A DNA stretch of 47,375 bases from IMG/VR virus record IMGVR_UViG_3300028196_000023, positions 1-47,375 of that record. One strand, 5' to 3'. Position numbers and translations under genes: made by a program. This document shows, piece by piece, positions 1 to 47,375 of this stretch (its first letter is position 1; every line of letters begins with the position of its first letter). The notes under the pieces are model-generated. The model did no database searches. It was not told where the DNA came from and saw only the letters and a program-made list of their open reading frames with translations. This stretch comes from a virus.

Positions 1-437
1 ATGTTCCTGCTACAATTATTAGTAATATGACTGGCATACGTTGCGAAGCAATTAAAGTAAGCCTACGTGATGACGATAGTGAAAGCGAAAGCAACTGTTG
101 GATGGCTGAAGATGCTTATGGTTACGATGATAGTGGAGACTATGCTCCTGAGATGGGGCAGTTTAAACACGATACTAACTGCAAAAACATTCTTATTGTA
201 GATGATATTAATGATACTGGTGCTACTTTTAATTGGATTAGGCAAGACTGGCAAGCAAGTTGTTTATCTCAATCGCCTATATGGGATCAGGCATGGGGAG
301 ATAATGTTCGCTTTGCAGTATTAACAGAAAATTTATCAAGCGAATTTGGTTTAGTTAATTACTATTGTGATGAAGTTAATAAATCTGAGGAAGATGTTTG
401 GTTAGTTTATCCTTGGGAAAATGTAGGAGAGTATTAA
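1..437 (+). CDS. Phosphoribosyltransferase, C-terminal part (5' end outside window)
   Basis: The reading frame is open to the left edge (codons start at base 3), so the true start lies outside the window; the ATG at 27 is internal. The diagnostic feature is the PRPP-binding loop ILIVDDINDTGATF, with two acidic residues followed by the D-x-G-A-T stretch, as in type I phosphoribosyltransferases. The end of the protein carries VWLVYPWE, resembling the C-terminal W-x-x-x-PWE of xanthine-guanine type enzymes. The family joins a nucleobase to PRPP, so a role in purine salvage or base metabolism during infection is likely, but the substrate cannot be read from this fragment. Its stop codon overlaps the next start codon (TAATG), so it belongs to a plus-strand operon. 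An acidic insert precedes the PRPP loop. Confidence 0.8.
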   Translation, partial: VPATIISNMTGIRCEAIKVSLRDDDSESESNCWMAEDAYGYDDSGDYAPEMGQFKHDTNCKNILIVDDINDTGATFNWIRQDWQASCLSQSPIWDQAWGDNVRFAVLTENLSSEFGLVNYYCDEVNKSEEDVWLVYPWENVGEY

Positions 438-667
438 TGCCAACAGGACATGATAATGTATGCACAGTTACTTGCACAGATAATGACAAAGTAGCAGAGG
501 CAGAAGTTGATAGATTCAAAGAAAAAGAGTTTCTAGATATCTTTCTAGCAACAAATAAAATACATATGGAATATAACGGTAGGGTTTATGTTGGTAATAA
601 GATGGGGTTTGAATTTACAACACCTGGTCCTAGAATATTTCAAATTAACAAAGGTAGAGGATTTTAA
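437..667 (+). CDS. Small conserved-type phage protein, unknown function
   Basis: This frame encodes about 76 residues from the ATG at 437, which overlaps the upstream stop codon (TAATG). An in-frame ATG at 398 lies inside the phosphoribosyltransferase gene and is less likely. The protein starts MPTGHDNVCTVTC and ends with a basic FQINKGRGF tail. It has no membrane segment and no motif I recognise. Both ends are joined to neighbours by TAATG overlaps, so it is probably co-translated with them. I cannot assign a function. Confidence 0.65.
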   Translation: MPTGHDNVCTVTCTDNDKVAEAEVDRFKEKEFLDIFLATNKIHMEYNGRVYVGNKMGFEFTTPGPRIFQINKGRGF

Positions 668-825
668 TGACGATAAAAGTAATTTACGAAGAAAAAGATT
701 GGAAAAGTGTAGCGGTGTGTATTAGATCCGAACAAGTTTCTGCTTCTGAAGTAGTTGCTATTTTTAACGATAATCCAGAATTTAAAGAATGGTATATTAA
801 GGAGTATATGAATAATGTTAACTAA
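667..825 (+). CDS. Very small protein (52 aa), unknown function
   Basis: This 52-codon frame runs from an ATG at 667, which overlaps the preceding stop codon, to TAA at 823-825. It starts MTIKVIYEEKDWKSVAVC and ends with EYMNNVN. It fills the only otherwise empty stretch between two overlapping genes, and both junctions show translational coupling: TAATG upstream and an 11-base overlap with the gene at 815. That supports it being real despite its length. It is mildly acidic, has no visible motif, and cannot be assigned a function. Confidence 0.6.
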   Translation: MTIKVIYEEKDWKSVAVCIRSEQVSASEVVAIFNDNPEFKEWYIKEYMNNVN

Positions 826-1135
826 AGAAGAAGCACATGCTATTATCAGTGATATAAATGAAGAAGCACATTCAATGGCATATGATAGTTGGTCAGAAGC
901 AGATGAGATTGGCGATAGCGATGATGAAGAAGATTGGGGTCGTGCTGAAGAAGCAAGAGAAGATGCTTCTTATGAACAAGCAGGGTATTTCCGTTCTGAG
1001 TTTAATGGACTTCCGCAAGATCAACAAGATGTGATTTGGCACTATGCTCAAGAAGACGAAGACTTTCAAGAAGATTTTAAAGCATGGTACGGACAAGAAG
1101 AATTTGAAGAATATGTTTCAGGACTAGAAGAATGA
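815..1135 (+). CDS. Highly acidic small protein, unknown function
   Basis: This 106-residue protein is extremely rich in Glu and Asp, for example DSDDEEDWGRAEEAREDA, and lacks basic stretches, so its isoelectric point must be very low. Proteins of this kind in phages can mimic DNA or act as inhibitors of host nucleases or regulators, but nothing in the sequence identifies a partner. The gene overlaps the 52-aa gene upstream by 11 bases and the HIT gene downstream by ATGA. I do not recognise a domain. Confidence 0.65.
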   Translation: MLTKEEAHAIISDINEEAHSMAYDSWSEADEIGDSDDEEDWGRAEEAREDASYEQAGYFRSEFNGLPQDQQDVIWHYAQEDEDFQEDFKAWYGQEEFEEYVSGLEE

Positions 1136-1515
1136 CAGACACTTTAGAAGTAGCACAACAAGATGGTAGAGCTCCTTGGAAAGAAGTCGAGATTGATACA
1201 CGTGAATTTGTTGTGTATAACGATATCTATCCTGTTACAGAAGGGCATACACTTGTTGTACCTAGACAAAATACAGAAGAAAACATTTTAAAGTGTTTTA
1301 ATTTTGCTCTTACTATGGGTAATGACAACATTAAGTCAGAGAATAACAATATTACAGGTTACAATGTGGGTATCAATATGGGCGAGAGTGCAGGACAAAC
1401 TTGTCTTTATCCACACGTTCACTTAATTTTCCGTCGTGATGGCGATACGGAGAATCCTAAAGGCGGCGTTCGCGGCGTAATTCCATCAAAACAAAACTAT
1501 AAGGAAAGGTTATGA
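1132..1515 (+). CDS. HIT-family (histidine triad) nucleotide-binding protein
   Basis: This 127-residue protein has the order of elements of a HIT domain: an N-terminal strand region DIYPVTEGHTLVVPRQ, matching the P-x-x-x-G-H-x-L-V-x-P signature, and a C-terminal triad segment GQTCLYPHVHLIFRR. HIT proteins hydrolyse or transfer nucleoside monophosphates, using the middle histidine of H-x-H-x-H. Here the triad reads Y-P-H-V-H: the first histidine is tyrosine, while the catalytic middle and third histidines remain. Length is normal for the family. The gene is coupled by four-base overlaps on both sides. The family call is firm; the substrate is unknown. Confidence 0.85.
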   Translation: MTDTLEVAQQDGRAPWKEVEIDTREFVVYNDIYPVTEGHTLVVPRQNTEENILKCFNFALTMGNDNIKSENNNITGYNVGINMGESAGQTCLYPHVHLIFRRDGDTENPKGGVRGVIPSKQNYKERL

Positions 1516-1721
1516 CATTGAAACAAACATTAATCAATGCAGCAAGAAAGCATGCTGAGGCAGAAATTGATCTACATAAAGCCAATATTGAAGTATACAT
1601 GCAACAGGTTGTAGGAATTGGTGAGCATAGCGATATTATCGAAACTATCCAAAAAGAGTTAGATAAAATGGCAACTGCACATGATAGAGTCGAAATGCTG
1701 GACAAGCATTTTGGTGACTAG
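1512..1721 (+). CDS. Small helical protein, unknown function
   Basis: This 69-residue protein is almost entirely predicted amphipathic helix, with heptad-like spacing of Leu, Ile, Val and Met through AEIDLHKANIEVYMQQVVG and EKSL-like continuation, and no Pro. It starts in an ATGA overlap with the HIT gene. A small coiled-coil oligomer or adaptor is plausible from composition alone. No family was recognised. Confidence 0.55.
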   Translation: MTLKQTLINAARKHAEAEIDLHKANIEVYMQQVVGIGEHSDIIETIQKELDKMATAHDRVEMLDKHFGD

Positions 1722-1923
1722 TAAAAAAATCAAATTAGAGGAAGATCCGGATTCAAAAGATTTGGTTCTTCCTATTCCCACTGAGTTATTGAACCAGATG
1801 GGATGGGATATTGGAGACGATTTAGTTTGGTCAGACAACTTCGATGGATCGTTTTCAGTTATTAAAAAGGTTGACAAATCCAATAAGAAAGCGTATAATA
1901 ACTATAATGACAATAGCAACTGA
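1714..1923 (+). CDS. AbrB/SpoVT-like small protein, possible DNA-binding or antitoxin-type fold
   Basis: The core LVLPIPTELLNQMGWDIGDDLVW followed by DGSFSVIKK matches the swapped-hairpin AbrB pattern: a strand, then P-x-x-L-L-x-x-x-G-W-x-x-G-D, then a second strand. A GTG at 1714, overlapping the upstream stop, is the likely start because it gives a compact domain of about 69 residues. The ATG at 1681 would bury 41 bases in the preceding gene. The tail is Lys- and Asn-rich. Related short proteins with a G-D-x-(L/I)-x-W signature are common in T4-like marine phages but are not functionally defined. The 3' end overlaps the queE start. Confidence 0.65.
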   Translation: MTSKKIKLEEDPDSKDLVLPIPTELLNQMGWDIGDDLVWSDNFDGSFSVIKKVDKSNKKAYNNYNDNSN

Positions 1924-2818
1924 TAAGAAATATTACTACAGCGAAATCTTTCACAGTATTCAAGGTGAAGGACACTACACAGGTGTGCCTACTGCTTGGA
2001 TACGTTTCTTCTTATGTAATTTGCAGTGTAACGGATTTGGTCAGATTGATCCTACTAATCCTGATACATATGATTTGCCGTTTGAAACATTTGATACTAC
2101 AAGTGTAAAACGTGTAGAAGATTTACCTGTATGGGACAAAGGCTGTGATAGCAGTTACACTTGGAGCAAAAAGTTTAAACACTTAATGGGTCAGAAGACT
2201 GCTGTTGAACTAGCACAGCAAATTATTGATACACTTAAAACAGATAGCAATCCAGAAGGATTGTTTCTACATCCTGTTACACAACAAAGACAACACTTTT
2301 GTGTTACAGGTGGCGAGCCGTTGATGAAGCATGGACAAGAAGCGTTCATTGGTATTATGCGTGAGTTCAAGCGTATGGGCAATATGCCTGCTAGTGTTAC
2401 ATTTGAAACTAATGGTACACAAGCATTAACACAAGAATTTATTAATTACTGGACTTATGAAGCAGATAACGAAATCGAACTGTTCTTTAGTGTAAGTCCT
2501 AAACTGTGGAGTGTAGCAGGTGAAACTGCAAAGAAGGCAATTAAGCCTGAGATAGTTGCACAGTATAGTAAGTTGTCTATAGGACAATTAAAATTTGTTG
2601 TAGGTTCCGAACAACAACAGTGGGATGAGATGGAAGATGCTCTCTCACAATTTAAGGCACAAGGTGTAAATTATCCTGTATGGGTTATGCCTGTAGGTGC
2701 TAGAGAAGAAGAACAAACAGCAACAGCCGGAGCAGTTGCTAAGATGGCATTCGAACGTGGATATAATGTAGCCGCAAGGGTACACGTATACTTGTTTGGT
2801 AATGCTATCGGAACATAA
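1907..2818 (+). CDS. queE: 7-carboxy-7-deazaguanine synthase QueE (radical SAM)
   Basis: QueE is a radical SAM enzyme that converts 6-carboxy-tetrahydropterin to 7-carboxy-7-deazaguanine, the precursor of preQ0 and queuosine; phages also use the pathway to modify DNA guanines. Seen here: the N-terminal signature YSEIFHSIQGEGHYTGVPTAW, cysteines C37 and C41 (C-x3-C), a later G-C80-D-S, and the radical SAM GGEP motif at VTGGEPLM. The ATG at 1907 gives 303 residues; an upstream in-frame ATG at 1844 lies within the preceding gene. The third cluster cysteine is displaced, giving C-x3-C-x38-C instead of C-x3-C-x2-C, and this insertion explains the extra length over typical QueE. No other deazaguanine gene is visible here. 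Confidence 0.9.
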   Translation: MTIATDKKYYYSEIFHSIQGEGHYTGVPTAWIRFFLCNLQCNGFGQIDPTNPDTYDLPFETFDTTSVKRVEDLPVWDKGCDSSYTWSKKFKHLMGQKTAVELAQQIIDTLKTDSNPEGLFLHPVTQQRQHFCVTGGEPLMKHGQEAFIGIMREFKRMGNMPASVTFETNGTQALTQEFINYWTYEADNEIELFFSVSPKLWSVAGETAKKAIKPEIVAQYSKLSIGQLKFVVGSEQQQWDEMEDALSQFKAQGVNYPVWVMPVGAREEEQTATAGAVAKMAFERGYNVAARVHVYLFGNAIGT

Positions 2819-2827
2819 GGATAAATT

Positions 2828-3178
2828 ATGAACTTTATAAAGAAACTGTTCAGTAAGAAACAACCTGATACTGATGTGTCTACGCCTGGAATTAGTGATA
2901 AACAAAAGGCAACGATGAAAAAAGAAGCATGGGTTGGTGTATTGAATACACATGTGAACAAAGAAAATGTCCGAAATGGCTTTTTTGAGCTTGACTGGAA
3001 CGACCATTTCATAGTACAATTAAAACAACAAGGTTATGGAGTTGACGATGATCCAGAAGAAGAAATTGTTGATCGTTGGTTTCGAGAACTTTGTGCAAAC
3101 GTTGTAGTCGATGGTGACTACGGAGGACCACTAGACACTGGAAGTATAGATCCAGAGTTAATAAAGAAGGCTAAATGA
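2828..3178 (+). CDS. Conserved-type phage protein, unknown function
   Basis: This 116-residue soluble protein has a basic N-terminus (MNFIKKLFSKK), a central WVGVLNTHVNKENVRNGFFELDW and an acidic DDDPEEEIVDRWFRELC segment. The start follows an AAGGATAAATT leader that provides a ribosome binding site. Its last codons overlap the exonuclease start (ATGA). I recognise the general type as a small protein found near QueE and exonuclease genes in marine T4-like phages, but no function follows from the sequence. Confidence 0.65.
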   Translation: MNFIKKLFSKKQPDTDVSTPGISDKQKATMKKEAWVGVLNTHVNKENVRNGFFELDWNDHFIVQLKQQGYGVDDDPEEEIVDRWFRELCANVVVDGDYGGPLDTGSIDPELIKKAK

Positions 3179-4167
3179 GTAAAATGACACATATAATAGT
3201 TGATACAGCAAATACATTCTTTCGTGCAAGACATGTAATTAATGGTGATGCAGATATTAAGTTAGGTATGGCTTTTCATATCACACTTAACAGCATTAAG
3301 AAGGCATGGCAAGACTTTAACGGCACACATGTTGTGTTCTGCTTAGAAGGACGTAGTTGGCGTAAAGACCATTATGAGCCTTACAAGCGTAACAGGCAAG
3401 TTGCTCGTGATGCACTTACAGAAAAACAGCAAGAAGAAGATACTGTGTTCTGGGAAGCATTTGATACATTTAAGAATTTTGTTACAGATAAAACTAACTG
3501 TACTGTATTACAACACAAAGAGCTAGAAGCAGATGATTTAATTGCTGGTTGGGTACAGCAACACCCAGATGCAGATCATGTTATTGTTAGTACTGATACA
3601 GACTTTCAACAGTTAATTGCTCCTAACTGTAGACTTTATAATGGTGTGCAAGAAGTTACTACTACACCAGAAGGCTTCTTTGACAAGAAAGGCGAACTAG
3701 TTATCGACAAGAAGACTAAACTGCCTAAGGTTGTAGATGCTGAATGGATGTTGTTTGAGAAATGTATGCGTGGCGATACTAGTGATAATGTGTTTAGTGC
3801 ATATCCAGGTGTACGCAAAAAAGGCTCCAAGAACAAAGTTGGTCTTGTTGAAGCATTTGCAGATAGACAAACTAAAGGATTTAATTGGAATAACCTAATG
3901 TTACAACGTTGGGTTGATCATAACGGTGAAGAACATCGTGTACTAGAAGATTACGAACGTAATAAAACTATTATTGATCTTACTGCACAACCTGCAGATA
4001 TTAAAGAAAAGATTGAAAGCACAATTAAAACAGCAATTGATGCAGATAAAAATATAAGCCAAGTCGGTGTAAGGTTGATGAAGTTTTGTCACTTATACGA
4101 CTTAAAGAAAATTTCAGATCAGGCGCAAGCATATGCTGAGCCGTTAAATGCGAGGTATACAGTATGA
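3175..4167 (+). CDS. FEN-type 5'-3' exonuclease (T4 RNase H / Pol I exonuclease family)
   Basis: The 330-residue protein carries the ordered acidic motifs of PIN/FEN nucleases: an N-terminal HIIVDTANTFFRA with the first Asp, KELEADDLIAGW with the E-x-x-x-D-D cluster, STDTDFQQLI, and MRGDTSDNVFSAYPGVRKKG, where the G-D-x-S-D-N acidic site leads into the helix-hairpin-helix (H3TH). All metal ligands expected for the family appear present. In T4 the equivalent enzyme removes RNA primers and trims flaps on the lagging strand, so a replication and Okazaki-fragment role in the infected cell is likely. It starts in an ATGA overlap with the preceding gene, and its end overlaps the next start in the same way. 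Confidence 0.88.
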   Translation: MSKMTHIIVDTANTFFRARHVINGDADIKLGMAFHITLNSIKKAWQDFNGTHVVFCLEGRSWRKDHYEPYKRNRQVARDALTEKQQEEDTVFWEAFDTFKNFVTDKTNCTVLQHKELEADDLIAGWVQQHPDADHVIVSTDTDFQQLIAPNCRLYNGVQEVTTTPEGFFDKKGELVIDKKTKLPKVVDAEWMLFEKCMRGDTSDNVFSAYPGVRKKGSKNKVGLVEAFADRQTKGFNWNNLMLQRWVDHNGEEHRVLEDYERNKTIIDLTAQPADIKEKIESTIKTAIDADKNISQVGVRLMKFCHLYDLKKISDQAQAYAEPLNARYTV

Positions 4168-4640
4168 CGTTTTTAAAAGCAAAACCAGTTCTTGAAGGTA
4201 AGTTTTGGATTGTAGAAGATGAAGGACAACGAGTTGGAACTTTAAGAAAAGATGAGTTTTCGCAATTTGTATTACAAAACAAAGACGGTGTTAAAATTTA
4301 TAAGAACAAAAAAGTTATAACAAATGAGTTTGGTGACAATTTCTTTATTGCTAAAATTATTAAAGAAGCAGATAATTCAAATCCAAAAGAAGTACATGGG
4401 TATGCATCAAGTACTGTTCCACATAATGCAATGTATGATATACGTCAAAAACTTCCGTTGTTTACAAAAAGTAAAGATAGTAAAAGTTTATATTGTGCAG
4501 GTTACTATGTAATTAAGTTTGATAAGGGTTGGGTAAAGTCTTTTTGTCCTAAACTTATTACACTACAAAGATATGAATCTAAAGGTCCTTTTAAGACTGA
4601 CTTAGAAATGAAACAGGTATTATCAAGTGTCAACAAATAG
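4164..4640 (+). CDS. Conserved-type phage protein, unknown function
   Basis: This 158-residue protein has a beta-rich N-terminal half (LEGKFWIVEDEGQRVGTL) and a distinctive C-terminal half with LYCAGYYVIKFDKGWVKSFCPKL and YESKGPFKT. The pattern is one I associate with an uncharacterised protein family in T4-like cyanophages, but no catalytic motif stands out. It starts in an ATGA overlap with the exonuclease gene and its 3' end overlaps the next gene by 14 bases, so it belongs to the same transcript. Confidence 0.65.
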   Translation: MTFLKAKPVLEGKFWIVEDEGQRVGTLRKDEFSQFVLQNKDGVKIYKNKKVITNEFGDNFFIAKIIKEADNSNPKEVHGYASSTVPHNAMYDIRQKLPLFTKSKDSKSLYCAGYYVIKFDKGWVKSFCPKLITLQRYESKGPFKTDLEMKQVLSSVNK

Positions 4641-4875
4641 TATTCCAACTAATCTAGCATCAGTGCAAAAACTTCTTCAACGAGTATCGTCTGCTGAAAA
4701 AACACAGCAACGTGAAATACGTATTACGATTGAAGAAGCAAGAACACTTGTTACAGAACTTGCACTAATAACAACTAAATTAGGGTCTACAGTAGCGGAA
4801 ATACATACATTGCTAAAAGAGATAAACAAGACTGCTAACGAAGTTGATGTTAAGTTTGACGGTGGAAAGTTCTAA
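4627..4875 (+). CDS. Small helical protein, unknown function
   Basis: This 82-residue protein starts with GTG at 4627 inside the end of the previous gene. Most of it is predicted helix with regularly spaced Leu, Ile and Val (IRITIEEARTLVTELALITTKL and TLLKEINKTANEV), suggesting a coiled coil. It ends in DVKFDGGKF. It is the last gene before a 44-base gap that holds a late promoter and a hairpin. The fold resembles many small phage adaptors, and no function is assigned. Confidence 0.6.
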   Translation: MSTNSIPTNLASVQKLLQRVSSAEKTQQREIRITIEEARTLVTELALITTKLGSTVAEIHTLLKEINKTANEVDVKFDGGKF

Positions 4876-4880
4876 AAAAG

Positions 4881-4888
4881 GATAAATA
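4881..4888 (+). promoter_or_regulatory. T4-type late promoter (GATAAATA)
   Basis: GATAAATA matches seven of eight bases of the T4 late consensus TATAAATA. It lies in a short intergenic gap 31 bases before the ATG at 4920. In T4 the element spans about -13 to -6, which would place the transcription start near 4894. The element overlaps the left arm of the hairpin described separately. Confidence 0.6.
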
Positions 4889-4921
4889 TATACGTAGTTA
4901 ATTAGGAATTTACGTATATAT
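4886..4921 (+). promoter_or_regulatory. Inverted repeat covering a start codon, with late promoter inside its left arm
   Basis: Bases 4886-4896 pair perfectly with 4911-4921, giving 11 base pairs around a 14-base loop. The loop contains an AGGA ribosome binding motif (4904-4907), and the right arm includes the first two bases of the ATG at 4920. Transcripts reading through from upstream would fold and hide the start. Transcripts from the late promoter at 4881 should start near 4894, lack most of the left arm, and stay open. T4 genes such as lysozyme e are known to use this arrangement to block translation from early messages. Confidence 0.65.
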
Positions 4922-5201
4922 GAGTAGACCAAAACCAAAAATCATTCTCGAACATACTAACCGAGAGACCTATAAAGTAGAACAGATACTTGAAAGCGAG
5001 GCTATATGGGCTGTATTTTATAAACACCAGCCTTTTAATTTAAAAAGCGGTAGTGCTGTATCAAGTTATCCTGGTCCGAAATATAAAAAGGTTTCATTTT
5101 CAAATCCTGGTCATGCTAGAAACTTAGCCAAGAAACTTAACAAACTGTTTAACACTACTGACTTTTCTGTATATAAATTAAACACTGGAGAAAAAGAATA
5201 G
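4920..5201 (+). CDS. Conserved-type phage protein, unknown function; likely late-translated
   Basis: This 93-residue basic protein starts MSRPKPKIILEHTNRETYK and contains AIWAVFYKHQPFNLKSG, SSYPGPKYKKVSFSNPGHA and a C-terminal NKLFNTTDFSVYKL. I recognise it as an uncharacterised protein type of T4-like cyanophages; no enzyme motif is present. It begins at the edge of the hairpin at 4886-4921 and behind a late promoter, so it is probably made late, which points to a role in assembly or packaging rather than replication. Confidence 0.7.
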   Translation: MSRPKPKIILEHTNRETYKVEQILESEAIWAVFYKHQPFNLKSGSAVSSYPGPKYKKVSFSNPGHARNLAKKLNKLFNTTDFSVYKLNTGEKE

Positions 5202-5205
5202 TGGA

Positions 5206-5601
5206 ATGGACGTTAAAGACAATTACACAAATATTTTTTTAAAAGCCGCTGAATTAGACATTACTGCCGAACTAGTAAAGAGCAAAAGAATGGAGTGGTG
5301 GTGGAATGTGCGTGTTAAAAATGATGGTGGACTAAGACTAACAGAACAAGCAATGGATTTTATTACGAATGAATCCAAAATCAAAATCTATAAGATTGAC
5401 TTTCCGAAAGACTTTTCTATTACTCCACAAATACTTTTATGGCTTGACAAATTTATAGATTCACCGTATTATATTACTAAACGAACAATATCAGTATTAA
5501 AGGAGAAGGCTGCATTTGAACTATATCTCTTTAGTGGAGATGTCCAAAAACTAGGATATAACAAGGCTTTGAGTAAAAGATTAAGCCAAGAATCATCATA
5601 G
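5206..5601 (+). CDS. Conserved-type phage protein, unknown function
   Basis: This 131-residue protein includes KRMEWWWNVRVKNDGGLRLTEQA near the N-terminus, KIDFPKDFSITPQILLWLDKFIDSPYYI in the middle and AAFELYLFSGDVQKLGYNKAL at the end. The three segments are strongly patterned and look like a conserved single domain typical of T4-like marine phages, yet no known active site is evident. It follows the previous gene by four bases and presumably shares the late transcript from 4881. Confidence 0.7.
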   Translation: MDVKDNYTNIFLKAAELDITAELVKSKRMEWWWNVRVKNDGGLRLTEQAMDFITNESKIKIYKIDFPKDFSITPQILLWLDKFIDSPYYITKRTISVLKEKAAFELYLFSGDVQKLGYNKALSKRLSQESS

Positions 5602-5615
5602 TTATAGTAGCAGTT

Positions 5616-5623
5616 AATAAATA
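5616..5623 (+). promoter_or_regulatory. Probable T4-type late promoter (AATAAATA)
   Basis: AATAAATA lies in the 27-base gap between genes and matches seven of eight positions of the T4 late element. With T4 spacing, transcription would begin at about 5629, exactly at an ATG, which makes that ATG a poor ribosome start and favours the one at 5680. Confidence 0.45.
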
Positions 5624-5679
5624 ATTTTATGTTAGAACTAAATCCGTTGGATGTTTTGAATATTAGGAAATTGGAAACA

Positions 5680-5901
5680 ATGCCTCCGCACTTCTGCAAA
5701 ACTAAGATTGCAAGTGCAGATAGAAACTATAGAGATGTTATAAATTGGATTAGATCTAAACTTGCAGGAAGATATTGTGTTTTAACATACCCTACTGTAA
5801 CAAGTAACGACAAATTTCAAACAGCAACATTTGTTGGGTTTGAAGAACAAAAAGAGTTGACATTTTTTATGTTGGCTTGCCCATACTTAAGGAGAAACTA
5901 G
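5680..5901 (+). CDS. Conserved-type phage protein, unknown function
   Basis: The frame is open from ATG 5629, but I choose ATG 5680, giving 73 residues starting MPPHFCKTK. It is preceded by AGGAAATTGGAAACA, a usable ribosome binding site. The ATG at 5629 has no such site and coincides with the predicted start of the late transcript. The protein ends FVGFEEQKELTFFMLACPYLRR, a pattern I associate with small uncharacterised proteins in T4-like cyanophages that also begin at MPPHF. No catalytic motif is seen. A 90-residue product from 5629 remains possible. Confidence 0.65.
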   Translation: MPPHFCKTKIASADRNYRDVINWIRSKLAGRYCVLTYPTVTSNDKFQTATFVGFEEQKELTFFMLACPYLRRN

Positions 5902-5902
5902 A

Positions 5903-6199
5903 ATGGCTGAAGAAGTAAACAAAACCGATGCTCCTGCTGAAGCAGAAGTAAACACAGAAGCGACTGCTGCTCCGGTAAGCGGTCCAGTACCAACGCCTGA
6001 AGCAGAAACTGCGGCAGCAGCACCTGATTTAAATATTAGTGATCTAAATGCTGTGAAAAGCATTATTGATATTGCTACAACAAGAGGTGCATTTAAGGCA
6101 AACGAACTTGAAGCAGTTGGTAAAACTTATAACAAGTTAACATTGTTCTTAGATCATGTATCTAAGCAGCAACAAGATCAACAAACACAAGGGAAGTAA
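5903..6199 (+). CDS. Small Ala/Glu-rich protein, unknown function
   Basis: This 98-residue protein has a low-complexity N-terminal half made of Ala, Glu, Thr and Pro (EVNTEATAAPVSGPVPTPEAE), followed by a short helical domain with LNAVKSIIDIATTRGAFKANELEAVG and a Gln-rich tail (QQQDQQTQ). A clear AAGGAG ribosome binding site precedes the ATG. The disordered-linker plus helical-domain layout suggests a scaffold-like or adaptor protein. Similar small proteins occur beside the following gene type in T4-like marine phages. Function unknown. Confidence 0.65.
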   Translation: MAEEVNKTDAPAEAEVNTEATAAPVSGPVPTPEAETAAAAPDLNISDLNAVKSIIDIATTRGAFKANELEAVGKTYNKLTLFLDHVSKQQQDQQTQGK

Positions 6200-6202
6200 A
6201 TT

Positions 6203-6835
6203 ATGGCTAAAAAAATCAAACACGTAGGGAAACTGAAAAATACAGGCGACAAAGTTGCTGTAGTATTTAGAACAGTTCCTGGAGAATCAGACAACTGTTT
6301 AGTGTTACAAACCGCAACACTAAAAGACGAAGTACATGATTCATTAATGGCTATGATCGATTCTGATCAAGCACAACAAACAAATGAACTAGGAGAACTA
6401 ATGTTCTCCAGAACTTTTCCAAACGGAAGATCAATGCTACAACAAATGCAGCAAGAAGGACGTTTAAGAAAAGTGCCAACTAGTAATGTAACAATGACAC
6501 CTACACCGGTGGTTGAAGTTAATCTTGCACAATTAAATACTTTAATTGCAGAGCAAAAAGGTATGTCTGTAGATGAGTTATATACACTAGTAAGTGGTGC
6601 TCCGACAAAAGAACAAGTAGCAGCACAAACCGCAGTACCAGAAAGCACACCAAGCCAAGAGCCAGTAGCGGCTCCTACAACGGATGGTGTATTATCTGAT
6701 TCAGATCTTGCAAAATCATATCGTAGTCAAGCAGATGCTATGTATAAAGAAGCAGCACAATTACGTAGACAAGCAGACGAATTAGATCCGCCTAAGAAGA
6801 AAACTTCTAAGGCAAAAATAGAAGCAGAAGCATAA
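6203..6835 (+). CDS. Conserved-type phage protein with disordered C-terminus, unknown function
   Basis: This 210-residue protein has an N-terminal folded part (GKLKNTGDKVAVVFRTVPGE through RSMLQQMQQEGRLRKVPT), a middle helical segment containing LNTLIAEQKGMSVDELY, an Ala/Pro/Thr linker, and a basic helical C-terminus ending PKKKTSKAKIEAEA. The Lys-rich tail could bind nucleic acid or an acidic partner. It lies three bases after the previous gene, and the two are probably made together. I recognise the type as a widespread T4-like marine phage protein but know no function for it. Confidence 0.65.
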   Translation: MAKKIKHVGKLKNTGDKVAVVFRTVPGESDNCLVLQTATLKDEVHDSLMAMIDSDQAQQTNELGELMFSRTFPNGRSMLQQMQQEGRLRKVPTSNVTMTPTPVVEVNLAQLNTLIAEQKGMSVDELYTLVSGAPTKEQVAAQTAVPESTPSQEPVAAPTTDGVLSDSDLAKSYRSQADAMYKEAAQLRRQADELDPPKKKTSKAKIEAEA

Positions 6836-6839
6836 ACAA

Positions 6840-7145
6840 GTGCATAGGCATTACTTCAAGCCGCCTAAACATCTAGTAGACGAGTGGCCGGAGGTGTTCA
6901 AAGATTTATATATGGACACCATGCCGGTTGCTTATGTCGAGAAGATGATTATTGAATTTACAGATGGACGTATCTGGGAAATCAATGTCAAACAACAACT
7001 AGAAAATGACGACCCGGATAATGTTGCAAAAAAGTTATTAAACTCTTTGACTGAGTATAAAGACACAATCAAAAATTTAGATTTTAAAATAGATGTTGGT
7101 TTATTAAAAGCCGATATAGCAAAAAAGACTAAGAAGATTCTCTAG
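6840..7145 (+). CDS. Conserved-type phage protein, unknown function
   Basis: This 101-residue protein starts at GTG 6840 (MHRHYFKPPKHLVDEWPEVF) just after the preceding stop. The first internal ATG would remove the strongly patterned N-terminal segment, so GTG is preferred. The middle reads VEKMIIEFTDGRIWEINVKQQ, a beta-hairpin pattern, and the end is Lys-rich. It is the last plus-strand gene. Its 3' end overlaps the opposite-strand dehydrogenase gene by 17 bases, and no terminator lies between them. Confidence 0.65.
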   Translation: MHRHYFKPPKHLVDEWPEVFKDLYMDTMPVAYVEKMIIEFTDGRIWEINVKQQLENDDPDNVAKKLLNSLTEYKDTIKNLDFKIDVGLLKADIAKKTKKIL

Positions 7146-8313
7146 TATTACCGTAATGTACAACTTCGTATGTATCCGAAGTATGTTCTCTCCAAGGATC
7201 AACTACAACACTATCATCAGTAACATCAATATACATTTCTGGATGCGCAAGAAGAACTACTGCTCTATAAGGTCCTTTGTCAGGTCCATACACTAATGGA
7301 TCAATTTTCATTGGATTATATCCGTATTCATAACAGTATTGTGAAACCAGTAATGCATAACTTCCGTCAACATAAGGCACACCTGGTTTATAAGCAACAC
7401 CATTTATTAAAATAGGAAGTTCTTTTTCTTTTGCAATTTCACAGAGTTTGGTTGCAATATTTTGTGCTTGTACTTCTCTAGCATTCATAATTGCATCAAA
7501 GATATCATAACCTAAATCTAATTTTTTAGCCATATAGCGTAATGCTATATTATCTCTAGGATGGCATGCGCCGCCATCTCCCATTCCTGCTTTCATATAT
7601 GCAGAACTGGTAATTCTTTTTGTAGCGTTAGATAATGCATCAGTAACTTTATCAACATTAATGTTGCCTTGTCTCTCAGCAACATCTTGCATCATGTTTA
7701 CTAATCCAATCTTAGTTGAAATAAATGTATTGTAGAATACTTTTATACATTCACATTCGTCCCAAGTTCCAATTTCATACTTAGGATTGTTTTCCATTAT
7801 TGTGTGATAAAATCTTACAAGTTCAATAGCATCACCTGTAGCACTTCCGTCATCAGTTCCAATCATTACTATATCTGGATTTACCATATCCCAAGCAACA
7901 GTTCCCATTGCAATTAAGTATGGATTGTAAACAAATCGTGTATTAGTAATGTGTTGTATAAACTCTCTGCGTACTGTACCTGGCAATACTGTGCTTATAA
8001 GTACAAGCAATTGACCTTTATTCATATGCTTGTTTGCTTCTTTAAGAACACTATGAACAATATCGTAAGAAAAATCTTTTGGTTCTAAATGTGCTGTAGG
8101 TGCTCTACCATCATAAGCAGGATCATGTGGAGTAGGAACTGCAACAAATACAATATCTCTATCCTTTACAGCATCTTGGATAGTATCTTCTACAATTACA
8201 TAATCACTATGTACTGTATCAATATCATAACCTAGTACACTATGTCCTTTTTTAGCAATTACTTCTGCACATGGCAATCCTAATTTGCCTAATCCAATAA
8301 ATCCTATCTTCAC
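7129..8313 (-). CDS. UDP-glucose/GDP-mannose dehydrogenase-family protein
   Basis: This 394-residue enzyme begins with the NAD-binding Rossmann motif GFIGLGKLGLPCAEV. It contains FVAVPTPHDP and STVLPGTVRREFI of the family's nucleotide-binding half, the helix KVFYNTFISTKIGLVN with the conserved Lys and Asn, and the catalytic-cysteine segment GACHPRDNIALRYMA, Cys near residue 248. The family oxidises a UDP- or GDP-linked hexose to its uronic acid in two steps through a thiohemiacetal on this Cys. The C-terminal domain (GVAYKPGVPYVDGS) matches the family's GxxxKPxxxD segment but is short. It is the last gene of the island and probably supplies an activated acidic sugar to the upstream glycosyltransferases, an inference from position. 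Confidence 0.85.
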   Translation of the reverse strand: MKIGFIGLGKLGLPCAEVIAKKGHSVLGYDIDTVHSDYVIVEDTIQDAVKDRDIVFVAVPTPHDPAYDGRAPTAHLEPKDFSYDIVHSVLKEANKHMNKGQLLVLISTVLPGTVRREFIQHITNTRFVYNPYLIAMGTVAWDMVNPDIVMIGTDDGSATGDAIELVRFYHTIMENNPKYEIGTWDECECIKVFYNTFISTKIGLVNMMQDVAERQGNINVDKVTDALSNATKRITSSAYMKAGMGDGGACHPRDNIALRYMAKKLDLGYDIFDAIMNAREVQAQNIATKLCEIAKEKELPILINGVAYKPGVPYVDGSYALLVSQYCYEYGYNPMKIDPLVYGPDKGPYRAVVLLAHPEMYIDVTDDSVVVDPWREHTSDTYEVVHYGNTRESS

Positions 8314-8467
8314 ATTTCTTCTCCCAATTTTGGTACAAACATATTTACAATCTTCTTATTACAGTGCATTTAAACGTGGTTTACAGCAGTATAGCGTAAC
8401 TGTAGCTCTTGGTATATAACACCGCTGTATGACGCTTAAAATGCGTTTAAGGTGCCTTAAAACTGTG
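8314..8467. other. 154-base intergenic gap with small inverted repeats
   Basis: This is the only real gap within the island. It contains a perfect 7-base inverted repeat (8446-8452 with 8455-8461), an adjacent short one around 8432-8446 (ACGC/GCGT arms), and a longer-range 6-base pair TACAGC/GCTGTA (8382-8387 with 8424-8429). No run of T follows any stem on the minus strand, so none is a standard terminator. A weak late-promoter-like TGTAAATA (minus strand, 8349 to 8342) lies about 30 bases before the dehydrogenase start. The gap may hold a promoter or processing site for that gene. Confidence 0.4.
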
Positions 8468-9619
8468 CTAGTAGTTCATAGTTTTTACTAAGTTAGTGTA
8501 CTCTTTACTAACCAAAATATCCCTATTATACTTGGCAATTTGTCTTACGCCAGGCAGCCATTGTTTACGCAGTATGGTTTCAGGTATACTACATAGTCTT
8601 TTAACTTCGTCCAAAATAGCAAGCATCCTGTTCCCTGGATCTTCTATGCTATCATATGATTCATTTATAAACGGAGCATATGTTTTGTATCCAAGTTCTT
8701 TTAGATACTGTAAACTATTTGGTGCAGTTGCTAGTATAAACGGATGACCCATTGCAATAGTTTTAAAAATTTTCTCGCTTAGGAATGGTGTATTCTCATA
8801 GTAAGTAGTTTCGTTGACTATACTAAAATATGTCTCAACGTAGTAGTCAGCAATTGTAGTTTCGTGTTCTGCTCTATTTGTTACTAAATCTTCTGTATCT
8901 AAATACATAGGTGGTAACTTCTGTATGTCTTTATTATTATCTAATATTTTTTTTATAATTTTATTATTACTATGTATGTGTTGTAATTTGTGATAAACAT
9001 TATCCCATGTCTCATTATCATCACTTGGTGCAAAACTTATATAACCAGAGTCTAATAAGTTTCTCGATTTAAGAAGTGTAATTAGTAATGGTCTATGTAG
9101 CCTCCATCTTCTATTCAAATTTAAAAACTTTTTGTTATATTTCTTTTTCTTTGGCAGTGCTATAATATTATGTCTTGCAGCATCTTGACCTGTTGCTTCA
9201 AAGCAACTAAACCAATCTACTTTTATTTCAGGTAGTTGTAATTTTTTTGCTAATTTTTTAACATGGTTACACATTGTCGGAACTGCTGAAAGAAATATTA
9301 TTTGTTCTGCTGGTATATTATGTTTGACAACTACATCTCTATAAATTGCATCTGCACACTCATAAAAATGCTCCAAGCCGTTATCTAAAACTAAAAATAC
9401 TTTCTTAGTCCTTATACGTTCTAATACGTCTGTTGGAACTAAAGTGTCTACTGCAAACATACTAAAACTATCAGCATTAGTAAATTGTATATAGAAAAAA
9501 TCTCCTTTGAAGTTTTCCTTAGAAAAGTAACCAACATTAGGTTCTATTTTTATAACTTCTTTGTCGTGCAGACTATATGTCTTTACGTATAATAAGTTAT
9601 CTGTATTAATGCAGGGCAT
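8468..9619 (-). CDS. GT10-like putative glycosyltransferase
   Basis: This 383-residue protein has, near residue 280, FSIVNETTYYENTPFLSEKIFKTIAMGHPFIL followed by LQYLKELGYKTY. This E-x-x-(x)n-(L/V)(S/T)EK-x-(F/W)K-x-I-x-x-G-x-P pattern recalls the nucleotide-sugar-binding half of fucosyltransferase-like (GT10) enzymes. An earlier FLNLNRRWRLHRPLL segment also occurs in weaker form in the neighbouring 408-aa protein. The two are paralogues lying on either side of the SGNH gene. Its start is coupled to the stop of the SGNH gene (TAATG) behind an AGGAG site. Sugar donor and acceptor are unknown, and the fold assignment is inferred from motif similarity only. Confidence 0.6.
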   Translation of the reverse strand: MPCINTDNLLYVKTYSLHDKEVIKIEPNVGYFSKENFKGDFFYIQFTNADSFSMFAVDTLVPTDVLERIRTKKVFLVLDNGLEHFYECADAIYRDVVVKHNIPAEQIIFLSAVPTMCNHVKKLAKKLQLPEIKVDWFSCFEATGQDAARHNIIALPKKKKYNKKFLNLNRRWRLHRPLLITLLKSRNLLDSGYISFAPSDDNETWDNVYHKLQHIHSNNKIIKKILDNNKDIQKLPPMYLDTEDLVTNRAEHETTIADYYVETYFSIVNETTYYENTPFLSEKIFKTIAMGHPFILATAPNSLQYLKELGYKTYAPFINESYDSIEDPGNRMLAILDEVKRLCSIPETILRKQWLPGVRQIAKYNRDILVSKEYTNLVKTMNY

Positions 9620-10383
9620 TATAATCTCCTTACATTATTAACAGACCAAAACTTTTGTGTTTCATCAAGACTTGAAATACCTCTAATTAAAGTTTCGTAT
9701 TTCTCTGCATACAACTTCATTTTTTCTGTAACAAGATTAGGGTATAAGTTTTCAAGGTACTTGTAATGTCCTATAGGAGTCGGATGGTAATCTGCTGTTT
9801 GCCCGTTGCCTCCCCATCCTCGTATCGGAGTCTGAGGCCAAACACCGTTATATACTGATTGAAGAATATCAGGCTTTACACTTTTTATAGTTTCTTTATA
9901 ATGTTCTAAAACATCTTTAAATACATCTTCTTTGCGATCATCTAAAACTACCTGATCTGTAAACTTACACATTGATAGCATGTCGCTGTCACATGTAAGA
10001 TTTTTTAGATATTGTCTAGTAAGTTCAACTAGTGCTAAATCTCTTATTAAATATCCTCTCGTGTCTGCCCATTTGTGTACAAAATCCATTTGTATGAAGT
10101 CCTGTGTGTAAATGTTTCCCGGCGTTACCCAACTATTCTTATAACGATCTTCTCTACTTACTGAAGACCACATAACTATTACAAGATCATTTTCATTAAA
10201 TTTGTGTTCTATATTTGCTTCTACTATTCCATTAGAAATGAATAAATTGCCGCCGCCGCTTTTTCCATAATTATAATACTCCGGAATTTCTTGGGATAAC
10301 ATATCTGCCCAGGTTGGCCATTCGTAATTTGTCATACTACATCCAAATACAAATAATCTTTTGTATTGATTAAATGGTTTCAT
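9619..10383 (-). CDS. SGNH/GDSL-like hydrolase or acyltransferase
   Basis: The 254-residue protein begins MKPFNQYKRLFVFGCSMTN, with the block I serine in G-C-S16-M-T. It continues with YGKSGGGNLFISNGIVE (glycine block), NDLVIVMWSSVSRED (block III region) and a C-terminal ADYHPTPIGHYKYLE that supplies the Asp and His of the triad. SGNH enzymes cleave or transfer ester-linked acyl groups, often on sugars. I choose the start at 10383, which has GGAG seven bases upstream. An in-frame ATG at 10437 would lie 68 bases inside the previous gene. It sits between two GT10-like genes, so deacylation or acylation of a glycan is a reasonable inference. Confidence 0.75.
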   Translation of the reverse strand: MKPFNQYKRLFVFGCSMTNYEWPTWADMLSQEIPEYYNYGKSGGGNLFISNGIVEANIEHKFNENDLVIVMWSSVSREDRYKNSWVTPGNIYTQDFIQMDFVHKWADTRGYLIRDLALVELTRQYLKNLTCDSDMLSMCKFTDQVVLDDRKEDVFKDVLEHYKETIKSVKPDILQSVYNGVWPQTPIRGWGGNGQTADYHPTPIGHYKYLENLYPNLVTEKMKLYAEKYETLIRGISSLDETQKFWSVNNVRRL

Positions 10384-11596
10384 AATATTTCTCCGTTCTA
10401 GCAACTGCTTCGTGTATTGCATCAGCATAAAAGTCACTGCGCCTAATTAAATCAAAATTATGCTGTATTGTATCCATACTCTTTTCTAATCTAGCAATTT
10501 TGTGAGATTCAGGTAAATCTATCCAATCGTTAATAACTTGTTGTGTTGCATTAAAGCGTTCTAGATTATCCTCTATGTCATTGTATACAGGATCTATTCC
10601 ACACCAATCTGTTCTAAATCCCATTTGTTCAAGACATCTAAGAGTTCCTTGGCTAGCAAATAGTACAAGCGGATGACCCATTGTAATAGGTTTAAATATC
10701 TTTTCAGTAACAAATGCAACATCATCAAAAAATATAGTTTCTGTAATTACTGTAAGCAGACTATTTTTATATATGTCAACGTTATACTGATTAGCAGCAT
10801 TCGTTTTACTCCAGTCTCCGTCTATAAACTTAGGAAACTCTTTCTTTATATCTTGATAGTCACCTACTAAATTTTCTGTATCTTTATCTCTAAGTGTTAT
10901 TTCATTGCCGCTTACTATTCCATTATTCAAAACGCCGTCTTTCATTAATCTATATAAGTGTGCGCCACGCTGGGGACGATATACTCTATTCAAACTATTA
11001 TAATCTTTGCTATTTGGATTTGCCATAGCATACTTTATAACAGGACTAGTAGGTAAATTTGCATCTACGAATATGTTTCCAAAGTGATTACTATACATCA
11101 TATCATACATCTTGTCAACACTTTTGTATTTTCTCCATCTTCGATATTGATGTTCAACCTTTTTATTACCCTGTAGTATTAGAACACTGTCTTTAGGCAA
11201 TTTAAGTTCTAGTATTGTATTATGTGTTGATAGAAAACAATCCCAATGTTTTGTAACCATAGGACCACCTTCTCTATCAGCATTTAATATTATCCTAAGT
11301 TTTCTTTGCTTAACTAATTTAATAATTTTCTTAGGTAAGCATCTTAAGATATGTTTGTGCGGTGTTCCTGTCTCTTTCAAAACTCCAGCCCACCACTGTG
11401 GGTCACCCCTTACGTCTATGAAATATATACCAGGTTCGGTATAATCATTTAATTGTGCAACCTGTAACCCTAGTTGACTACACTTATTTTTAATTGGTGC
11501 GCCTGGAGCAACTATCCAGTAGTCATTATCCCCTTCAAATGTTAAGTGATTTTGATTACTGTCGTTGTTTGTTAATGTGTCAAAATATACTTTCAT
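10370..11596 (-). CDS. GT10-like putative glycosyltransferase (paralogue)
   Basis: This 408-residue protein shares with the gene at 8468-9619 the core TVITETIFFDDVAFVTEKIFKPITMGHPLVL and LRCLEQMGFRTDW near residues 285-340, with an upstream YNSLNRVYRPQRGAHLYRL that aligns with the other's NLNRR segment. The pattern suggests a GT-B fold enzyme of the fucosyltransferase-like type. The N-terminal 150 residues differ between the two copies, which may mean different acceptors. The ATG overlaps the stop of the radical SAM gene upstream (TAATG). Activity is inferred; the donor is unknown. Confidence 0.6.
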   Translation of the reverse strand: MKVYFDTLTNNDSNQNHLTFEGDNDYWIVAPGAPIKNKCSQLGLQVAQLNDYTEPGIYFIDVRGDPQWWAGVLKETGTPHKHILRCLPKKIIKLVKQRKLRIILNADREGGPMVTKHWDCFLSTHNTILELKLPKDSVLILQGNKKVEHQYRRWRKYKSVDKMYDMMYSNHFGNIFVDANLPTSPVIKYAMANPNSKDYNSLNRVYRPQRGAHLYRLMKDGVLNNGIVSGNEITLRDKDTENLVGDYQDIKKEFPKFIDGDWSKTNAANQYNVDIYKNSLLTVITETIFFDDVAFVTEKIFKPITMGHPLVLFASQGTLRCLEQMGFRTDWCGIDPVYNDIEDNLERFNATQQVINDWIDLPESHKIARLEKSMDTIQHNFDLIRRSDFYADAIHEAVARTEKYYETI

Positions 11597-12789
11597 TATA
11601 TTAACCTTTTTAATTCTGGAAATGTTTCTGCAAAATCTTCGTTCCTAATTATATCATAATGTTGTGTATATTTTTTAAATTGTTGTCTTGTTACTTCATT
11701 AAACTTAGAATTGTTTATATAACTTACAACACCTTTTAGCATATTGTCAATATGCTTATTATATGTTTTGCTTTGTAGTTTTTCAATAATCTCTGTTTTG
11801 AATGTATCATCTAAAACTGATGCTGTGTAATACTCAGGATATTGTATATTATACATTTGAGGGAAATACTCTCCAATATCAAAAAATTCTTCTTCTAACA
11901 CATAATCAAAAAAGTCTGTTAATGTGTATAAGTTAAAAATACTAATAACAGTATTACTTTGCATTTTAACGTGAGGACATTCTTGTTTTATCTTTTGTAT
12001 ATTGCTTTTTATTAAATTCCAATCTGTACCAGATCTAATATATTCTGCTCTGCTACCATAATGATCTAAACTTGCGCCTATATGTACCGTATCAAAGTGT
12101 TTCCATAGCTCTAAAACGCTCTTAGACTTATACTTTAGTACACTACAGTTACTATTATACTCTAACTTAACATTTGTTTTACCTATAGAAATCAAGTGTT
12201 CTAGTATATCGTAGTGTTTATCTGTTAGTAAAGGTTCGCCGCCTGCAAAGTAAAATGTTTCAATGTCTTTAAAATATGGAAGAAATTGATTATACAACTT
12301 ATCGTTGTCATTACCATCTGCTAAAATAAAGATAGGATTCTTTTTACCTTGTGTGTTATCTTCCTGTGCCCATGTGCTAGAGTATGTACTACTGCAACTA
12401 CGACATTTAAAGTTACAGATGTTACTCCAGCGTACATCAAAATGTTTAAGATGCATTACTGGTAGCGTTCCATCATTTTCTGTGTGTGCTATTAAGCCAG
12501 TAGTATCACCATAGTATGGATTACGATTAGCATGTATTCTTGGACTTTCAGCGCCGCTGTCTTCTATGTTATAACATGCTTGACATTCTACGCAACGTTT
12601 ACCTTCAAGCATATCTTTACGCATTTGCTTGTAAGAATTATTGTTCCAAATTTCCTTAATTGTATGTTGTCTTACATTCCCTAAAGGCTCATTAATCTCA
12701 CCAACACAACAAGGTAGGACTGATCCATCTGGATTTACATACATGTGTAACCAAGGAAAAATACAAAATGTATTACTGGGCGCAGTCAA
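11596..12789 (-). CDS. Radical SAM enzyme with N-terminal Twitch/SPASM-like cysteine segment
   Basis: The 397-residue protein has an N-terminal auxiliary segment with C9, C27, C28, C66, C69 and C72 (FCIFPWLHM, VLPCCVG, GKRCVECQACYN). It then has a radical SAM core with C125-x3-C129-x2-C132 (CNFKCRSC) and the SAM-binding FYFAGGEPLL. The N-terminal cysteines in this order are typical of phage-type Twitch radical SAM proteins and probably hold a second iron-sulfur cluster. The C-terminus ends with FAETFPELKRLI, a motif shared with the neighbouring radical SAM. Such enzymes use a 5'-deoxyadenosyl radical to modify peptides, sugars or nucleotides. It lies between glycosyltransferases and overlaps the other radical SAM gene by 17 bases. 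Confidence 0.85.
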   Translation of the reverse strand: MTAPSNTFCIFPWLHMYVNPDGSVLPCCVGEINEPLGNVRQHTIKEIWNNNSYKQMRKDMLEGKRCVECQACYNIEDSGAESPRIHANRNPYYGDTTGLIAHTENDGTLPVMHLKHFDVRWSNICNFKCRSCSSTYSSTWAQEDNTQGKKNPIFILADGNDNDKLYNQFLPYFKDIETFYFAGGEPLLTDKHYDILEHLISIGKTNVKLEYNSNCSVLKYKSKSVLELWKHFDTVHIGASLDHYGSRAEYIRSGTDWNLIKSNIQKIKQECPHVKMQSNTVISIFNLYTLTDFFDYVLEEEFFDIGEYFPQMYNIQYPEYYTASVLDDTFKTEIIEKLQSKTYNKHIDNMLKGVVSYINNSKFNEVTRQQFKKYTQHYDIIRNEDFAETFPELKRLI

Positions 12790-14137
12790 AATAAAACTCT
12801 TCTAGTTCAGGAAATGTTTCAACAAAGTTTGTTCCTCTACGCTTATCATATTCTGTAAACCAACTAAAAAAATCTCTCCGGCCTTCTTGTACACGCTCTG
12901 GAGTATAATTTGTGCTAGCCATGTAATCAACTACACGTCTAAACTTCTCATATTCAAGTATACTAAATTTGTGTTTGTCTGCATCATCTAAATTTTCTGC
13001 TATAAATTGTAGGTGCTGTTTCATATAAGGCACAAATATATCTTTAGGAAGTATATTCATATCATATTGTAATGGTTCTTTTAAGTAAGGTGTATCAAAT
13101 CTAATACGTTGCCATTTGGTTTGATTATCAGTATTGTACTTTATACGCCATTCCAGAATCTTTTTTAATAGTTTACTAAAATTAGTTACGGTTAATATAT
13201 TAAACGTAATCATAAAAGTTAACGGCATATTAGTCTTTGTCATGTAAGTATCTAAGTTCTTTTCCCATAGTTCTAAATTTAAACCTGTTCTAATATACTC
13301 TGCTTGTACTCCCCATGTATCAATACTAGTAAAAATTTTAAAGTCTTTTATACATCCGTTCTTAACTAAACTGTTTACTTTATCAGTAAATCTTTCAATA
13401 AGGATAGGCTTTACACCTAGGTTAGTATTAATGTTTAGTTCTAATTCAGGACATGGATTCTTTTCTAACTCGTCGAACATACGCCACGTGCTTTGCTGTA
13501 GTAAAGGTTCGCCTCCAGTAATACGCAAAATTGTAAGTGTCTTACGCAGTTCGGGCCACCATTTCCACCAAGCCTTGACATATGGATTAGTTTCTTCATC
13601 TTTGTGTATTTCAAACCAGTCGATATCATTCCTATGATTTCTTACCATACTATAAGGACCATGTTTTTCAATCTCTTTATAGTAACTACTAGAATGTTTA
13701 GGATGACAATATCCGCATTTAAAATTACACTCATTACCAAAACTAACTTCTACATATTGCGGATTAACATCTGCCATTGGATTTTGCTTAATATCATTAA
13801 AACGTTTTGGTGTATGTATGCTTGCATTACGTTCTTTACGATCACTAATGTAATCTTTACCCATACATTCAACATTCCAACAATAGTTACAACCGCTGGG
13901 TTTCTCTCCGTTTATCATAGCCTGCCTTTCGGCTTTCTTTTGAGGTGTATTATGCAATAGACTAGGATTTTCTTCTAGTCCTTCTAGCGGAATTTTATGT
14001 GGAGCAGGATGATAACAACTGTGTGTTTCTCCTGTTCCTAAATATATAGTGGTGTGATGCCATTTAGCCAAGCAGAAGGTAGGCGATATCTCGTCCATGA
14101 TAGGTATGAATTTTTCTATCCTATCCTTATCCTGCAT
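12773..14137 (-). CDS. Second radical SAM enzyme with N-terminal cysteine segment
   Basis: This 454-residue paralogue has N-terminal cysteines C22, C41, C83, C86 and C91 (TFCLAKWHH, HSCYHP, GCNYCWNVEC), a radical SAM core with C137-x3-C141-x2-C144 (CNFKCGYC), and LRITGGEPLL. It ends with FVETFPELEEFYFDC, matching the C-terminal motif of the 397-aa protein. The two therefore share one architecture but are well diverged, suggesting they act on different substrates or successive steps. It overlaps the preceding glycosyltransferase gene by 11 bases. The product is unknown; the class and redox-cluster content are clear from the motifs. Confidence 0.85.
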   Translation of the reverse strand: MQDKDRIEKFIPIMDEISPTFCLAKWHHTTIYLGTGETHSCYHPAPHKIPLEGLEENPSLLHNTPQKKAERQAMINGEKPSGCNYCWNVECMGKDYISDRKERNASIHTPKRFNDIKQNPMADVNPQYVEVSFGNECNFKCGYCHPKHSSSYYKEIEKHGPYSMVRNHRNDIDWFEIHKDEETNPYVKAWWKWWPELRKTLTILRITGGEPLLQQSTWRMFDELEKNPCPELELNINTNLGVKPILIERFTDKVNSLVKNGCIKDFKIFTSIDTWGVQAEYIRTGLNLELWEKNLDTYMTKTNMPLTFMITFNILTVTNFSKLLKKILEWRIKYNTDNQTKWQRIRFDTPYLKEPLQYDMNILPKDIFVPYMKQHLQFIAENLDDADKHKFSILEYEKFRRVVDYMASTNYTPERVQEGRRDFFSWFTEYDKRRGTNFVETFPELEEFYFDCAQ

Positions 14138-15170
14138 TAAACTGCTCCTTTAACCAATCAAAGTCATTTATTAATCTAAGAGCATCTGGGTCAGCACTAT
14201 TAGTCTCACCATATTTCCTGCCAGCAAGAGCTCCTTGAATAGCACAATCGCCAAACGGACGGTCTTTTCCATATTCTGAACACCACCTAGCCAACCGTTC
14301 GTTAGTTTCCTGTTCGTTTTGTGCTCTTATAGTTTTACTTGCTAACTTACAGCATTCTCTAAATGCACCTTTCCACGCTTCAAACTCATTTGTATTAAAT
14401 GCTGTTATGTTAGAAAGTTCGTTAACGGCTTTAAATTTATTGCTAATACTAGTAGTCATGTCTGGTTTAGACATGTCCATGTCTAAAGTCATCTGCGTTG
14501 GTAATAATTTAACGCCACCGTATCCGTACTCTAAATCATTTACTGGATTAATACTACGCCATACATGCACAGTATACATTTCCGGGTCTTGGTAATCAAA
14601 ATTAAATTCTTCAACTATGTGTGCATCGCCATCTACTACCCAGAACATATCACTTTCAACAATTTTTGCTGCTTCTAAATGTGCTTGATGAATTCCTTTT
14701 ACGTTTGAAATTCTTTTTGCTCTTGGGAATCTACTTTTTAAACGCTGCCAATTTTTATCTGCATAAGGTTCATAGTAAGAAATAAACACAATATCAAAAC
14801 TACTTCCTATACTCCTAGGATCGCTGGCTACTATATCTATTTCTTTTTTGTTAATAAAGAATCGGAACTTGAATTCTTTGTTAGATGCTGGAGCATTCTT
14901 AGGCATAAGGGTAACACCATTAAAGTGATTGCCATTTTTGAATACATGAACGTATTCTAGGTCCCATTCAGTAGCACGATATTCAAAGTCAAAATCATCT
15001 TTTACTTTCATATCATCCCAGACTACCCAAAACATTCTGGTTAATGTCTTTTGCTTTATTTGATCTAGAGATTCAACATCTTCAATCAGTTGAGCATTAG
15101 AGAATCTAGACTTAAACTCTTGCCAGTGTTCTGCTTTGCCTTGACTGACATAAAATAAATCATAAATCAT
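14127..15170 (-). CDS. Glycosyltransferase-like protein with internal duplication
   Basis: This 347-residue protein contains two copies of one domain. Copy 1 (about residues 3-92) has DLFYVSQGKAEHWQEFKSRF, MFWVVWDD and VHVFKNG. Copy 2 (about 125-226) has DIVFISYYEPYADKNWQRLKSRF, VKGIHQAH, MFWVVDGDAHI and YGYGGVKLLP. Copy 2 keeps the V-D-x-D motif that binds metal and nucleotide sugar in GT-A enzymes, while copy 1 reads V-W-D-D and lacks the VKG..H segment. A C-terminal region (AWKGAFRECCKLA) follows. Its sister gene at 15160-16068 has a single copy. Function as a sugar transferase is inferred from these motifs and from its neighbours. Confidence 0.65.
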   Translation of the reverse strand: MIYDLFYVSQGKAEHWQEFKSRFSNAQLIEDVESLDQIKQKTLTRMFWVVWDDMKVKDDFDFEYRATEWDLEYVHVFKNGNHFNGVTLMPKNAPASNKEFKFRFFINKKEIDIVASDPRSIGSSFDIVFISYYEPYADKNWQRLKSRFPRAKRISNVKGIHQAHLEAAKIVESDMFWVVDGDAHIVEEFNFDYQDPEMYTVHVWRSINPVNDLEYGYGGVKLLPTQMTLDMDMSKPDMTTSISNKFKAVNELSNITAFNTNEFEAWKGAFRECCKLASKTIRAQNEQETNERLARWCSEYGKDRPFGDCAIQGALAGRKYGETNSADPDALRLINDFDWLKEQFNAG

Positions 15171-16068
15171 CTGTAGTCCTATAATACGTTTTTGCTAGAT
15201 CAATAGTTTGCTCATATAAGTTTAACACATATTTGCTCATAGATTCATCTAGGTATGGATAATTAAAACCAAGTTGGTTTTTTAATTCGGTTCCTAAACG
15301 TTTTACTTCTTGTTCTAATCCAACACCATCTTCATATTGTTTACATTGCTCATTGTATAATTCACGTAGTGATTCAAAATCTCTTACTTGTATATGATCC
15401 CAATCTGTGCAATTTGTAAGATATGTTCCTAGTCTTGCACCATAAACTGCAAATAGTCCATTTTCAACATGACTGCCAATTGTACTCCATATTCCTAGTC
15501 TATGTATGTTGTGCCACCATATATGCTTTTCAATTTCTTGTGGTGGAACTTTTAATCCGTTGTCTAGTGTCATCTTAACACCTTCTCTAAATCCTGCACG
15601 CCATGCCATAAACGGATTGTAATTAATTACAGTATCGCTAAAAGTCTTTGGAAAGTTTCTGTATCCTGTTTCCCAACAGAAATCTACCTGAGCTCTATCA
15701 CTATCAGCGTTCTCGTGAGTTTTCATATTTTTAACATGCTCAACATTCCACAGTTTTAATCCACCGTTGCCGTATCTTAAACCATTTACGTTATTCCTAC
15801 CGCACCAACTGTATGCTTTTATATCCGGATTGTCCATATCTATTTCAATATCAAAAAATTGTGGATACACAATATTGTCAGCATCTACAGTTAGTACCCA
15901 TTCACTTTCTGATTGTTCTGCCGCTGCTTTATGTGCATGGTCCGAACCTTTTACACCGTGTATACGTTTTGCCCATGGAACTTTATTACATAGATCTGCA
16001 TAATGAAGATCTGCATTAGGTTCATCATAACTTAAAAAGAATACATCAAACTCAATTACCCGTTTCAT
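15160..16068 (-). CDS. Glycosyltransferase-like protein (GT2-type pattern)
   Basis: This 302-residue protein starts VIEFDVFFLSYDEPNADLHYADLC, followed by AKRIHGVKGSDHAHKAAAEQSESEWVLTVDADNIV, where V-D-A-D is the probable metal-binding site. YGNGGLKLWNVE and AWRAGFREGVKMTL come next. The same ordered blocks occur in copy 2 of the neighbouring 347-aa protein, so the two are homologous. The pattern, with a glycine-rich GNGG(L/V)KL after the DXD, is typical of glycosyltransferase-like proteins of marine phages. It overlaps the 347-aa gene by 11 bases and the 214-aa gene by four. Confidence 0.7.
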   Translation of the reverse strand: MKRVIEFDVFFLSYDEPNADLHYADLCNKVPWAKRIHGVKGSDHAHKAAAEQSESEWVLTVDADNIVYPQFFDIEIDMDNPDIKAYSWCGRNNVNGLRYGNGGLKLWNVEHVKNMKTHENADSDRAQVDFCWETGYRNFPKTFSDTVINYNPFMAWRAGFREGVKMTLDNGLKVPPQEIEKHIWWHNIHRLGIWSTIGSHVENGLFAVYGARLGTYLTNCTDWDHIQVRDFESLRELYNEQCKQYEDGVGLEQEVKRLGTELKNQLGFNYPYLDESMSKYVLNLYEQTIDLAKTYYRTTDDL

Positions 16069-16709
16069 CTTTCCTCAATCATATAGTTTTTAAATAAGCG
16101 TCTTGTATATACGCTAAAGAATCTGTTTATATTAAGTTGTTTAAGTTCAACTTTGTTACCAATCAGATCATTAATTGTTACGCTAAAATTATCAGTTACA
16201 ATATTAGGATCATTATATTCTGTAATTGTAAAATCAAGTTGTGTTTCACCATTCCAAAACATTTTTCTTTTTACAACATCAATTCCTTTTTGTTGTTTGT
16301 ATGTTCCACCAAATTCTTCACTAAGTTCTACAGACAATATATTTGTTTTAGCATTGTGTTCTAAATAGATGTCTGGTTTTTTAATCTCTGAATATTTTCT
16401 AACAATAATTCTATGTAGTACATCATCTATTTTATACAAATCTCTTCTTTCAACAATTTCTAATTCGCCTTGGTCAGGATCGATAAAACATTTACTCATA
16501 CTAATTTCGCTAGATATAATTTTTTCAGCAATATCTGCTTCAAGAGGTATAACATTTTCAAACTCTTTTTCGTTTACAGTATGATCTGGACCTACAGATA
16601 ACACACGACCTGTTTCAATATCAAATGCTGCATTATATATCACAGGCTTATGCTTGTAATTTGCAATCCATTCGTCGAAATCAGGAATTTCTATTTGTTT
16701 TTCTGCCAT
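16065..16709 (-). CDS. Unknown protein, embedded in the glycosyltransferase operon
   Basis: This 214-residue protein starts MAEKQIEIPDFDEWIANYKHKPVIYNAAFD and is mostly predicted beta-strand, with TGRVLSVGPDHTV, SMSKCFIDPDQGELEIVERRDLY and LSVELSEEFGGTYK. It has no DXD, no cysteine cluster and no membrane segment. I do not recognise it. It overlaps the preceding glycosyltransferase by 19 bases and the following one by four, so it is translated with them. A structural or carrier role, perhaps as a modified substrate or an accessory to the transferases, would be guesswork. Confidence 0.6.
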   Translation of the reverse strand: MAEKQIEIPDFDEWIANYKHKPVIYNAAFDIETGRVLSVGPDHTVNEKEFENVIPLEADIAEKIISSEISMSKCFIDPDQGELEIVERRDLYKIDDVLHRIIVRKYSEIKKPDIYLEHNAKTNILSVELSEEFGGTYKQQKGIDVVKRKMFWNGETQLDFTITEYNDPNIVTDNFSVTINDLIGNKVELKQLNINRFFSVYTRRLFKNYMIEER

Positions 16710-17536
16710 GCTATTTCCTCCAAAATGTTCACTGTCTCAAGTGTAACTGTTTCTTTATTAACATAATGAACTATATCGGTTTGTTCAAAGTTACCAAGTT
16801 TTAATTTTCCTTGTTTGTTTAAATAAAATCCTATATGATCGTAGCAATCATCTGCACCGTATGGCCAATTCTGTATCATGCCCTTCATGTGTACTACTCT
16901 AGGAAATTCTAAAGGATATGCAATCTCATCAGTAATATCTAATATTTTTGATGCTAGTGCAAACGCTTCATCTGTACCTACAATATTTGGTTTGTGTTTT
17001 GCTAAAAAATTATTAGCATACAATTCAGGGTTTTTAATAATTTGTCTTTGTAAATTAAAAAACTCTTTTGCCATTGAACTGTTTTTAACAAAGAATGTAT
17101 AGAAAGAATATAAATTAGGTAATTCATTTGCTGTAAAGCATTTTCTATAGTAATCGCCAGTAACTATATCACCTCTATATGTATATGCTTTATTTGCAAT
17201 ATATAATTCACTATTCTTAATAAAGTATTCTGCCCAGTGACTGTAATCTCTTAAGAATAACATGTCTGCATCTAAACAAATAGTAGTATCCCATGGAGTA
17301 AGTTCATCCATATATGATCTACCATCCCAGTGTACTGCGCCGTCCCATTCTATTATTTCATCAAATACCCAGGTTGATGTATAACCTTCTATCCTTGTTT
17401 TATCATTTATAACTAATGCTACTTTATCAAAGCCTTCTTTCTGTGTGTTCTTAATACTTAATGCAAGAGTATATGCTAATTTAGCATAGTTAGATGTATC
17501 AGTATCGTTAACAATAATTAAATATCCAAACGTCAT
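16691..17536 (-). CDS. Glycosyltransferase-like protein with DXD motif
   Basis: This 281-residue protein carries TTICLDADMLFLRDYSHW near residue 92, a D-A-D followed by an aromatic/hydrophobic segment as in GT8-like and related GT-A transferases. It also has a C-terminal VVHMKGMIQNWPYGADDCYD, a pattern with the His used for metal or substrate binding in that fold. The N-terminal part (YLIIVNDTDTSNYAKLAYTLALSIK) looks like the first Rossmann-like strand and helix. It shares layout with the 288-aa gene upstream. It overlaps that gene by four bases and the 214-aa gene by 19. Donor and acceptor unknown. Confidence 0.7.
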   Translation of the reverse strand: MTFGYLIIVNDTDTSNYAKLAYTLALSIKNTQKEGFDKVALVINDKTRIEGYTSTWVFDEIIEWDGAVHWDGRSYMDELTPWDTTICLDADMLFLRDYSHWAEYFIKNSELYIANKAYTYRGDIVTGDYYRKCFTANELPNLYSFYTFFVKNSSMAKEFFNLQRQIIKNPELYANNFLAKHKPNIVGTDEAFALASKILDITDEIAYPLEFPRVVHMKGMIQNWPYGADDCYDHIGFYLNKQGKLKLGNFEQTDIVHYVNKETVTLETVNILEEIAWQKNK

Positions 17537-18399
17537 TGTGCCAACTCCATAAGGTTATCATAGTTTCTCATAATACTAAACTTATTCATTACATGCACAT
17601 CTTTATTACTAACGCTAGTAGCAACATAATTATCACTGTTATTTTGCGCAATTAAAAATTTTAATTTTCCTTTAGAAACATCAACTAACATATCTTTGTC
17701 TGCTGTTGAAAAAATATCAGGCAAGTTAGGTTCATCTGTCTTTTGATAGCCATTCATTATGTGTCTTGCAATACTAAATGCAATATCGTTTCTAAAAATA
17801 ATTGGATTAAATCTATAGATATCGCTGTACATTTTATATTTTTCTTTTACATGTGCCACTAAGTCAAAAAATATTTTAGTAGTTTCATTCTTTGTAAACA
17901 TTACAGTAGTTGCCCATAACATTTCTATACCTGTTTCAGAAATATGTGTATCAAGATATCCTACTCTTTCAGAGCCTTGTATATCATTATACTTAGAACT
18001 TATTAATAAATCTTCATTAACTTCCCAATAATTAGATAATGTGTCTGTCAAAGTAAGGTAGTCACTATCTATCATTAAAGTTCTATCGTACGGTGTTAAA
18101 TCCCAAACACTACATCTATTACCATTAGTGAAAGGAGCATGCACCCTATTTTTTCCGTCATTGTAATTTTTTACATTATTTGTATCGTCTGGTCTTTCTG
18201 TTATAATAATATTATCGAATGTTTCAGTTACTGTTTTTTCAATATTAGACTCTTTCATCCAATCAATTGTAGATGGATCAGTAACTAGTGATACAGGAAC
18301 TTGTAAATTTTTGTTTGCTAATTTTGCCGCAAGTATGCTCATGCGGATATAATCAATCTGCCGATTATTGTGAGCAAATATTATTACACCTTTGCTCAT
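17533..18399 (-). CDS. Glycosyltransferase-like protein with DXD-type motif
   Basis: This 288-residue protein begins GVIIFAHNNRQIDYIRMSILAAKLA and contains RTLMIDSDYLTLTDTL near residue 126. I-D-S-D-Y-L matches the DXD position of GT-A fold transferases and aligns in layout with the LDADMLFL of the next gene. A VHVMNKFSIM segment near the end resembles the C-terminal His motif of the same fold. It is probably a second sugar transferase in the same pathway. Its start overlaps the stop of the 116-aa gene (TAATG), so it is the second gene after the late promoter at 18779-18786. Confidence 0.65.
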   Translation of the reverse strand: MSKGVIIFAHNNRQIDYIRMSILAAKLANKNLQVPVSLVTDPSTIDWMKESNIEKTVTETFDNIIITERPDDTNNVKNYNDGKNRVHAPFTNGNRCSVWDLTPYDRTLMIDSDYLTLTDTLSNYWEVNEDLLISSKYNDIQGSERVGYLDTHISETGIEMLWATTVMFTKNETTKIFFDLVAHVKEKYKMYSDIYRFNPIIFRNDIAFSIARHIMNGYQKTDEPNLPDIFSTADKDMLVDVSKGKLKFLIAQNNSDNYVATSVSNKDVHVMNKFSIMRNYDNLMELAQ

Positions 18400-18749
18400 T
18401 AAACTTCCAATAATGTTTCTACAGATCTTGCCTTTTTAATTTTTTGGTATTCTTCCAAATATGTAAAGGTTGCTGAAAAGTATCTATCAAATACTTCATC
18501 TCTAAATTTTGTTAAATCTTCAATTAATATTGGATTGTCGTTCGTATCAAGTAGAACTACATTTTCTCTTCTAGATTTAAAAATTAACATTTCAACAAAG
18601 TTTAATAATGATCTGTCAATTTTAAATATGCCGCCATTAACTCCGTAGGTTAACTGTGCGTCAATTTTTTCTTTTAGTGTTTTCCTTTGGATAGCAAATG
18701 ATTGTCTGTAATTAGCAAACTCAAGTGCTTTATCTAATTGTTCCTGCAT
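18399..18749 (-). CDS. Conserved-type phage protein heading the island operon
   Basis: This 116-residue protein has a helical N-terminus (QEQLDKALEFANYRQSFAIQRKTLKEK), then QLTYGVNGGIFKIDRSLLNFVEMLI, VVLLDTNDNPILIEDL and FDRYFSATFTYLEEYQKIKKAR. I recognise the pattern as an uncharacterised protein of T4-like marine phages found next to tail genes, not a transferase. The start at 18749 has an AGGAG site and is downstream of two late-promoter-like elements. Its stop overlaps the start of the first glycosyltransferase, so the whole island appears to be transcribed from here. Confidence 0.7.
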   Translation of the reverse strand: MQEQLDKALEFANYRQSFAIQRKTLKEKIDAQLTYGVNGGIFKIDRSLLNFVEMLIFKSRRENVVLLDTNDNPILIEDLTKFRDEVFDRYFSATFTYLEEYQKIKKARSVETLLEV

Positions 18750-18758
18750 AATATCTCC

Positions 18759-18766
18759 TATTTATT
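18759..18766 (-). promoter_or_regulatory. Late-promoter-like element (AATAAATA), probably too close to the start
   Basis: On the minus strand the sequence reads AATAAATA, only nine bases before the ATG at 18749. With T4 spacing, transcription would start at or just upstream of the ATG, past the AGGAG site, so it is less likely to be functional than the copy at 18779-18786. Confidence 0.25.
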
Positions 18767-18778
18767 ATAGTAGCATAT

Positions 18779-18786
18779 TATTTATC
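18779..18786 (-). promoter_or_regulatory. T4-type late promoter (GATAAATA) for the modification island
   Basis: On the minus strand this reads GATAAATA, 29 bases before the ATG at 18749. It lies in the only gap between the tail block and the island and matches seven of eight consensus positions. It predicts late expression of the island genes. A 7-base inverted repeat (18781-18775 with 18754-18748) overlaps it and the start codon. Confidence 0.6.
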
Positions 18787-18813
18787 GGTATTTGTGTTGG
18801 TGGGGAAAATTTA

Positions 18814-19824
18814 TTAGTTTACAATTGTTCCGATTGTAACAGTAGGTGTTAATACTTCAAAGTTTCCAGAGGCTGTTGGTTCCAAAACGCCTGATGCTTT
18901 GACTGTTTGTACTGTGAGTGAAATAGTACCATCTACTGTATCCGGTCCTAGTACTCCTGATTGTACAGGAGTTCCTGAATCTGAGTCTCCTCCAAGTGGA
19001 AAGTGATTGTCAAGCCAATATAGAAAGAATCTTAATTTTCTTGAAGCGCCTGCACTGTTACTAGATACTGTGGGTGTATCATTCGTTTGTACTGTAATCT
19101 TAAATTCATTCAATGCATAAGGACTTGATGCAGTAGAAGTACTCCATGTATCTGCTGTGTTTCTTGCTCTGAACCAATTTTGTCCATTAGATGGTGTTGT
19201 TCCTGTTCCTGGGGTATTGGCTCCAAATATTCTTGTACCAGCAGTACTTAATAAAGTTGTCCAACTTGTATTTTGTGCAGATGAACTTCCGCCTGTTCTT
19301 GTACTTGTAAATTGTATACTGCCGCCTGCGTTAAAAAAGTGTCTTGCTTGTTCACTAGTAGTCCATTCAACATCAACTTGGCATGATAATTGTGGCGACG
19401 GTGAACCTAAAGGTGCTGATGAACCCCATGCACTACTAAAATTTGTTGTTCCGTGATTTACTGTTACACGTTGTCCACTAACTGCTAATGCTAGTCTGTT
19501 TGTACTTATAGAATTTACTACACTTGCCCAATAACTTATAGGTGCAGCATCTGGTGGTGCACTATCAAACCTTACTGTTGCGCCAATTGTTTGTGCATCT
19601 ACATCAGGTGGTAAACTATTAAATAAATGTTGATAAGCGTTAATTATATCAAAACGTAGTGCTGCGTATTCGTTTACAGTAACTGAATTTGATTCATCAA
19701 CTTGGTTGCTTAGAACAGGCTGTCCATATCCAAAATTACTAGTACCTGTACCCAAGATAGTATTAATATCACTTTGGACACTGTTATAGTCAACTTTTCT
19801 AATTTTTTGGTTTACACCTGCCAT
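18814..19824 (-). CDS. Structural protein, fibre/tail type (paralogue of 294-aa protein)
   Basis: This 336-residue protein starts MAGVNQKIRKVDYNSVQSDINTILGTGTSNFGYGQ. It contains VTVNEYAALRFDIINAYQHL, the segment EQARHFFNAGGSIQFTS and a C-terminal VDGTISLTVQTVKASG. All these blocks recur in the protein at 19857-20741. The protein is rich in Gly, Ser, Thr and Asn with beta-strand patterning, as in virion surface proteins, and the family is widespread in T4-like marine phages as a structural component. It follows a perfect late promoter at 19840-19847 and a GAGGT ribosome binding site. Its exact place in the particle is unknown. Confidence 0.7.
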   Translation of the reverse strand: MAGVNQKIRKVDYNSVQSDINTILGTGTSNFGYGQPVLSNQVDESNSVTVNEYAALRFDIINAYQHLFNSLPPDVDAQTIGATVRFDSAPPDAAPISYWASVVNSISTNRLALAVSGQRVTVNHGTTNFSSAWGSSAPLGSPSPQLSCQVDVEWTTSEQARHFFNAGGSIQFTSTRTGGSSSAQNTSWTTLLSTAGTRIFGANTPGTGTTPSNGQNWFRARNTADTWSTSTASSPYALNEFKITVQTNDTPTVSSNSAGASRKLRFFLYWLDNHFPLGGDSDSGTPVQSGVLGPDTVDGTISLTVQTVKASGVLEPTASGNFEVLTPTVTIGTIVN

Positions 19825-19839
19825 TTTTTACCTCACAAG

Positions 19840-19847
19840 TATTTATA
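19840..19847 (-). promoter_or_regulatory. T4-type late promoter (perfect TATAAATA)
   Basis: On the minus strand this is a full match to TATAAATA, in a 32-base gap, 16 bases before the ATG at 19824. With T4 spacing the transcript would start near 19834 and include the GAGGT ribosome binding site. It is the clearest late promoter in the window. Confidence 0.8.
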
Positions 19848-19856
19848 ATAGCAGTA

Positions 19857-20741
19857 TTAGGCTACACTAATTGCTGATACAGTAGTACTACTTGGACCAT
19901 TCACTGTAAAAGTACCTGATGGTGCTAATATTCCTGCTGCTTGTATTTTGTTTACATCGATTGTTAATTTACCGTCTACCAAATCACCTGGAGGTGGTGA
20001 TCCTGGATCTACATATGTATCTGCTAGATTTACTTGTATTACTACCTGGGTGGCTGTCCCTGCACTATTATTTGCAACATCGCATTTTGCTTTCAGATTG
20101 TATGTGTTGCCACTATACGGAGTGCTTGCTGCCTTTGAAAAATATGTTTGATATGAATTAGTTAATGTGTAATATCCTGTTGCTGCTATCAAATCGCCTG
20201 CAAAATCTTGTGGTGCAATTGAAGATAAAACAGTTGACCAAGCATTTGCTTGTGCTGTAGTTCCATTTACATGACTTGTTTCTACTCTGATTGCTCCGCC
20301 ACTATTAAAAAAGTGTCTACCATCTTCTGCAGATGCAAAATCAATTGTAATAGTACAAGTTGCTGTGCTACTCCAAGTTGCTGTTGTTAGTTTAGTATCA
20401 ATTGAAGTTTGAGAAAATTGTCCTGTAGCAACGTCAAATCTATTGTTTCTTAATAAGTCAGCAAAATAATCGTAGTTTTGATATGCACCACTTGCATCAT
20501 CATTTATAGTATCTCCTGTACTAACAGTAATTGCACTTGGATTATTACCTGTTTGATGAACGTAAGCATTTACAATATCAAATCTTACAGCATCCCATTG
20601 AGACTTTTGAATGATTGTTCCTGATGTAATAGCAGAACTATAAACTGTTTGGCCATAGCCAAAAGTTGTAGCACCTGTACCTAGGACATCAGTAATTTTT
20701 TGTCTGATTGTGTTTATGTCACTGGCTCTGATGTTGGCCAT
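19857..20741 (-). CDS. Structural protein, fibre/tail type (paralogue of 336-aa protein)
   Basis: This 294-residue protein shares ordered blocks with its downstream neighbour: ASDINTIRQKITDVLGTGATTFGYGQ, WDAVRFDIVNAYVHQ, EDGRHFFNSGGAIRVETS and VDGKLTIDVNKIQAAG. The two are clearly related by duplication, with divergence concentrated in the middle. Composition (Ser, Thr, Asn, Gly; few charges) fits a beta-rich virion protein. The start codon overlaps the stop of the 580-aa fibre gene (TAATG), so it is co-translated with it. No enzymatic motif is seen. Confidence 0.7.
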   Translation of the reverse strand: MANIRASDINTIRQKITDVLGTGATTFGYGQTVYSSAITSGTIIQKSQWDAVRFDIVNAYVHQTGNNPSAITVSTGDTINDDASGAYQNYDYFADLLRNNRFDVATGQFSQTSIDTKLTTATWSSTATCTITIDFASAEDGRHFFNSGGAIRVETSHVNGTTAQANAWSTVLSSIAPQDFAGDLIAATGYYTLTNSYQTYFSKAASTPYSGNTYNLKAKCDVANNSAGTATQVVIQVNLADTYVDPGSPPPGDLVDGKLTIDVNKIQAAGILAPSGTFTVNGPSSTTVSAISVA

Positions 20742-22483
20742 TATAAAACTACCGCTTCAACTTTTTTAACGCCTACTTCAGTACTACTTTCTAATGCTAT
20801 TCCAAAAACGTCTGCACTACTTGCTGATGATTTAGCACACCCATTATCAGTTGCAACTAATCTATCGCCTTTGTTTACTGCACCTATAACATTAACTTGT
20901 AATCTACCTTTTAGTGCAACAAATTGTCCGCCTGCTAAATGTGCATTCATCATATATGCTGGACTTGGAGATATAACACCTAATGCTCTATCGCCTTCTT
21001 TAGCGGCTGTTACTTCTTGTGGTCCGCCAACACTGACAACTGTTCCATCTTCATAATTTTTATCTGTTAAATATTTTTCTGCTAGGTCAGCGTATCTTGC
21101 TGAAGTTGCAGTTCCCTCAAATAATACAGCCTCTAAGTTACCTGAACTATCTCTTGCTGCTACTGTGCTTGCTACTGGATCTGTATCAGCAACTCTATAA
21201 GTACCATCAACAGCAAGTTTATCTGCGTTGTCTGCTATACCTATAAATTGATTTGCTGTGATATCTCCATTTACATCTCTAACTGGAATACTTGGCACTA
21301 ATGGACTAGGTATTCCAATTGACGGAGCAATATTGTTAAGGTTGTTTGCATTGGAAGCAGTTCCTGTTACGTTACCACTTACGTTACCAACTAGTGTTCC
21401 TACAAGTTGTGCACCTGTATAACCAATTTCTTTAGTTGATGCATTAATCATTACCTGTGTGTCATTAGCAATTACATTTCCTTTAACTGTACCTGTAACG
21501 TCACCTGTAACATTACCTGTTAAATTTGCTGTAATAGTTTGTGCATAAATGTCTTTCCATTTATACGTAGACTCACCTAAATCAAATGTTGCACTTGTAC
21601 CTGGACGTAAAGATGATAAAGTTACTTGTACAGTTTTATAATCAACACCGCCATCTGTAACAACTAAGTCAATTGGGTTTCCTAACAAACTATTAATTCT
21701 AGGTTCGTCAGCACTGTTTACAAATATATGTAAATCTCTTTGGTCTCCAACTTTAAATCCTGGATCATCATAAAGCACAGTACTTGTAAATTCAACTGTA
21801 CCTTTAGTAATATAATCGCTTGCCTGTAATCCGCCAAGTCTTAGTGCATTTGAAGATGTACCCCAATACACATAATCACTTGCACTGATTCCGTTTGTAT
21901 CTGTATTTGCAAGTGTCAGTCCTTTTTTGATTGCTGTAAAATCATCAATTGGATTTACTGAACTGTTTAATGTAAATGCTGTTTGTGATGCAATGGCAAC
22001 AGTTTTTCCACCTGCTAAAACTTTAAGTATAGAATGGTTTGCATTGCCGCTGTCTTTGACAACTTGTGCTGCAACACCACTTGTACCTAAGTCTGGACTT
22101 GCTTCAGGACCTATTAAAATAAATGAACCGCCATCATAAGCATACATTTGTTTTGCTGATGTATCCCACCAAAAATCACCTATGCCTAATCCGCCTGGAG
22201 CAGTTGCACTTATTTCAGCACCTGATGCTGATTTAAATTTTGTGCCATCGTAAAATTTTAATTTTTTGTTTCCGCTATCATACCAAACCTGTCCTTCAAT
22301 TGCTTTAGGAGGAGCAGTAGTATTGGCAAAGTTTTCAAGTATGTGTAAGAAATTTTCGTTTTGTACTTCACCATATCCAGCATAATTTTTACCAACAAAT
22401 CTTAAATCTGTGGTTGTATCAATAGTACCATCCGCTACAGATGTTAAAAAAGTTCCGTTAAATTTATCTACTTGATATGCCAT
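20741..22483 (-). CDS. Fibre-type structural protein 4 (580 aa) with shared N-terminal domain
   Basis: Residues 1-130 carry the N-terminal domain shared by four proteins here: AYQVDKFNGT, FVGKNYAGYGEVQNENFLHILENF, GQVWYDSGNKKLKFYDG and FILIGPEA. The middle contains beta-solenoid-like repeats (GNVTGDVTGTVKGNV). Residues from about 460 begin ARYADLAEKYLTDKNYEDGTVVSVGG and end in a compact domain with LKGRLQVNVIGAVNKGDRLVATDNG, resembling the C-terminal peptidase_G2-like or trimerisation domain of cyanophage fibre proteins. The layout suggests a fibre with a fixed attachment end and variable tip. It follows a late promoter at 22507-22514 and a TAGGA site. Receptor role is inferred. Confidence 0.75.
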   Translation of the reverse strand: MAYQVDKFNGTFLTSVADGTIDTTTDLRFVGKNYAGYGEVQNENFLHILENFANTTAPPKAIEGQVWYDSGNKKLKFYDGTKFKSASGAEISATAPGGLGIGDFWWDTSAKQMYAYDGGSFILIGPEASPDLGTSGVAAQVVKDSGNANHSILKVLAGGKTVAIASQTAFTLNSSVNPIDDFTAIKKGLTLANTDTNGISASDYVYWGTSSNALRLGGLQASDYITKGTVEFTSTVLYDDPGFKVGDQRDLHIFVNSADEPRINSLLGNPIDLVVTDGGVDYKTVQVTLSSLRPGTSATFDLGESTYKWKDIYAQTITANLTGNVTGDVTGTVKGNVIANDTQVMINASTKEIGYTGAQLVGTLVGNVSGNVTGTASNANNLNNIAPSIGIPSPLVPSIPVRDVNGDITANQFIGIADNADKLAVDGTYRVADTDPVASTVAARDSSGNLEAVLFEGTATSARYADLAEKYLTDKNYEDGTVVSVGGPQEVTAAKEGDRALGVISPSPAYMMNAHLAGGQFVALKGRLQVNVIGAVNKGDRLVATDNGCAKSSASSADVFGIALESSTEVGVKKVEAVVL

Positions 22484-22506
22484 GTATTTTTCCTAGTTTG
22501 TAACTA

Positions 22507-22514
22507 TATTTATT
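22507..22514 (-). promoter_or_regulatory. T4-type late promoter (AATAAATA) overlapping a stop codon
   Basis: On the minus strand GAATAAATA contains the TAA stop of the 121-aa gene (22512-22510) and a seven-of-eight match to the late consensus. The ATG of the 580-aa fibre gene lies 23 bases downstream behind AGGAAAAA, which fits late initiation near 22501. Confidence 0.55.
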
Positions 22515-22875
22515 CAATATCAACAACTCTCTGGGCTGCTGCTTCTCGTTGATTTTCAAGTTCCGTGTATTGTTCTTCAGTTAAAGTTGTAGCAATACCA
22601 AGGTGTTTTTGCCTAATATGACGTAATACCTTCCAGTCTGTTGAATTTAAAAATTCTCTCTCTTGACCATTAGATTCAATTGTGTTTTCACGTCTAGTAA
22701 CCTGTTCTGTTTTGAGTGTAACACTCTGCGTTGGAACATCAAAAATATGTGTTCCTGCTTCTAGTTGATCAGCCTTTTCATCAGTTATTTCAACAACAGT
22801 TACACCTGATGGTACTTCAGGTTCATAACTCATTAATGATGTTACTTCGCCGGCTTCTATACAGATATATTTCAT
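22510..22875 (-). CDS. Tail-fibre assembly-like chaperone
   Basis: This 121-residue protein has a short N-terminal beta part (MKYICIEAGEVTSLMSYEPEVPSG) and a helical C-terminal part FLNSTDWKVLRHIRQKHLGIATTLTEEQYTELENQREAAAQRV. The (S/T)DW-x-V-x-R-H-x segment followed by an (E/T)(E)QY-x-x-L-x-x-x-R-x-x-x-R pattern is typical of phage tail-fibre assembly (Tfa-type) and tail assembly chaperones. It lies one base after the 747-aa fibre gene, the usual place for the dedicated chaperone of that fibre. The assignment rests on this motif and position. Confidence 0.65.
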   Translation of the reverse strand: MKYICIEAGEVTSLMSYEPEVPSGVTVVEITDEKADQLEAGTHIFDVPTQSVTLKTEQVTRRENTIESNGQEREFLNSTDWKVLRHIRQKHLGIATTLTEEQYTELENQREAAAQRVVDIE

Positions 22876-22876
22876 A

Positions 22877-25120
22877 TTAACCCCATACTCCTAAGTAATT
22901 AGCCGCAGGTGTGCTTCTTTGTTCTGTGTTTTGTACGTATACTCTTATTCTATCACTCAAATATGTGTATGTACATCTTAAACTATCATTGCCATCTACA
23001 CCACCTGCATAATGAATAGTTCTTATTGATGGAATAAATGCTATTAAGTTGCTCATAGATTTTCCTGACGGTGGATACACATCAAAGTAGTTAGATCCAT
23101 TATTAAAACTACCTACTTGGTTAGTGTAACCTACTGCTGACGATGATCCTGAAACAATTGTATATCCAGAACTAGCATCAACATACTGTTTTGTAGCAGC
23201 ATGCATTGAACTTGTAGGATCTGCTGACAGTGTTAACTTACCTGTCATTGTGCTGCCTGCTTTAGCAACTGCGTTTGGATCTGTTGCTGTTACTGTGATG
23301 TTGCCACTGTTATCAAATACAACACCGTTAATTGTTCTGCTACCGCTTAGTGTATTTGCTGTTGTTGCTGTTGTTGCATTTCCTGATAATGATGCAGTAA
23401 TTGTACCTGCTGCAAAATTTCCGCTGCTATCTCTTGCTACAACCTTACTAGCAGTGTTTGCTGTGGCTGCATCAACTGCCCAAGTTTGTGTTGACAATCC
23501 ATCGTAATTACTTCCTGTGATATAATTGCCTGGAATAATCTCTGCTAAACTAGGTGCACCCCATTGTACTGCTGTACCTGTGGATTTAAGCACTTGGTTA
23601 GCCGCTCCGATAGGAAGCAACGCAGTTGCGCCAGACGCAGTCTGGTAAGCAACGGAGCCTGCGGCTCCGCCAGCGATGTTAGTAGCGGTTGTTGCCGAAG
23701 TGGCTGTATCTGCATTACCAACTAACGCACCATTGAATGTGTTTGCGTGAACATTGTCAAATCTTTTAGTACTTTTACCAAGGTCTAGTGCTTCATCTAC
23801 ATTAGGAATAATTGCACCTTTTGGTCCATATCCTGATGATACTGAACTATCTGGTGAGATTAAATCAACTACTGAAGTGTCTGTGCCATCGTCTGCAATT
23901 AATCTCATTAAACGTGTTGCTGTTGTAGTTGAGCCAGCACCGCCTGCTGCAATTGTATGGTTAGTGCTTACAGTAATTGTACCGTTTACTACTAGACTTG
24001 TAAGTGCGCCTACGCTTTCTAATTGAGAAGTTACAACGTTTGCTGCAAGTGCAGTATCAGTAAGTGTTCTTGCACTTGCTGGAACTGTTACATCAGTAAG
24101 TCCATCAAAAGGTACACCGTTAATATCTCTTGCTGTTCTTAATTTTGTTGCACTAAACGCATTACCTGTTAGAGTTGCGCCTATAAATGTATTTGCTTCA
24201 ACTATATCAAATCTTGATGTGCCTGAGGCTGCTGTTACGTTACCTGTTACATTGCCTTCTAGATCAGCAGTTATCAAACCTGCACTGAAACCTCCACTGG
24301 AGTTTCTTGCTACAACTTTTCCTATTGTATTTACTGACGTTGCATCAACTGACCAATTTGTTGTTGCACTTCCGTTAAAGTCATTACCTGCAATATAGTT
24401 ACCTGCAGTTAGGTTGTGTGTTGTAGGAGCAGTAATATCAATATTTTGTGTTCCGTCAAATCCTACACCGTTTATCTGTCTAACAGTTTTAAGTGCTGTA
24501 GCAGTATCTGCATTTCCTTTTAATGCACCGTTGACAAAATATGCAGAACTTAATGTAATTCCTGTGTCAACTGTAGTAAATCCTGTAATTGCTGCACTAG
24601 AATCTATTGTAAATGTATTTGTTGATACTATACCAACTGCGATGTCAGCAACAGTAATTATTATTACTGGATAATCTGTACCTGTATCTGCTCTAAGTGT
24701 AGTACTTCTTGCTCTAGTAACTCCGAATCCTTCTGCTGTTTCTGGACCTATAAATACCCAACTTGTTCCGTTGTATGTGTATAACGTGTTTGATCCTGAC
24801 TTGTACCAAAACGCTCCTGCTTGTGGGTCAACTGGTGCTGTTGCTGAAATAGTTGCTGCACCAACTTCTGACCATTTAGTTCCGTCGTATATCTTAAGAA
24901 CAGGTCCTGTTGTGTCCCACCATAACTGGCCGCTTAGTGGTTTGTTTGGAGCAGTAGTGTTAGAAAAATTTTCTAATAAAAATAAGAAGTTTTCGTTTTG
25001 GATTTCTCCATACCCGATATAGTTTCTACCAACTAGTGTTAAACTAGAAGTAGTATCAAGTGTAGAGTCTTGCAACGTTGTAAACGCTGTTCCATCACTT
25101 CTGTTAATTACGTATGCCAT
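22877..25120 (-). CDS. Fibre-type structural protein 3 (747 aa) with shared N-terminal domain and repeats
   Basis: Residues 1-130 are the shared N-terminal domain: TLVGRNYIGYGEIQNENFLFLLENF, GQLWWDTTGPVLKIYDG and WVFIGPET. The body holds repeats: three RxINGVxFDGxxxITV copies, and two copies of a block of about 60 residues (NYIAGNDFNG...KVVARNSSGGFSAG and NYITGSNYDG...KVVARDSSGNFAAG). MHAATKQYVDAS, a common fibre motif, marks the start of a C-terminal tip of about 120 residues. Residues about 470-507 lie in an unusually GC-rich patch. The gene is followed at once by the chaperone-like gene and starts behind CAGGAG. Likely a tail fibre with a variable receptor-binding tip. Confidence 0.75.
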   Translation of the reverse strand: MAYVINRSDGTAFTTLQDSTLDTTSSLTLVGRNYIGYGEIQNENFLFLLENFSNTTAPNKPLSGQLWWDTTGPVLKIYDGTKWSEVGAATISATAPVDPQAGAFWYKSGSNTLYTYNGTSWVFIGPETAEGFGVTRARSTTLRADTGTDYPVIIITVADIAVGIVSTNTFTIDSSAAITGFTTVDTGITLSSAYFVNGALKGNADTATALKTVRQINGVGFDGTQNIDITAPTTHNLTAGNYIAGNDFNGSATTNWSVDATSVNTIGKVVARNSSGGFSAGLITADLEGNVTGNVTAASGTSRFDIVEANTFIGATLTGNAFSATKLRTARDINGVPFDGLTDVTVPASARTLTDTALAANVVTSQLESVGALTSLVVNGTITVSTNHTIAAGGAGSTTTATRLMRLIADDGTDTSVVDLISPDSSVSSGYGPKGAIIPNVDEALDLGKSTKRFDNVHANTFNGALVGNADTATSATTATNIAGGAAGSVAYQTASGATALLPIGAANQVLKSTGTAVQWGAPSLAEIIPGNYITGSNYDGLSTQTWAVDAATANTASKVVARDSSGNFAAGTITASLSGNATTATTANTLSGSRTINGVVFDNSGNITVTATDPNAVAKAGSTMTGKLTLSADPTSSMHAATKQYVDASSGYTIVSGSSSAVGYTNQVGSFNNGSNYFDVYPPSGKSMSNLIAFIPSIRTIHYAGGVDGNDSLRCTYTYLSDRIRVYVQNTEQRSTPAANYLGVWG
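23601..23700 (-). other. GC-rich patch with two tandem hairpins inside the 747-aa fibre gene
   Basis: Sixty-two of these 100 bases are G or C, against about 33 to 43 per cent in adjacent coding lines. The patch contains two strong palindromes: 23631-23636 with 23640-23645 (CCAGAC/GTCTGG, 3-base loop), and 23653-23659 with 23663-23669 (CGGAGCC/GGCTCCG, 3-base loop). The reading frame is intact. The composition shift suggests this fibre segment was acquired separately from the flanks. Confidence 0.65.
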
Positions 25121-25136
25121 ATTCGCTCCTGATTAC

Positions 25137-27032
25137 CTATGGTAATGACACTTCAGACACAAACGACCATGCACCTGCTACAAGTGAAAAAGTTTTAATA
25201 ACTCTCAAAGTTGTAACTGCTGGTGCAGCAACTGTCGCTGTGCTAAATGCAAGTTGTTGTAAGGCAGATGCTGATCCGCCGCTTGTTAAATCAAAGTCAT
25301 CTCGTGTTTCTGATCTTAATGGATTAATTTCTAAACTTGTTGTACTGTTTTGTAATGATGTACATAATATTCTTGCAAGTGTACCATTTCTAAAATCTGC
25401 AGGTGGTGCTAATTGTGTTAGTATTGTACCTGAAATATAACTGTTAGGTTTACCATCCGATAAGTCCATGCTAAATGCAAGACTTCTAGTTTCAATAGTG
25501 TTATCAACATATTCTTTTGTTGCAGAATCTTGTGCACCTGTTGGATCTGCAAGTCCAGTAATTCTAGGTGATCCTATCAATGCAAGATTACCTGTTCCGT
25601 TTGGTGCTATTTCTAAATCACTATCGGTAGTTAATGTTGTAATTCTTGGTTTACTACTACCACTATCAGTTTCTAGTTTAAAGTCTGCTGTTGGTGGACT
25701 AGCACCAATGTTAACAACGTTCTGTGTACCAAAGGAAGTAACACCTGGAATAGCAGTAATACCTGTACCTAGGCTTGTTCCATTAAGAACTGTAACCCCA
25801 TCAATCTTAAATGCTTTTCCTACAGCAAGATTGATATGTTCTGAACTTGTCCATGCTTGTGCTGCAAGAGCTGGTGTTCTTGCTGTTGCTGTTAAACCTA
25901 AATTACTCCAAAGCAACACATGATCTATATTTCCTGCAGGTCCTTTGAGTACTATACCGCCACCATCAGCAACTGTATCTGAATTTGTTGCAGTATCTCC
26001 GGTATTTGCTAATTCAATCTGTTTGTTTTCAACTACTAGGTTTTGTGTATTAAGAGCAGTGATGTCACCATCTTCAATTGTTAACTGTCCTCTAATAGTT
26101 GTATTACCTTTTATTTCAACACTTCCGCCAAATACTGTTTCACTGCTTGTGAAATCTTCATAGAAACTTATTTTTCTAGCAAGAGAATTAACTTCAATTG
26201 CTTCTTCTTGAATAATACCTTTTCTTACATTAAAAGTTATTCCTTTATCTGATGCTGTATTACTAAAGAACAAGTTACCATCAGTAACTGTAATGTTACC
26301 TTGGTCACCTGCACCAAATACAATTCCTAAATCTGAATTGATTCTAATTTGTCCTGCAAACTGATTTGAAGTATCACGTCTTGCATATGTAGTAGCATCA
26401 ACATTACCTAGTTTATCAGAGTTCGTTGTAGTTACATCGAATTTCATGTTTGCAAGTGTACCTTGATTAAACCCAGGGTTTATACTTCCAGTAAATCCTT
26501 CAATAGCATTCTTAGGTGTAAACGAATCTTTAGAAAATATTCCTAATAAAATTCCGTTGTTGTATAAACTTGTAATTACACGTGTCTGGTTAAGTGAGTC
26601 TAGTACACTTGTAACTTTAATTCCGCTTAATCCTTGTAATTCAGAATAATCAGGACCTAAAAGTATAATATTAGCACCATCAAAAAAGTATAACTGCTTG
26701 TCTGTATCATTAAACCATAAGTCGCCAACACCTAGTGTTGTAGGCTGGGCGTTACTAATTGTTGCAGAACTTACTGGTACAAATGCTGTACCACTATATA
26801 CTTTTAATTTATTTTCTGTACCGTCAAACCATATTTGTCCTTTGATAGGATTACTAGGCGGTGTTGTACTTGAAAAGTTTTCAAGTAATTTTACAAAATT
26901 TTCATTTAGTGATTCGCCAAATCCACTATAGTTTTTACCTATAAGTGTTAGATCAGTGGATAGCGTATCTATCTGGCCGTCAGCAACTGTTGCTACAATT
27001 GTTCCGTCTGTTTTATTAACTTGATATGCCAT
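25137..27032 (-). CDS. Fibre-type structural protein 2 (631 aa) with shared N-terminal domain
   Basis: Residues 1-130 carry the shared domain: AYQVNKTDGT, TLIGKNYSGFGESLNENFVKLLENF, GQIWFDGTENKLKVYSG and ILLGPDYS. The middle has a long beta-rich stretch with TTIRGQLTIEDGDITALNTQNLVV, VADGGGIVLKGPAGNIDHVLLW and LETDSGSSKPRITTL. DSATKEYVDNTIET marks the start of the C-terminal tip. The layout matches a tail-fibre or baseplate-fibre protein. It starts behind TAGGA, ten bases after the 713-aa gene, and is not preceded by its own late promoter. Confidence 0.72.
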   Translation of the reverse strand: MAYQVNKTDGTIVATVADGQIDTLSTDLTLIGKNYSGFGESLNENFVKLLENFSSTTPPSNPIKGQIWFDGTENKLKVYSGTAFVPVSSATISNAQPTTLGVGDLWFNDTDKQLYFFDGANIILLGPDYSELQGLSGIKVTSVLDSLNQTRVITSLYNNGILLGIFSKDSFTPKNAIEGFTGSINPGFNQGTLANMKFDVTTTNSDKLGNVDATTYARRDTSNQFAGQIRINSDLGIVFGAGDQGNITVTDGNLFFSNTASDKGITFNVRKGIIQEEAIEVNSLARKISFYEDFTSSETVFGGSVEIKGNTTIRGQLTIEDGDITALNTQNLVVENKQIELANTGDTATNSDTVADGGGIVLKGPAGNIDHVLLWSNLGLTATARTPALAAQAWTSSEHINLAVGKAFKIDGVTVLNGTSLGTGITAIPGVTSFGTQNVVNIGASPPTADFKLETDSGSSKPRITTLTTDSDLEIAPNGTGNLALIGSPRITGLADPTGAQDSATKEYVDNTIETRSLAFSMDLSDGKPNSYISGTILTQLAPPADFRNGTLARILCTSLQNSTTSLEINPLRSETRDDFDLTSGGSASALQQLAFSTATVAAPAVTTLRVIKTFSLVAGAWSFVSEVSLP

Positions 27033-27041
27033 TCTTAGTTC

Positions 27042-29183
27042 CTATGTCGTTGTAAATGCAGGCGGACCTGATCTAATTATATAATTTATTGTCAAGTATG
27101 GATTCATAATACCAACTGGTGAACTTAAAGTAGTTCCTGTAGGAGTTTTAATTGGTCCTGAGTCTGGAAGATACTGTGCTTCACCTGGGTTATTTGGTCC
27201 TCTACCTGATGTTGAACTTACAGTTGGTGCAGTATCAACTCTTACCGCAGCAAATTGTTCTCCATCTGCAACCATACTGTGTGTATGATCTGGTAAGTTA
27301 GAAAGGCCTAATGTAACAGAACTACTTCCGCTTGATGCTGAAAGTGTTTCTGGTTCAGTACCACTAATTCTTGCAGGAACCGGTGAACCGCCGCCGTTAT
27401 CAACAAACCCGCCTACGTCATTTGGTACAGTAATATTGTTGTCCATGTTATGACGTCCAAGAGCAAATCTACCTCTTAGGTCTGGAACTCTAAAAGTTTT
27501 TCCTACGGCACCATTTAATGCGGCTGATCCGTTATAAGTAGTTCCTATAATATCATAAAGTGCTCTGAACTTTGCAATTTCAACTTCACCACCATCGCAA
27601 AGTAGGAAACCATATGGAACATTAGGTCCTGCATATGGAAGTATTCCTGCTAACGGTATGCCTAAATCACCTACAAACGTATCTCTGTCTTGTTTTAAAA
27701 GTCCTGTCGATGTGCTTCCTGTTAAAGGATTGGCTCTATAAACAAGTATTTGATCATCTTCACCTGAAACTTTTGGTAATGGTTCATTTTTGCTTGTAAT
27801 AATATTCGCTGTTAATTGTGTATTAAAAACTTTTGGATCGCCGATACCGTCAAAAGTAAATCCACTTGATACAACATCACCTGCCATTGTAAAATTAGTT
27901 ACATTTTTTAGGTTTGTTGATGTATTAGCATTTCCTGTAATGTTACCGCTGATAGTACCTTCTATTTCATCAGCAATTACTTTCTTGGCTTTAATGTTAT
28001 TCCATCTAAGTGCATCAGCACCTAAGTCATAAGTTTCATTAGCATCAGGGTATATATTAGTTGCACTAATTGTTCCTGTTACATTTAATCCTTGTCCTAC
28101 ACGCAATGTTTTCTTAATAGAAACACCGCCTTCTGTTCGTATTGCACCAGTTGACAAGTTAATAGCATCATTTGTATTAGAAAGAATTATACTTCCTGTA
28201 ACACCTATGTCGCCACCAACGTCTAATGCATTATTAGGAGCAGCAATATTGATGCCAACCTTATCGTCAATAACTCTTAGAATAGTATCAGGAATGCCAT
28301 TTCTGTTAATCTGTAAATCTATCGAACTACCTGCTGCACTATTATAAATTTTTGATGATGTAGCAGAAGTAGTTAACTGGAAGTTACCATCAATACCAAT
28401 AGTAATACCTGTATTACTTCTAATATTAAATCCTTGTTCAGTAGTATTAGTAGTATCACTTCTTAAAAATTTTCCTGCTGCAACTTCTACGCCACCGATA
28501 TTCAATGCATCAGCATTCTTAGCAGTTCCTATAAGTTTAGGAAGTTCTCCTCCTAAGAATATTGTTGAAAATTCTGTTTCTTCTGCAGCGTTTGCCGGTG
28601 TTGCAATATTTAAACCTGATTTGATTTGATCAAATCCTTTAATCTCAATTTTTGGTGTAAATGAATCTCTAGATAAAATTACAACCGGTGTGTCTGCAAT
28701 GTAAAATGTTAAAACGTTTTTGTCAAAGTTGTCTTGGTCAACAATTTTTTCTACTGCTGGTCCATATCTTTTACCATCAATTGAACTTTCGCTAGGTCCA
28801 ACTAGCAACCATCTACTACCTGTATAAATTCTTAACTGTTGATTTGTTGTGTCAACCCAAAGTTCACCAACTTTGCTAGTTTCTACACTAGGCTCTGTTG
28901 GTCCTTTTTGAATGTTTGATGCTGCTTTCCAACTTGTATTATCATATAACTGTAAAACACCGTTTGTTGTGTCGTACCATAGTTGTCCTTCTACAGGATT
29001 TACTGGCTGATTTGCACTTGCAAAATTTTCTAATAAAGATAAAAAGTTTTCAGCAATGATTTGTCCGTAACCAGTTACGTTTCTTCCTGGAAAAGTTATA
29101 CTTGTATCATTACTTGACGTATTATCAAAAACAGTAATTGGGGATTTGTTATCTCTATCCGTAAAATTTACAATATATGGCAT
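27042..29183 (-). CDS. Fibre-type structural protein 1 (713 aa) with shared N-terminal domain and tail-collar domain
   Basis: Residues 1-130 contain the most divergent version of the shared domain: FPGRNVTGYGQIIAENFLSLLENF, GQLWYDTTNGVLQLYDN and LLVGPSES. Residues about 510-585 carry the phage tail-collar domain: GILPYAGPNVPYGFLLCDGG, YDIIGTTYNG and FRVPDLRGRFALGRH. A C-terminal LPDHTHSM and a final GIMNPYLTINYIIR complete the pattern seen in short tail-fibre and tail-collar proteins (T4 gp12-like collar fold). Position after the gp6- and gp7-type genes fits a baseplate-associated fibre. I would not call it gp12, because the N-terminus belongs to the marine-phage family. Confidence 0.75.
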   Translation of the reverse strand: MPYIVNFTDRDNKSPITVFDNTSSNDTSITFPGRNVTGYGQIIAENFLSLLENFASANQPVNPVEGQLWYDTTNGVLQLYDNTSWKAASNIQKGPTEPSVETSKVGELWVDTTNQQLRIYTGSRWLLVGPSESSIDGKRYGPAVEKIVDQDNFDKNVLTFYIADTPVVILSRDSFTPKIEIKGFDQIKSGLNIATPANAAEETEFSTIFLGGELPKLIGTAKNADALNIGGVEVAAGKFLRSDTTNTTEQGFNIRSNTGITIGIDGNFQLTTSATSSKIYNSAAGSSIDLQINRNGIPDTILRVIDDKVGINIAAPNNALDVGGDIGVTGSIILSNTNDAINLSTGAIRTEGGVSIKKTLRVGQGLNVTGTISATNIYPDANETYDLGADALRWNNIKAKKVIADEIEGTISGNITGNANTSTNLKNVTNFTMAGDVVSSGFTFDGIGDPKVFNTQLTANIITSKNEPLPKVSGEDDQILVYRANPLTGSTSTGLLKQDRDTFVGDLGIPLAGILPYAGPNVPYGFLLCDGGEVEIAKFRALYDIIGTTYNGSAALNGAVGKTFRVPDLRGRFALGRHNMDNNITVPNDVGGFVDNGGGSPVPARISGTEPETLSASSGSSSVTLGLSNLPDHTHSMVADGEQFAAVRVDTAPTVSSTSGRGPNNPGEAQYLPDSGPIKTPTGTTLSSPVGIMNPYLTINYIIRSGPPAFTTT

Positions 29184-29186
29184 TTA

Positions 29187-29834
29187 TTATCCCTCATTAA
29201 ATCCTGTTAAACTTTGTATTCTAACTGTGTAATCGATTTGAAGTAATCTATTCAGTGATTTTTGAACTGGGTGGAAAATAACATGTGTTAATAGTTTTCC
29301 GGCACCTGCAGGATTATATGATTTAATACCTAATTCATCGAAAACAAAGTTACCATCTAAATTTACACTATTATCAAATGCTTCTTGATCGTCTGGCTCA
29401 CCGTAATCTAGTAAACATGATATAATAATATCACTGTAAGTAGCACCACTAATGTGTCGTACTTCCATCTTGTTTCTAGTTGGATCAGAGTTTGCAATTG
29501 CATTCTGGTCTACTATTTTTGTGTATGTTTGATTATATAAACTTGAATTAATACCAACTGTATTTGGAGTAAGATACGTTATTAATCCTGTAGGATCAAC
29601 TGATGTACCACCACTACCAAAAGCCATTTCATAGATTGTACCTAAACCTTGATTAGATAATGCTTGCACCATTGCAACACTCATGTTTTCATAGTGGATT
29701 GCATTCCTTTTATCCTGGAAAACTTCTCCTGATTCAGGATCAAATATCTTAATATGTCCTTCAAAGTGAAACCCACCGGTTTCATTTACCGCTGGTTTTT
29801 TGTCTTCTTGTACTTGTTTTTGATTATCTGGCAT
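29187..29834 (-). CDS. Small structural-type protein
   Basis: About 215 residues from the ATG at 29834, which follows GAAGAG and lies downstream of the predicted late transcription start. In-frame ATGs at 29855 and 29894 fall at or upstream of that start, inside the giant gene or its promoter. The protein has a charged, disordered N-terminus, then FHFEGHIKIFDPESGEVFQDKRNAIHYENMSVAMVQAL, GTIYEMAFGSGGTSVD and GLITYLTPNTVGIN. The pattern is that of a conserved structural protein type in T4-like marine phages, with no enzymatic motif. It sits between the giant baseplate gene and the fibre genes. Confidence 0.68.
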   Translation of the reverse strand: MPDNQKQVQEDKKPAVNETGGFHFEGHIKIFDPESGEVFQDKRNAIHYENMSVAMVQALSNQGLGTIYEMAFGSGGTSVDPTGLITYLTPNTVGINSSLYNQTYTKIVDQNAIANSDPTRNKMEVRHISGATYSDIIISCLLDYGEPDDQEAFDNSVNLDGNFVFDELGIKSYNPAGAGKLLTHVIFHPVQKSLNRLLQIDYTVRIQSLTGFNEG

Positions 29835-29859
29835 ATTTTTCTCTTCGTGTTTCATAGTG

Positions 29860-29867
29860 TATTTATT
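29860..29867 (-). promoter_or_regulatory. T4-type late promoter (AATAAATA) overlapping a stop codon
   Basis: On the minus strand GAATAAATA includes the TAA stop of the giant gene (29865-29863). It predicts initiation near 29854 and places the ATG at 29834 in the right position, so it supports that start. It is the same arrangement as at 22507-22514. Confidence 0.55.
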
Positions 29868-32800
29868 CAGGTAAACTGGTTGTCTTCGCAGCAATGAACT
29901 TACTAATTGCTGTATTATTATCTAATAGTGTAACTCCGTTACTTGCAGTAGTTAAACCTTTGTCATACCATGTGTTTCCTGTCCTTTTTATTACAGTTAT
30001 ACGTGTTCCTGCTGCTGGTGCTGTTGTTAACCTTATATAAGGATTAACACCGTCTGCAGCAAATTCTGCTTCTAATTCTTTATCTGCGCCTGGGCTTACT
30101 GGTCCAAGAGATTCATCATATACAGTTAACGGTGTTTTACGCAGTCTAGTTCCGCCAACAAACACTTCTACTGTATCACATCTACCGTAATCTGTAGGAA
30201 TTGTTGTAGCAGTCCATGTACCTACAGCACTCTTAGTTGGTACAAACTCTAACGGTCCTATTAGACTTGAACTTCCATCACTTACAAAATCAGTTCTTTC
30301 TTGACTGTCTGTATAAGGAATAACTTCATTTGGTCCAATATCAGCAACACTAGAACCTGCGGCGTGCAGTTCTTTAATTGCTGTGCCATTTACACCTCTA
30401 CGCAATTGACTGATTGTATTGCCAGTTTTGTTAAGGTATTCTATTCTTTCTCCACGTATCTCAATAACACCTGCAATATTTCTATTTCTCACAGGATTAT
30501 ATAAATTACTACCATCAGTAAGTTCTATCTTATCATCATAATAATTTAAATCTGAAGTTAAAGTAATTTTGCTATCTGTTGCATATCTATTGTATCTGTA
30601 AACATTTAGCATGTCTTTGCTTATTTCGTATGAGCTAGGTAGTTTGTAAATATCTGCACCAAATGTTGTAATAGTAATTGTATCATTTTCATCTGAATCA
30701 ACTTCTAAATACACAACGCCTCTTGGTAATGAGATAGTATAATCTGTATCTCTAACAAGTCTGACTCCGTTTTTGTAAACCCAAACATAAGAAATTCCTA
30801 GTGGAGCATACGGAAGTTCGTAATTAACCTTACCACCTGTATTTCTATCACTGTAAATTTCCATACTTGGATATTCGCTAAACCATGTAACTTCTAGTAT
30901 ATCTCCAGGGTTGTAAGATACCGAATCATCAATTACAATTCTGTTTGCACTAATAGAAAATTCAGCACGTAAATCATTTTCAATTTTTATTACGTCGCCT
31001 GCATTTAAAGAATCAGTATTAATTGTTAAAAGTTTTGATGTACCATCATAAACATAATCTTGAATAAAAGTTTTAAGTTCACTGTTAATGTATACTTTGA
31101 TATTTGCAGAAAGTATTGCACCAGATGCTTCTATAGGATCTTGTCCAAGAGTAAATGAATTTGTAACTCCATCATAAACTGAATAAACTGTGTCTGGTCC
31201 TTTAAGTTTAATATTATTGATTTCAACTACCATAGATGATACTGAACTTTCTCTAGTTAATTGTACAAAATTATCTAGGTCAACTGTTTTATCAGAAGTA
31301 AGTGTTGTTGTTTGTCTGTTTACTCTTACTAATCCTAGTTGTCCACTATCAATATTTTCGCTAGCCTGGAAAGCAACTATTTTAATAATACTATTTTTTG
31401 CAGGAATTTGCCCAAACTCTACTAGGCTTCTGCCAACAGTATCAACAGTGTCTGTGCTATCACTAAACACAGCGTCTTTTGCAACACCGTCAACAGTAAC
31501 AAATATGTTACTTGTTAAACTATATGGTGCGTCTGTAAGATATAATCCTGTTGCTCCATCTGCTGTAAACTCTTGGTAATCTAATAATCCTACACCACCT
31601 ATTCCGATAGATATAATTTCAATTTTTTTGTCAGCCACAGGTGTAGTAAATTCTACAGTTGTATTTGTAGCAGTATAATCCGTGTTTAATACTTGCTTAA
31701 TTCCATCTACATAAACCAACAACGAAGTATCTTCAATTATATCTTGTCCTATTTCATATATTGTAGTACTACCGTCACCTGTAAAAATATTTGATTCAAG
31801 AGGTGCTGCACCGTTGTTAGTTGTTTGGAATACTTTAATACTTAAATTGTCAAGTACCTGACCTGGTATATTCTCTTCTGGAGAAGGTACTTGATCTGGA
31901 CCTATGTACTGACCACCTGTAATTTTTATTTCTTCAACTGTTAATCCTGTTGCTGTTGCATATGCGCTGTCTATTGCAGAAAGAGATCCTCCAGTTAAAT
32001 TGGTATCTACAATATTAGGATCTGTAATTGTTACTGCACCATCGCTATCAATAGGACGGAAAATTAATATGTCTCCGTCATTGGTTGTAACATAGGCTCC
32101 TATTTCAATTGTAGTTGTAGAGCCGTCACCTATAAATGTTGGCATTACAGCATTTTTATTTGTCATTGAGGATGAATCATCATCAACACCAAAGTTTGGA
32201 TCATCTATTCTAATTACAGGAGGATTTTTTACTGATTCACCATACTGTAAATTATCAATAGTTGGTAAAGAACCTTCGCCTGCACGTTTTAGGTAAATGT
32301 TTATTTCTTTTCCATCAGCAGGAATATAAGGTAGTGTTATTTCATTGGTGCTACCATCAGCAACAACATAGTAGTCTGCACTACTTTCAACACTATCCCA
32401 ACTATCACTAAACCAAGGCAATGCGTCCCACCCGCCTGTGACATCAAATGTTGTTCCTTGAATTTGAACTCCACCATAATCTATACCAGTCATTAACTGA
32501 TTTAATTCTTTACCTTTCATACCGTCAGTTGGATTGTAGTATTTGTTTATTCTATTAACGCTATCAAGTAATTCATCATTTTTAGAATAATTAATTTTGA
32601 TTACATCACCTATTTGTGGTGCAACATTTAATATTATTCTACCATGTATAAAACTATATCCGTCTACTTTCTTGGTAAAGACTGATACTGTATAATCACT
32701 TCCTAAAACTGTTTGATTATTTTTTGTAATACTAATTTTAGTTTTATCAATTGTAGGTGCATATTTTAAATCAAAAACAGATGTTGAACCTGTTGCAGTA

Positions 32801-35800
32801 AATGTTTGGCTATCAGTAAATGTTGTAAATAACCCTTCTTTTGCAATTCTATCAAATTTTACTTTTAATTCAAAACTTCTAGTTGTGCCTTCACCTAGAT
32901 ATGCAACTGCTACAGCATCGTAAGTTGATGCTCCGTTGCCGCCAACTAAGTTAACTGTAGGTGTTGATGTATAACCTTTACCTTTATTAAGTATACGAAC
33001 ACCTGTAACTTTTCCGCTTGAAACAAATGCTTGTGCAGATGCTCCTGTGCCATTGCCTTCAATTACAACATTCGGTGGACTTGTATATCCACTTCCACCG
33101 TTAGCAATAACAATATCTGTTATACTGTAACCTTTATTGTCAAACCATGTTTTCCACGGCTCTTGTGTAACTAGTTGACTATTTTCATTTACTGTAACAA
33201 TCTTTCCATCATTACTAGAATATACTGCTGGTAAGTCAAAGTCATTTGCTGCTACTCCGTTACCTTCGAGTTGATTATATTTACTTACGTATTCTCTAAT
33301 CGTTGTTCTGTAAGGTTTTACTTCTTCAATATATTTCTGGAAACTTTCAAGATTATCGTTACTGTAATTAGGAACGACTTTCAAGTTTCCGACGTTATGA
33401 GTTGCTTTTAAGAAACTAGTTTTGAATAGCCAATCTACATAAACTTGTTCATGTAACACATATCTTATACTGTTGAAGAAAGTTTTATTCCATTCAACTT
33501 TATTATCACCTATAAATATATTATCTTTAATTGCTGTGAATACATTTCTTAATTCTACAGTAGGTTCTAAATCATACAATCCTGTATCAAAGTTAACTGT
33601 ATTATCATATCCAATACCGGAGACTTGTAAATTATATAAATTTTCTGATAATTTAATTGTACCTTGTCTTCTACCAACTAATGTATAATTACCTAAAGGT
33701 AAATCACTAGTGTCTGTCTCTTTCTTAAATACAGCCCAACTGCCTGAGCCGTATTCTTTAATTCTTATTAAATCACCAACGGCTACTTGGATTGATGGCT
33801 CTTCAGAAGTATCTAATATTTCTTTAGTAACTCTAGTTGTTTCGCTGTAGCCTGTTTTCCACCAATCAATGTAAGTCCAATATTTTTTCGTATCAAAGGC
33901 TTGAGATGCACTTCTGTAAAATGTTTTCCTAATATCATCCCATGCATATATTGACCAATAATTTGCTGCTGTAGAATCGCTAACAACAAGTACACTAAAC
34001 TGTCTTACAACAGGATTCACATAGGTATAATTTTTTCCGCTGTTAACAACGACTGCTTGTACAATTCTACCTTGATTGTCAATGTGTGTTACTACTTCGG
34101 CACCAACTCCGTCACCTTGTAATACAACTGCTGGTCCAGGATATACTCCAGGTGCTTCAGTTGAAAATAATTGTTGTGGCTTGTAACCAAACCCAGGATC
34201 AACAATGTTAATAGAAGTTATTTCGTTGTCTACAATATTAGCAGATAGTTTAGCCTGTTTTACTCTAACAGTACCTACATTTTCTAGATCTACAATACTG
34301 TCAACTTTTACATCATATAGATATAAAACTTCTGCAGGTTGTGGATCAACAAGATTTAAATTAGTAAAATCTATTGTGTTTGCAAATGCTTCTTTAACTA
34401 ATATTGCATTTACACTTTCAACTGTTTGTTTTAATATTTGTTTTCTATTTACAAACATACTTTGTCTTGGACGGAAACTTAAACCATATTTTTGTTTGGC
34501 TGGCAAGTTGGTATCAGGAACTCTATTTCCTTGTATGTCGTAACCAACTAAACTGTCAATCCATTTCTTTTCAAGTTTACTATTAGGAACACTATTTTCA
34601 TCGCCTTCAGTAAGTAATAAAAATTCTTTGTGTGCTACATTATTATTGCTGCCTGTATTATAATATTCGAGATTTAATATGGAAATATTATCTGAAACTA
34701 TATTTTTGTAATTGTAGAAGAAGATTTTATCTGCATCTGCAAGTGCAATATATGTATTACCTAATGTTGACGGATTATTAATTAATGATGCTACTTCTCC
34801 AGCACTAATCTGTCTGCCTAATATATTTTCTGGAACTGTAACTTTGTTTTTCACCCAGAAGTAATATTTTGTTTCAGTTACTAATCCTGTGTTTACATTT
34901 AAAAATTCTTTTACACTATAAACAGTATCGTCAGCATATAAAGGCTGTCCTGATACACCTAACTGTAATCCTTCATTTGTATCTGCAAGTACAGACCATT
35001 CAGATGGTAAAAGTTTAGATTCAACCCATTCGTAAACATCAATACTAGATCCTTGTACCTGCGCTCCCCAATTTGCAGATCTATATGCAATATCTGCTTG
35101 CTCGTAATCTAACCATTTTGCAGTGCTAACATTCCACCATAGTTTTCCAACATTTTTACCAAACCATGCAATTGTATCGTCTACAACAACATCTTCGGTT
35201 CCTATATTGTATGTTGCTGGATCATACAATGTTTTATATGTAAGTTCTTTTTCTGCTGCTGCAAGAACTTTTAATTTAGCAGGATCTACTACTTCTAGAT
35301 CTTGTATTTTTGTGTCGCCATTATCTTTGTAAAGACTAATTCTTTTAATTCTTGATAAATCAATTTTATCTGGTTCTGATCCTATAATTTCAAGACTGTT
35401 AACATTAGGGTCTTTTCTAAATAATCTAACCATACCGGCTTCTGGGCCTGTAAAATCTAACGTTGGTCCATGTACTACCGGAGCAATATATTTTGGTGAA
35501 CCTACAGCAATAATATTATTAGAACAAGATACACTATAACCAAATGACTCGTTAGTGCTTAAATCATCTTCTAATTTTTCTGTTAGTAAATATCTTGTAC
35601 CTTTTAATTTAAACACATAAACAGCACCACTGTATCCACCGTATGTTGTAAATGATGTGTTTAATTCATCAAATGTTGTTGAACTTGTATCAAATCTTAT
35701 AGGCAAATTGTAACCGGTATTATTTGCGCCAATTACTACTTGAGCAGCATTAGACGTCATACAAACTGATTGCCCAAAATATTCGTTTGGATATATTCCG

Positions 35801-38800
35801 TAACTTTCTATTTTTTGTTTTAATCTATAACGTGATGCTGAAGAATCTGATTCGTATTTAAAGATATATGCACTTCCTTGATTTTGAAAGTTTTTATCTG
35901 CTTTAGGACTTGTAATAACAAGTGTTGTACCTGACATATCCATGTCAACAGCGTAACCAAACATATCACCTGTGCTAATAATTTCTTCTGCAGGTAAATC
36001 ACTTATTTCTGCAAGACTTTCAGCAGTTATAGTTTGTTGTAAACTATAAAAGCCTACACTATTTTTAGTATAAACAAAAACTTTACCTACTGATTCAGTA
36101 GAACTATCTCCAACGTTCACCCACGGATAACCATCATCAGGTGCCTGATTGTAACTTCTAATAGTGCTGTCTGGACCCACTGCTGTGGCGCCAAGGTTTT
36201 CTAATTTGTGATAACCGCCTTGATATTTTACAACATCATTTTCCATGTATTCATAATTAGGTTGCCAGTTACCTTTATAGTTTTGAAAGTATTGTCCGTC
36301 TGCTTCTACTGCACCTATTATTAAAGTCGTACCGTCATTATTAAATGCAAGGGAACTACCAAACTTATCACCTTCCTTAATCAACTCTGCAAGTTGATCC
36401 GCAGATAATATTCCTGATGCTAGTGTGGACCCGTCATCTTCTATACTAACGCTACTTGGAAGAGATACATTTGTGTTTACTGAATCTAGTTTGATCCAAT
36501 CATTGCTTTCAATAGATATAGTGCTACCATCGCCTTGATTATCTTCAAGTGCTTTCCATAAGTTACCATTGTAGAATACAATCGATCCTTTAGGATAGTA
36601 ACTTTCTACAGAAACAGTTCCTGTGCCATCACCTCTACCTGTTGATACAAACTCTAATCCTGGAGTATTAGTTAATGCTCCTAGTGACTGGAAGTCTGTA
36701 GTTCCTAATGTTTCAATTGTGTATGTACGGCCTGCAAGTATTTCTGTTGCTGTAAGTGTTCCACCTGGCTGATATATGCCTCTGTAATCTTTGTTCTGAA
36801 TTAGTTCCCAACCGCCTGCTGTTGTATAATTGTAAAGATAAACTCTACCCTTTGTATCATTCAATCCAGGAGCACTTACCGCCATTGTATACCCTGTGGC
36901 TGTTTGTGCTACAGTAATTTTACTACCAAAAAATTTGTCACCGTCTGCTCTTGGGCTTACAAAACTTTCTACATAATTCCATTGTTGAGCACTATAACTA
37001 TACAGCGAAATCATACCTTGGTTGCCATAACCTTCATTAGATCCGCTTTCTAAAGCATTGATGTTGAATGTTTGTTCCCAGTCTTCTGTATAAACATTAA
37101 TACTGCTGCCATCGCCTATAATAGTATTTTTTGCTTTCCACAATTGTCCTTCATACAATACAATATCATTAGCAGAATAATTTTTATATGTGCTAAACAT
37201 ACCTTGATAATTTGATGGTACTCCTGATGCATTAGGTGAACCAACAATTAACCATTTGTTGTCTGGTGTCGTTGCAAGTTCTTCTCCATATGTATTTGTG
37301 ACTGCTGTAGTAAATCCTGTTGATAGTTGCAATAATTGTTTAACTGCTAACCCATCTGAAGTTTCAACATAAACAACAGTAATACCTGAGCCTGGCATTG
37401 ATGCTATAGTTTGATTCAATGATTCTAAGTATAATACTTTCTTACCAGTATGCTTAGGATCTGTACTTCCATATGCAGTAATCTTTTTAGAACTAAATTG
37501 TTTTCTCTTTTCAACAACTTCCCACTTATTGCTTCCGTTATTGTCTATATACAATTTAGATGTTCTATCTAATAATGCTGTTTGTTCTAAATCTAAAGTA
37601 TCATAACTTGCAAATCTAGCATTTGTTAACAATATAGGATATGTTAATGTGCTAGGTTCAAAGTCTATATCTGCTGGTGGTGTTGTAGTTTCAAAACTTA
37701 TAGTAAAATTAGTTACTTCAGTAATTTTGTGAAAGCCGTCAATATCGCCAAACGTTTTAAATCCAATAAAGTCATCTGCATTCAAATTATGTCTTTTTGT
37801 AAAAGTGACAGTTACTTTATTTTTATCTGTAGTGATGTTTGAGATAGGCAATTCATTTGCAAAGTTAACACGCAATACCGTCCAATCATGATCATCAAAA
37901 GTTACCCATATATGATCGTTGTTAAGTACGCCTGACATATCTATGTTTACTATATCATCTCTGGTCTGTACAACATATTTTGTTTGATCAACCTTAACAT
38001 ACCCTGCCGTTCTAAGATATTGTTTTTCAACAGTAGTAGGATTAATTTTAGTTGCAAAAGGTATTGGTGCAAAATAAAAATCGCTTTGATTAATTCTATA
38101 ATATCTATCAAGTTCAGCAACATTTTTAGTATCAGTAACTAATAGTGGCTGCGGATTAAGAACAAAATTATCTGTGTCTAATTTTATTTCTACTACTTTA
38201 GTTTGATCAGTGCCGCCGAGCTGTCCAACTTTGAATGCCCATTCTTCTTTTAAATTTACGCCTTCGCTATCAGTTCTACCAAGTTTATTAAATATTTTAG
38301 TGAAAGCGTTGTTAGTTCCTTTTTCTCTAATAAAGCCTTGATATAATCTAAACTGTGTTACACTATCTTCAGATAGGTTTTGTAAATAATCTCTTGTTTG
38401 ATAGCCAATTGTATGTCTTGCTAACTCTCTTTGGCTTTCTGACAATCCTTCAGTATCAACATCAAAATAATCTTCCATTTGATTTATTTTGAAATCAAAG
38501 TTAGGAACTAATTTTTTCTCAGGTGTTGAGTCAAGTACTGTCCAATTAATAGCATTAAATTCTTCATCGCTTGTATGGTTACGTTTACTAGTGTAATTAA
38601 CACCTTGGTAATTTATAATGTCGCCAAGTTTATAATCAGTAAATGGCTGCCAAGATGCAATGTTTACATTGTCAAACAAAAACCCTGGAGAAGTATAATC
38701 ACCGTCCCAGTCTACAGTTCTAAACCCTTGTACTTTAATTCTTTCTTGTCTGTATCCAGTTGGCTTATCAAAAATTACATCATTGAAAACTGTTCTATCA

Positions 38801-41800
38801 TTAAAAATAGCAACATGTTCTTTAAGGACATAGTTTAATTTTAGATAAAAAAGTCCTCTAGTAGTTTCATTTATTGTAAATGTGAATGTTTGGAATTCTC
38901 TGTTGACATCAAAGTTTTGAATTTCCATTGGTTCGCCATTATCAGTCAATACATTATAGTCATAAAAACTATCAAGTATATTATCAACTACCCCAATTGG
39001 TACAGTAACTTTAAGTCTTTCTGCGCCCGGACTTACTGTAAGTAACGATCCAACTGCCCATTCATTACGTGTCCAGAACATAAATTCTTTAGCAGCAGTT
39101 GTAAAGTCTTGCATTGCTTGATTATCTGTGCTATAGTTTTCAAAAACAAAACCTTGTGATTTTAGATAATGCTCGTATCCTAGTAGGAAATCTACAACCT
39201 GTTGGACTGTGTTAAATGTAGTTCCATAACTTATATCTTCAGTAGCAAATTGATTAAAGTTTCTTCTGCGCTGTGCAGTTGCAGCACCTATTATTGGTAA
39301 CTCTGGTAACTTGGTCCAATTATCTGTTTCAAATTTATCAGTGCTTGTATGAGTTAACTTTGCTCTATAAAACATACTTCTGTACTGAGCTATTGCTCCG
39401 TTGTTGTAAAGTTGGTCTTCGGTCCAATTTACAAACGTTGCACTAACTCCGCCTACAGATAATGTTGGATCTGCTTGATTTGGAATTGATTTATAAATCC
39501 TAAAGTAAGGATGTACATCATCGTAACCGTTTACTATCCAGCCGCCTTCTGTTTTTTCAAATATAATTCCGCTGTAACTAACAGTTTGTATTGGAGAAGA
39601 AACATTAAAGAATATGTTATAATTTTCTTCTGGTATGAATATGCTTGAACTTGCAGCAGCAGGACTTTTAGAATCTAGCAAATATTTTTGTTGAGTCTTA
39701 TCAACAAAACCATTTAACCTACTAGTCAATCTTACATTAATATCTGATAATAAACTTTGGGCAGTTGCAATAGGCTTACCTGATGAAAGCAAATAACTAC
39801 CTATATAGAATGCTAAACCACTTGTAATATCATTACTGCCTGTAACAGGTAATATTATTTCATTAGGTTTAATAAAAATTCCTGTACTCTTACTAATAAT
39901 TTGATCTGCAATATTACGTTTAGTTTTACTTCTGTCAAAGTTTGCAACAATATATTCAAACGGACGAAGTAGGCACAATGCCATCGTTACAACAAATGGA
40001 AATTCTGAACTGCTTCTGTAAGCATATTCAGTAGGCGAAACATCACCTAGTGTAAAACTTCCTTTATTATTTGTTAAAGTATAGTTTGTTGCTAATCCAC
40101 TATCAAGAGGACTTAATAATTCACCGTATTCATTTACAGGTATATGTCTTAAAATACTTGTTCTAGCATATCTTTTATATGTACCTGCTCTTTCGCCTTT
40201 TCTAATAATACCGTCTCTAATATCTTCCCAAAGAATTAGGTTTCCACTTGTATATGGTGCTTCACCGTATTGTGTATCCCACCAACTTGGCTTTTCACTA
40301 AACCCAAGCATTTCCCAAGGACAACGATGCGGTCTATCTGTATCATAGAAATAGTTATAAACACCTCTCCACCATCCTGGTAAATTTTCATCACCATCTG
40401 GTGTTGTCATATTAGAATAGGTATATGTAAATGGTTCTGTATCTTTTAGGTATGTGTTAGCAGTATAACCAAGATTAGTATTTGCTACCCATTTTAAAAA
40501 TTCTTGACTTGCTATTGCATCAAATTCTGCTTTTGTAAATACTGAATTTTTATAATAACCTCCAAGATTAGCATCTATATCAAATACACTAGGTTCATAA
40601 GATTGTTTAATATTATTATAAATTCTATACTCTAATTCCAATAAAACATCATCACGGAAATCGCCATACGCAACAGTAATACTACCATCGTGACCTTGTA
40701 TAACTTCTGTAGGTACTCTATATGTGTCATCAATAAACTTCATTGGGGTATACTTTTTGTATAATCCAATTGACGTAGGAGTCGGTGGCACATGGCAAGA
40801 CGCTGTTGATACGTACTCGCGTATTTCTATATGGTCACCTTGTATTAAATTGCCTAGTATAGTTAAAAATGCAAACTCTGAACTAAACGTGTAGTCTTTA
40901 CCATGCAATAACTGTGTATTATTTTTATACACATATACTGCACGTCTACTTAATGTATCTAAATCAAAAGTATCATTTAGTGTAAATGTCTTTAATCCAG
41001 GGTCATCAACTGTGTATGTTAATTTTGTAAATGCTCCTGTACCTAATGTGTCGCTATCTGCGAAAGGACTTGATGAACTTTTTGTTTTTGTTAATTGTTC
41101 AAAAATAGAATCTACTAAATCTGGTATGATTGATGTGTCATCAACTTCAAAAGATTTTTTTATAAAATTTTCTTTGAATAACGAATACTGTTTTTTAGCA
41201 TATTGCAATGATTTAACAATATTAATTTCTTTGTCTGCAAGCATCAATAATGCTGACGCTGCAACACCTGAATGTTTTAGAAATCTTTTTGCGTTTACAG
41301 TAAAGTCTGAAATATCTCTTAAATTAGATACTCCTGGAAGTACACCAGTAAATCTTGTGTCAAATTCTAATGCTGTTTTAACATGATCAGCCGCTTGCCC
41401 AAGAGTAAAAGTTTTTAGTGTTTCATTTAACGGATTTTTTTCTAATCCTACAGGAATTTCATAGTAACCATTGTTAGGAATTATTTCGCCAACTACTTTA
41501 ATTGTAATAATATCGTTAGGTTGAAACACAGTAGTAAAAGTAAACTGGTTTCTATTGCGTGTATAAGATTCTTTTAATTCATCACCATTTCTAAAAAATA
41601 TAATTTCAACAGTATCATCTATATTATCAAAATCAACAATATCAGTTTGTACAATGTTTGTAGCATCTATAATTGTAACACTATCAACAATAGGCTGTAA
41701 GTATTTAGATTGTGTTCTAACCCAACCATTTTCATATTTGCCGTTTACCTGATAATAATGTTTATTGATGTTATCAATAATTGCCTGTTGGTTAATTGTG

Positions 41801-43800
41801 TATCTAAATTGTTCAGTCTCCCAACTCCAATCAAATTCTATATCACCTACATTATCAATATTTTGATATGAAATACTCATACCCAATTCGTTGTCAACTG
41901 GTCCGTTACCTTGTTTATAACTAAAAATTTTGCTTCCTGCAAAACTACTTACTGGATACGTATTTAAATTATCAAGTGCAACACCTGTTTCATTAAAACT
42001 GTCAAATAAAGGTGCTTGGTTTACAGTTGTTTTCTCTTGACTCTTTTTCCAAGATGTGCCGTCAAAGTAAAACTGCTTGCCTGAATTAGAAGTACCTCTA
42101 CTAGCAAGAACACATTCATTAATTGTTGGTTTGGAATCTGTAGTTTCTTGTAAAGTAATCTGTCTTGTTCCGTTGTGGACAATAAACTTAACTTCGTATA
42201 TTTTGTTGTTTGCAAGATTATCATCATCTGCTGTAACAAGTACTCTTGCGCCTTCAAAAAGAAACTCACCGTCTACACTATATCCTGTACTACCTTCAAT
42301 AGTTGAAAATACATCTTTTGTATAATCATCAATATAATCAACTGAGGCTTTTGCAATTGTTCCTTGCTGGTAAAGTTTTATACCAGGATGAAATTCAATA
42401 ATTGGTCTCTTTGCTCTTGCTGTTTCAAGACCATCAAAATCACTATCTCTATAGTTAAATGCATACTCAAGGACACTACGATGGAACCATCTATTATATC
42501 TGCTCCAAGGATTTGAATCATTACTGCTTCTGTTAATTGTTATATAATCTTTATTTGCAGGATACAAAGTTGCATCGTCAAAAGGTTGTGAATCAAACCC
42601 TTCATTATCAAATAATATTTCAGGAGTGTTTGCACTAATGTTAGGTGGAATTAGATCAGCAAATCTTATTAGCGTTATTTCTTTTCCTATTCCTTCAACT
42701 AGCCATGTGTCTGTAGCATACTTTTCACTTTCAACTTGTCCACGGAATTCAACTACCATTCCGTTTGATAGTTCTACTCCATTAGCACTTTTATAATAAG
42801 TTTTTCCTAAAATTTCTTTTTCAACATTGATTGCTGTATTACTTTCAATATCAGCAATAATAAATCTGCCTAGTCTATTAGGATCTGTTTCACTTTGATA
42901 AAAAAGTACATCTGGAGAATTTAAAGGAACTGTAAATGTAAGTGTGCCTACTTCAATACTATTATTTGTAACTCCGCTATTATAAATTAAACTGTTAAAC
43001 GAAGCGTTGCTATCAACTAGTTCCCAGTCTTGACTATCTAAGTCTATCGAACTTCCGTCTGCAGGACTAACTTCTTCTTTTGCTCTCCAAAGTTTTCCAT
43101 CAAATGCTGCTAAGTCACCTGGAAAATAAGTTATTAATGGGTCAAAATTTAAACTACCAGTATCGTAATTTGTTCTTAGTACAAAAGGCTCGCCTGGTGA
43201 GTTGATAGTAAACTTATATGTTTGACCTCTGTATAAAGTAAGTGTTGGATTGTTTGTAAGTCCATCTGGAGTAAACACCCAAGAAGAACCAATCCCTTGA
43301 TTAACTTTATATGTAGATTGAATATCCTGTGTTTGACCAACGATAGCCACCGTAGGTGGACCTGCAGGCACCCAATAATATTCTCTATAATTTATAAACT
43401 TGTCCCAGTCTATAGGTGGATTCCAACTGTAATGCTCTTGGAACGTAGTTTTGTCATCTCTCTCGTTTGAATTACCAAAGAAAGTTTCAATGTTTTTAAA
43501 ATCTAGATAATCATAAAACTTAGTTACAACTTGATTATTTTCAACTGTAACACCTGGCTCTAACTGATACCTACTTCTTAAAGTATTGTCAGTATCTAAA
43601 TATACACTATTACCGTTATATGTTTTGCCAAATCTTCTGCCAACATATCCTGACAGTTTGTCCAATGCACCTGGTTGTATAAGAGGGTCAACTACTCCTG
43701 ATAGAAACTTGTCATTAGCATCTGTTCTAAAAGTTTCTGGAAGAAGCTCTGAACTTTTTCTAATAGGTAACTGACTGTTAGGGTAAACCTTATCTGCCAT
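29863..43800 (-). CDS. Giant virion structural protein (4645 aa) in the T4 gp7 position
   Basis: This single uninterrupted frame fills 29 per cent of the window. It follows the gp6-like gene with a TAATG overlap, as gene 7 follows gene 6 in T4, but is more than four times the length of T4 gp7. The N-terminus (VYPNSQLPIRKSSELLPETF...GYVGRRFGKTYNG) and the block HRCPWEMLGFSEKPSWWDTQ (about residue 1150) resemble large uncharacterised structural proteins of T4-like marine phages. The middle (about 2165-2800) is a six-bladed FG-GAP-like propeller with carbohydrate-binding-like inserts. G-x-G-Y glycine repeats lie at about 3190-3265 and 3560-3640. Fibre-type YVDG hairpin repeats follow from about 3665. 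A baseplate or host-contact role is inferred. Confidence 0.75.
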   Translation of the reverse strand: MADKVYPNSQLPIRKSSELLPETFRTDANDKFLSGVVDPLIQPGALDKLSGYVGRRFGKTYNGNSVYLDTDNTLRSRYQLEPGVTVENNQVVTKFYDYLDFKNIETFFGNSNERDDKTTFQEHYSWNPPIDWDKFINYREYYWVPAGPPTVAIVGQTQDIQSTYKVNQGIGSSWVFTPDGLTNNPTLTLYRGQTYKFTINSPGEPFVLRTNYDTGSLNFDPLITYFPGDLAAFDGKLWRAKEEVSPADGSSIDLDSQDWELVDSNASFNSLIYNSGVTNNSIEVGTLTFTVPLNSPDVLFYQSETDPNRLGRFIIADIESNTAINVEKEILGKTYYKSANGVELSNGMVVEFRGQVESEKYATDTWLVEGIGKEITLIRFADLIPPNISANTPEILFDNEGFDSQPFDDATLYPANKDYITINRSSNDSNPWSRYNRWFHRSVLEYAFNYRDSDFDGLETARAKRPIIEFHPGIKLYQQGTIAKASVDYIDDYTKDVFSTIEGSTGYSVDGEFLFEGARVLVTADDDNLANNKIYEVKFIVHNGTRQITLQETTDSKPTINECVLASRGTSNSGKQFYFDGTSWKKSQEKTTVNQAPLFDSFNETGVALDNLNTYPVSSFAGSKIFSYKQGNGPVDNELGMSISYQNIDNVGDIEFDWSWETEQFRYTINQQAIIDNINKHYYQVNGKYENGWVRTQSKYLQPIVDSVTIIDATNIVQTDIVDFDNIDDTVEIIFFRNGDELKESYTRNRNQFTFTTVFQPNDIITIKVVGEIIPNNGYYEIPVGLEKNPLNETLKTFTLGQAADHVKTALEFDTRFTGVLPGVSNLRDISDFTVNAKRFLKHSGVAASALLMLADKEINIVKSLQYAKKQYSLFKENFIKKSFEVDDTSIIPDLVDSIFEQLTKTKSSSSPFADSDTLGTGAFTKLTYTVDDPGLKTFTLNDTFDLDTLSRRAVYVYKNNTQLLHGKDYTFSSEFAFLTILGNLIQGDHIEIREYVSTASCHVPPTPTSIGLYKKYTPMKFIDDTYRVPTEVIQGHDGSITVAYGDFRDDVLLELEYRIYNNIKQSYEPSVFDIDANLGGYYKNSVFTKAEFDAIASQEFLKWVANTNLGYTANTYLKDTEPFTYTYSNMTTPDGDENLPGWWRGVYNYFYDTDRPHRCPWEMLGFSEKPSWWDTQYGEAPYTSGNLILWEDIRDGIIRKGERAGTYKRYARTSILRHIPVNEYGELLSPLDSGLATNYTLTNNKGSFTLGDVSPTEYAYRSSSEFPFVVTMALCLLRPFEYIVANFDRSKTKRNIADQIISKSTGIFIKPNEIILPVTGSNDITSGLAFYIGSYLLSSGKPIATAQSLLSDINVRLTSRLNGFVDKTQQKYLLDSKSPAAASSSIFIPEENYNIFFNVSSPIQTVSYSGIIFEKTEGGWIVNGYDDVHPYFRIYKSIPNQADPTLSVGGVSATFVNWTEDQLYNNGAIAQYRSMFYRAKLTHTSTDKFETDNWTKLPELPIIGAATAQRRRNFNQFATEDISYGTTFNTVQQVVDFLLGYEHYLKSQGFVFENYSTDNQAMQDFTTAAKEFMFWTRNEWAVGSLLTVSPGAERLKVTVPIGVVDNILDSFYDYNVLTDNGEPMEIQNFDVNREFQTFTFTINETTRGLFYLKLNYVLKEHVAIFNDRTVFNDVIFDKPTGYRQERIKVQGFRTVDWDGDYTSPGFLFDNVNIASWQPFTDYKLGDIINYQGVNYTSKRNHTSDEEFNAINWTVLDSTPEKKLVPNFDFKINQMEDYFDVDTEGLSESQRELARHTIGYQTRDYLQNLSEDSVTQFRLYQGFIREKGTNNAFTKIFNKLGRTDSEGVNLKEEWAFKVGQLGGTDQTKVVEIKLDTDNFVLNPQPLLVTDTKNVAELDRYYRINQSDFYFAPIPFATKINPTTVEKQYLRTAGYVKVDQTKYVVQTRDDIVNIDMSGVLNNDHIWVTFDDHDWTVLRVNFANELPISNITTDKNKVTVTFTKRHNLNADDFIGFKTFGDIDGFHKITEVTNFTISFETTTPPADIDFEPSTLTYPILLTNARFASYDTLDLEQTALLDRTSKLYIDNNGSNKWEVVEKRKQFSSKKITAYGSTDPKHTGKKVLYLESLNQTIASMPGSGITVVYVETSDGLAVKQLLQLSTGFTTAVTNTYGEELATTPDNKWLIVGSPNASGVPSNYQGMFSTYKNYSANDIVLYEGQLWKAKNTIIGDGSSINVYTEDWEQTFNINALESGSNEGYGNQGMISLYSYSAQQWNYVESFVSPRADGDKFFGSKITVAQTATGYTMAVSAPGLNDTKGRVYLYNYTTAGGWELIQNKDYRGIYQPGGTLTATEILAGRTYTIETLGTTDFQSLGALTNTPGLEFVSTGRGDGTGTVSVESYYPKGSIVFYNGNLWKALEDNQGDGSTISIESNDWIKLDSVNTNVSLPSSVSIEDDGSTLASGILSADQLAELIKEGDKFGSSLAFNNDGTTLIIGAVEADGQYFQNYKGNWQPNYEYMENDVVKYQGGYHKLENLGATAVGPDSTIRSYNQAPDDGYPWVNVGDSSTESVGKVFVYTKNSVGFYSLQQTITAESLAEISDLPAEEIISTGDMFGYAVDMDMSGTTLVITSPKADKNFQNQGSAYIFKYESDSSASRYRLKQKIESYGIYPNEYFGQSVCMTSNAAQVVIGANNTGYNLPIRFDTSSTTFDELNTSFTTYGGYSGAVYVFKLKGTRYLLTEKLEDDLSTNESFGYSVSCSNNIIAVGSPKYIAPVVHGPTLDFTGPEAGMVRLFRKDPNVNSLEIIGSEPDKIDLSRIKRISLYKDNGDTKIQDLEVVDPAKLKVLAAAEKELTYKTLYDPATYNIGTEDVVVDDTIAWFGKNVGKLWWNVSTAKWLDYEQADIAYRSANWGAQVQGSSIDVYEWVESKLLPSEWSVLADTNEGLQLGVSGQPLYADDTVYSVKEFLNVNTGLVTETKYYFWVKNKVTVPENILGRQISAGEVASLINNPSTLGNTYIALADADKIFFYNYKNIVSDNISILNLEYYNTGSNNNVAHKEFLLLTEGDENSVPNSKLEKKWIDSLVGYDIQGNRVPDTNLPAKQKYGLSFRPRQSMFVNRKQILKQTVESVNAILVKEAFANTIDFTNLNLVDPQPAEVLYLYDVKVDSIVDLENVGTVRVKQAKLSANIVDNEITSINIVDPGFGYKPQQLFSTEAPGVYPGPAVVLQGDGVGAEVVTHIDNQGRIVQAVVVNSGKNYTYVNPVVRQFSVLVVSDSTAANYWSIYAWDDIRKTFYRSASQAFDTKKYWTYIDWWKTGYSETTRVTKEILDTSEEPSIQVAVGDLIRIKEYGSGSWAVFKKETDTSDLPLGNYTLVGRRQGTIKLSENLYNLQVSGIGYDNTVNFDTGLYDLEPTVELRNVFTAIKDNIFIGDNKVEWNKTFFNSIRYVLHEQVYVDWLFKTSFLKATHNVGNLKVVPNYSNDNLESFQKYIEEVKPYRTTIREYVSKYNQLEGNGVAANDFDLPAVYSSNDGKIVTVNENSQLVTQEPWKTWFDNKGYSITDIVIANGGSGYTSPPNVVIEGNGTGASAQAFVSSGKVTGVRILNKGKGYTSTPTVNLVGGNGASTYDAVAVAYLGEGTTRSFELKVKFDRIAKEGLFTTFTDSQTFTATGSTSVFDLKYAPTIDKTKISITKNNQTVLGSDYTVSVFTKKVDGYSFIHGRIILNVAPQIGDVIKINYSKNDELLDSVNRINKYYNPTDGMKGKELNQLMTGIDYGGVQIQGTTFDVTGGWDALPWFSDSWDSVESSADYYVVADGSTNEITLPYIPADGKEINIYLKRAGEGSLPTIDNLQYGESVKNPPVIRIDDPNFGVDDDSSSMTNKNAVMPTFIGDGSTTTIEIGAYVTTNDGDILIFRPIDSDGAVTITDPNIVDTNLTGGSLSAIDSAYATATGLTVEEIKITGGQYIGPDQVPSPEENIPGQVLDNLSIKVFQTTNNGAAPLESNIFTGDGSTTIYEIGQDIIEDTSLLVYVDGIKQVLNTDYTATNTTVEFTTPVADKKIEIISIGIGGVGLLDYQEFTADGATGLYLTDAPYSLTSNIFVTVDGVAKDAVFSDSTDTVDTVGRSLVEFGQIPAKNSIIKIVAFQASENIDSGQLGLVRVNRQTTTLTSDKTVDLDNFVQLTRESSVSSMVVEINNIKLKGPDTVYSVYDGVTNSFTLGQDPIEASGAILSANIKVYINSELKTFIQDYVYDGTSKLLTINTDSLNAGDVIKIENDLRAEFSISANRIVIDDSVSYNPGDILEVTWFSEYPSMEIYSDRNTGGKVNYELPYAPLGISYVWVYKNGVRLVRDTDYTISLPRGVVYLEVDSDENDTITITTFGADIYKLPSSYEISKDMLNVYRYNRYATDSKITLTSDLNYYDDKIELTDGSNLYNPVRNRNIAGVIEIRGERIEYLNKTGNTISQLRRGVNGTAIKELHAAGSSVADIGPNEVIPYTDSQERTDFVSDGSSSLIGPLEFVPTKSAVGTWTATTIPTDYGRCDTVEVFVGGTRLRKTPLTVYDESLGPVSPGADKELEAEFAADGVNPYIRLTTAPAAGTRITVIKRTGNTWYDKGLTTASNGVTLLDNNTAISKFIAAKTTSLPE
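30110..32825 (-). repeat. Fibre-type beta-hairpin repeats in the giant protein C-terminus
   Basis: Encoded repeats of the form (F)xGDGST..(F)xL...I...VYVDG...(D)YT...(I)x...(A)xxGDxIKI recur at least eight times between about residues 3665 and 4555, for example NIFTGDGSTTIYEIGQD with LLVYVDGIKQVLNTDYT, and EFTADGATGLYLTD with IFVTVDGVAKD. Two older copies occur near residues 745 and 930. Each unit resembles the short beta modules of phage tail-fibre shafts, so this part is probably an extended beta structure. Confidence 0.6.
35400..37308 (-). repeat. FG-GAP-like beta-propeller with inserted carbohydrate-binding-like modules
   Basis: Six blade motifs of the form F-G-x-(S/A)-(V/L)...(T)xx(I/V)(I/V)(G/S)(A/S)P...G-x-(V/A)-(Y/F)-(L/V)-(Y/F) occur at about residues 2167, 2285, 2473, 2608, 2667 and 2743, for example GDKFGSSLAFNNDGTTLIIG and GDMFGYAVDMDMSGTTLVIT. 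Between strands of blades 1, 2 and 3 are modules such as YSANDIVLYEGQLWKAK...DW and YYPKGSIVFYNGNLWKALE...DW, matching the Y-x-x-G-D-(I/V)-V-x-(Y/F)-x-G-x-x-(Y/W)-(K/R)-A-x ... W pattern of ChtBD3-type sugar-binding domains. A GRTYTIETLGTTDFQSLGA module, common in marine phage structural proteins, is also inserted. Confidence 0.65.
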
Positions 43801-46800
43801 TAGTAACTAGAACCTCCGCTGCTAGAACCTGTAGTACCTGTACTCGTAGTAGTTGTACTTGTGCTAGAACCTGTACTTGTGCTTGAACTTGTTGTGTTTG
43901 ATTGTGAATCACTTTCTATTGTTCCTGTGCTTGATCTAATTTCAGCGGCGGTAATGCTAGTAACAATTTTGATATCGTCTACTGTTGCACCACTTACAAA
44001 AATTTCATCTGGGTTACTTTGTATTTCAAAAAGACTGCCAAACGATTGTGCTGATGATCTAGGTAAAATTACAAAGTTAGTAACATCAGGAGACACTGTG
44101 TTAATAACATAAGTTGTTAATTCACTTAGATAAAATCTATCACCAAAATCCCAGTTTCGAATTTCAAAGAACGTGTTAATTGCTGTTACAATTCTTACTT
44201 TCAAATTGTTATCATTAATTGCTTTATCTGAATTTTTAACTACTTTGAATTCAGCCTGTAATTTAGTTGCTGCTTGAGAACCAAATAATACTTTATATTT
44301 TACAGGGTGATAAATTACTTCATCACTAATTGTTTTAATTTCATTTAGATTAGCACCAAATTCTATTCTTAAACTGTCTGTTGTTGGAGCAGCAGGTTCT
44401 GTTGTTGCGCCTGCAAGATAATTTCTATATGCAGTATCATAATTTTTAGTTAATAGATATAAATCAACAATGTTGGTTACACTAGGATCAATTCTTCTAT
44501 TTTCACTAGCAGAATGTGTGTATTGGAATTTTAAATTTCTTCTACCCATATATGCAACATAGTTACTGTTTAATTGAAATGTATTAGTTGTTCTATTAAC
44601 TGTCTTAACTACATCTTCAGCAACGTCACTAAAATAAATTAATTGACCATTAGTATAATCATTTACGTTAACATCTGCTTCTTTATCTTTTATAATAATT
44701 GTATTTGTACTATTATCAAAAAGATTTAATATGTCTGTACCGTATGCATCTGTTTCTCTTTGAAAGAACAAATAGTTTAACTCTGAATCAGCACCTGCAA
44801 CTTGTATAAATGAATCAGGATCGTCAATAACACCATCGCTATCGCTATCACTAAAACTTAATTTTATTTCTTTGTTGCTTTCATACCCGTCATCAAACGA
44901 TATAGTATCTGTGATTTCAAATTTATAATCTCTGCCTAATGCTGATGCAGTAGTTGTCTGACTATTAATACCTAAAATATTAACAATATCTTTTGCAATT
45001 TTTCCTGTCAAATTATTGTAAGCAATTTCGTTTTTATCAAAATAAAACCTGTTTTGCTCAACACTTCCAAATACATAATTTAATGTTCTAATTCTAATTA
45101 CATACTGATCGTTTTCTTTTACAAATGCAAACAACCAAGAACCATCAAGATTCTCATTTGTTATATCGCCTGCCTTACCTAAATTAAAGTTATTGACTAA
45201 ATCTAAGTTTTGATTTTGTATAATTTTCCATGAAGTGTCAGCAGTATCATATCTTAAACCAAAGTTTAAACTTGCAAACATAAGGTTAGTAATTTCTGTT
45301 TCAAGTGCTACACTCAAATCGTTAACAAACTTTGGAACAATGCTATTTGCTATTGCGCCTTCTGGAATATTTTCATTAAAAGTAATTGGTCCTAATCCGT
45401 TTGCAAGAGCACCTCTATTAGCATTTGTACCATCGCCTATAATTGATTGTACTTTAGCCCAAATATAAGTTGAACTTCCTGTATGATCTGCGGTACCGGC
45501 CATCAATTTATTATTTTGATTTGTCATAAAGTGAAAACCATCAGGGGCAGTAAATTTAATTGTTGCCCCAACAGTAAGGAATTTTAAACTACTGGTTGAG
45601 TATGTGCCAACTTTAAGTAGACTGTTATCAATAGTGTTTGTAAAATACCCAGTTCCGCTATTTAAATCGTTAGTAATACTTTTCCATACTGTAGTTGTTT
45701 CACTAAATGTTACTCTTTCGTATTTGGTAATATAGAAATTATATAAGTCTTTATCAGTAAATGCACCTTCAATGTTTTGTCTTAAGAAATTGATAATTTC
45801 AGTTTTACTTGTAAACTTTAAAAATAAACTTCTTTCTGCTTCTTGTCTATAAATGTATCCATCATCAGCAAAAACATTTACTGCACTGTATTTTCCACTT
45901 GCATCTACAATATCATAATTTCTACTAATACCACTTGAAGTTCTGTTTACTGCTTTTATTTTTAAAATGTTTTGAGAACTTGCTAACGGAGCAAGATTAT
46001 AATCTTCTCCAGTAACCATTCTGTTTTGTGTATAATAAAGTGCAGGAGCATTTTGCCTAATTGTATCAATACTTTCTGTTGCTGCTGCATTATTAACAGA
46101 ATATTGCAAACCTAAGTTTACAGTAAGTGTATGTGCAATACCTGATTTATTTAAATAATTGATATCGATTGAGATACCTTTCATGTCATTAGGAGCAATG
46201 GCATATTCAAGTCCATTACTTACTCTGTAATAAGTTCTGAAAGATCCTTGCGGTAAATTTCCGTATGTGCCATCAGCAAATACAAGATTGACTTTATCGT
46301 TAGGTTGTGTAGAAACTGAATAGATGTTTCTAACATTTCCTACTATACTATTGTATGCAATATTGTTTCCTGTTAAGTTACTTACTTTGCTCCATTCACT
46401 CACTTGGCCGCCTCGGCTGTTCAAACCAAACAACCAAAGATCATCATTATTAATGTTGTTTGTCTCTACGGAAATTGTTTCATTTGTTGTTGGAGTACTA
46501 ATATCAAAGTCTGCAAACTCTAAACTTCCTTGTTTAAATTTTAAAAAGAAACCTGTGTTTGCACTTGCAGAACCTTTTCCATCTTGTCTATATACAAACC
46601 CTAACTGGTTACCTGGAGTTGGTGCTTCTTCATATACAAATTCTTGTCCCTTAAACGCTGTGCTTACTATTTCAAATGCCATGCTTCTACCAGCAACGCT
46701 TTTAGTAAAATTGAATAATGGAACATCATTTGTAGTAGTTCTAAATCTATATTGCTCTGTAGGTATGCCCTGTATTGTAGCAGCGCCTTCACTTCTACCA

Positions 46801-47309
46801 AACTCTGTGTTGTCAGACATAGAAGAATTAAGAATTAACACAAACTGTTCTGCCCAGTTACTGTTTGTAGGATCATTCCATTTTACAGTTTGTTGTGCTA
46901 AGTTTCTACCATTACTATCAATAATATTTTCTGTAGTTGATATTGTATTAAATTTTAATAGGCCACTAGATCCTATATTTCTTTTTGCGTTGTAGGACAA
47001 CATTCTAGCAATTCTAAGAACACTTTCTTTACGCTCTGCTAATTCTAAAAAGTTTTCTCTACTTGCTAAATCTAGTCTGAAACTGATACTTTGGCCTAAA
47101 AATGCTACTGCATCAACTAGAGCCATATACTCAGAACTTTCAATATAGTCATTGAAATCTTCAGGATAGTTTTCTCTTAGATAAGAAATAATTACCCTGC
47201 GGATATTTTCAAAATCATAAGACTTAAAATCCGCATTTCTAAACGTTTGATAGATGCGAGTCCAGTCCTGATTTAGTATTAAATTGTTCTGTCTTGACGT
47301 TGTGCTCAT
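43800..47309 (-). CDS. Baseplate wedge protein, gp6-like, with long Ser/Thr tail
   Basis: This 1169-residue protein has the gp6-type N-terminal segment YDFENIRRVIISYLRENYPEDFNDYIESSEYMALVDAVAFLGQSISFRLDLASRENFLELAERKESVLRIARML, though it is much longer than T4 gp6 (660 aa). The C-terminal half has TNIVDLYLLTKNYDTAYRNYLAG, VIYHPVKYKVLFG and NTFFEIRNWDFGDRFYLSELTTYVINTV, the blocks seen in gp6-type wedge proteins of marine T4-like phages. In T4 gp6 forms the continuous ring of the baseplate. The last 50 residues are a Ser/Thr/Gly low-complexity tail (TGSSTSTTTTSTGTTGSSS). It starts behind AGGAATATAGTTA and is the first tail gene in this window. Confidence 0.8.
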   Translation of the reverse strand: MSTTSRQNNLILNQDWTRIYQTFRNADFKSYDFENIRRVIISYLRENYPEDFNDYIESSEYMALVDAVAFLGQSISFRLDLASRENFLELAERKESVLRIARMLSYNAKRNIGSSGLLKFNTISTTENIIDSNGRNLAQQTVKWNDPTNSNWAEQFVLILNSSMSDNTEFGRSEGAATIQGIPTEQYRFRTTTNDVPLFNFTKSVAGRSMAFEIVSTAFKGQEFVYEEAPTPGNQLGFVYRQDGKGSASANTGFFLKFKQGSLEFADFDISTPTTNETISVETNNINNDDLWLFGLNSRGGQVSEWSKVSNLTGNNIAYNSIVGNVRNIYSVSTQPNDKVNLVFADGTYGNLPQGSFRTYYRVSNGLEYAIAPNDMKGISIDINYLNKSGIAHTLTVNLGLQYSVNNAAATESIDTIRQNAPALYYTQNRMVTGEDYNLAPLASSQNILKIKAVNRTSSGISRNYDIVDASGKYSAVNVFADDGYIYRQEAERSLFLKFTSKTEIINFLRQNIEGAFTDKDLYNFYITKYERVTFSETTTVWKSITNDLNSGTGYFTNTIDNSLLKVGTYSTSSLKFLTVGATIKFTAPDGFHFMTNQNNKLMAGTADHTGSSTYIWAKVQSIIGDGTNANRGALANGLGPITFNENIPEGAIANSIVPKFVNDLSVALETEITNLMFASLNFGLRYDTADTSWKIIQNQNLDLVNNFNLGKAGDITNENLDGSWLFAFVKENDQYVIRIRTLNYVFGSVEQNRFYFDKNEIAYNNLTGKIAKDIVNILGINSQTTTASALGRDYKFEITDTISFDDGYESNKEIKLSFSDSDSDGVIDDPDSFIQVAGADSELNYLFFQRETDAYGTDILNLFDNSTNTIIIKDKEADVNVNDYTNGQLIYFSDVAEDVVKTVNRTTNTFQLNSNYVAYMGRRNLKFQYTHSASENRRIDPSVTNIVDLYLLTKNYDTAYRNYLAGATTEPAAPTTDSLRIEFGANLNEIKTISDEVIYHPVKYKVLFGSQAATKLQAEFKVVKNSDKAINDNNLKVRIVTAINTFFEIRNWDFGDRFYLSELTTYVINTVSPDVTNFVILPRSSAQSFGSLFEIQSNPDEIFVSGATVDDIKIVTSITAAEIRSSTGTIESDSQSNTTSSSTSTGSSTSTTTTSTGTTGSSSGGSSY

Positions 47310-47375
47310 TAACTATATTCCTATTGTAATATTTAGCCCTTGTGATTAAGTGCTTAGTTTATAACCGAGTTATTT
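47310..47375. other. Right-edge leader without a gene
   Basis: These 66 bases upstream of the gp6-like gene contain AGGAATATAGTTA as its ribosome binding region and a weak GCTAAATA on the minus strand (47337 to 47330) that may be a poor late promoter. The preceding gene would end just beyond or within this stretch but cannot be recognised. Confidence 0.4.

Follow-up and report, generated by a model that had tools for sequence, protein, structure and literature searches.

A tail-linked operon with putative glycosyltransferases and radical SAM enzymes in an uncultured marine phage, which may glycosylate the phage's own tail proteins

The gtrABX serotype-converting clusters of temperate phages possess glycosyltransferases and require the membrane proteins GtrA and GtrB. 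Among pelagimyophages, a host-recognition cluster has been described that consists of glycosyltransferases, radical SAM cassettes and a UDP-glucose dehydrogenase, and which is in part situated within a variable island adjacent to the tail fibre genes (PMC7029224). Sugars on the phage particle itself are known from mycobacteriophages, with glycans placed on the capsid and on tail-tube C-termini (Freeman et al. 2023, cited by PMC12619734), and from jumbo phage XacN1, particles of which contain at least two glycoproteins (PMC5852040). Regarding expression, the T4 genes e, soc, 49 and I-TevI have a late promoter lying within a hairpin that masks the ribosome binding site (PMC3014915, PMC2988022).

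On the stretch of DNA analysed here (the window; 47,375 nucleotides, positions 1 to 47,375 of IMG/VR virus record IMGVR_UViG_3300028196_000023), twelve minus-strand ORFs were identified downstream of the tail genes at 7129-18749, agreeing in number and ends with the operon of a preliminary description of this sequence. The short overlaps and single 154-base gap reported there were likewise found, with neighbouring ORFs overlapping by 1-19 bases and the sole gap (8314-8467, minus strand) preceding the dehydrogenase gene ugd and having no NATAAATA in the window. A single longer overlap, 10370-10437, arises from an upstream GTG of the SGNH gene that is not conserved; homologues of this gene begin at MKxF approximately 18 codons past the annotated GTG, giving an overlap of approximately 14 bases. 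Four paralogue pairs were found in the operon, three of transferases and one formed by rSAM1 and rSAM2. The first gene, h116 (18399-18749), encodes a conserved 116-aa protein of unknown function, while h214 (16065-16709) encodes an unknown protein whose C-terminus, FSVYTRRLFKNY, is strongly conserved in alignment. No membrane or hydrophobic segment was identified in any of the twelve proteins, and an Rfam search of the window gave no match.

Sequence-profile searches of Pfam, PHROG and the PDB provided no convincing match for any of the six transferase-like proteins, and as these and the SGNH candidate had no convincing profile match in the PDB or Pfam, folds were predicted instead. GTd (15160-16068) is predicted to be a glycosyltransferase of the GT-A fold (AF2 pLDDT 84; Foldseek matches to GT-A enzymes with E down to 1e-5), and GTc (14127-15170), which has an N-terminal truncated repeat of the same domain, is its paralogue (hhalign 4e-42). 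Likewise, GTb (10370-11596) is predicted to be of the GT-B fold (AF2 pLDDT 94; Foldseek matches to BshA, SdgB and PimB'), and GTa (8468-9619) is its paralogue (hhalign 1e-38). GTe (16691-17536) and GTf (17533-18399) are putative glycosyltransferases solely on the basis of an invariant D-x-D motif (LDADM in the GTe family alignment, D111/D113 in GTf) and their homology to each other (hhalign 1e-14); GTe also gave a weak match to phrog_1903. The earlier count of six transferases is thus backed by models for the GT-A and GT-B pairs, but for the third pair by the DxD motif only. Stand-alone bacterial relatives, from Parvibaculum and actinobacteria, resemble GTc.

The SPASM auxiliary domain of radical SAM enzymes is canonically C-terminal. 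In both rSAM1 (11596-12789) and rSAM2 (12773-14137) the auxiliary cluster domain was found at the N-terminus, and both possess the CxxxCxxC core with invariant cysteines (CNFKCRSC and CNFKCGYC, respectively). Pfam identified SPASM (9.5e-15, residues 9-72) and Radical_SAM (5e-8) in rSAM1. The Radical_SAM match of rSAM2 (7e-5) was under the cut-off; this protein has an N-terminal cysteine cluster (C22, C41, C83, C86) and can be assigned a SPASM domain only through its full-length homology to rSAM1 (hhalign 2e-46). Two radical SAM enzymes, as first proposed, are present, with the auxiliary domain identified by Pfam in one and assigned by homology in the other. The UDP-sugar dehydrogenase is solid at the level of family by sequence: ugd (7129-8313) belongs to the UDP-glucose/GDP-mannose dehydrogenase family (Pfam UDPG_MGDP_dh_N 2.7e-20, with a further Pfam match at 1.2e-17; PHROG UDP-glucose dehydrogenase 7e-94), and its translation carries the catalytic-Cys context GGACHPRD. 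Conserved blocks of SGNH hydrolases are I (GxS), II (G), III (N) and V (DxxH). The ORF at 9619-10437, whose true start is probably near 10383, encodes a candidate SGNH-like hydrolase or acyl-esterase, its motifs FGCSxT, GxGN and DxHP being conserved across homologues, although no profile in Pfam or the PDB was matched.

The operon is common in IMG/VR, with the tail-linked set found across hundreds of uncultured relatives; it was not found in the isolates tested. A near-identity DNA search of 50,697 phage records returned nothing, as did tblastn with GTd, rSAM2, GTb and GTf, while rSAM1 matched, at only approximately 22%, radical SAM proteins of Vibrio phages and one marine single-cell virus. 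The preliminary description had set linkage of these genes in relatives against random scattering, and strict tail linkage was found: of 52 distinct GTd loci for which 6 kb of upstream sequence was present, 51 had co-directional tail genes, and rSAM2 lay downstream of GTd in 70 of 71. These counts include distinct GTd sequences only, which counters the possibility of the linkage being an artefact of near-identical contigs. The linkage persists at 42-51% identity, GTd matches in metagenome-assembled genomes (MAGs) of Neomarinimicrobiota, Rickettsiales, Gammaproteobacteria and Rhodobacteraceae having the same tail-linked set; these are probably phage contigs in bacterial bins and so give little information on the host.

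Comparison among relatives showed that the proximal half of the operon (h116, GTf, GTe, h214, GTd, GTc, rSAM2) is a constant core locked to the tail genes, and that the distal half (rSAM1, GTb, SGNH, GTa, ugd) is a sugar module that is swapped between relatives. Genes identified in this variable module in relatives include those of an NDP-sugar dehydratase (5e-49), a DegT aminotransferase, an NTP transferase and B12-binding radical SAM proteins.

The motif NATAAATA was found no more than 60 bases upstream of 6 of the 33 window ORFs, compared with 0.2 expected, and in four relatives it preceded 18, 16, 11 and 6 ORFs (1.2, 0.5, 0.3 and 0.2 expected). T235, T580, T336 and h116, with which the operon starts, all have it upstream, and it is present in 57 of 70 distinct h116 leaders. 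The T4-type late promoter initially claimed is hence real as a class, but the copy belonging to the operon is GATAAATA (18779-18786, minus strand), 37 bases upstream of the first start codon, and not TATAAATA, which is situated upstream of T336 (19840-19847, minus strand). Exact TATAAATA was rejected as the promoter motif, being rare in relatives, the correct motif being NATAAATA. A gp55-like late sigma was matched in 7 of 11 relatives (1e-13 to 1e-14), the window being a fragment. Late control of the operon is supported by these sequence features.

In many relatives the leader region (18750-18813 in the window, minus strand) forms a hairpin whose loop contains TAAATA and whose stem includes the Shine-Dalgarno. 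Its z averages -2.1, with 55% of leaders below -2 compared with 4-14% of control leaders, and the arms co-evolve (arm-swap test, p=0.0005); in the window the hairpin is weak (z -0.6), as it is in the window's own clade. A role as terminator of the tail operon was rejected, since the stem ends in the Shine-Dalgarno, no T run follows and the arms co-evolve. Alternatively, the hairpin may be a protein-binding palindrome.

DNA is often the target of phage glycosyltransferases, many of which are found in jumbo phages, and the sugars of this operon could hypermodify phage DNA. Late control and tail linkage, however, make this highly improbable, and thymidylate-synthase-type base-modification genes were identified in only one of 12 records, which weighs little as all are fragments.

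Two candidate acceptors are encoded beside the operon on the minus strand: T336 (18814-19824), an operon-linked, Ser/Thr-rich tail-locus protein (S+T 25%), and its homologue T294 (19857-20741), with a conserved Ser/Thr-rich C-terminus (S+T in the family of 37% over the last 22 residues vs 22% overall). T580 (20741-22483, minus strand) is a tail-fibre protein according to PHROG, with a chaperone-like C-terminus (Peptidase_G2 3.5e-5, slightly below cut-off). Its divergence follows that of GTa, SGNH and rSAM1 more closely than the core accounts for (partial r 0.36-0.47, with a permutation p of 0.003), in a test that leaves some shared ancestry and has an exo control of 7-14 loci only; no such tracking was found with GTc or ugd.

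The reading favoured here, with confidence at about the midpoint, is that the operon is expressed late and synthesizes a short glycan, which is joined to tail-fibre or adhesin proteins of the phage itself while these are still in the cytoplasm, prior to assembly. Counted in its favour were the GT-A and GT-B folds, the tail linkage, the sugar genes in the variable module of relatives, the late motif with the hairpin and the gp55-like sigma, the co-divergence of T580, the Phosso and Atu_ph07 cassette that encloses its presumed protein substrate, and the glycoproteins of XacN1 particles. Computation shows the operon, its enzyme classes, linkage, modularity and promoter class, and the hairpin of relatives; the substrate, the sugar chemistry and the timing in the window phage are inferred. 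A cytosolic glycan acceptor is supported by the lack of both a membrane protein in the operon and undecaprenyl-carrier glycan machinery in relatives, lipid-linked glycan machinery (PF00953, PF01943, PF04138) being absent from 12 records of approximately 1.07 Mb. The main rival, which we consider unlikely, is late remodelling of host surface glycan (LPS core or O-chain) that blocks readsorption of progeny and superinfection, tail linkage then reflecting the co-inheritance of receptor-binding and receptor-changing functions. The pelagimyophage glycosyltransferase genes have been read as modifying the host O-chain (PMC7029224), LPS loci typically contain ugd and DegT enzymes, the co-variation of T580 also suits a receptor-escape system, and cytosolic transferases free of membrane segments can modify LPS core on the surface of the inner membrane. 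However, no flippase, polyprenyl transferase or GtrA was found in the operon or the 12 records, and the late-only control suggested by the leaders fits virion assembly at least equally.

With glycosylation of tail proteins, the constant core would perform priming and the first transfers, and the distal module would add outer, strain-specific sugars, other sugar genes serving instead in relatives. Ugd would supply a uronic acid, rSAM1 may perform a radical oxidation or rearrangement, and the SGNH enzyme may trim acyl groups. The NATAAATA promoter would tie expression to the late phase, while the hairpin of relatives should silence read-through transcripts coming from the tail genes by masking the ribosome binding site, since late transcripts would begin inside it.

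The window baseplate is of the Phosso/Atu_ph07/Rak2-like jumbo group, its baseplate-wedge family being shared with the Xanthomonas jumbo phages XbC2 and XaC1. In the equivalent slot, a radical SAM cassette with a presumed protein substrate inside was found in both Sinorhizobium phage Phosso and Agrobacterium phage Atu_ph07. As the radical SAM genes of this slot in cultured relatives adjoin a protein with a RiPP-like tag (a conserved C-terminus of the CHxSCHxSCHxSRGRR type), the radical SAM enzymes of the window could act on peptide rather than sugar. A glycosylated RiPP-like tail, in which they modify a tail peptide directly, as proposed for Phosso and Atu_ph07, and the transferases add sugar to the residue so modified, would agree with the placing of rSAM2 in the constant core and not the sugar module. 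This is nonetheless improbable, as a CHxS-type tag was not found in the window or near relatives and the SPASM profile of rSAM1 is closest in the PDB to BtrN (2.8e-6), a dehydrogenase of a sugar-like alcohol.

The radical SAM enzymes and RiPP-like C-terminal tag gene in the slot of Phosso and Atu_ph07 tentatively suggest that the position following the tail fibre is a dedicated "tail-tailoring" slot in this marine and rhizobial phage superfamily, holding varied chemistries that each phage applies to its own tail proteins. Its fillings would be a glycan pathway of several transferases and radical SAM enzymes here, a radical SAM cassette with a RiPP-like C-terminal tag in many marine phages as well as Phosso and Atu_ph07, and perhaps the 2OG oxygenases of pelagiphages. 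Enzyme swaps would then alter particle chemistry, as O-antigen loci alter bacterial serotype. If the operon does decorate tail proteins, sugar-coated tails would be a common, overlooked trait of ocean phages, and a large uncultured group of these would possess virion decoration as complex as bacterial surface-glycan loci, offering a new reading of host range, evasion and particle stability from metagenomes, as well as supplying transferases and radical SAM enzymes whose acceptors are soluble proteins. Because Phosso, Atu_ph07 and XacN1 are cultured relatives, what such glycan genes modify in marine T4-like phages is directly testable.

Unlike gtrABX clusters, the operon encodes neither GtrA nor GtrB, and its twelve proteins are free of hydrophobic segments. 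The pelagimyophage cluster is alike in its glycosyltransferases, radical SAM genes and UDP-glucose dehydrogenase and in occurring in marine T4-like phages. It differs in lying between VrlC and gp14 in a T4-like kyanovirus island, the window having another baseplate group, and in being non-syntenic, whereas the window core is highly syntenic. Comparison of the window families with HTVC008M identified a homologue of ugd only, distant from the tail genes, and the post-tail slot of that phage holds 2OG-Fe(II) oxygenases, unlike the window. As with T4 gene e, many relatives have NATAAATA in the loop or 5' part of the hairpin and the Shine-Dalgarno on its 3' arm, such that their late transcripts would be without the 5' arm; in contrast to gene e, a 12-gene biosynthetic operon would be controlled, and the clade of the window has only a weak hairpin. 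Phosso and Atu_ph07 share a slot that follows the baseplate wedge, a giant structural protein and a T580-like fibre, and which is co-directional and rich in radical SAM genes. They differ in having no homologous transferases, ugd or h116, another radical SAM subfamily, and a CHxS-tagged protein with a cupin; homology of the Phosso cassette to h116, GTd and GTe was tested and rejected. Phage-encoded transferases are also a feature of virion glycosylation in mycobacteriophages and XacN1, where sugar is known on structural proteins. XacN1 has two transferases (PMC5852040), whereas the window has six predicted or putative ones, together with two radical SAM enzymes, ugd and the SGNH candidate, in a single tail operon.

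Twelve minus-strand genes (h116, GTf, GTe, h214, GTd, GTc, rSAM2, rSAM1, GTb, SGNH, GTa and ugd; 7129-18749) were confirmed on the window to form an operon with the coordinates, overlaps and single 154-base gap of the preliminary description. The operon is real, widespread, locked to the tail genes and under late control. Its kinds of parts are already known, and their combination is new as far as the literature and databases searched show. Single-gene scans of IMG/VR returned 132 to 482 related stretches, and the operon was not found in the isolates tested. The linkage to tail genes proposed earlier was also found in relatives, with co-directional tail genes upstream in 51 of 52 distinct GTd loci possessing 6 kb of upstream sequence, and rSAM2 downstream in 70/71 distinct GTd loci. 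Gene order in relatives is near-invariant (T580, T294, T336, h116, GTf, GTe, h214, GTd, GTc, rSAM2) and is largely kept on contigs of 42-51% identity binned with bacterial MAGs. This fixed place behind tail genes, shared throughout a large group of uncultured phages, is likewise new within the literature and databases searched. In some relatives (L202, L066, L064, L119) the tail-locus gene T336 is swapped for far longer forms (~650 to >900 aa), which suggests that adhesin domains have been gained by the gene adjoining the operon.

The window, a 47,375-base record from an uncultured virus, encodes a baseplate wedge protein whose nearest relatives (33-36% identity) were identified in jumbo phages Phosso, Atu_ph07 and SCTP-2 and in Rak2-like phages that infect enterobacteria, Pseudomonas and Xanthomonas. 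It is therefore part of a large T4-type myovirus genome rather than of a classical pelagimyophage. The same baseplate-wedge family also occurs in the Xanthomonas phages XbC2 and XaC1. A virion structural protein of 4,645 aa (29863-43800; phrog_10938) has 13-14 kb counterparts in Phosso and Atu_ph07. A further radical SAM gene, QueE-like (phrog_2076, 5e-53), lies on the plus strand at 1844-2818 and is followed by an exonuclease gene (exo) that is conserved in relatives, where it borders the island on its far side. A 216-kb relative (L222-L225) has many radical SAM profile matches and extra GTa-like genes outside the tail locus.

Regarding the enzyme labels assigned previously, those of ugd and rSAM1 were clear by profile, while none of the six transferase-like proteins gave a convincing sequence-family match. 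Profile comparison, built on 15-30 homologues for each protein, placed eight of the twelve in four paralogous pairs: GTc/GTd (4e-42), GTe/GTf (1e-14), GTa/GTb (1e-38) and rSAM1/rSAM2 (2e-46). The predicted structure of GTd (pLDDT 84) matched cellulose synthase, RmlT and the PBCV-1 capsid transferase (E ~1e-5), supporting a GT-A fold, and that of GTb (pLDDT 94) matched BshA, SdgB and PimB', supporting a GT-B fold; with modest whole-chain TM scores (0.3-0.45), this support extends to fold class and not to specificity. GTe and GTf are putative transferases by an invariant DxD motif, and SGNH is a putative SGNH-type enzyme by its motifs. Both radical SAM enzymes have an N-terminal auxiliary-cluster region, with BtrN the nearest in the PDB to the rSAM1 SPASM domain (2.8e-6). 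The N-terminus of GTc (14127-15170) is a shortened and degenerate duplicate of the protein's own catalytic domain that is kept across relatives, and h214 (16065-16709) evolves fast except in the FSVYTRRLFKNY block at its C-terminus, which is strongly conserved.

The distal half of the operon is variable. Among pairs whose rSAM2 proteins share at least 90% identity, approximately 30% show values under 65% for rSAM1, GTb, SGNH and GTa while ugd and exo remain high, which points to a putative cassette exchanged between conserved flanks. In relatives this module includes an NDP-sugar 4,6-dehydratase (5e-49), a DegT aminotransferase, an NTP-transferase, B12-binding radical SAM enzymes and 2OG-Fe(II) oxygenases.

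The cultured relatives Phosso and Atu_ph07 have, in the equivalent position behind the T580-like fibre, several radical SAM genes (four in Phosso) together with a gene whose product ends in a RiPP-like tag (gp289 of Phosso, L248:25415-26335; Atu_ph07 record, L268:2521-3411). This tag, CHxSCHxSCHxSR(G/S)RR, was found in related cassettes in 143 ORFs from at least 115 IMG/VR loci (L253-L372), in every case at the extreme C-terminus (exactly 16 residues from the end) and on phage proteins whose bodies otherwise differ. One of two radical SAM families was near the tag in 97/111 loci and a T580-like fibre lay within 4 kb in 64/109; other recurrent genes are a 248-aa partner, a cupin and T580-like tail fibres. 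In these cassettes the substrate appears to be encoded inside the cassette itself. The tag looks like a sign that a phage virion protein undergoes RiPP-type maturation; no paper printing the tag was found in the literature searched. Direct modification of a peptide by the radical SAM enzymes of the operon is possible, rSAM2 being a member of its constant core (h116 to rSAM2), and a hybrid of peptide and sugar modification is improbable.

No membrane segment or signal-like N-terminus was found in the twelve operon proteins, and no undecaprenyl-phosphate transferase, flippase or GtrA families in 12 records totalling ~1.07 Mb. Divergence of T580 follows that of GTa, SGNH and rSAM1 beyond the share of the core (partial r 0.36-0.47, p 0.003), a coupling that is suggestive because ancestry is not fully controlled, and does not follow that of GTc or ugd. 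Soluble proteins lacking lipid-linked machinery, the T580 coupling and the Phosso/Atu_ph07 slot together point to a cytosolic protein as acceptor, most likely a tail protein. At least two glycoproteins are present in particles of the jumbo Xanthomonas phage XacN1 (PMC5852040). For the operon, the preferred reading is virion glycosylation, held with evenly balanced confidence. A tentative alternative is alteration of the host surface, as published for an analogous pelagimyophage island interpreted as modifying the host O-chain (PMC7029224); it is viable because the LPS core is within reach of cytosolic transferases and LPS loci commonly have ugd and DegT enzymes. Other readings share what remains.

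Late control is indicated by the late-promoter-type motif NATAAATA, which occurs upstream of ORFs 6 times in the window against 0.2 expected, and 18, 16, 11 and 6 times in four relatives against 1.2, 0.5, 0.3 and 0.2. It precedes T235, T580, T336 and h116, and was present in 57/70 distinct h116 leaders; a gp55-like late sigma factor was identified in 7/11 longer relatives. This timing, together with a lack of base-modification signs (a weak argument), makes it very unlikely that the operon modifies DNA in place of the virion. Folding of h116 leaders was much stronger than that of control leaders (mean z -2.1; 55% against 4-14% below -2), and the 5' arm of a leader pairs better with the 3' arm of that leader (-12.6 kcal/mol) than with 3' arms from other lineages (-8.6 kcal/mol; permutation p 0.0005). 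Pairing is weak in the h116 leader of the window itself (z -0.6), and support in this phage is therefore limited to the promoter part. In many of the leaders bearing NATAAATA, the motif sits in the hairpin loop, with the Shine-Dalgarno sequence in the 3' arm. Late transcripts of T4 genes e, soc, 49 and I-TevI begin within a hairpin and so escape it (PMC3014915, PMC2988022), and the promoter-in-hairpin arrangement of these genes is the same as that of the h116 leaders of many relatives.
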